A stretch of DNA of 64,000 bases from Pseudomonadota bacterium (GTDB taxonomy: Bacteria; Myxococcota_A; UBA796; GCA-2862545), in the NCBI GenBank assembly GCA_023954855.1, contig JAGSGY010000024.1:1-64000 (forward strand), written 5' to 3'. A model generated the notes under the pieces. It saw nothing but the letters and a program-made list of their open reading frames with translations. It searched no databases and had not been told where the DNA came from. Of the stretch, positions 1 to 64,000 are shown in pieces. The position numbers and the translations under genes were made by a program. How positions within the stretch are numbered: position 1 is the first letter of the stretch; each line of letters starts with the position of its first letter.

Positions 1-1708
1 CGTCCAGTCGCAGCCGATCGGGACCGGAGCACGGCTGCGAGCCACGGGCACGGCAGCCTCGGCGGATGCCTCAGCCGGCGGACGCTTCCTCGCTGACCTC
101 GGCAACGACACTGTCGGCGGCCGCATCGGTGCCAGCTCGACTCGGTACGGCAAGCTCCGCACCGGCGACGGCCACATCGAGCCCCTGTCGGACTTCAGCC
201 GCCACACCTGGCGGGCCGAGCTTCGAGCGAACCCGACCACCGAGCAGGAACTGAGCGTGTCGACTCGGGGTGTGCTCCTTCAGAACGCCGGCCGAACCGA
301 TGCACTGCCCGAGGGCGAGGTTCGCTTCTACGACAACACCGACAGCCTGACCTCCGCCCGCTGGACGCTGCGACCGGGCACCCTCGTCGAGCGCATCCAA
401 GCCTCGGCGGGTTGGCATCACTGGGTTGAAACGCAGGACCGTTACGGCTGCGAGGCCGACGACAGCGGCCTGGTCGATCGGGCTGGCTGTCTCGATCGCA
501 CGGCCATCGACGGGGAGTCGCAGCGGCGAGACACCGTGGACGCTGCCGTCATTGCAGCAGACGTCGCGATGCGTCCCCACGAGACCGTGCAGCTCGTGGC
601 CGGGGTCGACGGACAGCTCGAGTGGGTGGGCTCCACGCGGAGCGACCGCGCCCCCGGCGAGGACTGGATCGAGCGCGACCGAGGCAACTTCTCGGCCGGC
701 TCACGCTATCGAACTGCCGGAGCCTTTGTTCACGGAGACCTCGCCGTCGTGCGCCTCGATGCAGGCGAGCTTCACCTGCGCGGAGGAGCGCGACTGAGCC
801 ACTTCGGGGCCCACGCCGCGGGTGTTCCCCAGCCAAACGCAGCGGGCGAGACGACGCTGCAGACCGTGCAGTACGCGCACACCGGCGTGATTGGCTCGGC
901 GGGAGCCTCGTTCATCACCGACCAGCTGCACGTCTGGACGGGCCTCACCCAGGGCTTTCGCGCACCCAACCTCGAAGAGACGACCTTGTTCGGTCCCGAG
1001 GAGTCGCGTTTCTCGGTCCCGAATCCCGACCTCAAGCCCGAGCGCAGCGACACCGCCGAGCTCGGCGCCCGACTGCGCACCCCACTCCTCTCGTTTGCGA
1101 CCACCGGCTGGCTGACCCGCATCGAGAACGCCCTCGACGACGCGCCAACCACCTGGCTCGGCGAGGTCGAGAACCCCGATGGCTTGGTCTACAGCCACCG
1201 CGTCAATGTGCCAGGCGCTCGCTATGCGGGCATCGAGGCCGAGGCAGCGACCGAAGTCGACTGGCTCACCGCTTCGGCCCACTTCGCGGCCACCCGGGGC
1301 CGAACCGTAGACAGCGACACGAAGACACCGGCCCGCCGCGTACCCCCCGCGAGCGGTGGGCTCCGCCTCCGCGCAGACCCCGCCACCCTCCCCGCCTGGT
1401 TCGAGGTGGGCGTGCGCGCCGCCGCCCCGCAGACCCAGCTCAGTGGTGGCGACGAGAGCGACCTGCGGATCTGCGCCATCGATGCCTTCGCGCCCGTCAC
1501 CTATGCCGACCTCGGCGAGGACTGTCCCGGAACCCCTGGATGGTGGACACTAGACGTGAAGACGAACTTCACCCTGGCCCCCGGGGTGGACGCCGTCGTC
1601 GCTGTTCGCAACCTGCTCGACCGCTCGTACCGCACTCATGGCTCCGGAATCGATGCGCCCGGCATCGACGTTCGCGCCGCCATCCACGCCTCTTGGGAAC
1701 GCCGATGA
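1..1708 (+). CDS. TonB-dependent receptor, C-terminal part (5' end outside window)
   Basis: The reading frame is open from base 2 to the TGA at 1706-1708 with no convincing internal start, so about 568 residues of a longer protein are present. The sequence alternates aromatic and polar residues as in outer-membrane beta strands. It contains a typical receptor-barrel stretch near base 950 (GLTQGFRAPNLEETT, then NPDLKPERSDTAELGAR) and ends with a NLLDRSYRTHGSG-type last-strand region. These are hallmarks of TonB-dependent receptors, which import siderophores, vitamins or other ligands across the outer membrane using TonB energy. The plug domain and TonB box must lie upstream, so the ligand cannot be read. 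The terminal residues are WERR rather than the usual aromatic end. The stop overlaps the next start (ATGA), so the phosphoesterase lipoprotein is probably translationally coupled. Confidence 0.88.
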   Translation, partial: VQSQPIGTGARLRATGTAASADASAGGRFLADLGNDTVGGRIGASSTRYGKLRTGDGHIEPLSDFSRHTWRAELRANPTTEQELSVSTRGVLLQNAGRTDALPEGEVRFYDNTDSLTSARWTLRPGTLVERIQASAGWHHWVETQDRYGCEADDSGLVDRAGCLDRTAIDGESQRRDTVDAAVIAADVAMRPHETVQLVAGVDGQLEWVGSTRSDRAPGEDWIERDRGNFSAGSRYRTAGAFVHGDLAVVRLDAGELHLRGGARLSHFGAHAAGVPQPNAAGETTLQTVQYAHTGVIGSAGASFITDQLHVWTGLTQGFRAPNLEETTLFGPEESRFSVPNPDLKPERSDTAELGARLRTPLLSFATTGWLTRIENALDDAPTTWLGEVENPDGLVYSHRVNVPGARYAGIEAEAATEVDWLTASAHFAATRGRTVDSDTKTPARRVPPASGGLRLRADPATLPAWFEVGVRAAAPQTQLSGGDESDLRICAIDAFAPVTYADLGEDCPGTPGWWTLDVKTNFTLAPGVDAVVAVRNLLDRSYRTHGSGIDAPGIDVRAAIHASWERR

Positions 1709-4164
1709 GACCGCTGCTTCTACTTGCCCTGGTCGCGTGCAACGGCCCCACCGAAGTCGATGTGGGCCAGGACCCCTGCTTTGCCGATGACGTGCCCGCT
1801 GAGGCAGAGCGGCGCTTTGGCTGGCAGGACGACGGTACCTTCATCTCGATCGGAGGCCGGCTGGTGATGCCCGCTGGCCCCTCCCTCGATCTCGAGCACA
1901 TGCCGATCGACTTGGTGCTGAGTCCCGACGGTGCGACCGCCTACGTGGTGACCGTCGACCGGCGTACGACCGCGCTTCAGGTCGTCGACCTCGACACACT
2001 TGCCGTGACCCAGGTTCTCGATCGCGACAACCTGCACAATGGCATCGTGCTCGACGCGGCGGGCACCCGCCTGTACGTCGCCGGCGGCGCGGACGAAGGC
2101 GTCGAGGTCTTCGACATCCAGAGCGACGGAAGTCTCGTTGAGGCCGGCGTCATCGCGGTGCCCGGAGCCACGGTGGCGGGCCTCGCGCTGTCCCCAGACG
2201 AGCAGACCCTATGGACCGCGAGCTTCACCGATCGCGAAGCCTACGCGCTCGACACGCAGACGCTGACCCTCAGCCAGACCTACTCGATCTCGACCAAGGG
2301 CTGGGACGTCGCCTTCGTGCCCCAGCGCAACGAGCTGTACATCTCGGACCTGAACGGCAGCAATGTGGCGGTCCTCGACCTCGCGAGCGGCACCGAAGTG
2401 GCCACACTCGACCTGTCGATGTCGCCGGCCGGCATGGCGGTGAGCGCCGACGGAAGCACCGTGTTCGTCGCCGTCTCGAACGGTGACCGCGTCGCCGCCA
2501 TCGACACTGCGACGGCCTCGATTCGCGCAGAAGCCCAGGTCACCGAGCTCGACTTGCTCGATGAAGACGGCCTACCGCTGCCAAACTCCAATGTGAATAG
2601 CCTCTGGCTCGAGGGCGACCGACTCTACGCAAGCCGGGGCTCCGACAACGCCGTGAGCGTGCTCGACGCGAACACCCTCGACTGGCTCGGAGCCATTCCC
2701 ACCGCCGAGTACCCTACCGGCCTGCAGGTGTCGTCGACCGGAGAACTGGTCGTCGCGGCTTACACCGGAAGCGGCGAGCAGACCGGAGCGGTGACGCGCA
2801 TCGATCTCGACGGCCTCGACCTCGCGCTCGCCGCAGAAGACGTCTCGGACCTGTACAGAAGCCCTATCGACCGGTTCGGCTTCGAATGCGACGGCTTCTT
2901 TCCGATCCCGACAAGCCCAGGACAAGACTCGCCCATCGAGCACGTCATCCTCGTCGTGAAAGAGAACAAGACCCTGGACTGCTTGTTCGGCGACCTCGAG
3001 ATCGATGGCCTCGACGTGGACCCGGATTCCCAGCGCTGGGACGCCTCACTGACGCCGAACCAGCGCGCGCTGATGCAGCAGTTCAACGCCTCCGACAACT
3101 TCTACGTCGATGCCCGCGAGTCGGACTCCGGACATGTGTTCCTCACCTCGGCGCACCTCACCCACTGGGTCGAGTGGCAGTGGCCCGAGACCACGCGAAA
3201 CAGCGCGAGCCTCGCCTGGCCACTGCAAGACGCGGCGATGCCGACGGTCGGAAACTTCTTCACGCACCTGTACGACCACGACAAGAGCTTCGACATCTAC
3301 GGCGAGATCGTCGGTGTGAGTGCGGCCGCATCGGACGGCACCCGCATGGCCGAGTTCACCGACCCCGACTACCCGGGCGGTCCCGCGGTCAACTACTCGG
3401 CGACCGATGAAGAAAAGGCGCTCTACATTCTCGAGCAGATCGAGGATGACGGCCTGGCCGACTTCACCTTCGTGTCATTCCCGAACGACCACGGGGCCGG
3501 AACCAGCCCGGGAATTCCCAGCCCCGAGTCGATGGTCGCCGACAACGACCGCGCCGTCGGCGTGCTGGTCGAGGGCATCAGCCACAGCGGCTACTGGCCG
3601 AGCACCGTGATCATCGTGCTTCAGGATGACCCGCAAGGCTGTGGCGACCACGTCAACGACAGCCGCAGTCCCCTGTTCGTGATCAGCCCCTGGGCCAAGC
3701 GCGGCTACGTCAGCCACACAAACACCAACTTCCTGAGCGTGTTCGCGACCATGGAGCGCATCCTCGATGTGCCACCGATGGGGCGCCCCGACGCGGTGGC
3801 CGTTCCTCTCTGGGACTTCTTTCAGCCGACCGCCAACGTCGGCGGGTTCACCGCGATCGAGCGCGAGCCCGAGGTCATCAACCAGTCCAGCGACCTCGGC
3901 GCCGACCTCACCTTCGACTTTGACGGCCCCGACCGCGACCCTCGCTGGGGCGCGTTCCTCGACGTCTACGGCAAGTACACCATGGGCCGCATCACCCGCG
4001 CCGAGGCCGACACCCTGCTCACCCAGCCGCGCATGGCCCTGGACGAGGAGGAGTGGGAAGAGCTCGAGGAAGAAGCCGAAGAAGAGACCTTCGCTTTCGA
4101 CAAAGACTGGGACTGGTACCAGCAGTGGGCGGCCGACAAGGGCATCGAGCTGCCGCAGCGCTAG
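1705..4164 (+). CDS. Lipoprotein with YVTN-type beta-propeller and phosphoesterase (PLC/AcpA-like) domain
   Basis: The protein has 819 residues and starts at the ATG overlapping the receptor stop. It begins with a very short lipoprotein signal (MRPLLLLALVAC, Cys12). Residues ~60-380 are propeller repeats of the YVTN kind (LSPDGATAYVVTVD, then 'DTLAVTQVL'-type blades). From ~410 a phosphoesterase-family domain follows: IEHVILVVKENKTLDCLFG, then HVFLTSAHLTHWVEW, FPNDHGAGTSPG, and VIIVLQDDPQGCGDH near residue 640. Family members cleave phosphate mono- or diesters (phospholipase C, acid phosphatase AcpA). The C-terminus has a Glu-rich stretch (~775-795). The coupling to a TonB receptor suggests a cell-surface enzyme that releases a ligand for import; that role is inferred. 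The fusion order matches known YVTN-phosphoesterase proteins, so the family call is solid and the substrate unknown. Confidence 0.88.
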   Translation: MRPLLLLALVACNGPTEVDVGQDPCFADDVPAEAERRFGWQDDGTFISIGGRLVMPAGPSLDLEHMPIDLVLSPDGATAYVVTVDRRTTALQVVDLDTLAVTQVLDRDNLHNGIVLDAAGTRLYVAGGADEGVEVFDIQSDGSLVEAGVIAVPGATVAGLALSPDEQTLWTASFTDREAYALDTQTLTLSQTYSISTKGWDVAFVPQRNELYISDLNGSNVAVLDLASGTEVATLDLSMSPAGMAVSADGSTVFVAVSNGDRVAAIDTATASIRAEAQVTELDLLDEDGLPLPNSNVNSLWLEGDRLYASRGSDNAVSVLDANTLDWLGAIPTAEYPTGLQVSSTGELVVAAYTGSGEQTGAVTRIDLDGLDLALAAEDVSDLYRSPIDRFGFECDGFFPIPTSPGQDSPIEHVILVVKENKTLDCLFGDLEIDGLDVDPDSQRWDASLTPNQRALMQQFNASDNFYVDARESDSGHVFLTSAHLTHWVEWQWPETTRNSASLAWPLQDAAMPTVGNFFTHLYDHDKSFDIYGEIVGVSAAASDGTRMAEFTDPDYPGGPAVNYSATDEEKALYILEQIEDDGLADFTFVSFPNDHGAGTSPGIPSPESMVADNDRAVGVLVEGISHSGYWPSTVIIVLQDDPQGCGDHVNDSRSPLFVISPWAKRGYVSHTNTNFLSVFATMERILDVPPMGRPDAVAVPLWDFFQPTANVGGFTAIEREPEVINQSSDLGADLTFDFDGPDRDPRWGAFLDVYGKYTMGRITRAEADTLLTQPRMALDEEEWEELEEEAEEETFAFDKDWDWYQQWAADKGIELPQR

Positions 4165-4796
4165 ACCGTGAACAGGGCGACGTCCTTGCGTGGAATCTCG
4201 ATGCTCCAGCCCCGCTGACTCGCGATGAAGCGCATCGTCTCCTCCCGGTAGAACACGACGTGGGTCGGGTCCCGGCGGTAGTTCCACCCTGCAAAGCGCG
4301 CATCATCGGTCTGAAAGCAGGTCATCACCGCCAGGGTGCCACCCGTGCGAAGCAGCGTCCCAAGCTGGTCGAACACCACACCAGGCTGGTGCAGGTGCTC
4401 GACGACCTCGGTGCAGGTGACGAAGTCGTAGGTCTGATCGAGGACCGTCGCGTCGGGGAAGAAGAACGGGTCAAAGACCGCGACCGTGTGCCCCGCCTCG
4501 CGAAGCATGGCGGCGAGTGCCGGCCCGGGTCCGCAGCCGAAGTCGAGGCCGGTCGAGCTCGCCCTGACCCTCGCGAGCAGGGGGTCGGCGAGCTTCGATA
4601 AGAAGCGGCGGTATCCGGCATCGGCCACGGTGTTGTCGTGCTCTTCGTAGACCGCGCGCTCCGCCTCTGTACCGAGCCGATGGGCGGCATCGAGAAAGGT
4701 CGCCACACAGCGTCCGCACCGCCAGTACGCCTGTTCGCCGACTCGTGTGAAGGCGTGGACCTCCGTCGCCTCACACACTGGACAGGGGGGAATCAC
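4161..4796 (-). CDS. Zinc-ribbon SAM-dependent methyltransferase (Methyltransf_23 type)
   Basis: The 211-residue protein begins with a four-cysteine zinc ribbon (CPVC at 5-8, CGRC about 27-30). A class I methyltransferase fold follows, with the SAM-binding motif LDFGCGPGPALAAML, the acidic/aromatic TEVVEHLHQPG segment and a terminal WNYRRDPTHVVFYREETM block, all typical of the Methyltransf_23 group. The acceptor cannot be read. The start overlaps the dbpA stop by four bases (ATGA), so it is translated from the same message as an rRNA-directed helicase. An RNA or ribosomal substrate is therefore a reasonable guess only. Its stop codon interlocks with the stop of the convergent phosphoesterase gene (shared ctag). 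Confidence 0.82.
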   Translation of the reverse strand: MIPPCPVCEATEVHAFTRVGEQAYWRCGRCVATFLDAAHRLGTEAERAVYEEHDNTVADAGYRRFLSKLADPLLARVRASSTGLDFGCGPGPALAAMLREAGHTVAVFDPFFFPDATVLDQTYDFVTCTEVVEHLHQPGVVFDQLGTLLRTGGTLAVMTCFQTDDARFAGWNYRRDPTHVVFYREETMRFIASQRGWSIEIPRKDVALFTV

Positions 4797-6184
4797 AGCA
4801 GGTGCACGCGAAAGCGCTTCTTCTTGATTCGCGTGCGACCGAGGCCGTCGGCGGCTTGTCGGGCCACGGCGGAACGAACGGCGACCCAGGCCTTGCGCTC
4901 GGCGATCTCGATCTTGCCGACGTCACTGCCCTCGAGGCCGACGTCCCGGGTCAGCGCGCCGAGGATGTCGCCGGGACGAAGCTTGTCCTTGCGGCCACCG
5001 AGCACCCGAAGCGTGCGAAACGGCGCACTCCAGCCATCGAGCGAGCGCGAGCCCGACGGGGACCACTCGGTCCGCGGAATCGTCGTGTTCATGTGCGCCT
5101 CGATGGCCTCGAAGCGCCGCAGCTCCCGTGCGCCTGCGACCAGGCTCACCGCCTCGCCCTCAGCCGATGCGCGCGCGGTGCGACCGACCCGGTGCACGTG
5201 CACTCCTGGCTCGGGCGTGGGCTCGTAGCAGACGACCAAGCCGAGGCCCTCGAGGTCGAGTCCGCGGGCCGCCACATTGGTCGCCACGACCACCCGTGCG
5301 CTCTGATTGCGGAGCTGGACCAACACCTCGTCGCGCTCGCGCTGCTCGAGCTCACCCGAGAGAACAAGAACCGAGGCCCCGTGCTGCTGCAGCACACCGG
5401 CCACGCCATTGCACTGGATGCGAGTCTCGCAGAACACCAGAGTCGGGGTGGGTGTGCGCTTCGCAAGCACGTCGCAGAGCACCTGCTCGCGGACGGTGTA
5501 GTCGCAGAGCACCGCGCTCTGACGAAGCAGACGGTCATCGACCAGCGCCTGCACGCCGACAATCTCCGGGTCTTGCTGCACGCGCGTCGAGAGCTTCGCC
5601 ATCTCGTCGGGCCAGGTGGCCGAGAACAGCAGCGTCTGCCGATCGGTGGGGGCAAAGGCGATGATGTCGTTGACCTGCTCTTCGAAGCCCATGTCGAGCA
5701 TCCGGTCGGCCTCATCGAGAACCAGGACCTCCACCTTCTCAAGGGTGATGCGCTCGAGTTCGAGGTGCTGCAGCACGCGTCCGGGCGTGGCCACAATCAC
5801 GTGTGCTCCCGCTGCAAGAGCATCGCGCTGGTCCCGCGACGGCATACCCCCGGTGACGGTGAGGATGCGCGCCCCGTCGAGTCCCACCGCCAGCGCGCGG
5901 AGGGCCGAAGTCAGCTGCTGGGCTAGCTCTCGGGTGGGGCAGAGCACTAGGGCCTGCGGCTCGCGAATCCGCAAGTCGAGCTTCTGGAGGAGTGCCAGGC
6001 CGAAGGCCGCCGTCTTGCCGCTGCCGGTGCGTGCGTGGCCGACCACGTCGCGACCCGCCAGGGCGACCGGAATCGCCTTGGCCTGAATGTCGGTCATCGC
6101 GGTGTAGCCGAGCTTCTTGAGCCCGACGCGCAGCTCCGGTCGCAGGTCGAGGCTCTCGAAGCTCGCTGTGTCGTTTCCAGACAT
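4793..6184 (-). CDS. dbpA: DEAD-box ATP-dependent RNA helicase DbpA
   Basis: The 463-residue protein has all DEAD-box motifs in order: motif I ARTGSGKT (51-58), Ia PTRELA (83-88), TPGR (~133), motif II DEAD (157-160), motif III SAT (188-190), ARGLDLEG and HRVGRTAR near residues 310-345. The C-terminal ~75 residues match the DbpA RNA-binding domain (LRVLGGRKDKLRPGDILGAL, then DVGKIEI) and end with basic IKKKRFRVHLL. DbpA is a cytoplasmic helicase recruited by a hairpin of 23S rRNA during large-subunit assembly. A GGGAGG ribosome-binding site precedes the ATG. The 4-base overlap with the downstream methyltransferase indicates one transcript. The length matches the family (about 460). Confidence 0.95.
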   Translation of the reverse strand: MSGNDTASFESLDLRPELRVGLKKLGYTAMTDIQAKAIPVALAGRDVVGHARTGSGKTAAFGLALLQKLDLRIREPQALVLCPTRELAQQLTSALRALAVGLDGARILTVTGGMPSRDQRDALAAGAHVIVATPGRVLQHLELERITLEKVEVLVLDEADRMLDMGFEEQVNDIIAFAPTDRQTLLFSATWPDEMAKLSTRVQQDPEIVGVQALVDDRLLRQSAVLCDYTVREQVLCDVLAKRTPTPTLVFCETRIQCNGVAGVLQQHGASVLVLSGELEQRERDEVLVQLRNQSARVVVATNVAARGLDLEGLGLVVCYEPTPEPGVHVHRVGRTARASAEGEAVSLVAGARELRRFEAIEAHMNTTIPRTEWSPSGSRSLDGWSAPFRTLRVLGGRKDKLRPGDILGALTRDVGLEGSDVGKIEIAERKAWVAVRSAVARQAADGLGRTRIKKKRFRVHLL

Positions 6185-6223
6185 GCCGTCCTCCCACGCT
6201 GGAAAGGACCCGCGCGAGGACCC

Positions 6224-7093
6224 TTAGGGCGTGGTCGTGATGCTGTCGATGGAGAGCAGCACGCTGAAGTTGTCCTTGTCTCGGAAGCTGAACGTGATGC
6301 TGTCGGTCGCCAAGTACGGGAAGTCCGCCGCCGTCGACGGCAGCGCGTCTGAAGTCACGCGCTGGATCCCGCTGGTTCCGACAGTGAAGTTGATCGTCGC
6401 ATCGGGCCGTACCGTACCGTCCACAGTGATGGAGCGATCCTGCGAGCTATCGAGGATCTGCGGGCCGTCGTTGTGGCGGTAGCGATCGAATTCACCGCTG
6501 ATGTCCTCGGTCTTCACGAGGGGATTTGCACTGCCCAAGATGGTCACGGCACTGCCGCGGGACGACGTCGCCGGGAACACCGCAGAGAGCCCTCCAGCAC
6601 CACCGCTGGCATGGTCGAAGGTGCCGCGCGAGCTGCTGCTGTTCGTGTCCGCAACGCAGGTGTCGTAGGTGAAGCTCCCCGACACCGTGTCCAGCCTTGC
6701 AAGGCCCGCACCGAAGGCGTCGCCCGTGATCGTCGCGATCTCGCCGGTGTAGTAGAGCGTCACGGCCCCGCACTGGGGATCGGTGTCGGTGTCGGTGTCG
6801 GCATCGGTGTCCGCATCTGCGTCGGTGTCGGCATCCGCGTCGGTGTCGGCATCCGCGTCCGTGTCGGCGTCGGCGTCCGTGTCGGCGTCGGCGTCGGTGT
6901 CCGCATCGGCGTCGGTGTCCGCGTCGGCGTCGGTGTCCGCATCGGCATCGGTGTCCGCATCGGCATCGGTGTCCGCATCGGCATCGGTATCGGTATCGGT
7001 ATCGGTCTCGCTAGCGGAGTCGGTGTCGTCTTCAACGGTCCCATCGGCGCAACCGATGGCGAGGACGACGAGCAGTGGCAGCAGGCGGGTCAT
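6224..7093 (-). CDS. Lipoprotein with long Asp-Thr-Ala tether and unknown C-terminal domain
   Basis: The 289-residue protein starts at the ATG whose product begins MTRLLPLLVVLAIGC, a 15-residue lipoprotein signal (Cys15); frames upstream of this lack a signal and are not counted. Residues ~30-106 are almost purely Asp/Thr/Ala (DTD and DTDADA units). The remaining 183 residues form a Ser/Thr-rich, probably all-beta domain with two cysteines (QCGAV and YDTCVAD) and the repeated theme SITVDGTV and ATINFTVG. I do not recognise that domain. The acidic run probably acts as an extended spacer holding the globular part away from the membrane. dbpA starts 39 bases downstream on the same strand, but a functional link is doubtful. 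Confidence 0.85.
   Translation of the reverse strand: MTRLLPLLVVLAIGCADGTVEDDTDSASETDTDTDTDADADTDADADTDADADTDADADTDADADTDADADTDADADTDADADTDADADTDADADTDADTDTDTDPQCGAVTLYYTGEIATITGDAFGAGLARLDTVSGSFTYDTCVADTNSSSSRGTFDHASGGAGGLSAVFPATSSRGSAVTILGSANPLVKTEDISGEFDRYRHNDGPQILDSSQDRSITVDGTVRPDATINFTVGTSGIQRVTSDALPSTAADFPYLATDSITFSFRDKDNFSVLLSIDSITTTP
6776..7006 (-). repeat. In-frame minisatellite encoding (DTDADA)n tether
   Basis: A hexanucleotide-to-18-base repeat in which the minus strand reads GAC-ACC/GCC/GCG-type codons, giving Asp at every second residue alternating with Thr or Ala. Units vary synonymously (gcg/gca, gat/gac), so the array is old enough to have drifted. All unit lengths are multiples of three, so slippage would change tether length without breaking the frame. 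Confidence 0.9.
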
Positions 7094-7255
7094 CGAAGCT
7101 CCTTCGAGGTCGGAGGCTAGCATCGGGCGAGCCCCGCTCGCTAACCGATCTGGCCGGGCCCCGGCTTTCGACAATCGACGGTGCAAAACGTCATGGAACG
7201 GTGGAACCACGCGCGAGAAAACCCCACTTCTGCGCAAAGGAATTAGGAGTTCGCC

Positions 7256-7918
7256 ATGCGAAGTCTTCTCATCGGTCTGCTGACGCTCGTCACGGGCTGC
7301 AGCACCCTCTCTGGCGCACGTCCTCTCGCCCCAGGAGACCACGAACTTGGCGCGGTCATCGGCGGTGGCCTGGTCGAGTTCGGAGGGCCGCTTCCGCTCC
7401 CCAATGTGGTCGTCGGCGGTCGCTCGGGCATCGCGGTCGCCCTGGAGCGCAACCTCGACCTTCAGTACGGCCTGAACCTCACTGCCCTGCCCTTCGGCAT
7501 CGTGCAGGGGCACATCGGTGTCGGCTGGTTCTTGGTCGGCGACACCGAGAGCCCCTTCGCACTTGCAGGCGCCAACCGCGTCTTCCTCGCAAGCAACCTG
7601 GTGACGACCGGCGAAAAGGAGCTCGGCAGCTCGCGCTTCTGGGCAGCCGACCAGCTCGAGTTGATCGGCAGTGCACGCACAGGAAACCACGTCCATTCAC
7701 TGTCTTTGTCGCAGTACTTCGACTTCGGACGCCCGAGCCTGACCCTCACCCCGGCACTCGGCACGGCTCTAGACTTCGGCGAGCGCGGAGGCTTCATCTT
7801 GCAGGCCGAGCTGCGCTGGTACGGCATCCACCGCATGCACGAGCTCGACGCCGTCACCTGGATTCCCGGCCGGCCCGGCATCCTCGGCATCACCCTCGGC
7901 ACCAGCGTGAGGTTCTGA
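7256..7918 (+). CDS. Probable outer-membrane lipoprotein, beta-barrel-like
   Basis: The 220-residue protein has a lipoprotein signal MRSLLIGLLTLVTGC (Cys15). The mature part alternates short polar turns with amphipathic strands (GHIGVGWFLVGD, SLSLSQYFDFGRPSLTLTPALG, GGFILQAELRWYG) and ends in Phe (LGTSVRF). This resembles small outer-membrane barrel or barrel-associated proteins, with no specific family recognised. A GGAATTAGGAG ribosome-binding region precedes the ATG. The stop codon shares one base with the start of the following hydrolase (TGATG), so the two are co-translated. The 162-base gap upstream separates it from the divergent tether lipoprotein and presumably holds both promoters; I see no clear consensus there. 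Confidence 0.75.
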   Translation: MRSLLIGLLTLVTGCSTLSGARPLAPGDHELGAVIGGGLVEFGGPLPLPNVVVGGRSGIAVALERNLDLQYGLNLTALPFGIVQGHIGVGWFLVGDTESPFALAGANRVFLASNLVTTGEKELGSSRFWAADQLELIGSARTGNHVHSLSLSQYFDFGRPSLTLTPALGTALDFGERGGFILQAELRWYGIHRMHELDAVTWIPGRPGILGITLGTSVRF

Positions 7919-8874
7919 TGCGCACCCTGCTCCTCCTTCCGCTGCTGACCAGCTGCGTCACCCTCGATTTCGTCGTGCACAACCCGGTGCACTGCAGCAC
8001 CGTCGACGAGGTCACTTGCTCGCCAGAAAACGACGTCTGGGACGATGTCTGCCTGACCTGCGAAGAGCCCTACGACTGGACGCGGGACTACCCGTGGATG
8101 CCCCAGACCCTCGACGACGGCGAGCGCATTCGTGCCGTAGCGACCGAGGTCGAGACCTTCCGCATTCCGACTGACGACGGCGAGGGCGAGCTCGACGCGT
8201 ACTTCATTCCGTCTCATGGCGAGGTGGCCGCGCTCGCCAACACCACCATCGTCTACAACCACGGAAACTACGCGGGCATCGAGCACTACGCTCCCCGCGC
8301 TCGCATGCTGCACGAGGCCGGCTACAACGTGTTCATCTGGGACTACCGAGGCTACGGAAAGTCCCTGCCGGACACAGCACCCAGCCCGGATCAGTTCATG
8401 GCCGACGCCCAGCAGGTGCGACGCTTCGTGAACGGCGTGGTGCCCGACACCTCCCGCATCGTGGTGTATGCCAACTCGCTCGGCGCCATCCCCGCCGTCG
8501 AGATGGCCGTTCGGCAGCCCGGCTGTGCCCTCCTCCTCGAAGCCCCCTTCACCTCGATGAGTGCCCTCGCCGCCTCGAACTCTTCCGCGACCATTCCCGA
8601 GACCTTCTTCTCGGAAGGCCACTTCGACAACATCCGCAAGATCGAAGACTACGAAGGCCCTGTGTTCGCCATGGTCGGCGACCTCGACAACAAGTTCCCG
8701 GTCGAGGACATCCAGCGGCTGGTCGACGCCGCCCCCGGCCCCAGTGAGCTCTGGGTGCTTCCCGGCGTACGGCACGGCATCGAGAATGTGGGTGTGCCCG
8801 AGGACGGGTTTACAGCGTATACCGAGCGAATGCAGTCGTTCCTGGAGCAGCACGCAGCGGACTGCCTCGAGTGA
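7918..8874 (+). CDS. Surface lipoprotein alpha/beta hydrolase
   Basis: The 318-residue protein starts at the ATG inside TGATG after the previous gene, giving the signal MRTLLLLPLLTSC (Cys13). A Cys-containing spacer follows (HCSTVDEVTC and CLTCEEPYDW). The hydrolase fold shows TTIVYNHGNYAG (oxyanion region), WDYRGYGKS, the nucleophile elbow YANSLGAIPA (Ser, with Ala instead of the first Gly of GxSxG), VGDLDNKFP (acid) and LPGVRHGIENVG (His). This places it with the BAAT/ABHD13-like hydrolases or esterases; the substrate is unknown. The final TGA abuts the TGA of the convergent ABA4-like gene (palindromic tgatca). Confidence 0.83.
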   Translation: MRTLLLLPLLTSCVTLDFVVHNPVHCSTVDEVTCSPENDVWDDVCLTCEEPYDWTRDYPWMPQTLDDGERIRAVATEVETFRIPTDDGEGELDAYFIPSHGEVAALANTTIVYNHGNYAGIEHYAPRARMLHEAGYNVFIWDYRGYGKSLPDTAPSPDQFMADAQQVRRFVNGVVPDTSRIVVYANSLGAIPAVEMAVRQPGCALLLEAPFTSMSALAASNSSATIPETFFSEGHFDNIRKIEDYEGPVFAMVGDLDNKFPVEDIQRLVDAAPGPSELWVLPGVRHGIENVGVPEDGFTAYTERMQSFLEQHAADCLE

Positions 8875-9303
8875 TCACTCGAAGCGCGTCACCCCAGCGA
8901 GACGCCAGCGGACTAGGCAGTACAGCGCAAAGCCGAAGGGCCCAAACAGCAACGTGAACAGCAAGCACGGCGCGAGCCAGACCTGGCCGATGCCGTGCCG
9001 ACGGGCATCGCGGACTTCCCACATGCCGACGAACATGTCGAAGCAGAGGTAGTGCACCCACGCGAGCAGCAGCACCACATCACGCTCGAAGGACACCCGC
9101 AGGTTCGCCATCGAGAACATGTCGCCATCGCCGCCGATCGCCAACGATCCGAACAACAGCGCGCTGTAGAGCACGGCATAGAGGAGCGGCAGCCACGGGG
9201 CGTTCACCAGGCGGCGGGTCAGATCCGAGCCTGGCAGGCCGATCATCAGGATCCAGACGGGGATGACCGAGGCATTTGCGAGGAGGTAGGAGAGTTCGCC
9301 CAT
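8875..9303 (-). CDS. ABA4-like (DUF4281) integral membrane protein
   Basis: The 142-residue protein has four hydrophobic segments (about 8-24, 36-57, 75-95 and 108-132). The diagnostic family stretch is WVHYLCFDMFVGMWEVRDA followed by RRHGI and GPFGFALYCLVR. ABA4-like proteins are known from plants, where ABA4 is needed for neoxanthin synthesis, and from cyanobacteria and scattered heterotrophs where the role is unsettled. The gene lies 18 bases downstream of the 718-residue lipoprotein gene on the same strand, so they may share a message. No carotenoid biosynthesis genes adjoin it; the nearest candidate is the RetSat/CrtISO-like flavoprotein 25 kb away. Confidence 0.82.
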   Translation of the reverse strand: MGELSYLLANASVIPVWILMIGLPGSDLTRRLVNAPWLPLLYAVLYSALLFGSLAIGGDGDMFSMANLRVSFERDVVLLLAWVHYLCFDMFVGMWEVRDARRHGIGQVWLAPCLLFTLLFGPFGFALYCLVRWRLAGVTRFE

Positions 9304-9321
9304 GGCAGTGGGTAGCCTGCC

Positions 9322-11478
9322 CTAGAACACGCTGCCGACACCAAAGTTCACCACGGTGCTCGGATGGCGTCCGTGCTTCACCAGGTCGAACTCGGTCTCG
9401 CGAAACCGGATCTTTGGCGTCGACTTCTGAATTCCCGCAATGACGGTGGCGTTCATGCCGACCGGCACCGAGACCTTGCCGCCGTAGGTCTCCCAGCCCC
9501 ACAGCGGACTCAAGCCGTACACCTCGAAGATTACGGGAAAGCGCTCGTTTGCACGCAACTCCATCTGCACGACCAGCGGGATGCCCGCATCGTTGGCGCC
9601 GATATCGCCGATGCCCCAGGTGTCGATGAACAGCCGTGCACCCCCGCGAAGCCCAAAGTGGTTCGAACGCCAGCCATAGGTCCCCTCGTAGGACAATCCG
9701 AGGCCTCCCACGGCCCAGCCCTCGGGCTCGCCGTTGTCGTACAGGTGCGGATCCGAAGTGATGGCTCCGAAGTCGAGGAAGAAGCCGACGTGGTCCTCGT
9801 AGCCGAAGCCCCAGGCGTTCTGCTGGACCAAGGACATGATCGAGAAGCTGAGCGCGAGCTGCCCGCTAAGGCCGACGCGATCGGACTGTCCTTCGTCTTC
9901 GAGCCCAGTCACCTGGCGCTGCACCAAGCCGACATGAGCGGTACCGGAGGCAAAGCCTCGCGCGGTCATCGCGTCGTTGCCAAGCAGGAGCTCGGGCTCC
10001 GCCCACGTCAGGTCGAGGGGTGGCCTCACCTCAGCAGCTGCCTTGGGCTCGGGCACGCTCATGTCCTCGCCGGCGAGCGCCCGTCGCACCGCGTCAGCAT
10101 GAAGACCGAGCCCAGCCGCCCAGTCCGCATCGACCAGACCGAGCATGGCCGCGTGCGCGTAAGCGGACTCGGTAGACTCCGCCGTTCCCTCTCGAGCCGC
10201 GGTCACACGCTCGGCCGCTCGGGCCTCGCGGTAGCGGTCAGCAAAGGCGCGTTCGGCTTTCTCCACAAGATGCTCTCTCGCCCGAAGAGCCGTGTCCGCA
10301 GGCCCCGCCTCGGTGAACGCAAGCGTGGACTGCGGGGTCTCGAACGCCCGGTCCACGTGCTCCTTCTCGAAGTCGAAGCGCATCGAGTGCCCGACCTCCC
10401 CGGGGAGGGGCGCAGACATCCGGCCCGATAAGCGCAGCGTGGTCGTCTTCAGCGTGACCTGGCGTACGCCCTCGTAGAAGACCTCGACGGGCTGCACCTC
10501 TTGAACGGTCTGGCAGAAGGTCTCGTACACCGGCGCGTACTGTTGCTCGACGATGTCGTGGCAGGTCCAGAACTCGAGGATGTCCCCGGCCCCCGACTGC
10601 CAGCTACACGACTGAACGGGCGGACCGCCGACCGGCTTGACCCCAACCTGAACCGACTCGCAGCGCTCGACGGCGACGAGCTGATCCTCGATCTGGGACC
10701 AGGTGTAGTCCTCCGAGATCACGCGAGACGACTCGGCGAAGTCACAGCGGTCCACGCGAAGCGCGACCTGCACCTCGGGCTCGGCCACCCCTGAGGGAAG
10801 CGCAGGGCAACGCGTGGCCACCCCCTCGGCTTCGTAGGCAATGCCGACATGCCGCACCTTCCCGAGCGTCTCGACCGCCTCGGCCGAGCGGTCGCCCAAG
10901 TAAAAGCCGCTGACGTACTCATGAAACGCATCGGCAGGTGCCGGTGCATCCGCTGACCGAGCCGAGAAGACGGCGGCGGACGCGCGAAGTACCTCTTCAT
11001 AGCGACGGGCGTAGACCGAGCCGGGGGGCGCGAATGTCGCCAAGCTGTGTGCGACCTCGACGCCCTCAGCAAGCTTGCGCTCCTTCATCAGCGCATCGAC
11101 GGCCGGCCATTCCTCGTGGATTTCCGCGTCGATCATCGCCGAGATCTCGGCACCGAGCTCGGTCCCCTCACCCGCGTGGCTGCGATGGTCCTCCCAGAGC
11201 TTGAAGAGCGAGGCAAGGCGCTCTTCACGCGGTCGGTCCGCGAGGTTCACCATCAGCACCGCCAAATCCTCGCTCGCCGAGAGGTTGGCGGCTTCGTAGA
11301 GGCGGGGGCCGATGTGCTTCAGCTCCGTTGGCGACAGAAAGCCATCCTGCGCTTCCTCGTAGTGACGCACCGCATCGCGGTAGCGCCCCTCTTCGAGCGC
11401 CTCATCGCCGAGCAAGACCGCCCGCGGAAGGCAGCCCGTCAACACGAGCACCGCCCATACTGCATGCCGTAGTCGCAA
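9322..11478 (-). CDS. Large lipoprotein with helical N-terminal half and beta C-terminal domain, function unknown
   Basis: The chosen start is the TTG at 11476-11478, because GGAGG lies four bases upstream and the product begins MRLRHAVWAVLVLTGC, a good lipoprotein signal (718 residues). A GTG at 11497-11499 is possible but has no ribosome-binding site. Residues ~20-250 are helical and TPR-like (DEALEEGRYRDAVRHYEEA). The middle contains several Cys pairs and a charged helix. The last ~190 residues look like a membrane-associated beta domain (GQLALSFSIMSLV, HVGFFLDFGAI, GLRGGARLFIDTWG). No family was recognised. The C-terminal Phe and strand pattern suggest an outer-membrane location. An ABA4-like gene follows closely. 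Confidence 0.78.
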   Translation of the reverse strand: MRLRHAVWAVLVLTGCLPRAVLLGDEALEEGRYRDAVRHYEEAQDGFLSPTELKHIGPRLYEAANLSASEDLAVLMVNLADRPREERLASLFKLWEDHRSHAGEGTELGAEISAMIDAEIHEEWPAVDALMKERKLAEGVEVAHSLATFAPPGSVYARRYEEVLRASAAVFSARSADAPAPADAFHEYVSGFYLGDRSAEAVETLGKVRHVGIAYEAEGVATRCPALPSGVAEPEVQVALRVDRCDFAESSRVISEDYTWSQIEDQLVAVERCESVQVGVKPVGGPPVQSCSWQSGAGDILEFWTCHDIVEQQYAPVYETFCQTVQEVQPVEVFYEGVRQVTLKTTTLRLSGRMSAPLPGEVGHSMRFDFEKEHVDRAFETPQSTLAFTEAGPADTALRAREHLVEKAERAFADRYREARAAERVTAAREGTAESTESAYAHAAMLGLVDADWAAGLGLHADAVRRALAGEDMSVPEPKAAAEVRPPLDLTWAEPELLLGNDAMTARGFASGTAHVGLVQRQVTGLEDEGQSDRVGLSGQLALSFSIMSLVQQNAWGFGYEDHVGFFLDFGAITSDPHLYDNGEPEGWAVGGLGLSYEGTYGWRSNHFGLRGGARLFIDTWGIGDIGANDAGIPLVVQMELRANERFPVIFEVYGLSPLWGWETYGGKVSVPVGMNATVIAGIQKSTPKIRFRETEFDLVKHGRHPSTVVNFGVGSVF

Positions 11479-11649
11479 CAGGCCTCCACGCCTCGGCACG
11501 ACGCTACCACCACTGCCGGCCTGTCGTGCAATTGGACCGCGAGTCCGCCATTCACAGCCGTCTATGGGAGTTCGGCACTTCGCCCTAGCGGTCGCGCCGA
11601 GCCGCCGGCTATGCGTGTGATGGGCACGGACGTTCGCTGGAGCGTCCAC

Positions 11650-12984
11650 ATGAGACATCGGCACAACACCCCCGGCGCAACGGTGCGTCGTCTCGGCATG
11701 ATCGCCGCGATGGCGCTGTTCGCCTGCGCACCCGAGTACGAGCTCACCGAAGCCGGCCCGAGCGATGACGAGAGTGAGGGCACCGAGACGGGTCCCGGCG
11801 GCGACACCGGCAACGACAACCCTGGCGGTGGCGGCCAGAACCCGTGGGGACACCTGCAGCCCGGGAATCTGCCCGAGGCCTACTTCATCGTCGCCTACGT
11901 GGATTGGACCCAGAACGATCCCTACGCCAGCTGCTACGGCGAGCCCCTCCGCTACGCGATGATTGACCTGCGCGGCCACGTCATCGCCGAGTTCGAGGCC
12001 CCCAGTCCCGACCAAGATCAGGACGGTCTCGTGCAAGGCTACGCGCGACACCGCGGATTCCTGCCCTCTGGTCCGGGTCAGTTCGTGGCGATCTCGGGTA
12101 CCGACTACTGGGAGGACTGGGACTGCGACGCGTACGGAGGCACGACCGACTGGTACGCCTGGCGCGGCGACGGGGTCGGAGGCGGCGTCGAGCCGCTGGC
12201 CACCGGACTGTGGACTCAAGAGGGCTACGCGACCCACCTGATCGGCTCAGACCGCGACGTGCTGCACGGCAACTACGGCTACCCCACCTCGCTCGCCATG
12301 CAGCCGAACGCGCCTGACGAGCTGATGCTCTGGTACAGCGACGCCACCTGCGCGCCGAACGACCTGGGCTCACTCCACGACTTGAAGGCCGTCAACATGG
12401 CGGATGCAACCATCCCCGACGTGAGCTGGTCGCCCGATGAGCTGCTGCCGAGCTGGATGCACGTTCCGGGACGCGTGCTCAGTCCGTTCACCACGGCCGC
12501 CGGAGTGGACGCCGATCAGAACGTGAGCATGCTGCTCGGCATCGACTCGATTCCGTGTGACGGCCAGAGTCCGGTCGAGCGCTGGGTCACCGCCTACCAC
12601 GAGGTCGACGGCATCACCTGGCGCGCCAACGTCGAGGACCTGCCCTGGCCCTACAAGGTCGAGTACAACGCGGCGGACGGCGGTGGCGTGCTCTATCTGC
12701 CGGCAGCCACCGAGGAGGGCCAGCCGTGGAAGCTGGTCCAGAACGGCCGCGCGTCCACCGACCTGTTGCCCGCCGAAGTCGAGAACCCGCGCGTGGGACC
12801 CCTGCTCGATGCCTCTGGCCCGAGCTTCGTGGTGGTGGCGAGCAACGAGGACCACACCGGCGATGACCTGGTCTTCATGCATGCGGGCCGCGATGTGTGG
12901 CGCATCAAGGGCATGCGCTTCGGCCTGGATCGTCGCGACGTGCAGATTCGCGACGTGATGCTGCTGCCGCCAGTGGCCGACTAA
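11650..12984 (+). CDS. Lipoprotein of unknown function with Gly/Asp-rich linker
   Basis: The start is set at 11650 because GGAG lies seven bases upstream. The product begins MRHRHNTPGATVRRLGM and continues through IAAMALFAC, a basic n-region and lipobox. An earlier ATG (11611) lacks a ribosome-binding site and a later one (11698) would also keep the lipobox. The 444-residue protein has an acidic/Gly linker (residues ~25-60: DDESEGTETGPGGDTGND). Its beta-rich body is full of Trp, Tyr and Asp (DYWEDWDCDAYGGTTDWYAW), perhaps an irregular beta-propeller. No catalytic motif is recognised. A hairpin that probably terminates the opposing gene starts just after its stop. Confidence 0.75.
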   Translation: MRHRHNTPGATVRRLGMIAAMALFACAPEYELTEAGPSDDESEGTETGPGGDTGNDNPGGGGQNPWGHLQPGNLPEAYFIVAYVDWTQNDPYASCYGEPLRYAMIDLRGHVIAEFEAPSPDQDQDGLVQGYARHRGFLPSGPGQFVAISGTDYWEDWDCDAYGGTTDWYAWRGDGVGGGVEPLATGLWTQEGYATHLIGSDRDVLHGNYGYPTSLAMQPNAPDELMLWYSDATCAPNDLGSLHDLKAVNMADATIPDVSWSPDELLPSWMHVPGRVLSPFTTAAGVDADQNVSMLLGIDSIPCDGQSPVERWVTAYHEVDGITWRANVEDLPWPYKVEYNAADGGGVLYLPAATEEGQPWKLVQNGRASTDLLPAEVENPRVGPLLDASGPSFVVVASNEDHTGDDLVFMHAGRDVWRIKGMRFGLDRRDVQIRDVMLLPPVAD

Positions 12985-13023
12985 AACGAAAGAGCCCCAG
13001 GCCGCTCGCACGGGCTGGGGCTC
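12981..13023 (-). terminator. Intrinsic terminator for the convergent Cys-rich protein gene
   Basis: Perfect 9-base arms GAGCCCCAG (12992-13000) and CTGGGGCTC (13015-13023) enclose a 14-base loop. Read on the minus strand, the stem is followed by TTTCGTTTTAG, a T-rich tract. On the plus strand there is no T-run after the stem, so it mainly serves the minus-strand gene ending at 13042. Its T-tract overlaps the TAA of the plus-strand lipoprotein gene. Confidence 0.72.
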
Positions 13024-13041
13024 ATCGCAAAGCGCTGGGGA

Positions 13042-14460
13042 TTACCAGGCGACCTGCGTGTCGGGGCAGACCTCGTTGCGGAAGTCGGTGCTGCACAGGG
13101 CGTGGGGAATCACGCCGGGTCCGGGCATGCAGTTCACGAAGGACGGGCACGCATCGCACTCGCCGCTCGCGTCGGGGAAGTCGCCCATGCCGGTGCAGTA
13201 GAAGCCACCGTCACACTGCAGCGCGGCAATGCCGCCACACATCTGGGGCTCGCAGATTCCACCGCGGTCATCGCCGCGGTCGCCGACGCAGGTCAGACCG
13301 GCATCGCACTCGACGACGCCAACCAGACGGCCGAGGGCACCGCAGGACTCGCCGTCCTGGGCGAGGTCAGCGGTGTGGCTGCACTCGAAGTCGGCGCAGG
13401 ACCAGGTGCCGCCGCGGGCGGGGCGTCCGGTGCTCGGGTCGTTGGTGAGGTCCGCGCAGTCTGCTGCGGCCGAGTCGTCGTCGAGACACCAGGCCTCGGA
13501 GTGGCAGGTTCCGCCGCTGTTCGGGTTGGCCTTGCAGACCAGGTCGCCTTCGCAGTCGGTGTCGGTGGAACAGCTGGTTCCGGGGCCGTCGAAGTCCCAC
13601 TTGCCCGTGGACCAGTGGTAGTCGACCGTGGCCAGACCGCGAGTTCCGGCGGGTGCGTTGGCCGAGAAGTACCCGTAAGCACCCATCACCAGCGGAATGG
13701 TGGTCCGGCTATCGACGCGAACCCACTCCGCACCGTAGTCGCCACCGACGCCGTTGTAGCCGCTGTAGGTGATGGCCATGTCCTTGTAGACGATGGACTC
13801 CTCGGCAGCGCCGTTGAGGAAGCGTCCCTCCCAGCCGACGATCAGGGTCTGGTCGTCGCCATCGGTGAGGGTGACGTCGATGTCCTCGCCGCGAGCCTCG
13901 ATGTTGACGCCCACGTTGTACACATCGGCGACGATGGTGCCGACGTTGGTCGTGATGCCCTTGGTCACGGTGACCGAGAACGAGCCGGTGCCGACCTCGT
14001 TGCAGGTCGAGTTGCCGTAGCTGTACGTCACGTTGGCATCGCCCGCGCCGTAGCCGTAGGCCTTCATGGTCACGTTGTCGTTGAGCAGGCCGTGGATGCG
14101 GACCCACTCGTTGCCGTAGTCGCCGTCGACGCCGTTGTAGCCGCTGTAGCAGTACTTCACGCCGCGGTAGTCACCGCAGACCTCGCCCTCGAGGTCGGTG
14201 TACGAGCCAATCACGCTGTTCGGCCAACCAACGATGACCGTGCCGTCCGACGCGATCAGCTGAATGTCGACATCCTCGCCACCGGGGGTCTGAAGGGCGA
14301 CGTCGAGGTCCACCATTCCAGCGGGAATCTCGCCGACCGTAGCCTTGGCGTTCTCGGGGACGTACTGCGTAAAGGCACCGTCGCCATTGCACTCAGTGGT
14401 GAAATCAAAGCCAGAGGCCGAAGCCGGCGACAGCATCAGCAGCGCAGAAAGAAGAAACAT
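13042..14460 (-). CDS. Secreted Cys-rich protein with duplicated GYNGVxGDYG repeat module
   Basis: The 472-residue protein begins MFLLSALLMLSPASASGF, a Sec signal cleaved near ASA-SG; GAGGATGG precedes the ATG. Residues ~35-140 and ~150-260 are two related beta modules. Each carries a vDVxLTDGDxxxIVGW core and the landmark YSGYNGVDGDYGNEWVR / YSGYNGVGGDYGAEWVR, followed by a KAYGYGAG-type strand. The C-terminal ~180 residues hold about two dozen cysteines in EGF- or dickkopf-like spacing (CSTDTDCEGDLVCK, CDAGLTCVGD, CDGGFYCTG), suggesting a disulfide-bonded extracellular domain. No enzyme motif is seen. A terminator follows. Confidence 0.8.
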   Translation of the reverse strand: MFLLSALLMLSPASASGFDFTTECNGDGAFTQYVPENAKATVGEIPAGMVDLDVALQTPGGEDVDIQLIASDGTVIVGWPNSVIGSYTDLEGEVCGDYRGVKYCYSGYNGVDGDYGNEWVRIHGLLNDNVTMKAYGYGAGDANVTYSYGNSTCNEVGTGSFSVTVTKGITTNVGTIVADVYNVGVNIEARGEDIDVTLTDGDDQTLIVGWEGRFLNGAAEESIVYKDMAITYSGYNGVGGDYGAEWVRVDSRTTIPLVMGAYGYFSANAPAGTRGLATVDYHWSTGKWDFDGPGTSCSTDTDCEGDLVCKANPNSGGTCHSEAWCLDDDSAAADCADLTNDPSTGRPARGGTWSCADFECSHTADLAQDGESCGALGRLVGVVECDAGLTCVGDRGDDRGGICEPQMCGGIAALQCDGGFYCTGMGDFPDASGECDACPSFVNCMPGPGVIPHALCSTDFRNEVCPDTQVAW

Positions 14461-14541
14461 AGAACCATCCTCGCGACGTCGACAGCAGAGACGTCCAGGG
14501 TGTTGAGTTGGGGCGCGCCTAGTGGCCCTCCGGGTTGGCTT

Positions 14542-14560
14542 TGTCAACGCACAAATGTGC
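14542..14560 (-). promoter_or_regulatory. Possible promoter/operator upstream of the Cys-rich secreted protein
   Basis: In the 221-base gap before the gene starting at 14460, the minus strand carries a perfect -35 hexamer TTGACA (14547-14542). Directly upstream is a 12-base palindrome with arms GCACA and TGTGC (14549-14560). No good -10 hexamer sits at 16-18 bases, so this is only a weak promoter candidate. The rest of the gap holds nothing else I recognise. Confidence 0.3.
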
Positions 14561-14681
14561 AACGGCAAAAACTTTTCGGCATCACCCAAAGATCACGTCT
14601 GTCAGCCTATTTCGGGGAATCGCTCTCGTTCCGCTGCGGGCGCGAATCGACCCAAGTGCAGCGGAGCTACGCCGCTCGACA

Positions 14682-15764
<1,083 letters not shown>

Positions 15765-15964
15765 GATCGACTCCTGGTCCTCGACAGGTTGCAGCACGCA
15801 TGCCAACCCGAACCCGCCGTTCCATGCGGATCGAGAGACGACGCCCGTCACCCATCGAGGACGACTGTCGCGGATCGGTGACGCCGCAAAACCAAGAAAG
15901 GCCCAGAACATCAGCATCGAGCACCTGGCAAGCCGTCTGCAAGTACCCAGACCAGGAGGTCCCC

Positions 15965-16945
15965 ATGCGACTCATTCTTGCTCTGTCCCTGCTCACTGCC
16001 TGCCAACCCCTAGAGCTCCTCGACGACGAACCCATCAGTGATGTGGATGAGGTCGAGGACACCTCGTACATCGACACTGAGATCTGCTTCGTCGGCGAGA
16101 GTGCAGCGGGAAGCACCAATGCACTCGGCGAGGCCTGCGCACCCGCGCCCCAAACGTCGCTGCCCTACAGCATGCTCGGCCCCAACGTCATGTTGGTGGT
16201 GGACCGCTCGGGCTCGATGCAGGGTGGAAAGTGGAACGAGCTGCAGTCCCTGATTCCCTACATTCCGATGGTGGGCGCCCGCGCGAACATCGGCCTCACT
16301 TTCTTCCCCGCCGAGGGGGAAGACGCCTGTGACACCGAAGGAGCAACGGTCGTCGACGTCACCGAGGGCTCAGCCGGTGCCGCCGACGTCGCCGATGCCC
16401 TTCGCTATGGCTACCCAGAGGGCCGCACGCCCATCGCCGATACCCTCACCGCGATCACACGGGACCCGGGCATCTCCTGCACCAACCGCGACAACATCGT
16501 GGTGCTGCTCTCGGACGGCGAAGAGAGCTGTAACGGCGACCCGACCGAGGCGGCGCGCGCCTTGACCGGCGGCGCGGTCCCCGTCGAGCTCTTCGTTATC
16601 GGCTTCGCCACCACTAGTGGAGCGAACACCCAGCTCAGCGCGATCGCGGCAGCGGCCGAGCCAACCACCGGCCCGGGCAACTTCTACGAGGCCTCGTCCG
16701 TCGACCAGCTCCTGGAGCGCCTCTACACCGTCACGGCCACCTGCACGGCCCAGCTCGACTCAGCCGTGGCCGCGTCAGATCTGCGGGTGAGCTTCGACGG
16801 AACCGAGCTCGAGCTGTGTACCGAAGACCGCTGCGAGGAGGGGTTCACCTATGACGAGGACCACGCCACGGTCACCCTCGAGGGACGTGACTGCCTCGCC
16901 CTGCAAGACGGACAGTGCCACGAGCTCGACTTGCGTGATGAGTGA
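15965..16945 (+). CDS. Lipoprotein with von Willebrand factor A domain
   Basis: The 326-residue protein is taken from the ATG giving MRLILALSLLTAC (Cys13), with AGGAGG upstream; longer frames lack a signal. Residues ~75-260 are a VWA domain: VMLVVDRSGSM supplies the DxSxS metal-ion-dependent adhesion site, followed by the Thr of GRTPIADTL and the Asp of VLLSDGEESC. VWA domains bind protein partners through a chelated Mg2+. Extra cysteines (EDACDTEG, ISCTNRD, ATCTAQL, LCTEDRCEEGF) suggest disulfides in an extracytoplasmic setting. A GC stem-loop lies 20 bases after the stop. Confidence 0.87.
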   Translation: MRLILALSLLTACQPLELLDDEPISDVDEVEDTSYIDTEICFVGESAAGSTNALGEACAPAPQTSLPYSMLGPNVMLVVDRSGSMQGGKWNELQSLIPYIPMVGARANIGLTFFPAEGEDACDTEGATVVDVTEGSAGAADVADALRYGYPEGRTPIADTLTAITRDPGISCTNRDNIVVLLSDGEESCNGDPTEAARALTGGAVPVELFVIGFATTSGANTQLSAIAAAAEPTTGPGNFYEASSVDQLLERLYTVTATCTAQLDSAVAASDLRVSFDGTELELCTEDRCEEGFTYDEDHATVTLEGRDCLALQDGQCHELDLRDE

Positions 16946-16965
16946 TGCGAATGCGTGTTGACCCT

Positions 16966-16994
16966 GGCGGCCCACGATCGCATCGCGGGCCGCC
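16966..16994 (+). terminator. GC-rich stem-loop after the VWA gene
   Basis: Perfect arms GGCGGCCC (16966-16973) and GGGCCGCC (16987-16994) flank a 13-base loop. No T-tract follows, so it could be a Rho-assisted or processing hairpin rather than a true intrinsic terminator. It lies between the VWA gene and the next plus-strand gene. Confidence 0.4.
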
Positions 16995-17053
16995 ACATCG
17001 CGTCTACGGAGTGGCCCGCGCGGTGTTAGGCTCGCCTCGAAGAAGAGGTCCCC

Positions 17054-17920
17054 TTGCGCCTAATCGCCACACTCGCTCTACTCCAGTCGACCACCGCCTT
17101 CGCAGGCGAGTGTCCGGAGCCGATCTCGTCCTCGGCGTGGAATGACCGGGTGACCAGCACCGAGGCGCTGTACTCGGCGTTCGAGTTCGACCAGTTCCGG
17201 ACGTCCGTGCAAGAACTCGCCCTCGATCTCCCCTGCCTCGGCGAAGCCCTCGCGCCATCGCAAGCTGCCCGCTACCACCGTGTGGTCGGCATCGATCTCT
17301 TCATTCGACGCCGCACCGAACCTGCCGCGCAGAGCTTCGCCGCGGCCCGCTCGGCCGAGCCCGACTTCAACTTCTCGACCGAGCTGATTCCGGAAGAGCA
17401 CGCCATTCGCGATCTTTACGCCTCTGCCCCATCCTCGGGAGGTGCCGTGGACGCGCTCGCCGCCCCGCTGTCCGGCGTCATCCGCATCGATGGCTCCGAG
17501 ACCCTCGAGCGCCCACGCTCGACGCCGACCATCTTCCAGTACATCGACGCGGACGGCGCGACGCAGACCACGAGCTACCTCGTGCCGACCGCGATCACGC
17601 CGAGCTACCCCGTCGCTCCCGCCGCCACCGACGCTGTCACGTCGAGCACGCCAGGCCCCGCGGCTGTCGGCACCACCGGCGATGAGGTGCTGCTCAAGAA
17701 GAAGAAGCCCACGCTTCTGATTGCGGGAAGCGCCATGCTGCTCGCGGGAACCGCCTCCGCCGCAGGGGCCCTCGCCCAGAACGGCGTCATGAAGGGCGCC
17801 CAGGTCGGCGAAGTCGAGAAGGTCGACAAGGCCTTCGCGAGGCAGCAAGTGTTTGGCTACTCGGCCTACGGACTGTGGGGACTCGGTGCGCTCACGGCAG
17901 GCGCACACTTCGTCTTCTAG
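17054..17920 (+). CDS. Secreted or membrane protein of unknown function with C-terminal membrane segments
   Basis: The start is TTG at 17054 with AGAAGAGG six bases upstream. The 288-residue product begins LRLIATLALLQSTTAFAGECPEP (N-terminal Met in vivo), a Sec signal cleaved after AFA. Residues ~60-130 are helical (RYHRVVGIDLFIRRRTEPAAQSFAA), similar in style to the helical domains of myxobacterial secretin or adventurous-motility accessory proteins, but no family is certain. A beta segment (GVIRIDGSETLER) and a lysine patch (LLKKKKP) precede two hydrophobic stretches (~218-240 and ~268-288). The stop interlocks with the convergent MopE-repeat gene through ctag. Confidence 0.68.
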   Translation: MRLIATLALLQSTTAFAGECPEPISSSAWNDRVTSTEALYSAFEFDQFRTSVQELALDLPCLGEALAPSQAARYHRVVGIDLFIRRRTEPAAQSFAAARSAEPDFNFSTELIPEEHAIRDLYASAPSSGGAVDALAAPLSGVIRIDGSETLERPRSTPTIFQYIDADGATQTTSYLVPTAITPSYPVAPAATDAVTSSTPGPAAVGTTGDEVLLKKKKPTLLIAGSAMLLAGTASAAGALAQNGVMKGAQVGEVEKVDKAFARQQVFGYSAYGLWGLGALTAGAHFVF

Positions 17921-19560
17921 TCGCAGCCTTCGTCGACGGTTCCGTCGCAGTTGTTGTCTGCGCCGTCGCAGAGCTCGACCGTCATCTGCGGCGACGCCCA
18001 GTAGTTCCCGTCGTTGCAGTCGCCATCGGTGACCGAAAAGCCATCCCCGTCGACGTCGAGCACGCCCTCATCCACTCGACCGTCGCAGTCGTCGTCGTCG
18101 CCGTTCACGACCTCATCGGCCCCGCGGTGCACGTCGATGTTGTCATCGTCGCAGTCGCCGTGACGCTCGGTGTCGCCATCGCCATCATCGTCCACGAAGT
18201 CCGAGCCCTCGTCAATGGTGCCATCACAGTCGTCGTCGACACCGCGGCTGTTCTCGGCGCACCCGGGGCAGATGGTGACGTCGTTGTCGTTGCAGTCGCC
18301 GTTGAGCTCACTCGTTCCGTCGCCGTCGTCGTCGTAGCCGTCGAAGCCCTCGTCGACTTTGTTGTCGCAGTCGTTGTCCTTGCCATCCGCGAGCTCATTG
18401 GCTCCCGGGAACACCGACGGGTCGTCGAGACAGTCACCCGCAGCCTCAGTGAATCCGTCGCCGTCGGGGTCGGAGGGTGAGGTACCGCCTTCGTCGATGG
18501 TGCCGTCGCAATTGTCGTCGATGCCGTTGTCTGGGGTCTCCGGGTGGCTGGGGTGCGCCACATCGCCGTCAAAGCTGGCGTCGAGGCCATCGGTGCAGTC
18601 ACCGGGAGTGGCCGTGCCGTGACACTGCAGAGTGCCCGCGCCGTAGTCGAAGCCCTCGCAGTAGCTGTCACCGTCGTCATCGGAGCCCGCCGTTCCCTCA
18701 TCGACGCGCGTGTCGCAGTCTTGGTCTTCGTGGTCGGCCACTTCCCTGACGTGGGGGCCGACCTGGTCGTCGCCGTCGTCGCAGTCTCCAAAGCAGTCGG
18801 CAAGCCCGTCATCATCGAAGTCGTACTTGTTGACCTCGCCGTTGCCGCAGTCGTTGGCGTAGATCGGCATCTGTGTCTGGCTATTGCCGTCGATCGCGAA
18901 GTCGACGTAGCTGGCGACTGGGCTGAGGTCGGTCACGTCGATCTGGATGGTGACGGTCGAAGACTGCCCCGCAGGCACATAGTAGGAGCCCTCCCAGGTC
19001 GTGAGCACGCCGCTGCCCGTCGTCACCCTGACATCCGTGTCGACGAGGCTCTCGTTCTCGATGCGCACAGTCGCCGTCTGGGACTGGTTCGGGTCCACCG
19101 GGCCAAAGTCGTGTCCACCGCGCGACAAGCGAATCTTCGGAGCCTCGACGCGGGAGCTCACGTACGCGCTCGCCGAGCCGCCCGCGGTCTGAAGCACCAC
19201 GCGGGTGAGGTTTGGACCCGCCGGTGCAGAGAGACTGGTGTTCACATCGATCGGGAGCGGGTTGCCTGGCGAGACCTCGTAGTCCTGGTAGTCGCCGAGA
19301 ATGCGAAACCCGTCGCCAAGCTGGCCCTCGAGCACCACTCCCGTCACAGTGACATCGCAGCTGGCCTGAAACACCAACGTGGCGTACCGGTCGGCATCCG
19401 ACGTCAACGTCCCGAGATCGACCCACTCCTGCTCGACACTCAGACAGTCATTGCTTCCGCCGTTCGCGACCGCGCGTGCAGAGTCGCGGAGATCCGGACG
19501 GATCAAGCACCCCGAGAGCACGAGACAGGTCATCCAGAAGGAGGCCGGTCTCAGCGACAC
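17917..19560 (-). CDS. Lipoprotein with Ig-like (ASH/choice-of-anchor) domain and six MopE-type Asp-rich repeats
   Basis: The 547-residue protein starts with GTG. The signal MSLRPASFWMTCLVLSGC gives Cys18 as the lipid site. Residues ~45-240 are beta-rich, with HDFGPVDPNQSQTATVRIEN marking an ASH/HYDIN-like module. Residues ~248-547 are six metal-binding repeats of the MopE kind (DDDGDG...GDCNDNDV...DDDCDGTIDEG), each with paired cysteines and Asp clusters. MopE of Methylococcus binds copper; calcium binding is also plausible for these acidic loops. The 5' end overlaps the last ten bases of the upstream transmembrane kinase gene, so the two are almost certainly on one transcript. Confidence 0.88.
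   Translation of the reverse strand: MSLRPASFWMTCLVLSGCLIRPDLRDSARAVANGGSNDCLSVEQEWVDLGTLTSDADRYATLVFQASCDVTVTGVVLEGQLGDGFRILGDYQDYEVSPGNPLPIDVNTSLSAPAGPNLTRVVLQTAGGSASAYVSSRVEAPKIRLSRGGHDFGPVDPNQSQTATVRIENESLVDTDVRVTTGSGVLTTWEGSYYVPAGQSSTVTIQIDVTDLSPVASYVDFAIDGNSQTQMPIYANDCGNGEVNKYDFDDDGLADCFGDCDDGDDQVGPHVREVADHEDQDCDTRVDEGTAGSDDDGDSYCEGFDYGAGTLQCHGTATPGDCTDGLDASFDGDVAHPSHPETPDNGIDDNCDGTIDEGGTSPSDPDGDGFTEAAGDCLDDPSVFPGANELADGKDNDCDNKVDEGFDGYDDDGDGTSELNGDCNDNDVTICPGCAENSRGVDDDCDGTIDEGSDFVDDDGDGDTERHGDCDDDNIDVHRGADEVVNGDDDDCDGRVDEGVLDVDGDGFSVTDGDCNDGNYWASPQMTVELCDGADNNCDGTVDEGCD
17921..18818 (-). repeat. Six tandem MopE-type repeats in the protein
   Basis: Each repeat of about 42-65 codons follows D-x-D-G-D-G...GDC-x-D...(D/N)-x-D-C-D-x-x-(V/I)-D-E-G. 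The copies differ considerably in sequence, unlike the near-identical tether minisatellites, and one is lengthened by an insert (near 18560-18690). Confidence 0.8.
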
Positions 19561-21326
19561 ACGAGCCCCGAGCTGTAGCAGGTGACGGTGCGGGTCTCAC
19601 CGGCGGAGACGGTGACCTTGCCCGCGGTCATGGCAGCGCCGTCACCGAAGAAGGCCTGCACCGTGTAGGTACCCGGCGCGAGCTCTCCGGCCTTGTGGCG
19701 CCCCCCACTGGAGTCGATGAACAGGGCGCCGTCTGCGTCACCAGCGAGGGTGACCAGGGCCTTGCTCATGTCTCGGGTCGATGCGGGCAGCGGCGGCGGT
19801 GCGTTGGGGGCCGGATCGATCACCGCCAAGTTTGGAGCGGGCGCCACCACTGGCGCGGGCGGAGCCGGCGCGGTGACGGTGACCACCTTCGGCTTGGGTG
19901 TGGGTCTCGGCGAAGGCGTCGGACGCGGAGTGGGCTTCGCCGCAGGCTCCGCCGCGGGCTTCGCCGCGGGCTTCGCCGCGACCGCTTCGACGGGCTCTGG
20001 CTCTGGCTCGACAGGCGCTTCTTCCGGGGTGAGCGCGTCGGCCGGCGTCGCTTCTACAGGTGCGTCAAGCGCTGGCTCGCGGACCTCTGCAGGCTCGACC
20101 TCGGTCGACCCGCCCGCCATCATGCCGCCGCCGATGGCACCGATGCCGACAAGAGCCACACCCGCAACCACGGCGAAGCTCAAGGCCACGCCAGCGGCCA
20201 GGCCCATCCACATCGAGCTTCGGCCCGGGGGAGGACTCTGGCTTGGCGCCGGAGTGACCAGCGACCCACCACCCGCGGGTGCAAGCGAGGCTCCATGGTC
20301 GTTCACGGCGCTCTGAAACTGGGAAGGCGGCTCCACGGCGGCCTGCGACCCGCCTGAGAGCGCCATCGACTCGCCCCCCATCCACGTCTCGTGTGACTGC
20401 GGCGCCTGCGCAATGGCCGGCTCATCAGGGTCTGCCGAGCCGAGGGCCGCTGCCTGATGCAGCAGCGTCCCCGTCCACGGGCCACCCGCAGCAGGGGCCT
20501 CGCCACCGCCGTCGAGCTCGGCAATCAGTGACGTACAGCTATCGAGGCGCTGATCGCGATCGGTCTCGAGGGCTCGCGCCACGGCCGAGGCTAGCCGCTC
20601 GGGAAGCTCCGGAATCTTGTCGAGAAGCGGGGTGTACTGCGAGCCAAGCACCCGATTGAAGATGCTGGGAAGGTCCGGCCCGTCGAAGGCCTGCTCTCGC
20701 GTCAGCAGCTCATAGAGAATGGCGCCGAGGCTGAAGATGTCGGCCCGCTGGTCCACATTCTTCGAGTCGCGGATCTGCTCGGGCGACATGTAGGCCGGCG
20801 TGCCCATCGTCATGCCCGAGCGCGTGCGGCCCAGCCCACCATCACTCTCGAGCACCTTGGCCAGGCCAAAGTCCGTCACCTTGGGAATCAACTTCCCTCG
20901 ACGAATCTCGATCAGCACATTGGCCGGCTTGAGATCACGATGAATCAGACCGTGCTCATGGGCGTAGTCCACGCCCGCCACAATCCCGCGAAATACAGCC
21001 TCGGCCTGCTCGACCGACAGCGGCGTCTCGCGAAGCAGATCCTCGAGCGAGGGCCCAGAGATGTACTCCATGACTAGGCCGGGCGCGCCCTGCACCGTCA
21101 CCACATCGGTCACCGACACAATGTTGGGGTGACGAAGCGACGCCTGCACTCGCCCCTCCTGCAACAGGCGCTCGCGTACCGAGGACGAGGTCATCGTCAG
21201 CACTTTCAGCGCGTGCTGTGTGCCGAGCTGGTTGTGGCGCACCTTGTACACCACGGCCATGCCGCCCTGGCCCAGTAGGCCTTCGACGGTGTAGCGCTCC
21301 ACGACAGTGCCAGGATTGAGGTCCAT
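19551..21326 (-). CDS. Transmembrane Ser/Thr protein kinase with extracytoplasmic Pro-rich linker and PEGA-like domain
   Basis: The 591-residue protein starts at MDLNPGTVVERYTVEGLLG. It has an intact Hanks kinase domain: Gly loop GQGGMA (19-24), catalytic Lys41, HRDLKPAN (129-136), DFG (152-154) and SPE (181-183). A linker is followed by one membrane segment (~388-415, GLAAGVALSFAVVAGVALVG), then a Pro/Ala/Glu/Lys-rich stretch and a C-terminal PEGA-like beta domain (GALFIDSSGGRHKAGELAPG). The layout is that of a sensor kinase with the tail outside the inner membrane. The 3' end overlaps the MopE-repeat lipoprotein gene by ten bases, suggesting that the lipoprotein is a partner or target. The divergent SDR gene starts 80 bases away. 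Confidence 0.93.
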   Translation of the reverse strand: MDLNPGTVVERYTVEGLLGQGGMAVVYKVRHNQLGTQHALKVLTMTSSSVRERLLQEGRVQASLRHPNIVSVTDVVTVQGAPGLVMEYISGPSLEDLLRETPLSVEQAEAVFRGIVAGVDYAHEHGLIHRDLKPANVLIEIRRGKLIPKVTDFGLAKVLESDGGLGRTRSGMTMGTPAYMSPEQIRDSKNVDQRADIFSLGAILYELLTREQAFDGPDLPSIFNRVLGSQYTPLLDKIPELPERLASAVARALETDRDQRLDSCTSLIAELDGGGEAPAAGGPWTGTLLHQAAALGSADPDEPAIAQAPQSHETWMGGESMALSGGSQAAVEPPSQFQSAVNDHGASLAPAGGGSLVTPAPSQSPPPGRSSMWMGLAAGVALSFAVVAGVALVGIGAIGGGMMAGGSTEVEPAEVREPALDAPVEATPADALTPEEAPVEPEPEPVEAVAAKPAAKPAAEPAAKPTPRPTPSPRPTPKPKVVTVTAPAPPAPVVAPAPNLAVIDPAPNAPPPLPASTRDMSKALVTLAGDADGALFIDSSGGRHKAGELAPGTYTVQAFFGDGAAMTAGKVTVSAGETRTVTCYSSGLVCR

Positions 21327-21406
21327 CGACGCGAGTTTAGCCCGACGAACAGCCGATGCATGCGCGGGCCGGCAGCTGTGCGACAATGGAGGCCGCGGAG
21401 ACAGTA

Positions 21407-22216
21407 ATGGCCCGGATCGACCTCAACGCAAAGACCGTTCTGATCACGGGAGCCGCCGGGGGCATCGGGAGCGCACTTGCACGAGCCTTTGCCGCTCGTG
21501 GGGCCCATCTTGCGCTCGCGGACCGCGACGAGGACGGTCTGACCAAGCTCGCAGACGCCCTCGATGCCGAAGTGAGCACCCACGTCATCGACCTCACCGA
21601 GCGCGACGCCATCGGCCCCCTCATCGACGACGCACTCGCACACCACGGCCGTCTCGACGTGGTGGTCTGCAATGCCGGTTGGACAGTCCACGGCCCGTTC
21701 TCGGAGATGACCCTCGACCAGATCGATGGCGTGCTGGAGGTCGACCTTCGGAGCGTGCTGCACCTGGTTCATCACGCGCTCCCGCACTTCGAAACCGGCA
21801 GCCACATCGTTCTGGTCAGCAGTATGGCGGGCTTTCGCGCCTTTCCGTATCAGACGACGTACAGCGCCGCGAAGCACGGAGTGGCTGGCTACGGAGACGC
21901 GCTACGGCTCGAGCTCGCGAGCAAAGACATCGGCGTCACCACGCTCATGCCAGGCGCCATCGCGACGGCCTTTCTCTCGAACGGAGGCTCCCTCGACTCT
22001 GAGAGCACGGACCAGATGGCCACGTTGATGCAGCGCTGGGGCACCCCTCCCGAAGCCGTGGCGGCCGCCGCGCTGCGAGGCATCGACCGCAACCGCGGAC
22101 GCATGCGCGTCGGATGGGATGCCCACATGACCGCGCTGACCGGATGGCTCATGCCTCCCCTACTCCCAGCCGTTCTCGCCTGGGCGACCCGCCGGCAGCT
22201 GCTGGGTCGCTCATGA
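21407..22216 (+). CDS. Short-chain dehydrogenase/reductase
   Basis: The start at 21407 has GGAG six bases upstream; an upstream in-frame ATG at 21386 is less likely. The 269-residue protein has the classical SDR set: TGAAGGIG (14-21) for NAD(P) binding, NAG (89-91), Ser138/139, and YSAAK with Tyr152 and Lys156. ADRDED after strand two, with Asp at the cofactor-selecting position, favours NAD(H). The C-terminus is hydrophobic (LTGWLMPPLLPAVLAW), suggesting membrane or lipid-substrate association. Its stop overlaps the start of the OYE-family gene (ATGA), indicating a two-enzyme redox operon. Confidence 0.92.
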   Translation: MARIDLNAKTVLITGAAGGIGSALARAFAARGAHLALADRDEDGLTKLADALDAEVSTHVIDLTERDAIGPLIDDALAHHGRLDVVVCNAGWTVHGPFSEMTLDQIDGVLEVDLRSVLHLVHHALPHFETGSHIVLVSSMAGFRAFPYQTTYSAAKHGVAGYGDALRLELASKDIGVTTLMPGAIATAFLSNGGSLDSESTDQMATLMQRWGTPPEAVAAAALRGIDRNRGRMRVGWDAHMTALTGWLMPPLLPAVLAWATRRQLLGRS

Positions 22217-23373
22217 TTCCCGCACTCGAGCCCGGTCAGATCGGGCCCCTCACCCTTCGAAACCGGGTCATCAAGACGGCGACCTTCGAGGGCATGACGC
22301 CGACCGGCCGAGTGACCGACGCATTGATCGAGCACCACGCCGCGATGGCCCGAAACGGGGTCGCGCTCACCACGGTGGCCTACGGGGCCGTCGAAGACGC
22401 CGGCCGCACCTTCACCAAGCAGCTGCTCGTCGACGAAGCCTCAGTCGAGGGCCTGCGAAAGCTCGCAGACGCCGTGCATGCCGAGGGCGGTGCCGCCTGC
22501 CTCCAGCTGGCGCACTGCGGAGGTTTCACCAAGCACAGCGCCGATCCACGCGGGCCGTCTGGAGGATGGAACGCCTATGGCACCGCGAGCGGGCGTCCGA
22601 TCATCCGCGCCATGACCGAGGCCCACATGGACCGCGTGACGGCCGCCTTCGCGCGCGCCGCTAGCATCGCCGCCGAGGCCGGATTCGATGCCGTCGAAGT
22701 GCACGTGGGCCACGGCTACCTGCTCTCCCAGTTTCTCTCACCGGCCATGAACACCCGCACCGACGCCTATGGCGGCTCGCTCGAGAACCGACTGCGCTTC
22801 CCACTTCGGTGCACCCAAGCGGTGGTGGATCAGGTGGGGGACCGCCTCGCCGTCCTCGCCAAGATGAACCTCGAAGATGGCATTGTCGGCGGTCTGAGCA
22901 GCGACGAGGCGCCGCAGATCGCGCGAGCCCTCGAACAGGCGGGCGTGCATGCCCTCATCACCAGCGGCGGACTGGTTCAGCGCTCCGCCTTCTTCCTGAT
23001 GCGCGGCACCGTGCCCCTCGCCGAGATGGCTGCAGCCGAAGAGGGTTGGCTCCAGTTCTTTGCTCTGCGCGTGTTCGGGAGCTTCTTGGTCAAGCCCTTT
23101 TCGTGGACGCCCGGTTTCTTCATCGCGCCGGGCCAACCGGTCGTGGATGCCGTGCAGATCCCCGTGGTTGCGCTCGGAGGACTCGACTCGGCCGACACGC
23201 TGAACAAGGCGTTTGACGCCGGCTATCGGTTCACGGCCATGGGTCGCACACTACTCGCCGACCCCGACTTCATCGCCCGCCTTACTCGGGGCGAGAAGCC
23301 GGTGAGCCGCTGTAACCACTGCAACCTGTGCGTCGCCCAGATGGACAGCGGTGTGCGCTGCGCACTGCCGTAG
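22213..23373 (+). CDS. NADH:flavin oxidoreductase, Old Yellow Enzyme family
   Basis: The 386-residue protein starts at the ATG overlapping the SDR stop. Family marks are LTLRNRVIKTATFEGMTP at the start, the substrate-facing EVHVGHGYLLSQFLSP and the diagnostic NTRTDAYGGSLENRLRF. Next come VALGGLDSADTLNKAF and a phosphate-binding FTAMGRTLLADPDF. The end, SRCNHCNLCVAQM, has three cysteines of a CxxC pattern but no long iron-sulfur reductase domain follows, so it is the short FMN enzyme type. Such enzymes reduce activated C=C bonds. The expected HGAH is HVGHG here, a slightly unusual active-site neighbourhood. Confidence 0.92.
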   Translation: MIPALEPGQIGPLTLRNRVIKTATFEGMTPTGRVTDALIEHHAAMARNGVALTTVAYGAVEDAGRTFTKQLLVDEASVEGLRKLADAVHAEGGAACLQLAHCGGFTKHSADPRGPSGGWNAYGTASGRPIIRAMTEAHMDRVTAAFARAASIAAEAGFDAVEVHVGHGYLLSQFLSPAMNTRTDAYGGSLENRLRFPLRCTQAVVDQVGDRLAVLAKMNLEDGIVGGLSSDEAPQIARALEQAGVHALITSGGLVQRSAFFLMRGTVPLAEMAAAEEGWLQFFALRVFGSFLVKPFSWTPGFFIAPGQPVVDAVQIPVVALGGLDSADTLNKAFDAGYRFTAMGRTLLADPDFIARLTRGEKPVSRCNHCNLCVAQMDSGVRCALP

Positions 23374-23409
23374 AAAACCAGAGCCGAGGTTCTCCGCTAC
23401 AATTGGGGG

Positions 23410-24936
23410 GTGCGCTCCTCACTCACCATCGCCGTGCTCGCCCTGGCCTGTACCGCCGCCGAGCCTACGCCCGAGGCTGGGCCGACCCTGTTCTTCGAGG
23501 ACGTGACCGAGGCCGCCGGCATCAACTTCACGCACGCCGCCCCGGTCGGCGCCCTGCCATACGGAACGGGAGCAGCCTGGCTCGACTGCGACGACGACGG
23601 CGACCAGGACTTGTGGCTGACGCAGCGCCAAGGCCCTTCTGCACTCTACGAAAACAACGGCGGCGTGTTCACCAACATCGCGGCGTCCGCGGGCATCGCC
23701 GATGAGGACGCCGACCGAGCGGGCGTCTCAGTCGCCGACTACGACAACGACGGCGTGCTGGACGCCTTTGTCGCCCGCAACGGACAGAGCATTCTGTACC
23801 GCGGCCTCGGCGGATGCCTCTTTGAGGAAGTCGTCGATGCAGGGGTGGCAGGAGACGGCGCGACCCAGTCCGGCTCGTGGGGTGACTTCGATGGAGACGG
23901 ATGGCTGGACCTCGCCACCGTCGATCACACCTCGGTCGAGCTGCCCGCACCCGAAGCCGAGCCGGCCCGTCAGCTCCGCCTATTCGTCAACAACCAGGAC
24001 GGAAGCTTCACCGCAAGCGACGCCCTGCCCACCGAGTCCCCTCCAGGGAGTGGCTTCGCGGCCACGTGGATCGATGTCGACGACGACGGCGACCAAGATC
24101 TTTACACCGTAAACGACGCCTTTCCCGGCCTACCAGGCAATCGTTACTACGAGAACGACGACGGCGTATTCACCGAGCGCTCCGCCGCCGTCGGCCTCGA
24201 CGTCGAGCAGAGTGGCATGGGCTTGGCTGTCGGCGATGTCGACAACGATGGGCGCATGGACCTGGCGGTCTCGAACATCGGTCGCCTTGCCCTGCGCATG
24301 CAGCAGAGCTCTGGCGAGTTCCTCGAACAGGCCGCCGACCTAGGCGCAGGTCGCGATCGCTACGAAGACGACAGCTTCACCACCTGGGGCATTGCCTTCG
24401 CCGACTTCGACAACGACGGCTGGCAAGACCTGTTCGCCGCGGGCGGCGGACTCACCGGCTATTCGCGCTACGACCTGCAGCACAACGGCATCTGGCACAA
24501 CACCGGCGGCCGCTTCGAAGAGTCGATCGAGGGCAGCGGCGGCGAGATGGAGGACGGCTCTGGACGCAGCCTCGCCATTGCCGATGCAAACCAGGACGGC
24601 AGCCTCGACGTCTGGATTACGAACTACGCCGGTCAGGGCCGCCTGCTCCAGAGCCGCCCTACCGACGCGCACTGGCTCGCGATCGAGCTCGAAGGGGTGC
24701 AGTCCAACCGCAGCGGCATCGGCGCCAAGCTCACCCTCACCACCGACGATGGCGCCCAGACGCGATGGGTCCACAGCGGCTCAAGCCTGGGCTCGTCCCA
24801 CGACATCGCCGCCCACTTCGGCATGGCCGATCAGACAAGCGGTGAGCTCGAGATCTTCTGGCCCAGCGGGGTCACTCAGACGCTGAGCGTGGACGCCGAC
24901 CAGCGCCTACACATCGTCGAAGCCGCAGATCGCTAG
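23410..24936 (+). CDS. Lipoprotein with FG-GAP/VCBS beta-propeller and ASPIC/UnbV domain
   Basis: The start is GTG at 23410 with only a G-rich stretch upstream. The product begins MRSSLTIAVLALAC (Cys14). Residues ~30-400 contain repeated calcium-type loops of an integrin-like propeller (DCDDDGDQDLWL, DYDNDGVLDAFV, DFDGDGWLDLA, DVDDDGDQDLY, DVDNDGRMDLA, DFDNDGWQDLF). The C-terminal ~80 residues match ASPIC/UnbV (SNRSGIGAKLTL, then WVHSGSSLGSSHD and LEIFWPSGVTQTL). The role is probably extracellular binding. The gene follows the OYE gene by 36 bases. Its TAG interlocks with the stop of the convergent large kinase gene (ctag). Confidence 0.93.
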   Translation: MRSSLTIAVLALACTAAEPTPEAGPTLFFEDVTEAAGINFTHAAPVGALPYGTGAAWLDCDDDGDQDLWLTQRQGPSALYENNGGVFTNIAASAGIADEDADRAGVSVADYDNDGVLDAFVARNGQSILYRGLGGCLFEEVVDAGVAGDGATQSGSWGDFDGDGWLDLATVDHTSVELPAPEAEPARQLRLFVNNQDGSFTASDALPTESPPGSGFAATWIDVDDDGDQDLYTVNDAFPGLPGNRYYENDDGVFTERSAAVGLDVEQSGMGLAVGDVDNDGRMDLAVSNIGRLALRMQQSSGEFLEQAADLGAGRDRYEDDSFTTWGIAFADFDNDGWQDLFAAGGGLTGYSRYDLQHNGIWHNTGGRFEESIEGSGGEMEDGSGRSLAIADANQDGSLDVWITNYAGQGRLLQSRPTDAHWLAIELEGVQSNRSGIGAKLTLTTDDGAQTRWVHSGSSLGSSHDIAAHFGMADQTSGELEIFWPSGVTQTLSVDADQRLHIVEAADR

Positions 24937-27900
24937 CTCGCATCGCCGCACATCCAGGCCGCTCTGAGGCGCTCTGCGTGCCCATGAAGCTCGGCCGCGA
25001 GCTCCGTCCGTCCAACCTGATCGCAGGAATGAGCCGCGTGCCGGCAGTGCCAGGCCATGTCCGCCAGATGGTGGCCACCGATGGCCTCGCCCTCGAGCAC
25101 CAAGGCCAGCAGCTCACGTACCTTCGACTCCTCGGCCGTCGAGGCCACCAGCAACAAGCGCGTGCTCTGGGCTGTCTCGTCGTCGCCGGGAGAGCGCATC
25201 ATCGCCAGCTCGTACTCGCGCCTTGCGAGCTCACGATGCCCGCGGGCCCAGGCGAGACCGGCCAGGGTCAGGGCATATGCGCGACGCCGGTTTGAAGGGG
25301 CTGCGGAGACACTACGGAGCGCGAGTGGCCACGCCGCCTCGAGGTCTCCGGCCCACCGGTACGCGTTGCAGGCGAGGTAGGCGCAGACGCGCGCGTCGAT
25401 CGCATGTCCGGCCCTTCCGAAGCTCTCGTAGGCTCTGGCGTAGCCCTCTGCACCGGCGAGAGCGTCCCGATCGAGCAGGGCCAGACTCGCCCTTCCCCGA
25501 GCTGCCATCGCGGCCCCGAGAGCCGTTCCGCATCGCGCCCAGGCGGCACAAGACTCGCGCAACACACCCAATGCTTCGGTGCCACGCCCCAAGAATCGCA
25601 GGGCAAACGACAGGTTCCACAGCGCCTTGGCCTCGAGTTCGCCGTCTCCTAGCTCTCGAGCCAAGTCCAGGGCCTGCAAGTTGAGCGCCTCGGACTCGGC
25701 GTACGCATCGAGCATGCCGCGCGCGCGAGCCAGCAGAATGAGCAGACGCACGCGAACCGATCCCTGCGAGCGATCGAGCACCCCCCGCACCACGCGCTGA
25801 ACATCCTCCCGGCGCGCCAGCGCCTCGTAGACCTCAGCAGAGACCAAGGCCCCGTCCACCCGGCGAGGGTCGTCGGCGCCCAGTTCGAGCTCCTCGACGC
25901 AACGCTCCCACTGCTCGGCGGCGGCGAGCGCTAGCTGGACATCTCCGCGCAGCAGGCAGTGGCTTGCCTCGCTCAGGAGATCCGCCAGGGCACGCTCTGG
26001 CAAACCCGCAAGCAGCAGGTGCTGAGCGCGCCGACCGGGCTCGTCAGCTGGCACGACCGCCGCAATCGCCGCGTGGTGTCCCTCGAGTCGCCCACCTCGT
26101 CGAGCCGTCGACAGCAAGCGCTCGCGGGCCTCGGGCGCAAACCGCCACAGGCCGTCATCTTCCATGGAGCCAAGTCCCGCGGTAGCGGCTCGCAGCGGCA
26201 GCTCTGGGTCGGTGTAGTGCGCGACGCGCCAGAACTCCTCTGTGGCCACGACGAGTCCCAGGACGGCTCCTCGCTCAAGTGCAGCGAGGTCCGCGGGAGC
26301 CTGAACCGCAGACTGAACCCGCTCCTCCCACAACTCGGCCTGGTCCCGCGGCAGACCGAGTTCTACCGACTCGAGACGCGTGAGTCCAGAGGGCCCTTGA
26401 ACGAGGGCCGAGACCTTGATCATGTTGGCGACGACCGCCAGTGCGTACCCCGGCAACCCGCCCGTGTGGTGGGCGACTTGTGAGGCCAGTACGGGATCGA
26501 GCCGCGCCGCACGCTCGAGAAGTACGCGGACCGTGTCGACCGGAAGCCGTCCAAGACTCACTTCCACATCGACCGCAGTCGAGGCGCGAACGAACATCGC
26601 GAGGACCGGTCCCTTGAGCGTCTCCCAGATCGGGGCCAGGCGCTCTGCCGCACGGGCGTCCTCGATCGCGACCACCACCGGCCCACGAATCGCCTCGCTC
26701 TGAATCAGCTGCCGCCAGGCCTCCACCGCATCGACGGTCCGTTCTACAGCCGAGATGCAGGTCGCCGCAATCGGGTCGTCCCACGCAAGGCCAAGCCACC
26801 GACAGATCCGAGCATGCGCGTCGTCCGCGTCGCCGGCGATCCCAGCACCGGCAATCAGCGCCATGCGCAGCGGGTCTTCATGAGGCTGTCCGGAGGCCAC
26901 GCGCAGAACCCGACACGCGCCCTCCTCGTGAACCCGCTCGACAAGCCAACGACCGAGCGCCAGCGCCCCCACGCCCCGATGTCCCCGGATGCCGACGCGC
27001 ACGACCGTGGCGCCCTCGACGGCCTTGAGCAGCGCCTCCCAGAGAACATCCTGCTCGACCTCACGTCCGGCGATCGGTGCCCGCGCCGCACCCCAGAACG
27101 CCGTGCCCGGAGGCGGCACGGGCGGAAGCGGCTCCCGGCGCCGTCCAGTGGCGGGAAGCCGCAGCTGCGGAACTGCCAGCGCCTCCATGACGTCCGCCAC
27201 TTCGGCCGCTGGTGCCGCGTCGAGCTCGTCGAGGAACAAGGTGGCCTCTGCGGATGCCTCGAACGCAGATGCGGTGGCATCGACCAACGGTCCAAGATCG
27301 GCCAAGGCCGCCCGGGCGTGTGCCGCCGTCGGAAACCGCTCCGCGGGGTCCTTCGCCAACGCCCGAAGTAGCCAGGCCTCGAGGCGCTTTGGCGCCGCGA
27401 TCCGCGGCGCGATCTCGGGACGGGCCGACAGATGCGCAAGACGCTGCCCCGAGCTGTCCCCCGAGAATGGCGCGGCGCCGCGCACCAGCGCCGCGACAAG
27501 ACATCCGAGCGCGTAGATGTCGGTCGGGGGCCCAAAGAGCGCGCTATCCGCCCGCCACTGCTCCGGAGCCATGTACGCCGGCGTGCCTTGAAGGCGTCGC
27601 TCGGCAGGCAAGCCAAAAGTGGCGAGCCCAAAGTCGGCGAGTTTCACCTGAAAGCCCGTCGCGACCCGATGCACCAGCACGTTGTCGGGCTTGAGATCGA
27701 GGTGGAGCACGCCGCGTGCATGGGCATGGGCGAGCGCCCCGAGAATCGCCTCGACGATCTGCTTCACCTCGTGCCACGGAAGGACGCCGCAGAAAGGTGT
27801 GAGCGGCCCGCCAGCCGCGCGCTCCATCGCCAGCCACGGAAGCCCCTCTCCCACCGACCACGGACCGGAGAGGGCGGTCCCCGCGTCGATCAAGCGCACA

Positions 27901-28202
27901 ATCCCCGGGTGCGCCAGACGCGCAATCACCCTGGCCTCGCGATGCAGAGACGTCGGGTCGAGGGGGTCGCGCAAGATCTTGATCGCCGCGGTGCGCGTTC
28001 CGGACGCGTGCGATGCGGAATGGACCACACCGGCGCCACCTGCACCAAGACGATGGCCCAGCTGCCAGGCGCCGACCGCCTGCCCGCCACCTTCCATTGC
28101 GCGAGCTGCCGCCAGCGCACGCCACCAGCCGCGCTCAGCGAGCCTCTCGACTCCCTGCCCACGGCGCAGCTGCTCTAGCGCCTGCGCTTGGCTGGTGACC
28201 AT
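24933..28202 (-). CDS. Ser/Thr kinase-ATPase-TPR regulator with degenerate P-loop and non-RD kinase
   Basis: The protein has 1089 residues. Its kinase domain (~45-305) has the Gly loop GAGGAG (53-58), Lys75, HLDLKPDN (167-174, Asp169 present but Leu in place of the HRD Arg) and DFG (190-192). From ~380 an AAA/NACHT-like module follows, where the Walker A position reads GHRGVGAL (407-414): the nucleotide-binding Lys is missing. The Walker B region VVVAIEDA has one acidic pair. The last ~400 residues are Ala/Leu-rich TPR-like helices. The architecture equals that of the protein at 45440-48574, which keeps an intact P-loop. No membrane segment is seen; likely cytoplasmic signalling. Confidence 0.9.
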   Translation of the reverse strand: MVTSQAQALEQLRRGQGVERLAERGWWRALAAARAMEGGGQAVGAWQLGHRLGAGGAGVVHSASHASGTRTAAIKILRDPLDPTSLHREARVIARLAHPGIVRLIDAGTALSGPWSVGEGLPWLAMERAAGGPLTPFCGVLPWHEVKQIVEAILGALAHAHARGVLHLDLKPDNVLVHRVATGFQVKLADFGLATFGLPAERRLQGTPAYMAPEQWRADSALFGPPTDIYALGCLVAALVRGAAPFSGDSSGQRLAHLSARPEIAPRIAAPKRLEAWLLRALAKDPAERFPTAAHARAALADLGPLVDATASAFEASAEATLFLDELDAAPAAEVADVMEALAVPQLRLPATGRRREPLPPVPPPGTAFWGAARAPIAGREVEQDVLWEALLKAVEGATVVRVGIRGHRGVGALALGRWLVERVHEEGACRVLRVASGQPHEDPLRMALIAGAGIAGDADDAHARICRWLGLAWDDPIAATCISAVERTVDAVEAWRQLIQSEAIRGPVVVAIEDARAAERLAPIWETLKGPVLAMFVRASTAVDVEVSLGRLPVDTVRVLLERAARLDPVLASQVAHHTGGLPGYALAVVANMIKVSALVQGPSGLTRLESVELGLPRDQAELWEERVQSAVQAPADLAALERGAVLGLVVATEEFWRVAHYTDPELPLRAATAGLGSMEDDGLWRFAPEARERLLSTARRGGRLEGHHAAIAAVVPADEPGRRAQHLLLAGLPERALADLLSEASHCLLRGDVQLALAAAEQWERCVEELELGADDPRRVDGALVSAEVYEALARREDVQRVVRGVLDRSQGSVRVRLLILLARARGMLDAYAESEALNLQALDLARELGDGELEAKALWNLSFALRFLGRGTEALGVLRESCAAWARCGTALGAAMAARGRASLALLDRDALAGAEGYARAYESFGRAGHAIDARVCAYLACNAYRWAGDLEAAWPLALRSVSAAPSNRRRAYALTLAGLAWARGHRELARREYELAMMRSPGDDETAQSTRLLLVASTAEESKVRELLALVLEGEAIGGHHLADMAWHCRHAAHSCDQVGRTELAAELHGHAERLRAAWMCGDAS

Positions 28203-28246
28203 GCGTCAGCCTACGCCTCGCGAAGCGCGAGCGCACGCCACCGCGG

Positions 28247-28966
28247 CTACATCCAGTTGATGATCGCGCGGAAGTCCCGGCTGGCGCTATCGACGCCCAC
28301 GCCGCGAATACCAGAGCCGCCGTTCCACGCGCCCGAGACCTGCCCAGGCTGGACGGTGAGCGGCGCCGATGGCGCGCCGGGGCCACCCTCGGCAAACAGC
28401 GTCACCGACGTGCTTCCTTCATTCGACACCACGGCCACGGTCTCGCCGTAGCAGGCGTCTGCGCTGAGATCGCAGGAGATGCGGCCCTCGAAGTCCGAGC
28501 AGAGGCCGGAGTCCATCGAGATCACCGTCGTACCCGTGCACTCGGTCACCGAGACCAGAACCTGCGGCCCGTGCGTCTCGACGCCATCGGCGGCCCGGCT
28601 GTGCATCTCGACCACGAACTGGGTCGGAGCCGAAAGCGGAAGCTCGGGAGTGCCGCTGACCGTCAGCGTCGTTCCAGAGCCAGTCACCGACGGGCTGCCC
28701 GCCACGAAGTCAACGTCGCTGACCGTGAGCCAGGCCGACGTGAGTCCGCCCGGGTCATCGGCAAAGCCCTGGAAGGACAGATCCTCGCGGGGACTCCAAT
28801 CGATCGAGAGCGCCGACTGACCGCTGGCGAGCGTCGTCTGCGAACCGGCGAGCGTGACCTCGATCGAGTTGACGGGAGGCGTCGTATCGACGGGATCTTC
28901 GGAGTTGCCATTGCAGTCCGAGCCCATGAGAACAACGAGAAAAGGAACAAAACCGAGAGCGCGCAT
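28247..28966 (-). CDS. Secreted or lipid-anchored beta protein of unknown function
   Basis: The 239-residue protein begins MRALGFVPFLVVLMGSDC. A hydrophobic signal ends at a Cys whose -1 residue is Asp, an irregular lipobox, so lipidation is uncertain. The body is Ser/Thr/Gly-rich beta structure with repeated short strands (TVSDVDFVAGSPSVTGSGTTL) and a four-cysteine segment (ECTGTT, GLCSDFEGRISCDLSADACYG). No family was recognised. It sits 44 bases upstream of the large kinase gene on the same strand, so it may be co-transcribed. Confidence 0.68.
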   Translation of the reverse strand: MRALGFVPFLVVLMGSDCNGNSEDPVDTTPPVNSIEVTLAGSQTTLASGQSALSIDWSPREDLSFQGFADDPGGLTSAWLTVSDVDFVAGSPSVTGSGTTLTVSGTPELPLSAPTQFVVEMHSRAADGVETHGPQVLVSVTECTGTTVISMDSGLCSDFEGRISCDLSADACYGETVAVVSNEGSTSVTLFAEGGPGAPSAPLTVQPGQVSGAWNGGSGIRGVGVDSASRDFRAIINWM

Positions 28967-29048
28967 GAGGAATACACCCTTTGAAAATAGAGTGCGCTCC
29001 TAGCCTGCCCGCTGACAGCTGTCGACGAGTGTCACCGCCGCGTTGCAG

Positions 29049-29930
29049 CTACTTCTTCTGTTCCTGCTTCCACTTGGCGATGTCGACGCTCGCGACGAAG
29101 CCACTCTTCAGGCCCGAACGAAGCACGCCCTTCATCTGGCTGCCCATGCGCGCGATGAAGCCCGCGTCGTCGCCAAACTCGAGCTTCGAGATGAAGGTGA
29201 TCCGCGTCTTGTGCGTGTCACCGTTGTTGACGATGAACATGCCGTAGATGTTCTCGAGGCGGAGGATCGACGAGAAGGCCCAGCGCAGGGACAGCCCCTC
29301 TTCGATCTCGACCCGCTTCATCTCATACTCGGCCCAGGTCTCTGCGGAGACCATGTCCGGCGTGAGCTTCTCGAACCACATCACCGTCTTGTTCTCGTCG
29401 GTGCGGCGGTACATGCGCTGGGTAAAGGTCGCGTAGAACAGCGTGAGGTCGAGCATCAGGTAGCAGTCGGTGTACTCGGCGCCGATGGTGCTGTCGTAGC
29501 CACGCCCGAGGTACTTCGCGGCCTTGGTGCCGTCGGTGCGCTCGGGCAGCTTGTCCTGATGGTTGAACACGATCTCGGCGACCACATCGCGGTCGAAGTC
29601 CATGCCGCCCTGACCAGTGATCATCGGCACGTAGCCGGTGTCGGTCGGCTTGAGCCGGATCTCGTCATACTCGTGACCCGAGTAGGACTTGGCGTCGGCA
29701 TCACTCCAGAAAGTGGCCTCGGTGAGGGCCGCCTGGAGCACCTTCTCGGCCTCTTTGTTGTAGCTCTGAATGCGGACGGTCGAGCCGAATACGCTGGAGC
29801 TCGCTTCTTCGGTCGCGGCGGGTGCGGGCGCTGCCGGAACGTCCTCGGCGATGGCTGTTGGAGCCACCGCGAGGCATGCGAAGAGAGCGAATGTCGAGGC
29901 GATGCGCCAGCTGCTTAGGTGTGCGGTCAC
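29049..29930 (-). CDS. Secreted SRPBCC/START-like protein, tentative
   Basis: The GTG start at 29928-29930 has GGAGG four bases upstream. The 293-residue product has a Sec signal (FALFACLAVAPTAIAED, cleavage after AIA) and an Ala/Pro linker. The ~220-residue body alternates long strands and a helix (RDVVAEIVFNHQDKLPERTDG, CYLMLDLTLFYATFTQRM, KTVMWFEKL, THKTRITFISKLEFGDDAGF) and ends in a basic helix KWKQEQKK. The pattern is reminiscent of helix-grip lipid-binding domains, but there is no firm motif. The 109-base gap to the next gene (GMC) holds nothing recognisable. Confidence 0.65.
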   Translation of the reverse strand: MTAHLSSWRIASTFALFACLAVAPTAIAEDVPAAPAPAATEEASSSVFGSTVRIQSYNKEAEKVLQAALTEATFWSDADAKSYSGHEYDEIRLKPTDTGYVPMITGQGGMDFDRDVVAEIVFNHQDKLPERTDGTKAAKYLGRGYDSTIGAEYTDCYLMLDLTLFYATFTQRMYRRTDENKTVMWFEKLTPDMVSAETWAEYEMKRVEIEEGLSLRWAFSSILRLENIYGMFIVNNGDTHKTRITFISKLEFGDDAGFIARMGSQMKGVLRSGLKSGFVASVDIAKWKQEQKK

Positions 29931-30039
29931 AGACCCTCCGGGGTCATCTTAGCGGCACGGAGACGGCTTCGGTTGAGGCAGTTCGTCAAGCTGTGTGCGG
30001 AACGACGGGATGCGCCGGTCAGAACCCGAACCCCGCCGC

Positions 30040-31446
30040 TCATCTTCCCGCAAGGATCTGCCCAGCCCCGATTCGCGCGAGACTCGCGATCGTGATCTGG
30101 GGGTTCACGCCCGGGGCCTCGGGGAAAGCACTGCCATCGAGCACCCAGAGATTCTTCTGGCCGACCACCCGCCCATCTGCATCGGTGGTGGTTCCGCGAC
30201 AGGCCCCACCAAAGGGGTGCGCGGCGTACTGGTAGAAGCCGCCCGCGATCATCGGCAAGTCGTCGCTCGGAGGCTTGGTGACCCAGCGCTCGGTGCCGTG
30301 TGCAAGGAGCACCCGCTTTGCCCCAGCGGCCAGGTAGAGCTCGGTCATGCGCTGGTAGAAGTGCCGCAGCCTGTCGGTGTCTTCAGGAATCGTCGGGTAG
30401 TCGATGACGGGCCGATTGCCCGGGCCGAGCCGAATCGAGCCCCGTGCCTTGCTTCGAACGAGCGACAGCGCCCCAGCGAGATGGCGATACCGCGCCAAGA
30501 TCTCTTCCGTGGCATCGCCCTCGGCCATCGGCTGCACACTGAACGCAACCGGCTGAACTGCAATGCCCTCTACGACGTACCCAGGACCGGTCCGGCCATA
30601 GACATCGGCAAACTCGAGCACCCCGTACGACATCGGAATGCCGTTGTACGGGTCGAGCACCTCGTCGAAGTCGCCCCAAGCCACCGTCGAGAGATGCAAC
30701 TGCACGCCGGAGCCGGCCTCGATGCCGCTGGCCAAGAGAAGCCGAGGTGTCTGCACCACCCCCGCACAGACCACGACGATGTCGGCCTTGAGATCGCCCT
30801 GGGTGTCCGTGTGCACCGTCCACCCATCCCCGTCGGGGGAGAGGGACAAGGCGCGCGTCTCGGCCAACAGCTGCGCTCCGGCAGCCAGTGCCTTCGGTAC
30901 GAATGACAAGTTCATCGACTGCTTGGCGTTGTACGAACAGCCAATGTGCCGGTAGCCGCACTGCACACAGCCGACGCTGTTGTGGTGCAACCGCTCGCCA
31001 TGCCACCCGAGCCGAGCGGCACCAAGGCCGAGCTTGTAGTTGGCCGCGTTGATCATCGTCCGCGGAATCTCGGAGACCTGCATGACCTCTTCGACGACCG
31101 CCACCTCGGTCATCAGTGCGTCCCAGTCGAGCTTCACGCCGTAGGCGGACCAGCGGTCGACCAGCTCCGGAGGAGGGCGAAAGCAGATCGCGTCATTGAT
31201 GAGCGTCGATCCGCCAACCGCGCGCCCCTGCAGAATCGAGACAGAGCCATCCTCGGTCCCCTGCGCCCCGGCGACCGCGTAGATCTTGGGCACCATCTCG
31301 CGCTCACTCTGGTTGAGGTCGCGGGCGAGTAGATGCTTGCCGGCCTCGACAATGGCGACGCCGTCTCCCCACTGCTCAGCGAGACGATGCGCGGCCGGCG
31401 CACCGCCCGCACCCGAGCCAATCACGATGGCCTTGAAGCGACTCAT
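30040..31446 (-). CDS. GMC family FAD-dependent oxidoreductase (large subunit)
   Basis: The 468-residue protein starts MSRFKAIVIGSGAGGAPAAH, the FAD-binding GxGxxG being residues 10-15. Further GMC features are LQGRAVGGSTLIND near residue 75, a Cys-rich stretch (SVGCVQCGYRHIGCSYNAKQ, residues ~165-185), and the C-terminal HPFGGACRGT and VLDGSAFPEAPGVNPQITI blocks that carry the catalytic region. It lacks its own signal peptide. Its start overlaps the stop of a Tat-signal small subunit (ATGA), as in gluconate, sorbitol or fructose dehydrogenases, where the flavin subunit is carried across by its partner. The substrate is unknown, most likely an alcohol or sugar. Confidence 0.92.
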   Translation of the reverse strand: MSRFKAIVIGSGAGGAPAAHRLAEQWGDGVAIVEAGKHLLARDLNQSEREMVPKIYAVAGAQGTEDGSVSILQGRAVGGSTLINDAICFRPPPELVDRWSAYGVKLDWDALMTEVAVVEEVMQVSEIPRTMINAANYKLGLGAARLGWHGERLHHNSVGCVQCGYRHIGCSYNAKQSMNLSFVPKALAAGAQLLAETRALSLSPDGDGWTVHTDTQGDLKADIVVVCAGVVQTPRLLLASGIEAGSGVQLHLSTVAWGDFDEVLDPYNGIPMSYGVLEFADVYGRTGPGYVVEGIAVQPVAFSVQPMAEGDATEEILARYRHLAGALSLVRSKARGSIRLGPGNRPVIDYPTIPEDTDRLRHFYQRMTELYLAAGAKRVLLAHGTERWVTKPPSDDLPMIAGGFYQYAAHPFGGACRGTTTDADGRVVGQKNLWVLDGSAFPEAPGVNPQITIASLARIGAGQILAGR

Positions 31447-32027
31447 GGCACCGCCTCGTCCCACACCACGGCCACAGTCTGGCCAGGAGGCCGCCCGGTC
31501 GAGATGCAAGGCCCGGGGTGACCCATGAGGTCCTTACTCCCGGCCTCGACCGCGGTGAACGACGAGACCGTCGCCGCATGCAACGACCCCCAGATGGTGC
31601 GGTGAACCGCTAGGGAACTCGTCTTCCAACCGGTGAGAAAGGCAACCTGCTTGTCTCTGGACATCCGACTGAAGCCGGTCAGGCCTAGGGTCCACTCCTC
31701 GAGCAAGAGAATGCCGAGCTTGAGGTCCCGACGCCGATCGGGGGCCAGATCACCGAGCATGCCGTCGACATGGCCTGCGGGGTCCCATCGGCCCTCGAGA
31801 TAGGCGGCCTCGGCCGAGTCTCCGAGCATCGCGAGCGCCACCGCCACCACGATGGCCTCATGCCGCGTGGACATGTACTGGAGGCGTTCGGCGGGTAACG
31901 GCACACGGGGTTCCTGAGCTCCCCAGAGTGCTCGCGCCCCCACCTTCATCGCTGCCAGGCCGCCCAGGCCGGCGATACCAGCCAGAAGAAAGTCCCGTCG
32001 CCGCAGTCTGCTCGGTGGTTCAGCCAT
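31443..32027 (-). CDS. Tat-exported small subunit for the GMC dehydrogenase
   Basis: The 194-residue protein carries a twin-arginine signal (RLRRRDFLLAGIAGLGGLAAM, residues ~7-27). The mature helical part resembles gluconate 2-dehydrogenase subunit 3 family proteins (YMSTRHEAIVVAVALAMLGD, DLKLGILLLEEWTLGLTGFSRMS, TSSLAVHRTIWGSLHAATVSSF). In that family the subunit escorts the folded flavoprotein through the Tat pore. The 4-base overlap with the GMC gene supports a stoichiometric complex. It is divergent from the diheme cytochrome gene with 117 bases between them. Confidence 0.87.
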   Translation of the reverse strand: MAEPPSRLRRRDFLLAGIAGLGGLAAMKVGARALWGAQEPRVPLPAERLQYMSTRHEAIVVAVALAMLGDSAEAAYLEGRWDPAGHVDGMLGDLAPDRRRDLKLGILLLEEWTLGLTGFSRMSRDKQVAFLTGWKTSSLAVHRTIWGSLHAATVSSFTAVEAGSKDLMGHPGPCISTGRPPGQTVAVVWDEAVP

Positions 32028-32144
32028 GCGGGCATGCTACTGGACGCGCCTCGTTTCGCCTATGCTGGAAGCAAAGAGCACCCCGCGATGTTTGTCGAGA
32101 TACAGATCGCGCGACTGCAGCGGTCACTGCCGCCCGGAGACGCC

Positions 32145-32876
32145 ATGAAGCCCACGACCCGATTCGCGATTCTCGCAAGCCTTGGCCTCGGGACCCTCGC
32201 CACCGTGGCCCTTGCGGGTTCCGCCACGGACGGCACGGTCAAGCCGCGCGTCGTGACCAAGATGCACACGCAGTTCGCCATCGCCACCGAGGCGCGCGAT
32301 GCCGTCATCCACGGCGACCTGACCGCTGCCCAGGCAGCGGGAGCTGAGCTCGAAAACTTCAGCATCAAGAACTCGCTTCCCGACCAGTGGCGGCCGATGC
32401 TCGCCGAGACCAAGGCCGCAGCGGCGGCCCTGTCGACGGCCCCTGACCTGCAGACCGCCAGCGGCCTGATCGGCGACCTCGCGCTGTCGTGCGCTGGCTG
32501 CCACGCCGTGACCGGCGGCGGCCCCAACCTTCAAGAGGTGCCGCTTCAAGAGTGGAGCCAGGCCGCGAAGATGCCCCTGCACAAGTGGTCAGCCGACTGG
32601 ATGTGGCTCGGCCTGATCAGTGGCGAAGAAGAAGCGTGGAAGCGCGGCGGCTTCGAGCTGGTCAACGCCGATCTCAAGCCCCGCTTCGAGGACGACACCC
32701 CGGGCGAGGGCTTCACCCAGCTCGAGCAGCTCGTCACCGTGGTCGGCGCGATGACCAACGAACAGTCCGTGGAGCCCGCCGAGCGCGCCGAGCTGTACGG
32801 CCAGTTCATCGGCCTCTGCTCCCAGTGCCACACGAAGATGCAAGAAGCCGGACGCAAGGCCGCGCCGCCTCAGTAG
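32145..32876 (+). CDS. Periplasmic diheme c-type cytochrome
   Basis: The start at 32145 has GGAG five bases upstream. The 243-residue product has a Sec signal (FAILASLGLGTLATVALAG) and two heme-binding motifs, CAGCH (116-120) and CSQCH (~225-229). Helical segments with Trp and Met flank each motif (PLQEWSQAAKMPLHKW; AERAELYGQFIGL), as in multi-helix cytochromes. It is probably the electron acceptor for the divergently encoded GMC dehydrogenase; canonical enzymes of that type use a triheme subunit, so two hemes is a difference. The next gene begins at the base after its stop, implying co-translation with a patatin. Confidence 0.9.
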   Translation: MKPTTRFAILASLGLGTLATVALAGSATDGTVKPRVVTKMHTQFAIATEARDAVIHGDLTAAQAAGAELENFSIKNSLPDQWRPMLAETKAAAAALSTAPDLQTASGLIGDLALSCAGCHAVTGGGPNLQEVPLQEWSQAAKMPLHKWSADWMWLGLISGEEEAWKRGGFELVNADLKPRFEDDTPGEGFTQLEQLVTVVGAMTNEQSVEPAERAELYGQFIGLCSQCHTKMQEAGRKAAPPQ

Positions 32877-33629
32877 ATGGCGCTCGGAATTGCCTTCGAG
32901 GGCTGTGCGGTACGCGCGACCTTTCAGATCGGTGCGCTCACCTGGTTCCTCGACCGGGGCGTGGGCTTCGGCGCCACCGGCGGTTCGAGCTCCGGTTCGA
33001 TCGTGGCGGCAAGTCTCGCCGTCGACCGTGTCGAGACCCTCGAAGCCATGTGGCTCGAGCTTGCGGACACCCCGGTGTTTCGGCCGCGACGAGTCCTGCG
33101 TGGGCGCTGGCCCTACGCGATGAGCCACATCCTCGGCGATGCGCTGAGCAACGGCTTCGGCGCGCGCCGCATGTGCGATGCGCAGATGCCCCTGGTGATC
33201 ACGCTGTCGCAACTTCGCAGGCGCGGCGTGACGAGTCGACTGCTCACGCACTTCGACACCATCCCCATCGCTCGCGCGGTCCGAGCCTCGTGCTTCATCC
33301 CGGGTCCGTACTCGCGCATGGTGCCCATCGGCAGGCGGCTCACCTTCGACGGTGCCTGGAAGGTGCGAACTCCGGTACAGGCCGTCGGTGACCTCGGCGC
33401 GGACCGCGTAATTGCCGTCGTATCGAACCCCGAGGGCCGGCTGCGGCGGGGCGGGCTGCGCAGCCAAGGTCCCCTCGCGAGACCCACGGTCGATCACCGC
33501 ATCCTCGCACCGCTGCGGCCCCTTCCGCTCGCGGGATTCGACTTCGACCGCCCACGCGTCATCGAGGCCATGGCCATCGGCCGGGACAGCGCGGCTGCCT
33601 TCGCCCGAGCCCACGAGTCCTGGCTCTAG
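32877..33629 (+). CDS. Patatin-like phospholipase
   Basis: The 250-residue protein starts at the ATG directly after the cytochrome stop. Patatin marks are FEGCAVRATFQIGALTW (oxyanion/Arg loop), the nucleophile elbow GSSSG with Ser38 (residues 36-40), and the second catalytic residue in TFDGAW (Asp157). No signal or membrane segment is seen, so it is probably cytoplasmic or peripheral. It is shorter than many RssA-type patatins but both dyad residues are present, so it should be an active acyl hydrolase. Why it is coupled to a cytochrome c gene is unclear. Confidence 0.9.
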   Translation: MALGIAFEGCAVRATFQIGALTWFLDRGVGFGATGGSSSGSIVAASLAVDRVETLEAMWLELADTPVFRPRRVLRGRWPYAMSHILGDALSNGFGARRMCDAQMPLVITLSQLRRRGVTSRLLTHFDTIPIARAVRASCFIPGPYSRMVPIGRRLTFDGAWKVRTPVQAVGDLGADRVIAVVSNPEGRLRRGGLRSQGPLARPTVDHRILAPLRPLPLAGFDFDRPRVIEAMAIGRDSAAAFARAHESWL

Positions 33630-33637
33630 GCGCGTGC

Positions 33638-33653
33638 TGTGACTCAGGTCACA
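33638..33653. promoter_or_regulatory. Perfect CRP-class palindrome (TGTGA-N6-TCACA)
   Basis: The 16-base sequence has arms TGTGAC and GTCACA around TCAG, so it fits the CRP/FNR-family consensus TGTGA-N6-TCACA without mismatch. It lies in the 109-base gap after the patatin stop and about 85 bases upstream of the PEGA-like gene at 33739, a plausible activator position. A cAMP-receptor-type regulator is not encoded nearby; the dual CNB protein at 52339 lacks an HTH. Confidence 0.5.
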
Positions 33654-33738
33654 AATCCAACGAAAGCCCATCCGCATCGCCATCACGCGGAGTACGGACG
33701 ACTTGCCACCCCGGCACCTGCCGGACCCGGAGGACTCT

Positions 33739-34326
33739 ATGCTCGCTCTCTCTGTTCTACTCGCTACCCTCACGCCCACCGCCCACGCCGGTGAGGTCAC
33801 CATCACCAAGAAGGGCGTGCTTCCCGCCATTGCCTTCGTCGACGGCGAGTCCGTCGGCAAGGTGAAGAAGAAGACCCCGGCGGTCGCCCAGGTGGCTGAC
33901 GGCCCACACGAAGTGGCGATTGCCCAGGACCCCGACGGCACCTACTTGCGCTGCGTCACCGAGGTCCAGGCTGGCGCCAGCTTCGAGGCGCGTGACGGCG
34001 GCTGCAGCGACCAAGCGTGGACCTTCAAGGACGACCACAGCGTACTGCGCGGCTCGCTGGTTCGGGTGCACGGCGCCGAGACCAACGGAAGGTGGCTCGC
34101 AGTCGACGGTGCACAGCGGGCCTGGGTCATGGGCCCACAGGGTGTGACGCTCAACCTCACGCCCGGCACGCACATCGTCGTGGTCAGTGACAGCGCGGAC
34201 CAGAGCAGCATCGTGTGCCAGGGCCAGATCGCCGTCGCCGCGGGTGAGACCGCTCCGCTCGTGGTCACCGCGACCGGCTGCGTCGGCTTCAAGGACCAGA
34301 TGAACGTGAACATCACGGTCAACTAG
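33739..34326 (+). CDS. Secreted PEGA-like protein
   Basis: The start at 33739 has GGAGG five bases upstream. The 195-residue product has a short Sec signal (MLALSVLLATLTPTAHAG, cleavage after AHA). Residues ~20-80 fit the PEGA-type beta module (AIAFVDGESVGKVKKKTPAVAQ followed by DGPHEV). A second beta module lies at ~115-190 (GVTLNLTPGTHIVVVSDSAD). Three or four cysteines could pair. PEGA domains are surface-associated with unknown ligands. A perfect CRP-like palindrome lies upstream. The convergent flavoprotein gene ends 10 bases after its stop. Confidence 0.75.
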   Translation: MLALSVLLATLTPTAHAGEVTITKKGVLPAIAFVDGESVGKVKKKTPAVAQVADGPHEVAIAQDPDGTYLRCVTEVQAGASFEARDGGCSDQAWTFKDDHSVLRGSLVRVHGAETNGRWLAVDGAQRAWVMGPQGVTLNLTPGTHIVVVSDSADQSSIVCQGQIAVAAGETAPLVVTATGCVGFKDQMNVNITVN

Positions 34327-34336
34327 TCCGAGCCGC

Positions 34337-35941
34337 CTAGAGCTTGCGCAAGTAGCGAATCGCCTTGATCGGCTCGACTGCGGCCGCGCCAAGCACGCCG
34401 CCCATCATCGCTCCGACCACCCCCACGCCCGAGACCTCGCTTCCAGAGAAGTACAGGCCCTTGATCGGCGACCTCGGTCGCAGCCAGGGGTTCTGGAAGC
34501 GCTCAGGTGTAGGCTCGATTCCGTAGATCGAGCCGCGCATGGGCCGCACGAAGTGCTGGGTCGTCGCAGGGGTCCCCAGCTCAGAGAAGGCAAGCAGCGG
34601 CTCGAGCTCCGGCATCTCCTCGAAGAACTGCTTGAGCAGCGCATCGTGCAGGCGCTTCTTCATCGCCTCGTACTCGGGACCGCGCTTCTTCCAAGCGAGC
34701 TTGGCGTAGGGCTCGAACACACTCCAGGGCACGAAGGTGACCGCTTCTCCGGTGTGAATCTGCTCCTCGCCCGGGTCGTGCTCGGGGTCCTTGAGCGAAG
34801 GGAAGCTGCAGTACAGCACCTTCGCCGGCGGAAGCTCGCCCTCGGTATCGATCTCCCAGACGTCCTCTTCGGAGGACCAGGTGCGCCAGAACCACTTGTT
34901 CGCGGAGCCTGCACCGGCAGCGCGAATGTCGCCCTTGAAGCCCATGTACAGGCAGACGTGTGCGGAAGCCGGGTTCAGGCTCTGAATTGAGTCGACCCAG
35001 TCCCCGGTGACGGAGCGCGGAAGCAGACGCTTGGTCGTCGCCATGATGCCCGCCGCGCTGACGATGTTGCGCGCGCGAAGCTCCTCTCCGGACTCGAGAC
35101 GAACGCCAACGGCCCTGCCCTTCTCGATGAGGATCTCTTCGACGGACGCATAGACCCGCGTCCAACCACCCGCCTCGGCGACGGTCCGCAGCAGCTCTTC
35201 GGCGATGCGACCGGAGCCACCCACCGGGTAGTACGCGCCATGGAAGAAGTGGCGGACGACGAGTGCCTGCATGGCGAAGGAGGAGCGACTCGGGACGGAA
35301 CCGTAGTAGCCCCATTGCGCGGCGAGGATGGTGCGCAAGCGGGGGTTGTCGGTGAGTCCGGCCAAGACATCGGCGGTCTTCCTGCCAAGCCACTCACTCG
35401 ACGCACTCGCGAACAGCCGGTCGGCAATCGGCCCCAGTCGCTTGGGCGCGAGACGCGACAGGTAATGGCCACTCATCGAGCGACCGACCTGGCGACACAG
35501 ACCGAGAAACTCGTCGATGGCCTCGCGCTCGTCGGGGAAGGCCGCGATCAGGTTCTCGCGGAACTGCTTGCGATTGCCCGCAAAGTCGATGCGAAAGTCA
35601 TCGGGGAAGTAGAACTCCTCGTAGACATCGCCGAGCGAGGCCCACTCGAGCTTGCCGTCGGTGAGCTTCTTGAGGATGCGACCGGGCATGCTCTTGCCCG
35701 CCACTTCACCAACCGCATGCACGCCGACGTCCCAGGTCCACTTCTTGCGCCGGAAGGTGTGGGTGAAGCCGCCGGGGACGTAGTGCTGCTCGAGGACGAG
35801 CACGCGATGGCCGAGCTTGGCGAGCATGGCTGCGGTCGTCATGCCGCCGATGCCGGACCCAATCACGATGGTGTCGTAGGGCCCACTGTGGTCGGCATCG
35901 CCGCCCGCCTTGTTCCAGAACTTCGGGCGCTTCTCAGTCAT
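34337..35941 (-). CDS. FAD-dependent oxidoreductase of the RetSat/CrtISO (phytoene desaturase-like) family
   Basis: The 534-residue protein starts MTEKRPKFWNKAGG with GAGGA before the ATG. The dinucleotide fold is DTIVIGSGIGGMTTAAML (~24-40), continuing LVLEQHYVPGGFTHTF as in carotenoid isomerases and all-trans-retinol saturases. The C-terminal FAD-contact region reads GLYFSGSEVSGVGVVGAMMGG. Family members saturate or isomerise conjugated polyenes, but bacterial members also act on other lipids. The gene overlaps the end of rbgA by eight bases, so it is read from the same message. No other carotenoid genes are adjacent. Confidence 0.88.
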   Translation of the reverse strand: MTEKRPKFWNKAGGDADHSGPYDTIVIGSGIGGMTTAAMLAKLGHRVLVLEQHYVPGGFTHTFRRKKWTWDVGVHAVGEVAGKSMPGRILKKLTDGKLEWASLGDVYEEFYFPDDFRIDFAGNRKQFRENLIAAFPDEREAIDEFLGLCRQVGRSMSGHYLSRLAPKRLGPIADRLFASASSEWLGRKTADVLAGLTDNPRLRTILAAQWGYYGSVPSRSSFAMQALVVRHFFHGAYYPVGGSGRIAEELLRTVAEAGGWTRVYASVEEILIEKGRAVGVRLESGEELRARNIVSAAGIMATTKRLLPRSVTGDWVDSIQSLNPASAHVCLYMGFKGDIRAAGAGSANKWFWRTWSSEEDVWEIDTEGELPPAKVLYCSFPSLKDPEHDPGEEQIHTGEAVTFVPWSVFEPYAKLAWKKRGPEYEAMKKRLHDALLKQFFEEMPELEPLLAFSELGTPATTQHFVRPMRGSIYGIEPTPERFQNPWLRPRSPIKGLYFSGSEVSGVGVVGAMMGGVLGAAAVEPIKAIRYLRKL

Positions 35942-36806
35942 GGCTTTCCTCGGTGGGAGAGGGCTCTTCTTCGTCAGCGACGTGGGGGTCTTCGAGCGTG
36001 ACCTCGCGGAACAAGCCCTGCCGATACTCGTGCACGACCAGCTCGCTCACCTTGTGCAGGTCGGGAATGCCCCCGCGCCCGAGGCAACCCCTTCGGCCCG
36101 CAATCGCCTCGAGAATCTCGAGGTCCCCGTCGGGAAGCTCAGGCAGCTTGTAGCGCTTCATCAGCGCCTCGGGGTAGCGCTCACGCAACACACTTACACC
36201 GTAAATCGCGAGCTCTTGATAGTCGAACTGCGTGTCCTTGATGGCGCCGGTCAGCGCAAGCCGAAAGCCGCACTCCGGAGGATTGAGCCGGGGCCAGAGA
36301 ATGCCGGGAGTGTCGAGAAGGATGGTGTTCTTGTCGATGGCAATGCGCTGCTGGCGCCGGGTCACGGCGGGGACGTTACCGGTCTTGGCGATGGTGCGGC
36401 CCGAGAGGATGTTGATCAGCGTGGACTTTCCGACGTTGGGAATGCCGACGACCATCACCGCCATGGGCCGGTCTGCGTTGCGGTCACGCGGAAGAAGACG
36501 GCGCCCGAAGCTCAGCAGCCCCTTCGCTTGCTTCACCTGACCGCGATGCAGCGGCACGGCACGCACGCCGTGCTCTGCCTGAAGGTGCACGCGCCACGCC
36601 TCGGTCGCCGCAGGATCGGCGAGGTCGCTCTTGTTGAGGACCTTGATGCACGGCTTGTCTCCGCGCAGGCGCCGCACTTCCGGATTCGAGCTGCTGTAAG
36701 GCACCCGCGCATCGAGCACCTCGATGATCAGATCCACCTCGCGCATGACCTTGCCGATCTCGCGCTTGGCCTTGTTCATGTGCCCGGGGAACCAGTGGAT
36801 CGCCAT
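35934..36806 (-). CDS. rbgA: Ribosome biogenesis GTPase RbgA/YlqF
   Basis: The second of two tandem ATGs (36806) is taken because GGAG lies five bases before it, giving 290 residues. The GTPase motifs are in circularly permuted order: G4 NKSD (58-61), then G1 GIPNVGKS (121-128), then G3 DTPG (165-168). MAIHWFPGHMNKAKREI is the typical YlqF N-terminus. The C-terminal domain (residues ~180-290) includes YGVSVLRERYPEALMKRY. RbgA promotes late assembly of the 50S subunit. The C-terminus is acidic (DEEEPSPTEESHD). The flavoprotein gene downstream overlaps by eight bases. Confidence 0.94.
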   Translation of the reverse strand: MAIHWFPGHMNKAKREIGKVMREVDLIIEVLDARVPYSSSNPEVRRLRGDKPCIKVLNKSDLADPAATEAWRVHLQAEHGVRAVPLHRGQVKQAKGLLSFGRRLLPRDRNADRPMAVMVVGIPNVGKSTLINILSGRTIAKTGNVPAVTRRQQRIAIDKNTILLDTPGILWPRLNPPECGFRLALTGAIKDTQFDYQELAIYGVSVLRERYPEALMKRYKLPELPDGDLEILEAIAGRRGCLGRGGIPDLHKVSELVVHEYRQGLFREVTLEDPHVADEEEPSPTEESHD

Positions 36807-36886
36807 CATCACTCCGACCCCGCAGGTAACCGACTGGAGGCACCTGATCCGAACACCCTGTCCTACACTGCGCCCACGGAGGCACC

Positions 36887-37621
36887 GTGGAGACACTCAC
36901 GCTCGAGGCCGAAGGCAAGAGCTGGCCTGCATCGATGATCTTGCCTGAGGGGCCCGGTCCCCACCCCGGCGTGGTGGTGATTCACGACATCACCGGCTTT
37001 CGCAACGACACGCTGCGTCACTGCCGACGCTTTGCCGATGCGGGCTACGCCGCCATCGCCCCCGACCTCTACGACGGCCACTCCCCTCGCTGCATCGTCT
37101 CGACCTTCGCGACGATGGCCAAAGAACAAGGCACCGCCCTCACCCTGATCGAGGCTGCCCGCGCGCGCTTGGCCGAGGAGGAGAACGTCGACGCCTCACG
37201 GATCGCGGTGACCGGATTCTGCATGGGCGGCGGCTTCGCCTTGCTCGCGGGTGCCGACGGAGCCTATGCCGTCGCAGCTCCGTTCTACGGCGCCGTGCCC
37301 GCGAAACAGGAGCGCCTCGAGGGCATCTGCCCCACTCTGGCCCAGTTCGGCGGCCAAGACCTGGCGTTCAGGGGCATGTCGTCTCGGTTGAGCCGTCACC
37401 TCACCGCTCTCGGTGTGACCCACGAAGTGATCGTGCACCCCGACGCGGGCCACTCCTTCATGAACGATCACCCCGATCTCAGCTTCAAGAGCGCGCGCTT
37501 CACCCCGCTACGCGGTCGCTACGAACCCGAGGTCGAAGCTCGCGCATGGGCCCGGCTGCTGCAGTTTCTCGGCGAACACATGTCCGCGGAGCACGCCGAA
37601 ACGCCTCCCACCATGGCATGA
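36887..37621 (+). CDS. Dienelactone hydrolase family protein
   Basis: The start is GTG at 36887 with GGAGG-like sequence just before it (CACGGAGGCACC). The 244-residue protein has a dienelactone hydrolase fold: GVVVIHDITGF, YAAIAPDLYDGHSPR, and the nucleophile elbow TGFCMGGG with Cys112, as in the family where Cys replaces Ser. FGGQDLAF supplies the acid and HPDAGHSFMND the His. No signal peptide. The PPP phosphatase gene starts seven bases after its stop, so they are probably co-transcribed. The substrate is not deducible. Confidence 0.92.
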   Translation: METLTLEAEGKSWPASMILPEGPGPHPGVVVIHDITGFRNDTLRHCRRFADAGYAAIAPDLYDGHSPRCIVSTFATMAKEQGTALTLIEAARARLAEEENVDASRIAVTGFCMGGGFALLAGADGAYAVAAPFYGAVPAKQERLEGICPTLAQFGGQDLAFRGMSSRLSRHLTALGVTHEVIVHPDAGHSFMNDHPDLSFKSARFTPLRGRYEPEVEARAWARLLQFLGEHMSAEHAETPPTMA

Positions 37622-37628
37622 TGCGCGA

Positions 37629-38375
37629 ATGTCAGACCGCACCTTCGCCATTGGCGACATCCACGGGGACCTGGAAGCGCTCAACACGCTGCTGTCCCGC
37701 CTTCCCGAGCTTGATTCGAAGGACACGATCGTGTTCCTCGGCGACTACATCGACAGCGGCCCCGAGTCTGCAGCTGTCGTGGAGCTGATCCGCCACGAGC
37801 TTCCGAAACGGCTCAAGGCCAAGATCGTCGTCCTCCGCGGAAACCACGAAGACGCCTGGCTCAAGGTCATCGACGAAGGGTGGCCGGGCTTCGTGATGCC
37901 CCCCGGCAACGGCACCCGCGAGACGTTCCGGTCCTACGTCGGCATGCCCCGCGACGCCGAAGTTGGACCCAAGCACTACAACACCCTCTTCGAGGGCGAG
38001 TTCTTCCCCGAAGACGTCGTCGAATGGATGCGCTCGCTCCCCTACTTCTACGAGGACCAGCACGCGATCTACGTGCACGCCGGACTCGCCTACGAAGACG
38101 GTCGCTGGCTTCATCCGGAAGAGACCGAGGACAAGCAGATCTTGCTCTGGCAGCGCAAGCAGGAGTTCTTCCTCGAGTACGACGGCAAGTCTGTGGTCTG
38201 CGGCCACACGGGCACGAACACCCTGCCCCAGACGGCAGACCAGTACACTCCAGACGACGCGAACGACGTCTACTGGGCCGGTCGCTCGGTCTACGCCGTC
38301 GACACTCTGTGTGGAAAGGGCGGCTTCTTGAGCGCCATCGAGTTCCCGAGCCGCCAGGTCTACGAGAGCCGCTAA
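37629..38375 (+). CDS. PPP-type metallophosphatase (Ser/Thr phosphatase/ApaH-like)
   Basis: The 248-residue protein has the three metal-binding signatures GDIHG (9-13), GDYIDSGP (38-45) and GNHED (71-75), and later histidines in AIYVHAGLAYEDG and VVCGHTGTNTLPQ. In canonical PPP enzymes the second motif is GDxxDRG; here Ser replaces Arg, which normally contacts the phosphate. The remaining residues suggest an active dimetal phosphoesterase acting on phosphoproteins or dinucleotide polyphosphates. No signal peptide. It could counteract the kinases encoded nearby, which is a guess. Confidence 0.9.
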   Translation: MSDRTFAIGDIHGDLEALNTLLSRLPELDSKDTIVFLGDYIDSGPESAAVVELIRHELPKRLKAKIVVLRGNHEDAWLKVIDEGWPGFVMPPGNGTRETFRSYVGMPRDAEVGPKHYNTLFEGEFFPEDVVEWMRSLPYFYEDQHAIYVHAGLAYEDGRWLHPEETEDKQILLWQRKQEFFLEYDGKSVVCGHTGTNTLPQTADQYTPDDANDVYWAGRSVYAVDTLCGKGGFLSAIEFPSRQVYESR

Positions 38376-38390
38376 TCGCGAGCGCTGCCC

Positions 38391-39554
38391 CTACGGGTGA
38401 ACCAGGCAGCCCCCAACGAAGCGACTCTTCCACTTCGCCTCGAGCGCGTCCTTGACCTGGTCAAGGCCGTAGACAGGCCCTGTGTGTGGCGTGAGCTTGC
38501 CTTGTTCGATCCACGCGAAGATCTGGCGAAGCCGCGGCTCGCGAATGCTCGGGTCGCGCACCGTGGAGATCACCGTCGGGCACCCGAGCACGTCCAGGCC
38601 CTTCATCATGATCAGGTTGGTCGGAAGCTGGTTCGCCCGCGGCGCCCCTCGCTTGCCCCCGCCATCGGCGACCAACGGCGTCGATGCCCATCCGACCACG
38701 AGAAAGCGGGCTCCAAAGCGCACGCAGCGAAGACTCTCGAGCGACAGCACCCCGCCCACGCCGTCGTAGACCACATCGACGCCCTTTCCGCCGGTGAGCG
38801 CCTTGACCTGCTCACGAAAGCGCGGTCCCCCACCCGCTCCTTCCGAGCCGCTGCAGGCAATCACATGGTCCGCGCCCTGGGCCTTCACCTCGGCAAGCTT
38901 GTCGGGATTGCGCCCGGTTGCAATGACCGTCGCCCCCACCAACTTGGCCACGTGAACTGCCGCGAGCCCCGTCGAACCCGAGGCGCCATGCACGAGCACC
39001 GTCTCGCCCGCTTTCAGCTGGCCACGGGCGATCAGGCAGTGGTAGGCGGTCTCGTAGTTCCCAAGGAGGCAGCTCCCGTGATCGAAGGTGAAGCGCTCGG
39101 GTAGGGCCATGAGGGCCTGCGCCGGAGCGACGGACCACGTCGCAAAGCCACCGTAGCGTCGGTGGGCCCCCAGTGACCTCGGACCGGTCTGAAATCCGTC
39201 GGCGAGCACCCGGTCTCCGACCTTCCACTCGGTCACGTCATCCCCGACCCAGGCCACCTCACCGCTGTACTCGAGCCCCGGCGTGTACGGAAGCTCACCC
39301 ATGTGCTGGTACTGACCGCTCGCCATCAGCAGGTCGACCCAGCCCACCGCCGCGCTGCGCACTCGCACGAGCACGTCGCGCGAGTCCAACGCCTGGACGT
39401 CGGGCGCCGGCTGTACCTCGAGCTCCATGCACTCCCGTACCGCCTGCATCGGGTCTTCGCCGTAGGCCCTGACCGTCACCCGTTGCCCGGCAAGCCCGCT
39501 CAAGCCCGTCCCTCGCGCATCTGAGTCTGATCCGACCCGCACCACTGCATACAC
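38391..39554 (-). CDS. Medium-chain dehydrogenase/reductase, quinone oxidoreductase-like
   Basis: The 387-residue protein has GGAGG upstream of the ATG. It shows the MDR fold: LVRVRSAAVGWVDLLMASGQY, PGLEYSGEVAWVGDDV, WKVGDRVLADGF, and the nucleotide-binding HGASGSTGLAAVHVAKL. No structural or catalytic zinc cysteine cluster is visible, which fits the zinc-independent quinone reductase (QOR)/VAT-1 branch using NADPH. The C-terminus includes the family's GPVYGLDQVKDALEA. It is convergent with the phosphatase gene (15 bases between stops) and divergent from the propeller lipoprotein by 124 bases. Confidence 0.93.
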   Translation of the reverse strand: MYAVVRVGSDSDARGTGLSGLAGQRVTVRAYGEDPMQAVRECMELEVQPAPDVQALDSRDVLVRVRSAAVGWVDLLMASGQYQHMGELPYTPGLEYSGEVAWVGDDVTEWKVGDRVLADGFQTGPRSLGAHRRYGGFATWSVAPAQALMALPERFTFDHGSCLLGNYETAYHCLIARGQLKAGETVLVHGASGSTGLAAVHVAKLVGATVIATGRNPDKLAEVKAQGADHVIACSGSEGAGGGPRFREQVKALTGGKGVDVVYDGVGGVLSLESLRCVRFGARFLVVGWASTPLVADGGGKRGAPRANQLPTNLIMMKGLDVLGCPTVISTVRDPSIREPRLRQIFAWIEQGKLTPHTGPVYGLDQVKDALEAKWKSRFVGGCLVHP

Positions 39555-39678
39555 TTCCTCCGCCTGGCCAACCTACCGCGTGCGGGGCACCGAGAGACCG
39601 TGGGGTCTTCGTGGGGTGCTCATGCGACGCGATGCGGCTATCGTCCCGTCCAACGTCATCCCTCATCTCGGAGATCTC

Positions 39679-41271
39679 ATGTCGCTCATTCGTCCTTCCA
39701 GCATCCTGCTGCTCGCCCTGTCCCTCGCCGCCTGCAACGACGACGGCGGCTCCACCGATGACACCGACTCCGGCATGACCGATAGCGGCGACACGGGCGA
39801 CACGGCAACGACCGACGAGGCGCCCGCCGTCGCGCTCAGCGGCGACACGGAAGGCGCGTCCGGTCAGGCCTTCGCCATCACCGTGACCCTCACCGACGAA
39901 GACGTCGACAACGTGACCGTCGAGGCCACCGCCGACGACACCACGCTGTTCCCAGCGGGCAGCCTGGTCGTGTCGGGCACCGGCGCCGACCGCACCATCA
40001 CCGCCACCTCCGCCTCCGCTGAGATCGGCATGGCCACGATCACGGTGACCGCCACCGATGCCGCTGACCAGGACGGTACCGCCACGACCGACGTCGACGT
40101 CTATGTGCACCGCACCGCCACTGGCGTGATCTTCTCGGGCAGCGGCGCCGCCGACTACTTCCACGCCGCCGATGTCGACGATGCCGGAAACGCCTACGGC
40201 TGCGGCTACTACGGCACCGGAGGCAGCACCCGGGCCGCCGTCATCAAGTACGACCTCACTGGCACCAGCACGTGGGACGTCGCCCTGACCGCCGCGATCG
40301 GCAACATCGGCCGCGAGTGCAGCGTCACCGGCGACGGCCAGGTCGCCTTCGCCACCCAGCTCAAGCCAGTCTCCAACTCCAACGCGCAGGCCACCGGCCT
40401 GTACACCTGGGACACCACGAACACGGAAGACCACGCGATCGTCTACGTCGCTGGGGGTCAGTCCGAGAGCTACGGCATGGACGCCGTCATCGCCGCCGAC
40501 GGCTCGACCTACCAGGTCTCGCAGACTGCCAGCTCCGGCATGTTCCTGTACAAGTTCAACACCGCCGGTACCGAGGTCTGGAACAAGCGCGTGGTCACGG
40601 GTAGCAGCAGCACCCGCATCACCGAAGTCGCCATCTCGCCCACCGGCAAGATCTGGGTCCTCGGCTACGGCAACGGCACACTCACCGATAGCGACGGCAC
40701 GACCTACACCGCCGCCGGCACCGACGGCTACTTCGCGGTCTACTCCGACGCTGGAGTTCTCGAAGAGTTCGAGCTGATCAGCACGTCCGAGAACGACTAC
40801 ATCGGTGATGTCGCCTTCGATGGCACCGACTTCTACATCGCTGGCGCCACCGAAGGCGTACTCGGAGCCGCGAACGTCGCTGGCCGTGACTACTTCGTGC
40901 AGAAGCGCAGCGCGATCGACACCGTCGCCTGGACCCACCAGAACGGCGTGACCGGTGGCAACAACTTCGCCGCCGACCTGGCCATCGGCCACGACGGCAC
41001 CGTCTACACCGCCGGCTACGCGCAGTACGTCAGCGCCAGCGACTCGAAGATGCACATCACCGCGATCAACCAGAGCACCGGCGCCGAGATCTACAGCACC
41101 CTGCACGGCACGGCGAGCAACTTCACCACGGCAGGCGGCATCGCCTACAGCGGCCGCGACCTGATCGTGACCGGCGCCAGCAACGGCGAGCTCGACGGCA
41201 CGACGCCCACGCTCGGCGGCAACGACGCGTTCCTTCTCTTCGCCGACCCGGTCGACGGCAGCATCCGCTAG
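39679..41271 (+). CDS. Lipoprotein with Ig-like domain and SBBP-type beta-propeller
   Basis: The start at 39679 has GGAG six bases upstream. The 530-residue product starts MSLIRPSSILLLALSLAAC (Cys19), followed by an acidic linker (residues ~20-55, DDTDSGMTDSGDTGDT). Residues ~55-150 are a cadherin/Ig-like module (AFAITVTLTDEDVDNVTVEAT). Residues ~160-530 carry blades of the type YKFNTAGTEVWNKRVV, with TEVAISPTGKIWVLGYG and WTHQNGVTGGNNFAADLAIG. SBBP-like propellers occur in surface proteins of Myxococcota. No catalytic residue was recognised. Its 3' flank forms a hairpin shared with the convergent gene. Confidence 0.85.
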   Translation: MSLIRPSSILLLALSLAACNDDGGSTDDTDSGMTDSGDTGDTATTDEAPAVALSGDTEGASGQAFAITVTLTDEDVDNVTVEATADDTTLFPAGSLVVSGTGADRTITATSASAEIGMATITVTATDAADQDGTATTDVDVYVHRTATGVIFSGSGAADYFHAADVDDAGNAYGCGYYGTGGSTRAAVIKYDLTGTSTWDVALTAAIGNIGRECSVTGDGQVAFATQLKPVSNSNAQATGLYTWDTTNTEDHAIVYVAGGQSESYGMDAVIAADGSTYQVSQTASSGMFLYKFNTAGTEVWNKRVVTGSSSTRITEVAISPTGKIWVLGYGNGTLTDSDGTTYTAAGTDGYFAVYSDAGVLEEFELISTSENDYIGDVAFDGTDFYIAGATEGVLGAANVAGRDYFVQKRSAIDTVAWTHQNGVTGGNNFAADLAIGHDGTVYTAGYAQYVSASDSKMHITAINQSTGAEIYSTLHGTASNFTTAGGIAYSGRDLIVTGASNGELDGTTPTLGGNDAFLLFADPVDGSIR

Positions 41272-41279
41272 TCCGACGT

Positions 41280-41311
41280 CACGGGCTGTGGCCTACCAGC
41301 CGCAGCCCGTG
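41280..41311. terminator. Hairpin between convergent lipoprotein genes
   Basis: Arms 41280-41292 and 41299-41311 pair over 13 positions (one G-T wobble) around a 6-base loop that contains the minus-strand stop codon. One arm encodes the last residues of the minus-strand gene (TGCGW). No T-tract follows on either strand, so it is a candidate two-way terminator or mRNA 3' end stabiliser only. Confidence 0.4.
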
Positions 41312-42012
41312 TTCCACATGCCGTCTCCGCCATTCGCGTCGAGCTCTTCGAGCCATGTGTCTCGCCAGTCCTCGGCGCGGGTCACGAAGTCGGCCACATC
41401 GTCGTCCTCTGCGGCGGCCTGCTGCATCGCCTCACCCTCGAGGTCGATGCGCCCCTCTGCGTTCCCAAGTCCGGGAATGCGCGACGAAAGCCGAGTGACC
41501 TGATCGCCCTCGGCCCAGGAATCGGCCTCGTCCATCGGCAACATGCCCGGCAGATCCGACCAGGCCTCGATCCAGGTCACCTCTCCAGCATCGTTGAAGG
41601 TGAACTCCTCGTAGATCGGGCATGGCCGCCCCTCGTGGGCCTCGTAGTAGAAGACCACCCGGCAGCGACCGAAGGGCTGAGTATCGAAAGCAAGGCACTC
41701 GCGCTCGGGAACCGTCGACGGGTAGAGCCGCAGCGCCGCGTCGGTCGCGAGAATGGTCTCACGAGTATACGCCGTAAGTTTGAGCCAGGGCGGCCATTCC
41801 CAGCGAGCCACGAGCTCCGAGTAGTTCGGGCCGAGGTCCATGTCTTCGGCAGTGTCCATGGTGTTGAAGTACCGATGGCTCTGCTCGATGTAGTAATCAT
41901 CGGTCTGTGTGGGCGACAGACAGCTGGCGAGCGCGTCTGGGCTGTCGCAGTCACCCGAGCAGCCCACGCTCGCCAAAGCGAGAAGTCCGAGTACGAGGCG
42001 TGTGGTGGTCAT
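41293..42012 (-). CDS. Lipoprotein of unknown function
   Basis: The start at 42012 has GGAG seven bases upstream. The product begins MTTTRLVLGLLALASVGC (Cys18; 239 residues). The mature part has several further cysteines (SGDCDSPDALASC, RECLAF, GRCRVVFYYEAHEGRPCP) and Trp/acidic-rich segments (ARWEWPPWLKL, TWIEAWSDLPGM). It ends in WNTGCGW. A nuclear-transport-factor-like or SnoaL-type fold is conceivable but not supported by motifs. It lies 4 bases downstream of the PRMT-like gene on the same strand. Confidence 0.78.
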   Translation of the reverse strand: MTTTRLVLGLLALASVGCSGDCDSPDALASCLSPTQTDDYYIEQSHRYFNTMDTAEDMDLGPNYSELVARWEWPPWLKLTAYTRETILATDAALRLYPSTVPERECLAFDTQPFGRCRVVFYYEAHEGRPCPIYEEFTFNDAGEVTWIEAWSDLPGMLPMDEADSWAEGDQVTRLSSRIPGLGNAEGRIDLEGEAMQQAAAEDDDVADFVTRAEDWRDTWLEELDANGGDGMWNTGCGW

Positions 42013-42016
42013 GGCG

Positions 42017-43294
42017 TCACTCCCGAGCCGCGAGTATCGCAGACCACCGATGCAGATCCAGGGGTCGGCCACAGTGCTCGAGGGCGGTGACCATCAAACG
42101 AAGGGACTGATCGCGCTCCAGTCCACCATCGAGGGCGCGTGCAAAGTTCTCGGCTGCAGCCAGTGGAAGTCCCGCGTTGAGCAGCCCAATGCCGAGGTTC
42201 TCGTAGGCGATGCCCGCCAGGTCTTCGCTGTCCGGTCCCAGGTGGGACACCGACTTCTGCCAGTAGCGAAGCGCCTGATCGATGTCCCCGGCCCCAAACG
42301 CCGCCGTGGCCAGGTTGGAGTTCGAAATCACCCGATCCCGGTCCGGCGACCAAGCGGTGGCGTCCGGTCTTGGGAGGGCCTCGGCATCAAAAATGGACTG
42401 GCCACTCCAGACCTCGGTGCGGGAGCCCTCGACGCTACCGGACCAAATCCAAACTGGGACGCCCGACTCGTCGAGGCGCAACCGAAACTGCAGCCGATCC
42501 CCGGCTTGAACCGCCATCGGGGTGCAGGGGAACAAGTACTGGCCCCAGTGCGTGTCGATCCCTGGCGCGGTCGAGAGCACGACGCCTTCGGCGAGGTCCG
42601 CTGACCAGAACCCAAGCACGCCACGGAGCACACCGTCACGCTGAATCTCGAAGTCGACGGTCGTGTCGAAGAACTCTGGCCGCGACGGCGGCTTCAGCAC
42701 TGCATAGGTCTGCGGACCCGCGAGCAACGCACTCTCACCGAGCTTCGTGGCGTAGCAGCTGTTCAGTGCGATGGGCAACGCGGCATCGAGATCCAGCCCG
42801 AGCAACGGCGTTCGCCATCGGTCCACCATCGGCACGCTGAAGTCGCCCGCGGGGGCGAGCTGCATGCGGATCTCCGACGGACAGAATCCCCCTCCTGGAC
42901 GCAGCCAACGGCCCGCAGCCGTGACTGCATCGAGCATCTCGTCATCGATCACGAAGCGTCCGAGGAACTCGCCAACGACGAGATCCACCTCTTCGACAGG
43001 CTCGAGCTCCACCGCGTCTGCCCGGTGAAGCACGATCCGGTCCGACAGGCCATTCGCTTGAATCAACCTCTCGGCCACCGCTCCCACACTCGCGGACTCC
43101 ACCGCGTGAACCCGGGCCCCCAGTCGCGCGGCGAGCATCGACAACAAGCCGGTTCCCGCGCCGAGATCGAGCACCACATCCCCAGGACGGATGCGACGGC
43201 GAAGCGCCCGATCGAAGGCTTCGACGCGCCATATGTCATCAAGCATGCGTCGGTGGTAGTCGAGATCGGTGTGATGGCCCCGGTCGATGCGCAT
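42017..43294 (-). CDS. PRMT-like protein methyltransferase with C-terminal TPR-like region
   Basis: The start at 43294 has GGAGG six bases upstream (425 residues). DYHRRMLDDIWRVEAFDRAL matches the PRMT N-terminal helix. Motif I is VLDLGAGTGLLSMLA (41-55), with the acidic VHAVE at 62-66. The 'double-E' loop region reads GEFLGRFVIDDEMLD (~108-122): the first Glu (109) is conserved, and the second is Asp118 with Glu119 next to it. A beta barrel follows (~150-320), then ~100 residues of TPR-like helices (NLATAAFGAGDIDQALRYW, YENLGIGLLNAGLPLAAAENF). PRMTs methylate arginines in eukaryotes; bacterial examples are rare. Arginine methylation is inferred. The lipoprotein gene follows 4 bases downstream. 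Confidence 0.83.
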   Translation of the reverse strand: MRIDRGHHTDLDYHRRMLDDIWRVEAFDRALRRRIRPGDVVLDLGAGTGLLSMLAARLGARVHAVESASVGAVAERLIQANGLSDRIVLHRADAVELEPVEEVDLVVGEFLGRFVIDDEMLDAVTAAGRWLRPGGGFCPSEIRMQLAPAGDFSVPMVDRWRTPLLGLDLDAALPIALNSCYATKLGESALLAGPQTYAVLKPPSRPEFFDTTVDFEIQRDGVLRGVLGFWSADLAEGVVLSTAPGIDTHWGQYLFPCTPMAVQAGDRLQFRLRLDESGVPVWIWSGSVEGSRTEVWSGQSIFDAEALPRPDATAWSPDRDRVISNSNLATAAFGAGDIDQALRYWQKSVSHLGPDSEDLAGIAYENLGIGLLNAGLPLAAAENFARALDGGLERDQSLRLMVTALEHCGRPLDLHRWSAILAARE

Positions 43295-43389
43295 CGCGCC
43301 TCCGCACACAGCTTTGCACGGAGGTCCGCCAAAGGGCAGCCCGACCCCGCCGTGGTACGTGAGAGGTAGGACACCAAGCAAGAGGACCC

Positions 43390-44631
43390 ATGCGTCACGC
43401 CTTACTGGCTTTGTTCGTCGCTGGATGCACCGGCTCCACCGAAGCCGAGGTCACCCGCCTGCCCGCCTGGGAGTCGCCCGCCGAGCCGACGTGCCCGGAC
43501 CGAATGCTCGCATCCGAAGAGGCCCTCGTTCGGGCCCCGTACCTGAACAGCGTGCGCCCGGACAGCCTCGTCGTGGCATTCGGCGCACCCCAGGCCGCCA
43601 CTGCCGCCACCGTGACCTACACCAACGCTGCCGGTAGCGCGCAGACCCTCGACGCCGCCCGCGAAGAGGTGCCTGGAGACGGCTCCACCATCGCGCTCTT
43701 TCACGCCGACGTCGGCGAGCTCGAGGCGGGGACTCGCTACTGCTACGAAGTGGCGATTGACGGGACGGTCGTGGCTTCCGGGCTGCACTTCGCGACCTCG
43801 GTCCCCAAGGACTTCGACACCACCGTGCGCTTCATCGCCATCGGTGACTTTGGCGCGGGAACCCCCGAGCAACTCGATGTCCGCGACGCCATGCTCGGCT
43901 ACGTGGACCGCGCCGACCTTTTCCTCACACTCGGAGACAACGCCTATGGCTCCGGCACCTACGACGAGTGGCAGCGCAATGTGTTTGCTCCCAATCGCGA
44001 GGTCCTACCCGAAGTGGCGTACTGGCCGACCTGGGGAAACCACGACTACAGCACCGACGATGCCGAGCCGGCGCTCGCCAACCACTTCCTGCCCGACACG
44101 CTGAAGCCCGAGCATCACGAGCGGTATTGGGCGCTCGATCACGGACCGCTCCACGTTGTCGGCCTCGACAGCGAAGGGGCGTTGCTCGACGCGTCGGAGG
44201 GCAATCAGATCGAGTGGGCCGAGGCCGATCTGGCCGCCAACACTGCACCGTGGACCCTGGCCCTCTGGCACAAGCCCGCGTTCACGGGACACGAGAGCCG
44301 CACCGGCGACTTCTTCGTCAACGCTAAGCTCAAGCCTCTCGCCCAGGACAACGGCGTGGACGTCGTGCTCACCGGGCACGATCACTTCTATGAGCGCTTT
44401 CATCCCGTCCTCGACGGCGAGCTGGTGGACCGCGAAGACGGCGGCATTCCCTGGATCATCTCCGGGGGCGGCGGCCGGGGCTTGTACCCGCTGGAGGGCC
44501 ACGAGAACGAGGCCTACGGGGCCGAGCGGCATCACTTTCTCTGGGGCGAGATCGACCAGTGCACCTTGCGAATTCAGGCCATCGGAACCGATGGCGAACC
44601 CTTTGACACCTTGGAGCTCGAACGCTGCTGA
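43390..44631 (+). CDS. Lipoprotein purple acid phosphatase-like metallophosphoesterase
   Basis: The 413-residue protein begins MRHALLALFVAGC (Cys13) with AGAGGA just before the ATG. Residues ~50-130 form the fibronectin-like N-terminal domain of purple acid phosphatases (DSLVVAFGAPQAATAATVTY). The catalytic domain shows FIAIGDFGAG, LFLTLGDNAYG, WPTWGNHDY, WTLALWHKPAF and VVLTGHDHFYERFHP in order, the full set of metal ligands. Ends in two Cys (CTLRIQAIG, LELERC). The enzyme should hydrolyse phosphate monoesters outside the cytoplasm. A lipoprotein gene and a kinase gene follow at 42 and 34 bases, perhaps as one operon. Confidence 0.93.
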   Translation: MRHALLALFVAGCTGSTEAEVTRLPAWESPAEPTCPDRMLASEEALVRAPYLNSVRPDSLVVAFGAPQAATAATVTYTNAAGSAQTLDAAREEVPGDGSTIALFHADVGELEAGTRYCYEVAIDGTVVASGLHFATSVPKDFDTTVRFIAIGDFGAGTPEQLDVRDAMLGYVDRADLFLTLGDNAYGSGTYDEWQRNVFAPNREVLPEVAYWPTWGNHDYSTDDAEPALANHFLPDTLKPEHHERYWALDHGPLHVVGLDSEGALLDASEGNQIEWAEADLAANTAPWTLALWHKPAFTGHESRTGDFFVNAKLKPLAQDNGVDVVLTGHDHFYERFHPVLDGELVDREDGGIPWIISGGGGRGLYPLEGHENEAYGAERHHFLWGEIDQCTLRIQAIGTDGEPFDTLELERC

Positions 44632-44673
44632 TGGGCAACAGCGCTCATGCTCTTCTTGACCGTGGGAGCCATG

Positions 44674-45405
44674 ATGAAACCCCCTACACTCCGAGTCTCC
44701 ACACTCGCTTGGGTCGCTGCCCTCGCCACACTCGTCGCCTGCGCGCATCGACCCCGACCCGATGCCGCCGCCGAGGCCCCCTCGCAGGCACCTGAGATCC
44801 TCGAGGACTCGCCCCCGATTGACCCGGGTCTTCATGCGCCCACTCCAGCACACGCGTTCCTCCAAGATTTCGAGGGCGACTTCACGACGCTCTTCAACGA
44901 GCTCTCGGGCGAGGAAGTCGGACATGCGGTCACCCGGGTCGGCCCCGGTCTGGTGCACGGCGTGCCCTGTGAGGCGACCGTGCACGCCTACGACGACACC
45001 TGGGGCTGCACCCTGTTCGAGGCCCACGCGCTCGACGAGCACACGCAGGCTGCAGGGTCGTGGATCGGGTTGTACTACGGAAGCACCCAGCGGCGTGCCC
45101 TCGTGCTCGAGAGCCTGGTCACCCCAGCCGAGAGCGTGACGGTGGCCGACACGGAGTGTGCGGACTTCGTGCACTTCCACGCGGATGGTTCACTCGAGCG
45201 CTGCGAGCTGAGCGAGGGACGGGATTTCGCGGGCACTCGCTATCCAGCGGGCTCCTCGATCGCGTTGCGTCCCGACGGCTCGGTCTATGAGGCCTTCGTC
45301 TACGAGACCGTGATGATCGGACAAACCGAAGTACAGCCCGGCTATGTCGCGCTGGACCCCTCGGGGGCGGTGACCTCGACCTCTCCGGAGTTCTTCGGGG
45401 ACTGA
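44674..45405 (+). CDS. Lipoprotein of unknown function with MORN-like repeats
   Basis: The start at 44674 (second of two tandem ATGs) has GGGAG five bases before it. The 243-residue product has a signal ending in ALATLVAC (Cys ~23) and a Pro/Ala linker. Its C-terminal ~90 residues (FHADGSLERCELSEGRDFAG, then YPAGSSIALRPDGSVYEAF) resemble the YwqK/MORN-variant repeat (DGxLxxxxLxxxxxFxGxxYPAGxxIxF). Function is unknown. It sits between the purple acid phosphatase and the large kinase on the same strand. Confidence 0.72.
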   Translation: MKPPTLRVSTLAWVAALATLVACAHRPRPDAAAEAPSQAPEILEDSPPIDPGLHAPTPAHAFLQDFEGDFTTLFNELSGEEVGHAVTRVGPGLVHGVPCEATVHAYDDTWGCTLFEAHALDEHTQAAGSWIGLYYGSTQRRALVLESLVTPAESVTVADTECADFVHFHADGSLERCELSEGRDFAGTRYPAGSSIALRPDGSVYEAFVYETVMIGQTEVQPGYVALDPSGAVTSTSPEFFGD

Positions 45406-45439
45406 CTCGCCCGTGCCACAATGCCCTGCGGAGGCAGTG

Positions 45440-48400
45440 GTGACGACCCTCGGTCCATTCGAGCTGGACAGGTTGCTCGGGCGGGGCGGCATGGGTGAAG
45501 TCTGGGCCGCCACCCATACCCACACCGGCCTGAAGCTGGCTGTGAAGCGCGTGATCTCGGATGACGCCGCCGCATTCGCCGGGGAGTTCGCCAACGAAGT
45601 CCGCGCGGTGGCTGGCCTCGACCACCCCGGCATCGTTCGCGTGTTTGACCGGGGCGTCGACGACAGCGGACGACCATGGCTTGCAATGGAGCGCGCTGAG
45701 GCTCCTCTGGACATTCGGCCCCCACGCCGCTGGTCTGTGCTGCGTCACACGCTCATGCAGATGCTGAGCGCGCTGGCCCACGCCCATGCAAGGGGCGTCA
45801 TTCACCGCGACCTGAAGCCGTCGAACGCCCTGGTCTGCGAGGACGGACGTGTGGTGCTCGCAGACTTCGGTCTCGCATGGGCTCTAGACCAGGGGGCTGC
45901 GCGGACGGCGGGCTCCCCCGGCTTCATGGCCCCAGAGCAAGTGACGGGTCGTTGGCGCGACTACGGCGCATGGACCGATCTCTACGCACTCGGCGCCACG
46001 GCATGGGAGCTGTCGTGCGGGCGGCCCCTCTATCAACGTGAGTCTTTGCGCGAGCTGCTCAGAGCCCAGCTTCACGACGAGCCTGAGCCCTATCGTCCAG
46101 CGATGGCCGTCCCCGAGGGCTTCGAGGCCTGGCTGCATCGCTGTCTGGCCAAGCTGCCGAGCCACCGCTTTCCCAATGCCGCGGCCGCCGCCCTCGAGCT
46201 TGGAAAGCTCGGTCCCGCTCACGGCGTGGGCGCCCCTGCGCCCAAAGCGAGGGCCCTGCCCACCCTCACCTTCTCGCTAGGCTCCCTTCCCGTTCCCACA
46301 CAAAACAGCGACGAGGTCGATACGCCAGCGACGGCCCTCACCCCGCCCCAAGACTGGCGACAGGATGAAGACCGAGGCTCCCGGTGGGTGCAAGGCCTCG
46401 GTCTAGGGCTGTTCGCCCTTCGCCCGGCCCCACTGAGCGGTCGGGCCGCCATCCAAGACCAGCTGTGGGCGACTCTGCACGAGGTCTGCGCGGGGGCCTC
46501 GAGAAGCGTCGTGCTGTGCGGAGCCGCAGGGGTCGGAAAGAGCCGTCTCGCCGAGTGGCTGGTGCAGCGTGGCCTGGAGGTCGGCGCGGTCGACCAGCTC
46601 CGGATCCGCGACGATCTTCGAGAGGCATTGCTCGACCGTCTCCACGCGCGCGGCCTCAATGCGAGTGCGACGGCAGCGAGAGCCAGGCGGCTTGGCATCG
46701 CCGTCTCAGACGCGGTGGGGGCCTGGCTCGCCGGCGACGACACGCCCTCGCCCTCGACACAGCTTCAGCTCACCCTCGCGGTCGCCGATGCGCTGAGCGC
46801 GCGCAGGCCTCTGGTGGTGTGGCTGGACGATCCGCAGGCGCTCGGTCAGCGGCTGGCTCGACACCTCGCGACGTTGCCAGGTCCAGTTCTCAGCCTCGTC
46901 TCCATCCGAGGCACGGTTCCGGAGTCCCTCTCACAGGCCGAGGGCATCGAAGTACCGGCTCTCGATGAGAGCGGAGCGAAGGCCCTAGCGAAGGATCTAC
47001 TGCTTCTGGACGAGGCGCTGGTTGAACGCCTCGTCGAGCGCGCCGACGGCAACCCGCTGTTCGCCGTGAGGATTGTGGCCGACTGGGTCGGAAAGGGTTG
47101 GCTGCGCCCGGGTCCCTCAGGATTCGAGCTGACGCCTGCCGCCCGATCGGAGGTCCCCGACGACCTTCATCAGCTCTGGCTCCGCGAGGTGGAGCGCAGT
47201 GTCGGCGCGATTCCCGATCACGCCCATCTGATGCACTTGTTGGCCCTTCTGCCCGTGCCCGCACAGCTTCCGCAGTGGCGTCGCATCGCGACAGCTCGCG
47301 GCCTGGAGGCGAACGCCACGCTGATCGAGAACCTCCTTGATGCCGGTCTCGGCACCGTCGACGCCGACAGCTTTCGCTTCGCACATGGCTTGTTCCGCGA
47401 GAGCATGGTCAGAGCCGCCCGAGAGCAGCGCGACCCCAACCTCTGGCGCGAGCTCGCTGCAGACCTGGCGCAGGCCCCGGCGACGTCTGTACTGGCGGGT
47501 CAGACATTCCTCGAATCCGGTTCCGCACAGCAGGCGCTCGAGCCTTTGATCCAGGGGGTCACCTACGCAGCTCGAGTGCGCGATCACCCGACGGTCGACG
47601 TCGCCACAGCTTGCTTCGACCAAGCCGCCGCCAGCCTGGGTCTGCCCCCTGATTCGCCTTTTCGCCAGCAGATGGCCGAGGAGACGGCGCTCGTTCCGAC
47701 CACCCGGCGCGACCCGGGCGCCAGCGCAAAGCTCGCCGCCCTCGAAGAGCAGGCCGAGGCCCTTGGCTGGACCAATCTGACGGCACGCGTCTGGCATGCA
47801 CGTGCGGCCGAGGCCCTGATTACAGGCCAACTCCACGACGCGATTCGCCTGGCCACCAAGGCACAGGAACTCGCCGCCGCCAGCGAGACGCCCCGAACCA
47901 TTCGGGCCGTCGCCGGAGTCCTCGGGTCCGCCTACATCGCAGTCGCCCGCCTCAACGACGCGGAACGGGCCTACCGCTTCGCGCTGTCGTACGGAGAGGG
48001 CTTGAAGGAAGCCCACGTCGCCCTCGCCGAGATCGCACTGGGTCGCGGCGACGCGGAGGGCGCGCGAGCACACCTCGACAAGGTCTCTCTGGGCGCGGAC
48101 ATCATCTTGCGGGTCAATCACGCAATGATCTCGGGGGAGCTCGCCTGGGAAACCGGGGACACCCACCTCGCCATCGACCAATTTCGCGTGGCAGAGCGCA
48201 TCATGCTCGCCCTCAGGCACGATGAGATTGCCTTGCCGCGAATGTGTCTTGGACTCTCCCTAGTGATGGACGACCGCCTCGAAGAGGCCGCGGAGCAGCT
48301 ACGCGGCCTGAAGTCGTCACTCACCGGAGACTACGGCATCATTCAAAGACTCGCCTTCGCGGCGGCAGGTGATCAGCAAGCCCTGGCGGCTGTACGGGAA

Positions 48401-48574
48401 GCCGTCGCCGCCGATCCGGATGCCGCGACGTCTGCGATCGGTCATGCCGCAGAGACCGCGCTACGCACCGCAAGACGGCTCGATTGGCCCGAACAGGCGT
48501 GGCTCGAAAGCTACGCGAGCAAGACCTGGCACCGCCTCGGCAGAGCACGTCCTTACGACGTAAGCGGACCGTAG
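45440..48574 (+). CDS. Ser/Thr kinase-ATPase-TPR regulator with intact P-loop
   Basis: A GTG at 45440 is chosen because GGAGG lies five bases upstream; a GTG at 45413 has no such site. The 1044-residue protein begins [20 protein letters not shown]. Its kinase domain has GRGGMG (14-19), Lys36, HRDLKPSN (122-129) and DFG (142-144). An ATPase module follows with Walker A GAAGVGKS (361-368) and Walker B VVWLDDPQ. The remainder is TPR-like helix repeats up to the C-terminus. The layout copies the protein at 24933-28202, so the two are paralogues; this one retains both the RD kinase and P-loop residues. Such kinase-ATPase-TPR fusions are common regulators in Myxococcota; the output is unknown. Confidence 0.93.
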
Positions 48575-48646
48575 GTACCCGGAAGAACCTCGGTGGACCC
48601 CAACCCCGTTCCGACAGCCAAGCAGAGGGTGCGCCCATGGTCTAGG

Positions 48647-49855
48647 ATGTGCGGAGGAGCGCCCATCCGACCGCATCGCCTCATCGCCGTACTCGCCATC
48701 CTCGGCTGTCGCGACTTCGCAGACACCGCCAACCCCGTCGTGGACACCGGTTCAGTCGAGACCGACACCGACGCGGACACCGACGCCGATGCGGACACCG
48801 ACGCCGATGCAGACACCGACGCCGATGCAGACACCGACGCCGATGCAGACACCGACGCCGACGCAGACACCGACGCCGATGCAGACACCGACGCCGATGC
48901 AGACACCGACGCCGACGCCGACACCGACGCGGATGCAGACACCGACGCAGATGCAGACACCGACGCAGATGCAGACACCGACGCAGATGCAGACACCGAC
49001 GCAGATGCAGACACCGACGCGGATGCCGATACCGATGCAGATGCAGACACCGACGCGGATGCCGATACCGACGCAGATGCCGATACCGACGCGGATGCAG
49101 ACACTGACGCAGATGCAGATACCGACGCGGATGCGGACACCGACGCAGATGCCGATACCGACGCGGACACCGACACCGACACGGATCCCCCGCCCTGCAA
49201 TGGGCCGCCGCCGTCCGACGTTTGGTGCGACGATCAGGACCCGACCCTGCGCGCATGCTGGAGCTTCGACGCCGTCTCGACAACGCGCGCGATTCCCGAT
49301 GAGTCCAGCTACGGGCACGATGGAAACCCGACCACCGGCATCAACCGCGGTCCTGGGGTCGTGGGCCGCGCGCTGACAAATGACGGTACCGGGCTGGTCA
49401 CCGTGGGCGACCCCGCCGGCCTCGACATCACCACGCTGACCGTAGAGGGCTGGGTGCGAGTCGACAGCACGCCGAGCGGTCGCATGGGCGTCGTCGACCA
49501 CGACGGCCAGTGGGGCATCTTCGTTCGGCAGAACCTGTCCCTGTACTGCTCGATGGGCGGGGTCACCGACTCGGGCGCCGGCACGATCGAGCTGGGTCGC
49601 TGGGTGCACTACGCCTGCACCTCGGATGGCTCGACCCGCTCGCTCTACCTGGACGGCACCCTGGTCTCGAGCGTCGCAGCCACTGCCATCAACACCGGCA
49701 GCACCTCGGGCATGATCCTCGCGGCCAACGGCCCGAGCGGCGACAACCTCGACGGCGCCATCGATGAGATGCGCATCTTCTCGACCGTGCGGTCCGCGGA
49801 CGATGTCTGCTGGTCACACCATGCTGGCGTGCCGCAGTTCGGCACCGGCAACTAA
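48647..49855 (+). CDS. Long Asp-tether lipoprotein with LamG/concanavalin-like domain
   Basis: From the ATG at 48647 the product begins [21 protein letters not shown] (Cys21; 402 residues). This ATG has no ribosome-binding site, whereas GGAGGA sits six bases before an in-frame ATC at 48665, which would give a 15-residue signal ([13 protein letters not shown] region). Residues ~39-180 are a 140-residue Asp/Ala/Thr tether. The last ~200 residues are a LamG-like jelly roll ([77 protein letters not shown]), normally a carbohydrate or protein binder. Its stop interlocks with the TetR gene stop (ctaa). Confidence 0.85.
48761..49186 (+). repeat. Large 18-base minisatellite encoding (DTDADA)n
   Basis: About 426 bases of nearly pure repeat (142 codons) built from the 18-base unit GACACCGACGCAGATGCA and synonymous variants (gat/gac, gca/gcc/gcg). 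Unit length is a multiple of three. Both strands stay open through the repeat, so long antisense frames appear but code only for Ser/Val/Ala or Arg-rich strings. It is the longest of four such arrays in the window. Confidence 0.93.
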
Positions 49856-50451
49856 CGAGCCCGCGCTCCGTCCAAGAACAGGCTGACCACCCACTCGGGA
49901 AGCTCCTCCCAGCTCGGTGCCTGGCCCTCAGTGCTCCAGTTCTGCACGTAGGCCATGGCCAGAGCCGAGAGAAAGACCTGCGCCAGCTCCTCAGCCGGGC
50001 GGTGCGCATCGATCTCTTCAGCCGCCTGACCCGCGCGAAGCACCGCGGTCACCTCTTCGATCAACGGGCGAAGGCTGGCCTCGACGAGGACCCGGGTGCT
50101 CGGCAATGGAGACATCATCTCCCGGAGCAGCGTGCGCATGAAGGCCTCGTGCTCGCGCACCAAGCGGGCATCCTCCTCGGCGATGGCGAGGAGGTGGGCC
50201 CGGGCTGACCCCTCGACGGCCCGCGACCGGTAGCGCCGCACGGTCTCGTCGGTCCCGAGGGCGAGCACCGTCGCAAACAGCTGCTCCTTCGAGTCGAAGT
50301 AGTTGTAGACCGTGCCCTTCGCGTAGCCCGCATCGAGCGAGATCTGATTGATGTTCGCCCCACCGAGACCACGCTCGGCGAAGTGCTGCGCCGCACTCGC
50401 GAGCAACTTCGCCCGGACCACGCGCTTCTGTTGTTGGGAGATGCGAGCCAC
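49852..50451 (-). CDS. TetR family transcriptional regulator
   Basis: The 199-residue protein starts with GTG and has the TetR N-terminal helix-turn-helix: AAQHFAERGLGGANINQISLD, then GYAKGTVYNYFDSKEQLF (residues ~20-57). The C-terminal ligand domain is helical (LLREMMSPLPSTRVL, AEELAQVFLSALAMAYVQNW). It is read in the same direction 2 bases after the alpha/beta hydrolase stop, so the hydrolase and its probable repressor form one operon. The imperfect palindrome at 51304-51325 upstream of the hydrolase is the likely operator. Its stop interlocks with the LamG gene stop. Confidence 0.93.
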   Translation of the reverse strand: MARISQQQKRVVRAKLLASAAQHFAERGLGGANINQISLDAGYAKGTVYNYFDSKEQLFATVLALGTDETVRRYRSRAVEGSARAHLLAIAEEDARLVREHEAFMRTLLREMMSPLPSTRVLVEASLRPLIEEVTAVLRAGQAAEEIDAHRPAEELAQVFLSALAMAYVQNWSTEGQAPSWEELPEWVVSLFLDGARAR

Positions 50452-50453
50452 GG

Positions 50454-51290
50454 CTAGGCCACCGAGCTCGAGAGGAAGTCGGCGAGCAGCGCGGTCACTT
50501 CCTCGGGCCGGTCCTCCTGCAGGAAGTGCCCGCAGTCTGCAATCGCGGTGATCTCAGCGTGGGGAATGCGCTCGCCGACCCGCTGCATGGTCTTGCCGAC
50601 GTGGGGCAGGATGCGATCGCTAGAGCCGTAGATCATCCGCACCGGCACCTCGATATCCGCGAGCCCGTTGGCGATGGTCGCAAAGCCCTTCATGTGCAGC
50701 GCGTGCGCCGTCTTCAGCAAAGCCTTTCGCGAGGCCTGGGAGACAAAGGGCTCCTGATACATCGCCGCCACCTCTGGACTGATCTGGCTCTTGTTCACCA
50801 CGCCAAAGCGCATGGCCGCCGCCAGACCTCGAGGGCTGGAGAGAAGGCCGCGGACCACGGGCATCATCGAGGCCCCAACGAACAGCTTCACCGCCCAGGA
50901 CATCTCGGGAAACACCAACGTGTTCAGCAGCGTGAGATCGGTGAGGCGCTCCTTGTTGCCGACCGCCCAGTGCAGGCCGATCGGGCCACCGAGGTCGTGG
51001 ACGACCAGGCCGATTTTCTCGATGCCGAGCGCTTCGAGAAACTCGCTGATCAGGCGGTCATAGAACCGGAAACTGTACGAGGCGTCGAGGGGCTTCGACG
51101 ACCGCCCGAAGCCCGGCAAGTCCAGGGCGATGGCCCGTCTGGACTCGCCCACCACTGGCAGGACGTGGCGGTAGAGCTGACTGTGCGTCGGCCACCCGTG
51201 CAGAAACAGGACCGCCGGCCCCTCGCCCGCCTCGAGGTAGTGCAGCTCGAGATCGCCGACCTGAACGCACTTGCTCTGAATCTCTGCCAT
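50454..51290 (-). CDS. Alpha/beta hydrolase, epoxide hydrolase/haloalkane dehalogenase-like
   Basis: The 278-residue protein has GGAGG before its ATG. The fold shows FLHGWPTHSQLY (oxyanion HGWP at 31-34), LDLPGFGRSSKP, and the nucleophile VVHDLGGPIGLHW where the nucleophile is Asp99, the signature of epoxide hydrolases and dehalogenases. The acid/His end is IYGSSDRILPHVG and ADCGHFLQED. No signal peptide. The downstream TetR gene and the upstream palindrome suggest induction by a small lipophilic ligand or substrate. Whether it dehalogenates or opens epoxides cannot be decided. Confidence 0.91.
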   Translation of the reverse strand: MAEIQSKCVQVGDLELHYLEAGEGPAVLFLHGWPTHSQLYRHVLPVVGESRRAIALDLPGFGRSSKPLDASYSFRFYDRLISEFLEALGIEKIGLVVHDLGGPIGLHWAVGNKERLTDLTLLNTLVFPEMSWAVKLFVGASMMPVVRGLLSSPRGLAAAMRFGVVNKSQISPEVAAMYQEPFVSQASRKALLKTAHALHMKGFATIANGLADIEVPVRMIYGSSDRILPHVGKTMQRVGERIPHAEITAIADCGHFLQEDRPEEVTALLADFLSSSVA

Positions 51291-51303
51291 GACGCCTCCA
51301 ATT

Positions 51304-51325
51304 AATCTGGGCAGTTACCCATATT
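51304..51325. promoter_or_regulatory. Probable TetR operator upstream of the hydrolase-TetR operon
   Basis: A 22-base imperfect palindrome of the form AATxTGGG-N6-CCCAxATT lies 14 bases upstream of the hydrolase start. Outer arms match at AAT/ATT and TGGG/CCCA. The site is AT-rich within otherwise GC-rich DNA, as TetR operators often are. It fits autoregulation of the operon by the encoded TetR. Confidence 0.55.
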
Positions 51326-51388
51326 AGAGAAGGGCCTTCGACGCAAGCCCAACCTCAGGAGCACCGAAGCTCACTCCGTTCTCACACC

Positions 51389-51408
51389 ACCATACGCCAG
51401 CGTATGGT
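51389..51408. promoter_or_regulatory. Perfect 20-base palindrome upstream of the tethered hydrolase lipoprotein
   Basis: Nine-base arms ACCATACGC and GCGTATGGT enclose two bases, 22 bases upstream of the ATG at 51431. The following TTATAT could serve as a -10 element. It may be an operator or, if transcribed, a short hairpin in the 5' leader. It differs in sequence from the TetR candidate 64 bases away. Confidence 0.45.
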
Positions 51409-51430
51409 TATATCGTCTCCCGGAGGAACC

Positions 51431-52338
<908 letters not shown>

Positions 52339-52342
<4 letters not shown>

Positions 52343-53559
52343 TCCTCGTTCAACGAGACTTCCGAGGACGCGGACGCGAGAAGCAGGTCCACGCCGAACT
52401 CGAGCTCAGGCACGTCCCAGCCTGCGGGTTCTGCGACGACACCCACGTTGGGGTCGATGAAGATCTGCGCGGGACCTTCGATTTCTTCGTCGATCGTCGC
52501 GATCTCGACGCGTTCGGGCGCCGGCATACCCGTCCACTGAGGCGTCGGGAGGGTGGGCACCTCGGGGCGCCCAGACCGCTGATGCTCCAGCGAGACAAGG
52601 TGTCCCGCAGCCTCGCCGAGTGCGCTTGCGAAGCCTCGGATGACGGCGCGACGCACCTCAGAGCCGAGGCGGTGGTCAGCATCGCGCAGAGTCCTCCACC
52701 GCTCACCGCTCAACACCAGCACGTCCGTCGGTTCGGTCACCACACACGAGGCGGAGCGCGGGGAGCCATCGGCTAGAGCGGACAGACCAATGGCGGCACC
52801 GGGTCCGACCTGAGCGAGCTTGTGCACATGGACCTTGGCACCCTCCGCCGTGGCCACGAGCACATCGACCGAGCCCGACGCCACGACGTAGAGCTCATCA
52901 CCAGTGGAACCCTGCTCACAGAGAAAATCTCCGGCCTCGTAAGGACGAAGCTGAAGCATATCGGCCACCTGGACCAGGAACGCCCACGTCGCCCCAGAGA
53001 ACAGCGAGCCCGTGTAGAGAAGGTTCGGCACATCGTAGAGGCGAGGCACGCGCTTCGGCGTGTCGTCAGAGGCGCTGAACAGGGCGCCAATGCGAGCGAA
53101 GACACTCGGCGGTGGCTTGAACCAGGGAGAGGGCTCCCCCTTGGAGAGGTCGGCGACCTTCGCGTTCAGCCGGCGAAGTCGGCCGGCGAGCATGCCGAGG
53201 GCCTGCCGCTCGACCCAGTAGGCAAAGGGATTTCCTGCGTCGATCAGGGCCTGAAAACCAGCCCCATCGAGTACGAGCACAGTGGCGTCTTCTTCGACGC
53301 GAACGGTCGCAGACCGCTTGCCGTCGCTGAACAGCGCCATCTCGCCGAGCACTTCTCCTGGCCCGGAGTGGTCGATGAGGACCGACTCGCGGTCGATTCG
53401 AAGCCGTCCGGCCTCGACCCAGAGCAGGGACTGATCGGTCTCGCCTTCTTCGATCAACACCGCTCCGCGTTCGACCTGGGCACGCGACACATGGGAGCGC
53501 ACCTCGGCCCGGTGGGCAGGTGACAGGCTCTGCAAAACTTCAACGGGGGTCTGTGACAT
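52339..53559 (-). CDS. Protein with two cyclic-nucleotide-binding (CNB) domains
   Basis: The start at 53559 has GGAG five bases upstream; the 406-residue product begins MSQTPVEVLQSLSPAHRAEV. The first CNB domain (~15-130) has VERGAVLIEEGETDQSLLWVEAG and the phosphate cassette area PGEVLGEMALFSDGKRSATVR. The second (~220-340) has YEAGDFLCEQGSTGDELYVVASG and GPGAAIGLSALADGSPRSASC. Each domain keeps the cup-forming Gly but only the first has the GEMAL-R cassette. There is no HTH or enzymatic output domain, so it probably works by binding a partner. It is divergent from tldD across 178 bases that hold no recognisable site. Confidence 0.85.
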
Positions 53560-53737
53560 CTGAACTCCGGGCGGGAGCGTACAGGCGCGTGTCAAAGGAG
53601 CAAAGCGAAGCGTGAATGACGGGCCTACAAGGGACTCTTGCGCGATGTCCCCACTGCCCCGAGCCGCCTCCCCCGTGGTGCAACCGAAGCTGCGAAGTCC
53701 GAGCCATCGGTTAGGAGGCGCCACCACAGGAGAAGGC

Positions 53738-55180
53738 ATGCACCAGGCCCTCGCACAGCGCTTCCGCGACGCGCTCCCCACCGGACCCGATCACGTCTCG
53801 CTACGCTTGGTTGAGATCCGCACACAAGCGCTGATGGTGCGCAACGACATCGTGCAGCCGCCGAGCGCCTCCGAGGACATCGGCATTCTCGTCACCGTGC
53901 ACGAGGCCGGCGGTCAGGGCTACGCAGCCACTCCGGATCTCTCGAGCTCGGGGATCGCGGCCGCGATCGCACGGGCCCGCGCCTGGGCGATCGAGTCGGC
54001 TCGCTTCAGCCTGGTCGACACCGCAAAGCTCCCCATGCCCAGCCCGAGCGGCGAGTGGCGCTCCCCCATCGAGAGTCGCTGGCAGGACGTGCCGGTCGCC
54101 GAGCGCATCGAGCGCCTGCGTGCGGTCTGTGCCGCCGCCGCAACCGACGAGCGGATCATCAATCGCGAAGCGAGCCTGCTGATCACCGACACGACTTCGC
54201 TGCGGATCACCTCCGACGGCGGAGAGGTCTTCCAGCACAACCAGGCCACCGGCCCGGAGCTCTCGGTCGTGGCCCACGCCAACGGCGATACGCAGCAGCG
54301 CAGCTTTGGTGGCGGCCGCGGCGCGGTGCGTCAGGGTGGCGCTGAAGTCCTCGACTTCCTGGGCTTCGATGCCAGCCCGGAGCGAGTGACTCGCGAGGCG
54401 ATCACGCTCCTCGAGGCGCCCGACTGCCCGACTGGCAACATGGACCTCGTCCTCGCCCCCGACCAGATGATGCTGCAGATTCACGAGTCGATCGGCCACC
54501 CGATCGAGCTCGACCGGATCCTCGGCGATGAGCGAAACTACGCGGGCACGAGCTTCGTGACCCTCGACATGTTCGGCACCTACAAGTATGGCTCCGACCT
54601 GCTCAACGTGACTTTCGCCCCCGATGTGTCGACCGAGCTCGCCTCGTACGGCTGGGATGACGATGGACTGAAGGCGGAGCGGGTCACCCTGATCGAGAAC
54701 GGCCTGCTGATGCGTCCCCTCGGCGGCACCGTGTCGCAGAACCGTGCCTCGGTCGACGGCGTGGCCAATGCGCGCGCGTGCTCGTGGAACCGTCCCACCA
54801 TGGACCGCATGGCGAACCTCAACGTCGAGCCCGGCGACAGCAGCCTGGACGAGATCATCGGCGGCATCGAGCGCGGCGTGTTCATGCACACCAACACCTC
54901 GTGGTCCATCGACGACAGCCGCAACAAGTTCCAGTTCGGCTGCGAGCTCGGCCAAGAGATCGTCGACGGCAAGCTCGGCCGCATCGTGAAGAACCCGAAC
55001 TACCGCGGCATCAGCGCCAGCTTCTGGCGCAACCTCGCGACTGTAGGCGACCGCAGCACCATGGGCATCTTCGGCACCCCGTTCTGCGGAAAGGGCGAGC
55101 CCAACCAGGTGATCTCGGTGGGACACGCAAGCCCGGTCTGTCACTTCGCCGGTATCGACGTCTTCGGAGGTGCAGCATGA
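53738..55180 (+). CDS. tldD: TldD-family metalloprotease
   Basis: The start at 53738 has GGAG five bases upstream (480 residues). The zinc motif HExxxH is present as HESIGHP with His249, Glu250 and His254. Typical TldD features are GILVTVHEAGGQGYAATPDLS near the start, TLDMFGTYKYGSD and MHTNTSWSIDDSRNKFQFGCE near the end. TldD works with TldE as an intracellular protease that matures peptide modifiers (for example microcin B17) and degrades unfolded peptides. The tldE-like gene overlaps its stop (ATGA), so the heterodimer is co-translated. No RiPP precursor peptide is visible nearby. Confidence 0.93.
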   Translation: MHQALAQRFRDALPTGPDHVSLRLVEIRTQALMVRNDIVQPPSASEDIGILVTVHEAGGQGYAATPDLSSSGIAAAIARARAWAIESARFSLVDTAKLPMPSPSGEWRSPIESRWQDVPVAERIERLRAVCAAAATDERIINREASLLITDTTSLRITSDGGEVFQHNQATGPELSVVAHANGDTQQRSFGGGRGAVRQGGAEVLDFLGFDASPERVTREAITLLEAPDCPTGNMDLVLAPDQMMLQIHESIGHPIELDRILGDERNYAGTSFVTLDMFGTYKYGSDLLNVTFAPDVSTELASYGWDDDGLKAERVTLIENGLLMRPLGGTVSQNRASVDGVANARACSWNRPTMDRMANLNVEPGDSSLDEIIGGIERGVFMHTNTSWSIDDSRNKFQFGCELGQEIVDGKLGRIVKNPNYRGISASFWRNLATVGDRSTMGIFGTPFCGKGEPNQVISVGHASPVCHFAGIDVFGGAA

Positions 55181-56502
55181 TCCCCAGCCAGTTCGAAGCC
55201 CTGGTCGCCGCGATTCCGAGCCTGCTTCCCGAGGGCATGGGCTTCACCGCCTATGGCGCTGGCGAAGAGAGCGACTTCGTGCGCTTCAACCACGCCAAGG
55301 TCCGGCAGTCCGGCTCGGTCAGCCAAGGTGCACTCACCCTGCGCGTCATCGACGGACGCCGCCACGCCACCACCGAGCTCGGCCTCTCGGCAGACCTCGA
55401 GATCGACCAGCAGCGGCTCGCCTCCGCGATTGGCCGCCTGCTCGAGACCGTCGCCTGCGTACCCGAAGACCCGCACCTGCTGCTCTCGGAGACGGTCGAG
55501 AACACCCACCAGAGCGACCCCACCCCCGCACCCGATGCCTTCGCGATCACGAACAGCATCTGCGCGGCGGCCGAGGGCACGGACTTCGTCGGCATCTACG
55601 CTGGAGGCCGCCAGTGGCGCGCCTTTGCAAACCACCTCGGCCAGCGCAACTGGTTCGATTCGACCAGCTTCCTGCTCGACTACAGCCTGGTCCACAGCAA
55701 GGACAAGGCGGTCAAGACGAGCATTGGCGGCAAGCAGTGGAGCGACGCACAGCTCGCCGCGTCCATCGCCCAGGCCAAGGTGCAGCTCGAGGCTCTCGAC
55801 AGGCCTTCACGCACCATTCCGCCGGGCAGCTACCGCGCCTACCTGACGCCCGCAGCGGTCGCGGAGATCTTCGAGCTCGTCGGCTACGGCGGCTTCTCGG
55901 CCCAAGCGCAGCAGCTGAAGGTCAGCATGCTTCACCGCTTGGCGGCCGGAGAGGCCAGCTTGAGCGCGGCCATCTCGGTCACCGAGCAGACCGACCGAGG
56001 CCTCGGACCCCAGTTCACCCCCGACGGCTTCATCAAGCCCGGAGCGGTGCCCCTGATTGCCGAGGGTGCCTCTGCGAGCGGCCTGATCTCACCCCGCAGC
56101 GCGGTGGAGTTCGGTCTCGAGCACAATGGTTCGGACGCAAGCGAGTTCCCGCGTGCACTGTCCATGAGCGGCGGCGACCTCGACGCGACCGAAGCCCTCG
56201 AGCGACTCGGCACGGGCGTGTGGGTCAGCAACCTCTGGTACCTGAACCACTCGGACAAGAACGCAGCCCGCTTCACCGGCATGACCCGCTTCGCGACCTT
56301 CTGGGTCGAGGACGGCAAGCTCGTCGCGCCGCTCGACGTGATGCGCTTCGACGCGACGCTCTACGACCTGTTTGGCGATGACCTCGAGGCACTCACCGCG
56401 ACCACCGAGCTGATGCCGAGTGCGTCGACCTACGAGTCGCGCAGCACCGACTTCATCGAAGTACCCGGAGCGCTGGTGAAGGCGCTGCCCTTTACGCTGT
56501 AA
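55177..56502 (+). CDS. tldE: TldE/PmbA-family protein
   Basis: The 441-residue protein starts at the ATG overlapping the tldD stop. It aligns with the PmbA/TldE layout: an N-terminal domain with VRQSGSVSQGALTLRVIDG, middle strands and a barrel C-terminal half (GFSAQAQQLKVSMLHRLAAGE, LSMSGGDLDATEALERLG, YLNHSDKNAARFTGM). It lacks the HExxxH zinc motif, as is usual for TldE, which is the non-catalytic or regulatory partner in the heterodimer. The convergent propeller gene starts 8 bases after its stop. Confidence 0.91.
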   Translation: MIPSQFEALVAAIPSLLPEGMGFTAYGAGEESDFVRFNHAKVRQSGSVSQGALTLRVIDGRRHATTELGLSADLEIDQQRLASAIGRLLETVACVPEDPHLLLSETVENTHQSDPTPAPDAFAITNSICAAAEGTDFVGIYAGGRQWRAFANHLGQRNWFDSTSFLLDYSLVHSKDKAVKTSIGGKQWSDAQLAASIAQAKVQLEALDRPSRTIPPGSYRAYLTPAAVAEIFELVGYGGFSAQAQQLKVSMLHRLAAGEASLSAAISVTEQTDRGLGPQFTPDGFIKPGAVPLIAEGASASGLISPRSAVEFGLEHNGSDASEFPRALSMSGGDLDATEALERLGTGVWVSNLWYLNHSDKNAARFTGMTRFATFWVEDGKLVAPLDVMRFDATLYDLFGDDLEALTATTELMPSASTYESRSTDFIEVPGALVKALPFTL

Positions 56503-56509
56503 GCGTCCC

Positions 56510-58099
56510 TCAGCCTGGCCATCCAAGCAGCTCGGCTTCCGAGCGGTAGACCTCGCTGTGGATCACCTCACTCGAGCCAAGGTCGACAATCTCGATGCCG
56601 ATTTGATCGCTATCGTCCACCCACTGAGTAACAACCAAAGCCGGCTTATTAACGAAGTTGTCGCCGTCTCCATACGCCAGATCCGCGTCCACGAAGAAGA
56701 ACTGGGTTGAAAACCCACTCAGTGAGCCGCCGCCAAACGTGAGCACTGTCCGCCGCTCCACACGGTCGAGAACATAGCCGTCCCCCACCCGCTGGGCGAT
56801 CCAATCGGGAATGGCGGTCGTCGGACCGCGCGCCGGAATCGAAGTGGTTCCGAACGCATAGTTCTCATCGTAGTCGGTCGACACCCACTCGACGGCGCCC
56901 GTTCGCCAGCCCACCCACGGAAGGAACGGCATCGACACACCGAGGTCCACCGCCGAGCCATCCGCAGTCTTCACGATCTGACGCTTGGAGGGGCTGGGTT
57001 CAAAGTCCCCGAGCGCGACCACCCGCGAGCCATCCGGCGACGGCATGGGGCCCGAGTAGCTTCCCAGACGGGTTCCCACGCCGGAAGCCATGTCGATCGC
57101 ATAGAGAACGTCCTTGTTGATGTCGTTGTCCCAAGCCACGACAAAGCCCTTGCTTCCATCTGCTGAGAAGACCCACGTGCCGTTCGCAAACGCACCCGTC
57201 ATTGCCGTCGAGGTGCCGTCGAAGCCGACCACATGGCAGACATCCGCGTAAGTGCAGGCGACCACCTTGTCAGCGGGACCCGCTGTCGTGACGTCTGCTT
57301 GGACCACATCGCTCGCGTTGCTTCCGTCGATGTCGGCCGCCTTCATCTGTTGGCCCTCGAACCACAACAAGCGCGCGCCATTAGGCGACAGCGCGGGAGA
57401 CCCAGCCGAGGAAGAGCTGCCACCGACGGTGTGCACCGCCCCGGTGGCTGTCATCACACGAAGGCTGTCTCCGGAGGCCGGCCGGAACACCACTGCCGAG
57501 CCGTCCGCGGCCCAGTTCACCATCCACGGGTCCCCGGTCCAGGTCGCAGACGCGAGTGTCGTCGCCGTCGCCGGATCGTAGAGAATGCCGCCCGTGTCGT
57601 CGGCGAGGAAGATCGAGTGTCCGCTCGGTGCCCAGGCGCTATTCAGCCCGGACGCGACCGGCGAGACCGCCGCACTCGATCCGTCGACCGGCGCCACATG
57701 CCAAGACGAAGAGGCTGTCGGCCACAACCGCACGAACTTTCCATCTGCAGAGCTCGAGGGCTTGCGCTGGTACTCACCACTGGCGAAGCCCATGATGTCG
57801 CCATCGTAGATCTTGCGCGCTGACGTGAGGTCGGCCCCGGACGACGTGAGGGGAGCGGTCCAGAGCACCGCCGCATCGGCCTCGAGGCCCGAGACCACGT
57901 TTCGTCCGACGGCATAGACCACCGAGGCCTGAATCTCGCTGCTTCCGGTATCGCCGGTGTCGCTGGTATCGCTGGTATCACCGGTGTCACCGGTGTCTGA
58001 AGTCCCAGTATCGGTACCGCTGTCGGTCGAGCTGTCGTCATCTGCGGATGACCCGGTACAGCCAATCGTCACGAGAAGGGCGAGAGAAAACAAGCGCAT
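56510..58099 (-). CDS. Lipoprotein with DTG-rich tether and TolB/WD-type beta-propeller
   Basis: The 529-residue protein begins MRLFSLALLVTIGC (Cys14), followed by a Ser/Thr/Asp/Gly linker (residues ~19-54). Six-plus blades follow with patterns such as VVSGLEADAAVLWTAPL, SAWAPSGHSIFLADDTGG, NWAADGSAVVFRP, SPALSPNGARLLWFEGQQ and GPMPSPDGSRVVALGDFE, typical of TolB or WD40-like propellers. A Trp-rich insert is present near residue 400. No catalytic site. It ends close to tldE (7 bases between stop codons). Probably a ligand-binding surface protein. Confidence 0.86.
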   Translation of the reverse strand: MRLFSLALLVTIGCTGSSADDDSSTDSGTDTGTSDTGDTGDTSDTSDTGDTGSSEIQASVVYAVGRNVVSGLEADAAVLWTAPLTSSGADLTSARKIYDGDIMGFASGEYQRKPSSSADGKFVRLWPTASSSWHVAPVDGSSAAVSPVASGLNSAWAPSGHSIFLADDTGGILYDPATATTLASATWTGDPWMVNWAADGSAVVFRPASGDSLRVMTATGAVHTVGGSSSSAGSPALSPNGARLLWFEGQQMKAADIDGSNASDVVQADVTTAGPADKVVACTYADVCHVVGFDGTSTAMTGAFANGTWVFSADGSKGFVVAWDNDINKDVLYAIDMASGVGTRLGSYSGPMPSPDGSRVVALGDFEPSPSKRQIVKTADGSAVDLGVSMPFLPWVGWRTGAVEWVSTDYDENYAFGTTSIPARGPTTAIPDWIAQRVGDGYVLDRVERRTVLTFGGGSLSGFSTQFFFVDADLAYGDGDNFVNKPALVVTQWVDDSDQIGIEIVDLGSSEVIHSEVYRSEAELLGWPG

Positions 58100-58165
58100 A
58101 GGGCAACCTCCGAAAGTCCAGCTTGGAGGTGTCGACGCGCCGTGTCAACCACGCCATCGGCCGGG

Positions 58166-59677
58166 TTAGCCCACCCAGCGGTACCTGCGCTCACCGTCTT
58201 CCTCAACGGTGTCGAGCGCAAACTCGCGCTCCGGCTCGGCGATGCTCCCGGCGAGCTGACCTCGGTGAAGCTGCTCGTAGATGGCCCCCGAGATCGACAC
58301 CCGCTCGCGCAGGCGCTCGAACAGCCCGACGGATCCGACGACGTCACGCCAACCTGGCTGAACCTCGCCCTCGAAGACCTTGGCCTTCGCGCCGCTTCCG
58401 TATGCACAGAAGCCAATCCGAGCACCGCTCAGATCGGTGCCCTCTTCGAGGTCGGACTCGAGTGTCGACAGCAGCGCCAGGAAGATCGACCCGGTGTACT
58501 GATTGCCGACCAGACTCGACGCACGCTCCCCACGCTCGAGACGGGACTTCGCGAAGGCACGGTAGGCCTGGCTCTTTGAGAGTGCGCGCCGGTAGGCCTC
58601 TTCTTGGGCTTCGAACGCGGCTGCCGTATGATCGGTGGGCGCCGGGCCAATCTCGGCCTCGACGTCACTCCACGAGTCGAGCGCCGATCGGTCAACCCGG
58701 AACAAGTCCGGGAACATGCGCTTGCCCTGGTAGGCGTACGGCAGGTGCACCACGATGCGCCGCCACTGCTCGGTGAGCACCGGGTCGGCGGACGGATCGA
58801 GTCGACCGGTGGTGATGGCACGTTCACGGAACTGCCCAAAGGCCGAGCGCACCGCCCGCACGTAGCAGCGGTTCGAGAGCGGACCGTCGAAGACCGGCGT
58901 GTCGCGGTGCACGCTGACCGACGAACCTTGGTCGTGGAACAGCTCGGAGTCGGACAGCTCGGAGTCTGGCAAGGCCGCGACCATGCGCGAGACCAAGTCC
59001 TCGGGAAGCTCCGCGCCGACGGATTCTGCAAGGCGAAGCACGTCCGCGAACAGCCTGTCTGCCGCCATCTTTCGCCGCGGCTTGAAGAAGTCGTGGACCG
59101 GCGTCGTGCACACCCCCCAGAGGTCGTCGATGGCGAGCAGCCGTGGGTTGTGGCGCACGAGCAGCGCACCACCGCCGGCCCCCTGCGTGTACTCACCGGT
59201 GCTGCCGCGGTCGTAGCGCGCGCTGTCTGCGTACACGACGATGCCGACCCGCTCGCTGTCGCCACGCACCCAGTCCAGGGTGTTGTGCAGCGCATCGACC
59301 GCGCCGATGCAGGCAAACGTGAGGTCGACGACGTCGCAGTGGGCGAAGCAGTCGTCTCCGTACACGGGAGCGAAGCGCTCGATCAGCATCTCGAGGATGT
59401 AGGTCGCGGTGGGCTTGGCACCGTCGAGCGCGCTCTCGGTGCCGAGGTAGATGCGACCGATGCTGCGGGGGTCGAGCTCGTTGCGCTCGATCAGCCTCGA
59501 GACGGCATTCGCCCCCATCGTAGCGGGGTCCTCGTGCACATCGGGCATCGCCATCGCGTGAAGGCCGAGGCCTCCACGGAGCTTGCCGGCGTCGAGTCCA
59601 CGGAGCGCCGCGAACTCGGCCATGTCGAGCACGAGGCGGGGGATGTGGACTGCAATGTCGTCGATACCTACGGACAC
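58166..59677 (-). CDS. mvaS: Hydroxymethylglutaryl-CoA synthase
   Basis: The GTG at 59677 has GAGG five bases upstream and gives MSVGIDDIAVHIPRLVLD (503 residues). The catalytic Cys123 lies in DLTFACIGAVDAL; the acid Glu81 in GTESALDGAKP; other conserved blocks are GSTGEYTQGAGGGALLV, VHDFFKP and FCAYGSGAKAKVFEG. The enzyme condenses acetyl-CoA and acetoacetyl-CoA to HMG-CoA, the second step of the mevalonate pathway to isoprenoids. No other mevalonate gene is in the window. It is somewhat longer than bacterial mvaS (about 390), closer to the longer myxobacterial and eukaryotic types. Confidence 0.93.
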   Translation of the reverse strand: MSVGIDDIAVHIPRLVLDMAEFAALRGLDAGKLRGGLGLHAMAMPDVHEDPATMGANAVSRLIERNELDPRSIGRIYLGTESALDGAKPTATYILEMLIERFAPVYGDDCFAHCDVVDLTFACIGAVDALHNTLDWVRGDSERVGIVVYADSARYDRGSTGEYTQGAGGGALLVRHNPRLLAIDDLWGVCTTPVHDFFKPRRKMAADRLFADVLRLAESVGAELPEDLVSRMVAALPDSELSDSELFHDQGSSVSVHRDTPVFDGPLSNRCYVRAVRSAFGQFRERAITTGRLDPSADPVLTEQWRRIVVHLPYAYQGKRMFPDLFRVDRSALDSWSDVEAEIGPAPTDHTAAAFEAQEEAYRRALSKSQAYRAFAKSRLERGERASSLVGNQYTGSIFLALLSTLESDLEEGTDLSGARIGFCAYGSGAKAKVFEGEVQPGWRDVVGSVGLFERLRERVSISGAIYEQLHRGQLAGSIAEPEREFALDTVEEDGERRYRWVG

Positions 59678-59760
59678 GATCACCTCGACCTGGAGCCTAG
59701 AATGAGGCCGGCTCACAAACTGAACCATGCTTCATTTTCTAGTCGACCGGTGTGCAGATC

Positions 59761-59770
59761 GTGTGCACAC
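59761..59770. promoter_or_regulatory. 10-base palindrome in the mvaS upstream region
   Basis: GTGTGCACAC is a perfect palindrome, and GTGTGCA is directly repeated 11 bases away, in the 126-base gap between mvaS and the FKBP gene. It sits about 84 bases upstream of the mvaS start, a plausible operator distance, but the short length makes it weak evidence. Confidence 0.25.
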
Positions 59771-59803
59771 ACTGTCGCAGGGACGAGGGGATCGACGAGA
59801 GTC

Positions 59804-60559
59804 CTAGGAGAAGCTGAACAGCTCGACGTCGAACACAAGCGTTCCGTACGGACGTCCGCCCTGGGGCGTGTTGCCGTAGGCGAGCTCACCGGGAATCCAG
59901 AAGCGCGTCTTCTGTCCCGTCACCATCAACTGCAGACCCTCGGTCCAGCCGGGAATCACGCGGTTGAGCGGGAAGCTGATCGTCTCGCCGCGCATCACGG
60001 AGCTGTCGAACATCTGGCCGTTGGTCATCCAGCCGGTGTAGTGCACGGTCACGGTGCTGCTGGCGGTCGGGTTGTCCGAGCCGGTGCCCTCGCTGAGCAC
60101 GCGGAAGGCGAGGCCCGAGGCGGTGACAGTGGCATCGGCGGGTGCGGCCGCGACGTCGGCAGGGACATCGGGGGTCTTCGGGCCGGCAACCATCGAGATC
60201 AGCTCGACATCAAAGACGAGCATGCCGTAGGGACGGCCGCCCTGGGGCACGTTTCCGTAGGCGAGGTCGCCGGGAATCCACAGGCGAGCGGTCTGTCCGG
60301 GGCAGATGTGCTGCAGGCCCTCGGTCCATCCGGCGATGACCTGGTTCAGGCCAAAGGTGGCAGGCTCGCCGCGCAGGATCGAGCTGTCGAACATGTCGCC
60401 GGTGGCGGCCGTCCAGCCGGTGTAGTGGACGGTGACCTTGTCGGTCGGACCGGGGCGGCTGTCGGTCGCCTCGCCGCTGAGGATCTTGAAAGCCAGGCCG
60501 GACTCGGTGACGGTGGCGTCGGCGGGCGCGGCTGCGACATCTTCGGGTGCTGGGATCAT
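59804..60559 (-). CDS. Tandem FKBP-type peptidyl-prolyl isomerase
   Basis: The 251-residue protein has two FKBP domains, at about 12-120 and 135-251. Each has the signature VTVHYTGW...MFDSS, an I(A/P)GWTEGLQ segment and the closing LAYGN...GRPYG-LVFDVEL. The two halves are close duplicates. GGAGAG precedes the ATG. There is no signal peptide or membrane segment, so it is predicted to be cytoplasmic; FKBPs catalyse proline isomerisation and can act as chaperones. Lone double-FKBP proteins without a domain for client binding are less common than single ones. Confidence 0.94.
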   Translation of the reverse strand: MIPAPEDVAAAPADATVTESGLAFKILSGEATDSRPGPTDKVTVHYTGWTAATGDMFDSSILRGEPATFGLNQVIAGWTEGLQHICPGQTARLWIPGDLAYGNVPQGGRPYGMLVFDVELISMVAGPKTPDVPADVAAAPADATVTASGLAFRVLSEGTGSDNPTASSTVTVHYTGWMTNGQMFDSSVMRGETISFPLNRVIPGWTEGLQLMVTGQKTRFWIPGELAYGNTPQGGRPYGTLVFDVELFSFS

Positions 60560-60645
60560 GCGTCTCTCCAGGTGGGCTGCCCCGGTATCCGTCCAGTGCG
60601 TACCTCACAACCCGTAGACCCCAAGGTGTGCATCAGGCCGTCGTC

Positions 60646-61683
60646 TCAGCTGAACAGCACGGCCATCGTCGCCATGCCGCACACACCCAGCCCGACCAGC
60701 GCCACCAGACCGAAGACAAGGCAGCCGATCAGCTCGCCGGTGGTCAGCTCCTCGTCCTCGTCCTCGTACTCGTACTCGGGGGAGCCGCCCTCGAGCACCG
60801 CGACAATGTCCTCGCTGTCGACGCCGACCTGCAGTCCCCAGCGGTAGGTCTTGCGTCCGGGATGGGGGTCGGTGCGACGCACGTCGCCGCTGGTGAGGTC
60901 CACGACGTTCGCGTCACCGTGCCCGACCGAGCAGGCCAGGTTGCGGCCGTCCGGGTGAAAGATGAGCTCGCCGACCTGCTCGGAGGCGTACTTCCACGCA
61001 CCCCGCGGCTGGCCGTCACCCCAGGACGTGATCGCCACCCAGTCGGAGTCGAGGCGAAACGCAATCAGTGGACCGGCAGCCACCACACCGCTGATCTTCC
61101 CGTCGCTCGCCTTCGCCACCGCCCGGCTGCTCGCCAGGTCCGGTCCGAGGCGGTGAATGACGTGCTGACCACTCGCGAACCAGCCACCCTCTGGGTGTGC
61201 GCAGAGCCCACTCAGCGTCTCGTCCAGGTCGTGCGACGCGATGATCGCGCCATCCTCGATGAGCGCCACCTGCCCGGTCTTGGTCGCCACAGCCACGCGC
61301 CCGTCGCCATCCACGGCGAGCAGCAAGGGCTTGTCGACAGACACAAACGAGCCGGCGCTCACACCCTTTCCGAGCTGAACGCCCTTGCTGACCACCATCG
61401 CCCAGTGGTCTTCGCCCCAGGCCACGAACGCCTTTGGGGTCTTGCCGAGAGCGCCCTCGTGAAGCCGCTTGCCCGACTTGCGGTCGAAGATCAGCAGCGA
61501 GCCCTTGGTCGTCACCGCGAGCAGATGCTTCTCGGCAAAGCGCACGAACCGAACCGGCTCGCCCACATCGTCTCGCCACACTCCCGCGTCGGATCGGCCG
61601 CCATAGACGAGGACCTCTTGGGCATCGGCGGTGGCGAGCAAGCTCGCATCAGAGCTGTAGGACAGGGTGCTTCGCTTGCTCAT
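60646..61683 (-). CDS. Propeller-like protein with C-terminal membrane anchor
   Basis: The start at 61683 is preceded by GGAAGA. The 345-residue product has no signal peptide and consists of blade-like repeats (SLLATADAQEVLVYGG, HLLAVTTKGSLLIFDRKSG, ELIFHPDGRNLACSVGHGD). An acidic stretch (EYEYEDEDEE) is followed by a C-terminal hydrophobic segment (LIGCLVFGLVALVGLGVCGM, residues ~320-340). This tail-anchored layout faces the cytoplasm. It overlaps the upstream membrane TPR gene by four bases, so the two are likely partners in a membrane complex. No enzyme motif. Confidence 0.8.
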   Translation of the reverse strand: MSKRSTLSYSSDASLLATADAQEVLVYGGRSDAGVWRDDVGEPVRFVRFAEKHLLAVTTKGSLLIFDRKSGKRLHEGALGKTPKAFVAWGEDHWAMVVSKGVQLGKGVSAGSFVSVDKPLLLAVDGDGRVAVATKTGQVALIEDGAIIASHDLDETLSGLCAHPEGGWFASGQHVIHRLGPDLASSRAVAKASDGKISGVVAAGPLIAFRLDSDWVAITSWGDGQPRGAWKYASEQVGELIFHPDGRNLACSVGHGDANVVDLTSGDVRRTDPHPGRKTYRWGLQVGVDSEDIVAVLEGGSPEYEYEDEDEELTTGELIGCLVFGLVALVGLGVCGMATMAVLFS

Positions 61684-63035
61684 TCTTCCTTCGGGTCGGA
61701 GGCGGACTGTACACCGAAGTCTGGCAGAGCCCGAAGCCGCTCCGCCGCCCGCTTGCCGACGCGCCCGCGAGGATCCATGTCGGCGCATTTCCGCCACCGC
61801 TCAGCCGCCTGCTCTGGCTCCCCCAGCGCCTCGAGCGTGAGGCCCAGGTGCCAGTGTGCGAGCGCTCGCGGGTGCAGTCCAAAGGACCCAAGGCGCTCAT
61901 CGACGCTCTGAAGAGTCCTCCTCGCCGCAGCCTCATCGCCCGACACGGCAAAGCCCCAGGCCCGCACGGCATCCAGGCTCACGCCGAGATCGGAGCCAAG
62001 GAGCTTCTGTTCCCAGCCACCCGAGAAGCACGCCAACGCCGACTCGGCACGCTCGACCCCTTCCAAGCCGTTGCCACGCTCAATGGCGAGCTCGGCAAGG
62101 GACCAAAGCACACCGGCTTCAGGGCCGAGTTCGAGGGCCTCGAGCAGCACCGCTTCGGCCTTCTCGTCGTCGCCTCGACGCCGATGAACGAGGGCCTGCA
62201 CACCGAGGAGCTGGGCGCGTCCCCGGCCCTTGTTCGCCGGAAGAAGGTGGCCGAGAAGCTCTTCGGTCTCGTCAAGTCGGTCGGCATCCACGAGGATGAA
62301 CGGCCTCAGGCCGATGCCGAACACGGCCCAGTCTGTGCGCGCGAGGGCCTTGTCGTAGTCCGCCTCCAACAGCGGGCGAAGCATCCATACGAACACCAGC
62401 CGAGGCCAGAGGGTCGCCTTGACGAAGAGCAGGCCACCGATCGCCAGCACGCCGGCGATCATCACGAACACATTGTCGGACCGCATCGTGACGAACAGGA
62501 TGGCGAAGAGGACCCCTACATTCAGCAGGGCTCCGAAGCTCGACACGAACAGCCGCCGACGCGACACCAGGTCGCTGCGGGCCATTCCGATCACCGCGAC
62601 CGAAAACGTGGCCACCGCGAGGGCAGCCACCGCGAGCCCCGCGTAGGTTCGATTCACGCCGGCACTTGCGGAAGGCACGAGCAACAGCACCGTGAGCACG
62701 ATCGACGGCAAGAGGGCGATGCCGTACGGCACCAGGCCGCGAACGCCATCCTCGCGGAAGTGAGCGAGCTTGTGACGACCCGCAGCAATGCGTCTCGAGT
62801 GCACTAGGCCAACAAAGCCAAAGCCCATCGCCGCCGGCACCGCCAGGCCCGCAAAGCGGGAGCCCCACTCCATCGCAGTCACCGACCCCGTCGACCCGCC
62901 ATAGAGCATCATTCCGACGCCCATGCCCGAGACGCCCACGAAGGTGACCGCACTGGACACGGCGGTGAAGATCAGGCTGCCTGCACGCAGGGCTCGCCGT
63001 TGACTTGCGACTCGCTCGACCTCTTCGAGATCCAC
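61680..63035 (-). CDS. Polytopic membrane protein with C-terminal TPR-like domain
   Basis: A GTG at 63035 is taken because GGAGG lies four bases upstream; a TTG at 63074 has no such site (451 residues). It begins MDLEEVERVASQRRALRAG. Hydrophobic segments at about 20-45, 55-75, 95-120, 130-155 and 165-205 suggest a five- or six-span membrane domain. From ~255 a soluble helical-repeat region follows (DRLDETEELLGHLLPANKGRGRA, LGVQALVHRRRGDDEKAEAVLLEALELG, LGLTLEALGEPEQAAERW) of TPR type. It is translationally coupled to the propeller gene (4-base overlap). The family was not recognised. Confidence 0.8.
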   Translation of the reverse strand: MDLEEVERVASQRRALRAGSLIFTAVSSAVTFVGVSGMGVGMMLYGGSTGSVTAMEWGSRFAGLAVPAAMGFGFVGLVHSRRIAAGRHKLAHFREDGVRGLVPYGIALLPSIVLTVLLLVPSASAGVNRTYAGLAVAALAVATFSVAVIGMARSDLVSRRRLFVSSFGALLNVGVLFAILFVTMRSDNVFVMIAGVLAIGGLLFVKATLWPRLVFVWMLRPLLEADYDKALARTDWAVFGIGLRPFILVDADRLDETEELLGHLLPANKGRGRAQLLGVQALVHRRRGDDEKAEAVLLEALELGPEAGVLWSLAELAIERGNGLEGVERAESALACFSGGWEQKLLGSDLGVSLDAVRAWGFAVSGDEAAARRTLQSVDERLGSFGLHPRALAHWHLGLTLEALGEPEQAAERWRKCADMDPRGRVGKRAAERLRALPDFGVQSASDPKEE

Positions 63036-63133
63036 ACGCCCTCCGACGCCAGACTGCCACAGCGGCCGCGGCAAACGCTTGCAAGCCAGACACCGAAGCA
63101 GCGACAGTCATGCCCCCAACTCGTGAGGCCGAC

Positions 63134-63595
63134 ATGGGAATGAGTCTGTTCGTGGAGCGCTGCCCCAACATCGGCGAGGTTCTCGCCCATCCCGATGCCG
63201 ATCCCGAGATCGAGGTCGGCACCACGGCGGACCTGCACAAGGCCTGGCAGGCCATCCACTTCTTGCTGTGCGGAGAGGCGTGGTCGGGATCAGGACCCGC
63301 GGCGTTCTTGCTCGCCGGCGGCACCGAAGTCGGCGAGGACATGGGCTATGGGCCGGTCCGCGCACTCAGCAGTGCTGACACCCAGGCCGCAGCCGGAGTT
63401 CTCGAGGACGTGGACGCCGAGACGCTCGTCTCCCGCTGGGACCGCCGTGCCATCGCCAGCGCCCAGCTCTACGCGATCGATGCCAACGCAGAAGACGAGG
63501 AGAAGGCATCCATCGCGCACTTCTATGCGCCGATGCGGACCCTGGTGCTCGATGCCGCTGCCGCCGGCGAGGGCGTGCTGATCTACATGCTCTAG
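63134..63595 (+). CDS. DUF1877 (YfbM-like) family protein
   Basis: The start at 63134 has GAGG five bases upstream and gives MGMSLFVERCPNIGEVLAHP (153 residues), the usual beginning of this family. The fold marks are TTADLHKAWQAIHFLLCGE, AFLLAGGTEVGEDMGYGPVRALS, and VSRWDRRAIASAQLYAIDANAED. YfbM of E. coli has a solved structure but an unknown function. No signal peptide. An upstream ATG at 63110 is less probable. The gene is divergent from the membrane TPR gene. Confidence 0.8.
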   Translation: MGMSLFVERCPNIGEVLAHPDADPEIEVGTTADLHKAWQAIHFLLCGEAWSGSGPAAFLLAGGTEVGEDMGYGPVRALSSADTQAAAGVLEDVDAETLVSRWDRRAIASAQLYAIDANAEDEEKASIAHFYAPMRTLVLDAAAAGEGVLIYML

Positions 63596-63633
63596 GTGGT
63601 GCGACGGCGAAGCGAGCAAAACCTGCCGCGGGC

Positions 63634-64000
63634 CTAGGAAGCGTGGGCCGCCCGCACCGCCGCGAGCGTGTTGCGGGCGATCGCCTCGAGTCCGTCCGAG
63701 AGCACCCGCACACGCGGCAGCTTGCGACGCCCCGGCGCCACGGCCAGGTACATGTCGATGCCCGCGAGCCGCCACCCATCGAGCACCGCGACGAGCCCCG
63801 TCGCATCTGAGGACGACTCGGGACCAATGCCCATGCCTGCGTGAAGAGCGCGCAGCAGCGTGCGCGAGTCGTTGCACGCAAGTCGCCCCCCTACGGCCAC
63901 CTCGATCAACGTGCCGTCGCGATGGGCGAGGGGCCAGTGCGTCTGGGGCCGCTCGGCGTGAAAGCGCAGGCACTCATGACGCGCAAGCTCGGCCGGAACG
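63634..64000 (-). CDS. LysR-type regulator, C-terminal part (5' end outside window)
   Basis: About 122 residues are present, in frame to the window end. The sequence is the LysR effector-binding domain C-terminus: HECLRFHAERPQTHWPL, then VAVGGRLACNDSRTLLRA followed by LHAGMGIG, and a terminal region with GIDMYLAVAPGRRKLPRVRV. The HTH lies beyond the window. These regulators usually control a divergently transcribed gene, which would be upstream. The start and target cannot be seen. Confidence 0.88.
   Translation of the reverse strand, partial: VPAELARHECLRFHAERPQTHWPLAHRDGTLIEVAVGGRLACNDSRTLLRALHAGMGIGPESSSDATGLVAVLDGWRLAGIDMYLAVAPGRRKLPRVRVLSDGLEAIARNTLAAVRAAHAS

Follow-up and report, generated by a model that had tools for sequence, protein, structure and literature searches.

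The locus examined here raises the question of whether four adjacent genes of a myxobacterial genome, encoding a GMC flavoprotein, a Tat-signal small subunit, a diheme c-type cytochrome and a patatin-like hydrolase, belong to one enzyme system. A sequence-only reading of the window, the whole 64,000-nucleotide stretch of DNA that was analysed, had proposed that they do, as a periplasmic flavin dehydrogenase with a two-heme carrier and an additional lipid hydrolase. All four ORFs were confirmed as two divergent pairs (Table 1) in the arrangement that this reading had described. The start of the GMC gene lies inside the stop of the Tat gene in an ATGA overlap, and the TAG stop of the cytochrome gene (32874-32876) abuts the ATG of the patatin gene at 32877. 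At the cytochrome and patatin genes a simple ORF caller selected overlapping shadow frames, and homology was used instead. Co-regulation would be consistent with the stop-to-start abutment and with the short gap between the divergent genes. The reading that we favor, with a probability of roughly 0.7, is a two-gene periplasmic FAD-dependent alcohol dehydrogenase module of the GMC alpha-gamma type located beside two unrelated genes.

Table 1. Coordinates of the four genes and the divergent gap in the window
Feature	Position	Strand	Size and evidence
GMC flavoprotein (P0001)	30040..31446	-	468 aa; PF00732 (GMC_oxred_N) 1.6e-31, PF05199 (GMC_oxred_C) 1.3e-14
Tat-signal small subunit, hitchhiker-like (P0002)	31443..32027	-	194 aa; PF13618 via relatives
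Divergent intergenic gap, Tat gene / cytochrome gene	32028..32144		117 bases
Exported diheme c-type cytochrome	32145..32876	+	243 aa; Sec-type leader, two CXXCH
Patatin-like hydrolase	32877..33629	+	250 aa; PF01734, GSSSG and DGA motifs

The GMC protein has the Rossmann GxGxxG motif, catalytic His410 and Asn448, and a Cys160/Cys163/Arg166/Cys170 motif; in the GMC alignment His410 was invariant and Asn448 lay within GVNPQ. It carries no signal peptide, as is typical of the catalytic subunit with a His/Asn active site in the alpha-gamma-beta complexes. In a 64-row tree the protein and its genus orthologue were placed among myxococcal GMC proteins, split from cholesterol oxidase-like proteins with 100/100 support and from fructose dehydrogenase (FDH) and FAD-GDH by a branch with 99/97 support; the FDH and FAD-GDH rows in this tree are segments with parts missing, and deep branching within the myxococcal set is without resolution. 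Of the two placements that the sequence-only reading had wished to tell apart, the one with cholesterol oxidases is thereby excluded, and the one with the FDH and FAD-GDH subunits did not appear either. The score against the cholesterol oxidase-like family NF058674 was 72.8 bits compared to a curated cut-off of 850, which together with the tree position rules out a cholesterol oxidase. MftG was ruled out as well by a score far below its curated cut-off. GMC proteins 30-40% identical to the window protein are frequent in the phylum; outside the genus, no further relative with E < 1e-75 was found among 379 genomes of the phylum, and a scan of genome contigs with the GMC protein gave no relative.

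The Tat protein, with the N-terminus MAEPPSRLRRRDFLLAG, did not reach PF13618 or match any other Pfam family. PF13618 (Gluconate_2-dh3, the FAD dehydrogenase subunit known as the "hitchhiker") was matched by 20 of the 28 aligned Tat proteins scanned singly, with which the window protein itself aligns, and we therefore regard the window protein as a divergent hitchhiker relative, connected via these intermediates and not directly. Searching the PDB with the Tat-family profile recovered mainly Tat or similar leader peptides of other proteins and not the gamma chain of the Burkholderia cepacia FAD-GDH (BcGDH). AF2 run on the single sequence of this subunit gave a model of too low quality to be informative (pLDDT 41). 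When 94 related genomes were searched with the Tat protein, one clear orthologue was recovered, from the same genus; another 29 genomes contained weaker relatives. In that same-genus genome (G001, contig C41) the GMC and Tat orthologues, with 64% and 51% identity respectively, adjoin each other with the same ATGA overlap. Of about 40 Myxococcota loci examined, nearly all have a same-strand Tat-signal ORF just upstream of GMC, and the window pair has this co-directional order with the Tat gene immediately upstream. GMC and Tat genes thus form a genuine two-gene module that is widespread across Myxococcota. The window pair probably encodes an FAD-dependent alcohol dehydrogenase that acts in the periplasm and owes its export to the small subunit, and the earlier assignment to the alpha-gamma type of the gluconate, fructose and glucose dehydrogenases is upheld by the PF13618 matches of the Tat relatives and by the recurrence of the pair through the phylum. 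A lipid-derived alcohol, the substrate suggested earlier, was supported by none of the results. Our search of the literature on GMC hitchhiker pairs in Myxococcota found nothing on point. Each of the two genus members also has a second GMC/Tat pair (L103 on contig C52 of G000 and L107 on contig C115 of G001); unlike the window pair it looks syntenic, since the same downstream genes follow in the same order, as judged from similar first residues.

The other two genes were evaluated by their company in related genomes. Of the features of the locus, the ATGA pair alone was conserved elsewhere in the relatives examined; neither the divergent arrangement nor the abutment of the cytochrome and patatin genes occurred in any of them, and the four genes were not found together in any. 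No CXXCH gene was present within the 18 kb examined around the same-genus pair, no convincing CXXCH gene stood alongside the other GMC/Tat pairs examined, and about 40 other GMC regions all lacked a cytochrome of the window type nearby. Relatives of the window cytochrome were likewise never near another GMC/Tat pair. Two flanking window genes have their G001 counterparts on contigs other than the GMC/Tat contig, and there is therefore no conserved gene order here apart from the pair; for the window GTPase gene, the same-genus genome had no clear orthologue. The surroundings in the window include a CrtI/carotenoid isomerase-like flavoprotein of 534 aa (34337-35941, minus strand), with relatives of 48-67% identity in all five related genomes tested, a serine/threonine kinase-like protein of 1089 aa (24933-28202, minus strand), and kinase-like frames at 19551-21422 and 45374-48574, both recognized from their resemblance to a single kinase in L099.

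These results bear on the proposal that the locus encodes one periplasmic four-gene dehydrogenase, with the diheme cytochrome standing in for the triheme subunit and the patatin freeing the substrate from lipid. The proposal draws on the adjacency of the genes, the 117-base divergent gap, the abutting stop and start, and a cytochrome that is exported and diheme, and is opposed by an arrangement that is unconserved even inside the genus and by the occurrence of the pair without a cytochrome throughout the phylum. A four-gene complex was rejected on this lack of conservation, and the proposal as a whole is very unlikely, the type of the cytochrome and the location of the patatin (below) also counting against it. 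The cytochrome and patatin are probably outside the dehydrogenase module and look like chance neighbours; gene adjacency by itself does not make a complex. The sequence-only reading had also named, as evidence that would count against it, a cytochrome/patatin pair kept in relatives without the GMC/Tat pair. Members of the cytochrome family are indeed found where GMC/Tat is missing, but patatin is missing there too, and the cytochrome/patatin pair is thus not conserved at all.

The genus comparison rests on one other genome, and for this reason the cytochrome and patatin may have been recruited recently, in this lineage only. A related alternative keeps the GMC/Tat pair as we propose it and has the diheme protein recently recruited in this species as the electron acceptor, with the patatin incidental. 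The genes have a divergent, promoter-sharing arrangement, and both products reach the periplasm. In the family alignment each heme domain has, close to its beginning, a Met that is mostly conserved (M40 and M143) and would suit a six-coordinate electron-transfer heme. Given that the arrangement was present in no second genome and that the cytochrome paralogues lie far from any GMC/Tat pair, we consider this alternative unlikely.

The CXXCH motifs of the cytochrome are CAGCH and CSQCH, and both are invariant in the 19-member alignment of the diheme family. Pfam gave sub-threshold matches to cytochrome families only. The two halves of the protein align with each other over their length at about 8e-11. 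With the family profile, the PDB matches were mostly cytochrome c', c-556, small soluble cytochrome c and b562, at marginal E values of 0.004 to 0.1, and the triheme FDH and FAD-GDH subunits appeared only at E 0.07 and 0.59. AF2 with four sequences predicted two four-helix bundles with a CXXCH in the last helix of each (pLDDT 72, pTM 0.72). Foldseek of this model returned generic helical proteins with a best E of 0.25, and the cytochrome c' fold was not confirmed. A four-helix bundle with CXXCH near its C-terminus marks class II cytochromes; the AF2 model and the weak profile matches agree on it and Foldseek does not confirm it. The protein is described here as two copies of a helical domain that resembles class II (c'/c-556), a type that would set it apart from the class I triheme subunit. 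A shortened triheme subunit was rejected on the basis of this class II-like duplication.

Relatives of the cytochrome were recovered from 24 of the 94 genomes, including the window's own, which has paralogues on other contigs. A contig scan with four close cytochrome rows gave three loci, in the same places as the genome search; the plasmid records contained no relative. In one genome (G011, contig C545, 5857-12404; L102), three copies of the diheme family are present within about 6.6 kb, near genes that appear CBS-domain-like from their first residues. On contig C61 of the window's own genome (G000; 4496-8205; L109), about 2.8 kb with one gene separates a cytochrome paralogue from the start of a GMC gene of the cholesterol oxidase-like kind; the GMC gene is cut off by the contig end. 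The place in the dehydrogenase that had been assigned to the diheme protein is not supported, given the same-genus pair without it, its absence near every other GMC region examined and a fold type that differs from the triheme subunit.

The patatin matched PF01734 at 4.8e-14 (53.5 bits, cut-off 27.7) and has both motifs of the Ser-Asp dyad, GSSSG at residue 36 and DGA at residue 158. It starts at the first beta-strand with no signal peptide, which would put it in the wrong compartment for a part in a periplasmic dehydrogenase. The same-genus genome has no counterpart, and among the 94 related genomes there were weak matches alone (E 2.5e-7 or worse) in five other genomes. In the 379 genomes of the phylum, relatives were present in 14 besides the window's own, mostly at about 30-35% identity, and in nine of these loci, when looked at, none of the other three proteins of the locus had a relative. 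The patatin is read as a separate, probably cytoplasmic lipid acyl hydrolase; the suggestion that it is an extra part of the enzyme is not supported, given its absence at the same-genus pair and its lack of an export signal.

The pair itself is ordinary in kind, and the unusual part is a change in the iron-sulfur motif in this genus. Hitchhiker-subunit GMC dehydrogenases are studied for direct-electron-transfer sensors, with the iron-sulfur cluster as the relay. A natural Arg at an otherwise always-kept ligand position would test which cysteines the cluster requires. The [3Fe-4S] ligands of BcGDH are Cys212, Cys218 and Cys222, spaced C-x5-C-x3-C (PMC6719666). The window residues aligned to this triad are Cys160, Arg166 and Cys170, with an extra Cys163, and the C-x5-C-x3-C set is absent from the window GMC and its genus orthologue. 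Both genus members have Arg166 in place of the middle Cys and the extra Cys three residues upstream; in all other aligned rows bearing the cysteine loop, position 166 is Cys. The four-cysteine motif including Cys163 was present in 14 aligned rows, and the cysteine motif is also found in myxococcal cholesterol oxidase-like GMC copies. As judged from the alignment, the [3Fe-4S] cluster in this genus would be either re-ligated or lost.

If the cluster is lost, the GMC protein would function as an oxidase or use a soluble acceptor, and the Tat subunit would serve for export only. The Arg at a ligand position in both genus members and the complete absence of the cysteines from two other compared GMC proteins (L155 and L160) point this way, against which Cys160, Cys163 and Cys170 are still present. 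We hold cluster loss as a tentative reading, possible but on the unlikely side; it is a refinement of the two-gene dehydrogenase and not its opposite. Cys163 could act as a ligand, since the four-cysteine motif that includes it exists in 14 rows. In BcGDH, a small-subunit cysteine is bonded to a cysteine beside the cluster (PMC6719666), and by analogy a disulfide between the Tat subunit and the GMC protein is possible in the window pair. A C-terminal tail with a cysteine (Cys174 in the window) is common to the Tat proteins of both genus members and specific to the genus. A bolder combination, in which the rearranged set C-x2-C-x6-C holds the cluster with a matching hitchhiker Cys tail and passes electrons to the tandem class II cytochrome in one species, is highly improbable.

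For the favored two-gene module, the GMC subunit would fold in the cytoplasm together with FAD and bind the Tat-signal small subunit, as in its family, and the folded pair would be exported together as proposed from BcGDH and the family. In the periplasm the enzyme would oxidize an alcohol at the His410/Asn448 site, and electrons would travel via the iron-sulfur site at the surface, should it still exist, to a diffusible acceptor and not to a dedicated cytochrome. The diheme protein would be an independent, exported electron carrier, class II-like and tandem in type, whose paralogues lie at other places in the genome, and the patatin a separate hydrolase, probably cytoplasmic, acting on lipid acyl groups.

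Among known systems, BcGDH (alpha-gamma-beta; PMC6719666, PDB 6A2U/8GRJ/8HDD) and fructose dehydrogenase (7W2J) are the closest. The window pair shares with them a signal-less GMC catalytic subunit, a Tat-signal hitchhiker-like subunit and a cysteine loop in the same place. It differs from them in that its GMC protein belongs to a different clade (99/97) and in that the pair is without the membrane-bound triheme class I subunit, its neighbour being an unconserved class II-like protein with two CXXCH; the BcGDH triad is altered to Cys/Arg/Cys plus Cys163. Class II cytochromes (c' and c-556) have the four-helix domain with CXXCH near the C-terminus that is predicted for each half of the diheme protein, whereas the window protein is a tandem fused copy, with a marginal similarity that the fold search did not confirm. 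Cholesterol oxidase-like GMC proteins (NF058674) have the same GMC fold, and the window protein is outside their clade (100/100). In the verrucomicrobial methanotroph strain IT6, the two-subunit GmcA/GmcB, said to be Tat-exported, was proposed to oxidize small alcohols (PMC8630023); likened by description and not by sequence, it provides a precedent for a two-subunit GMC pair.
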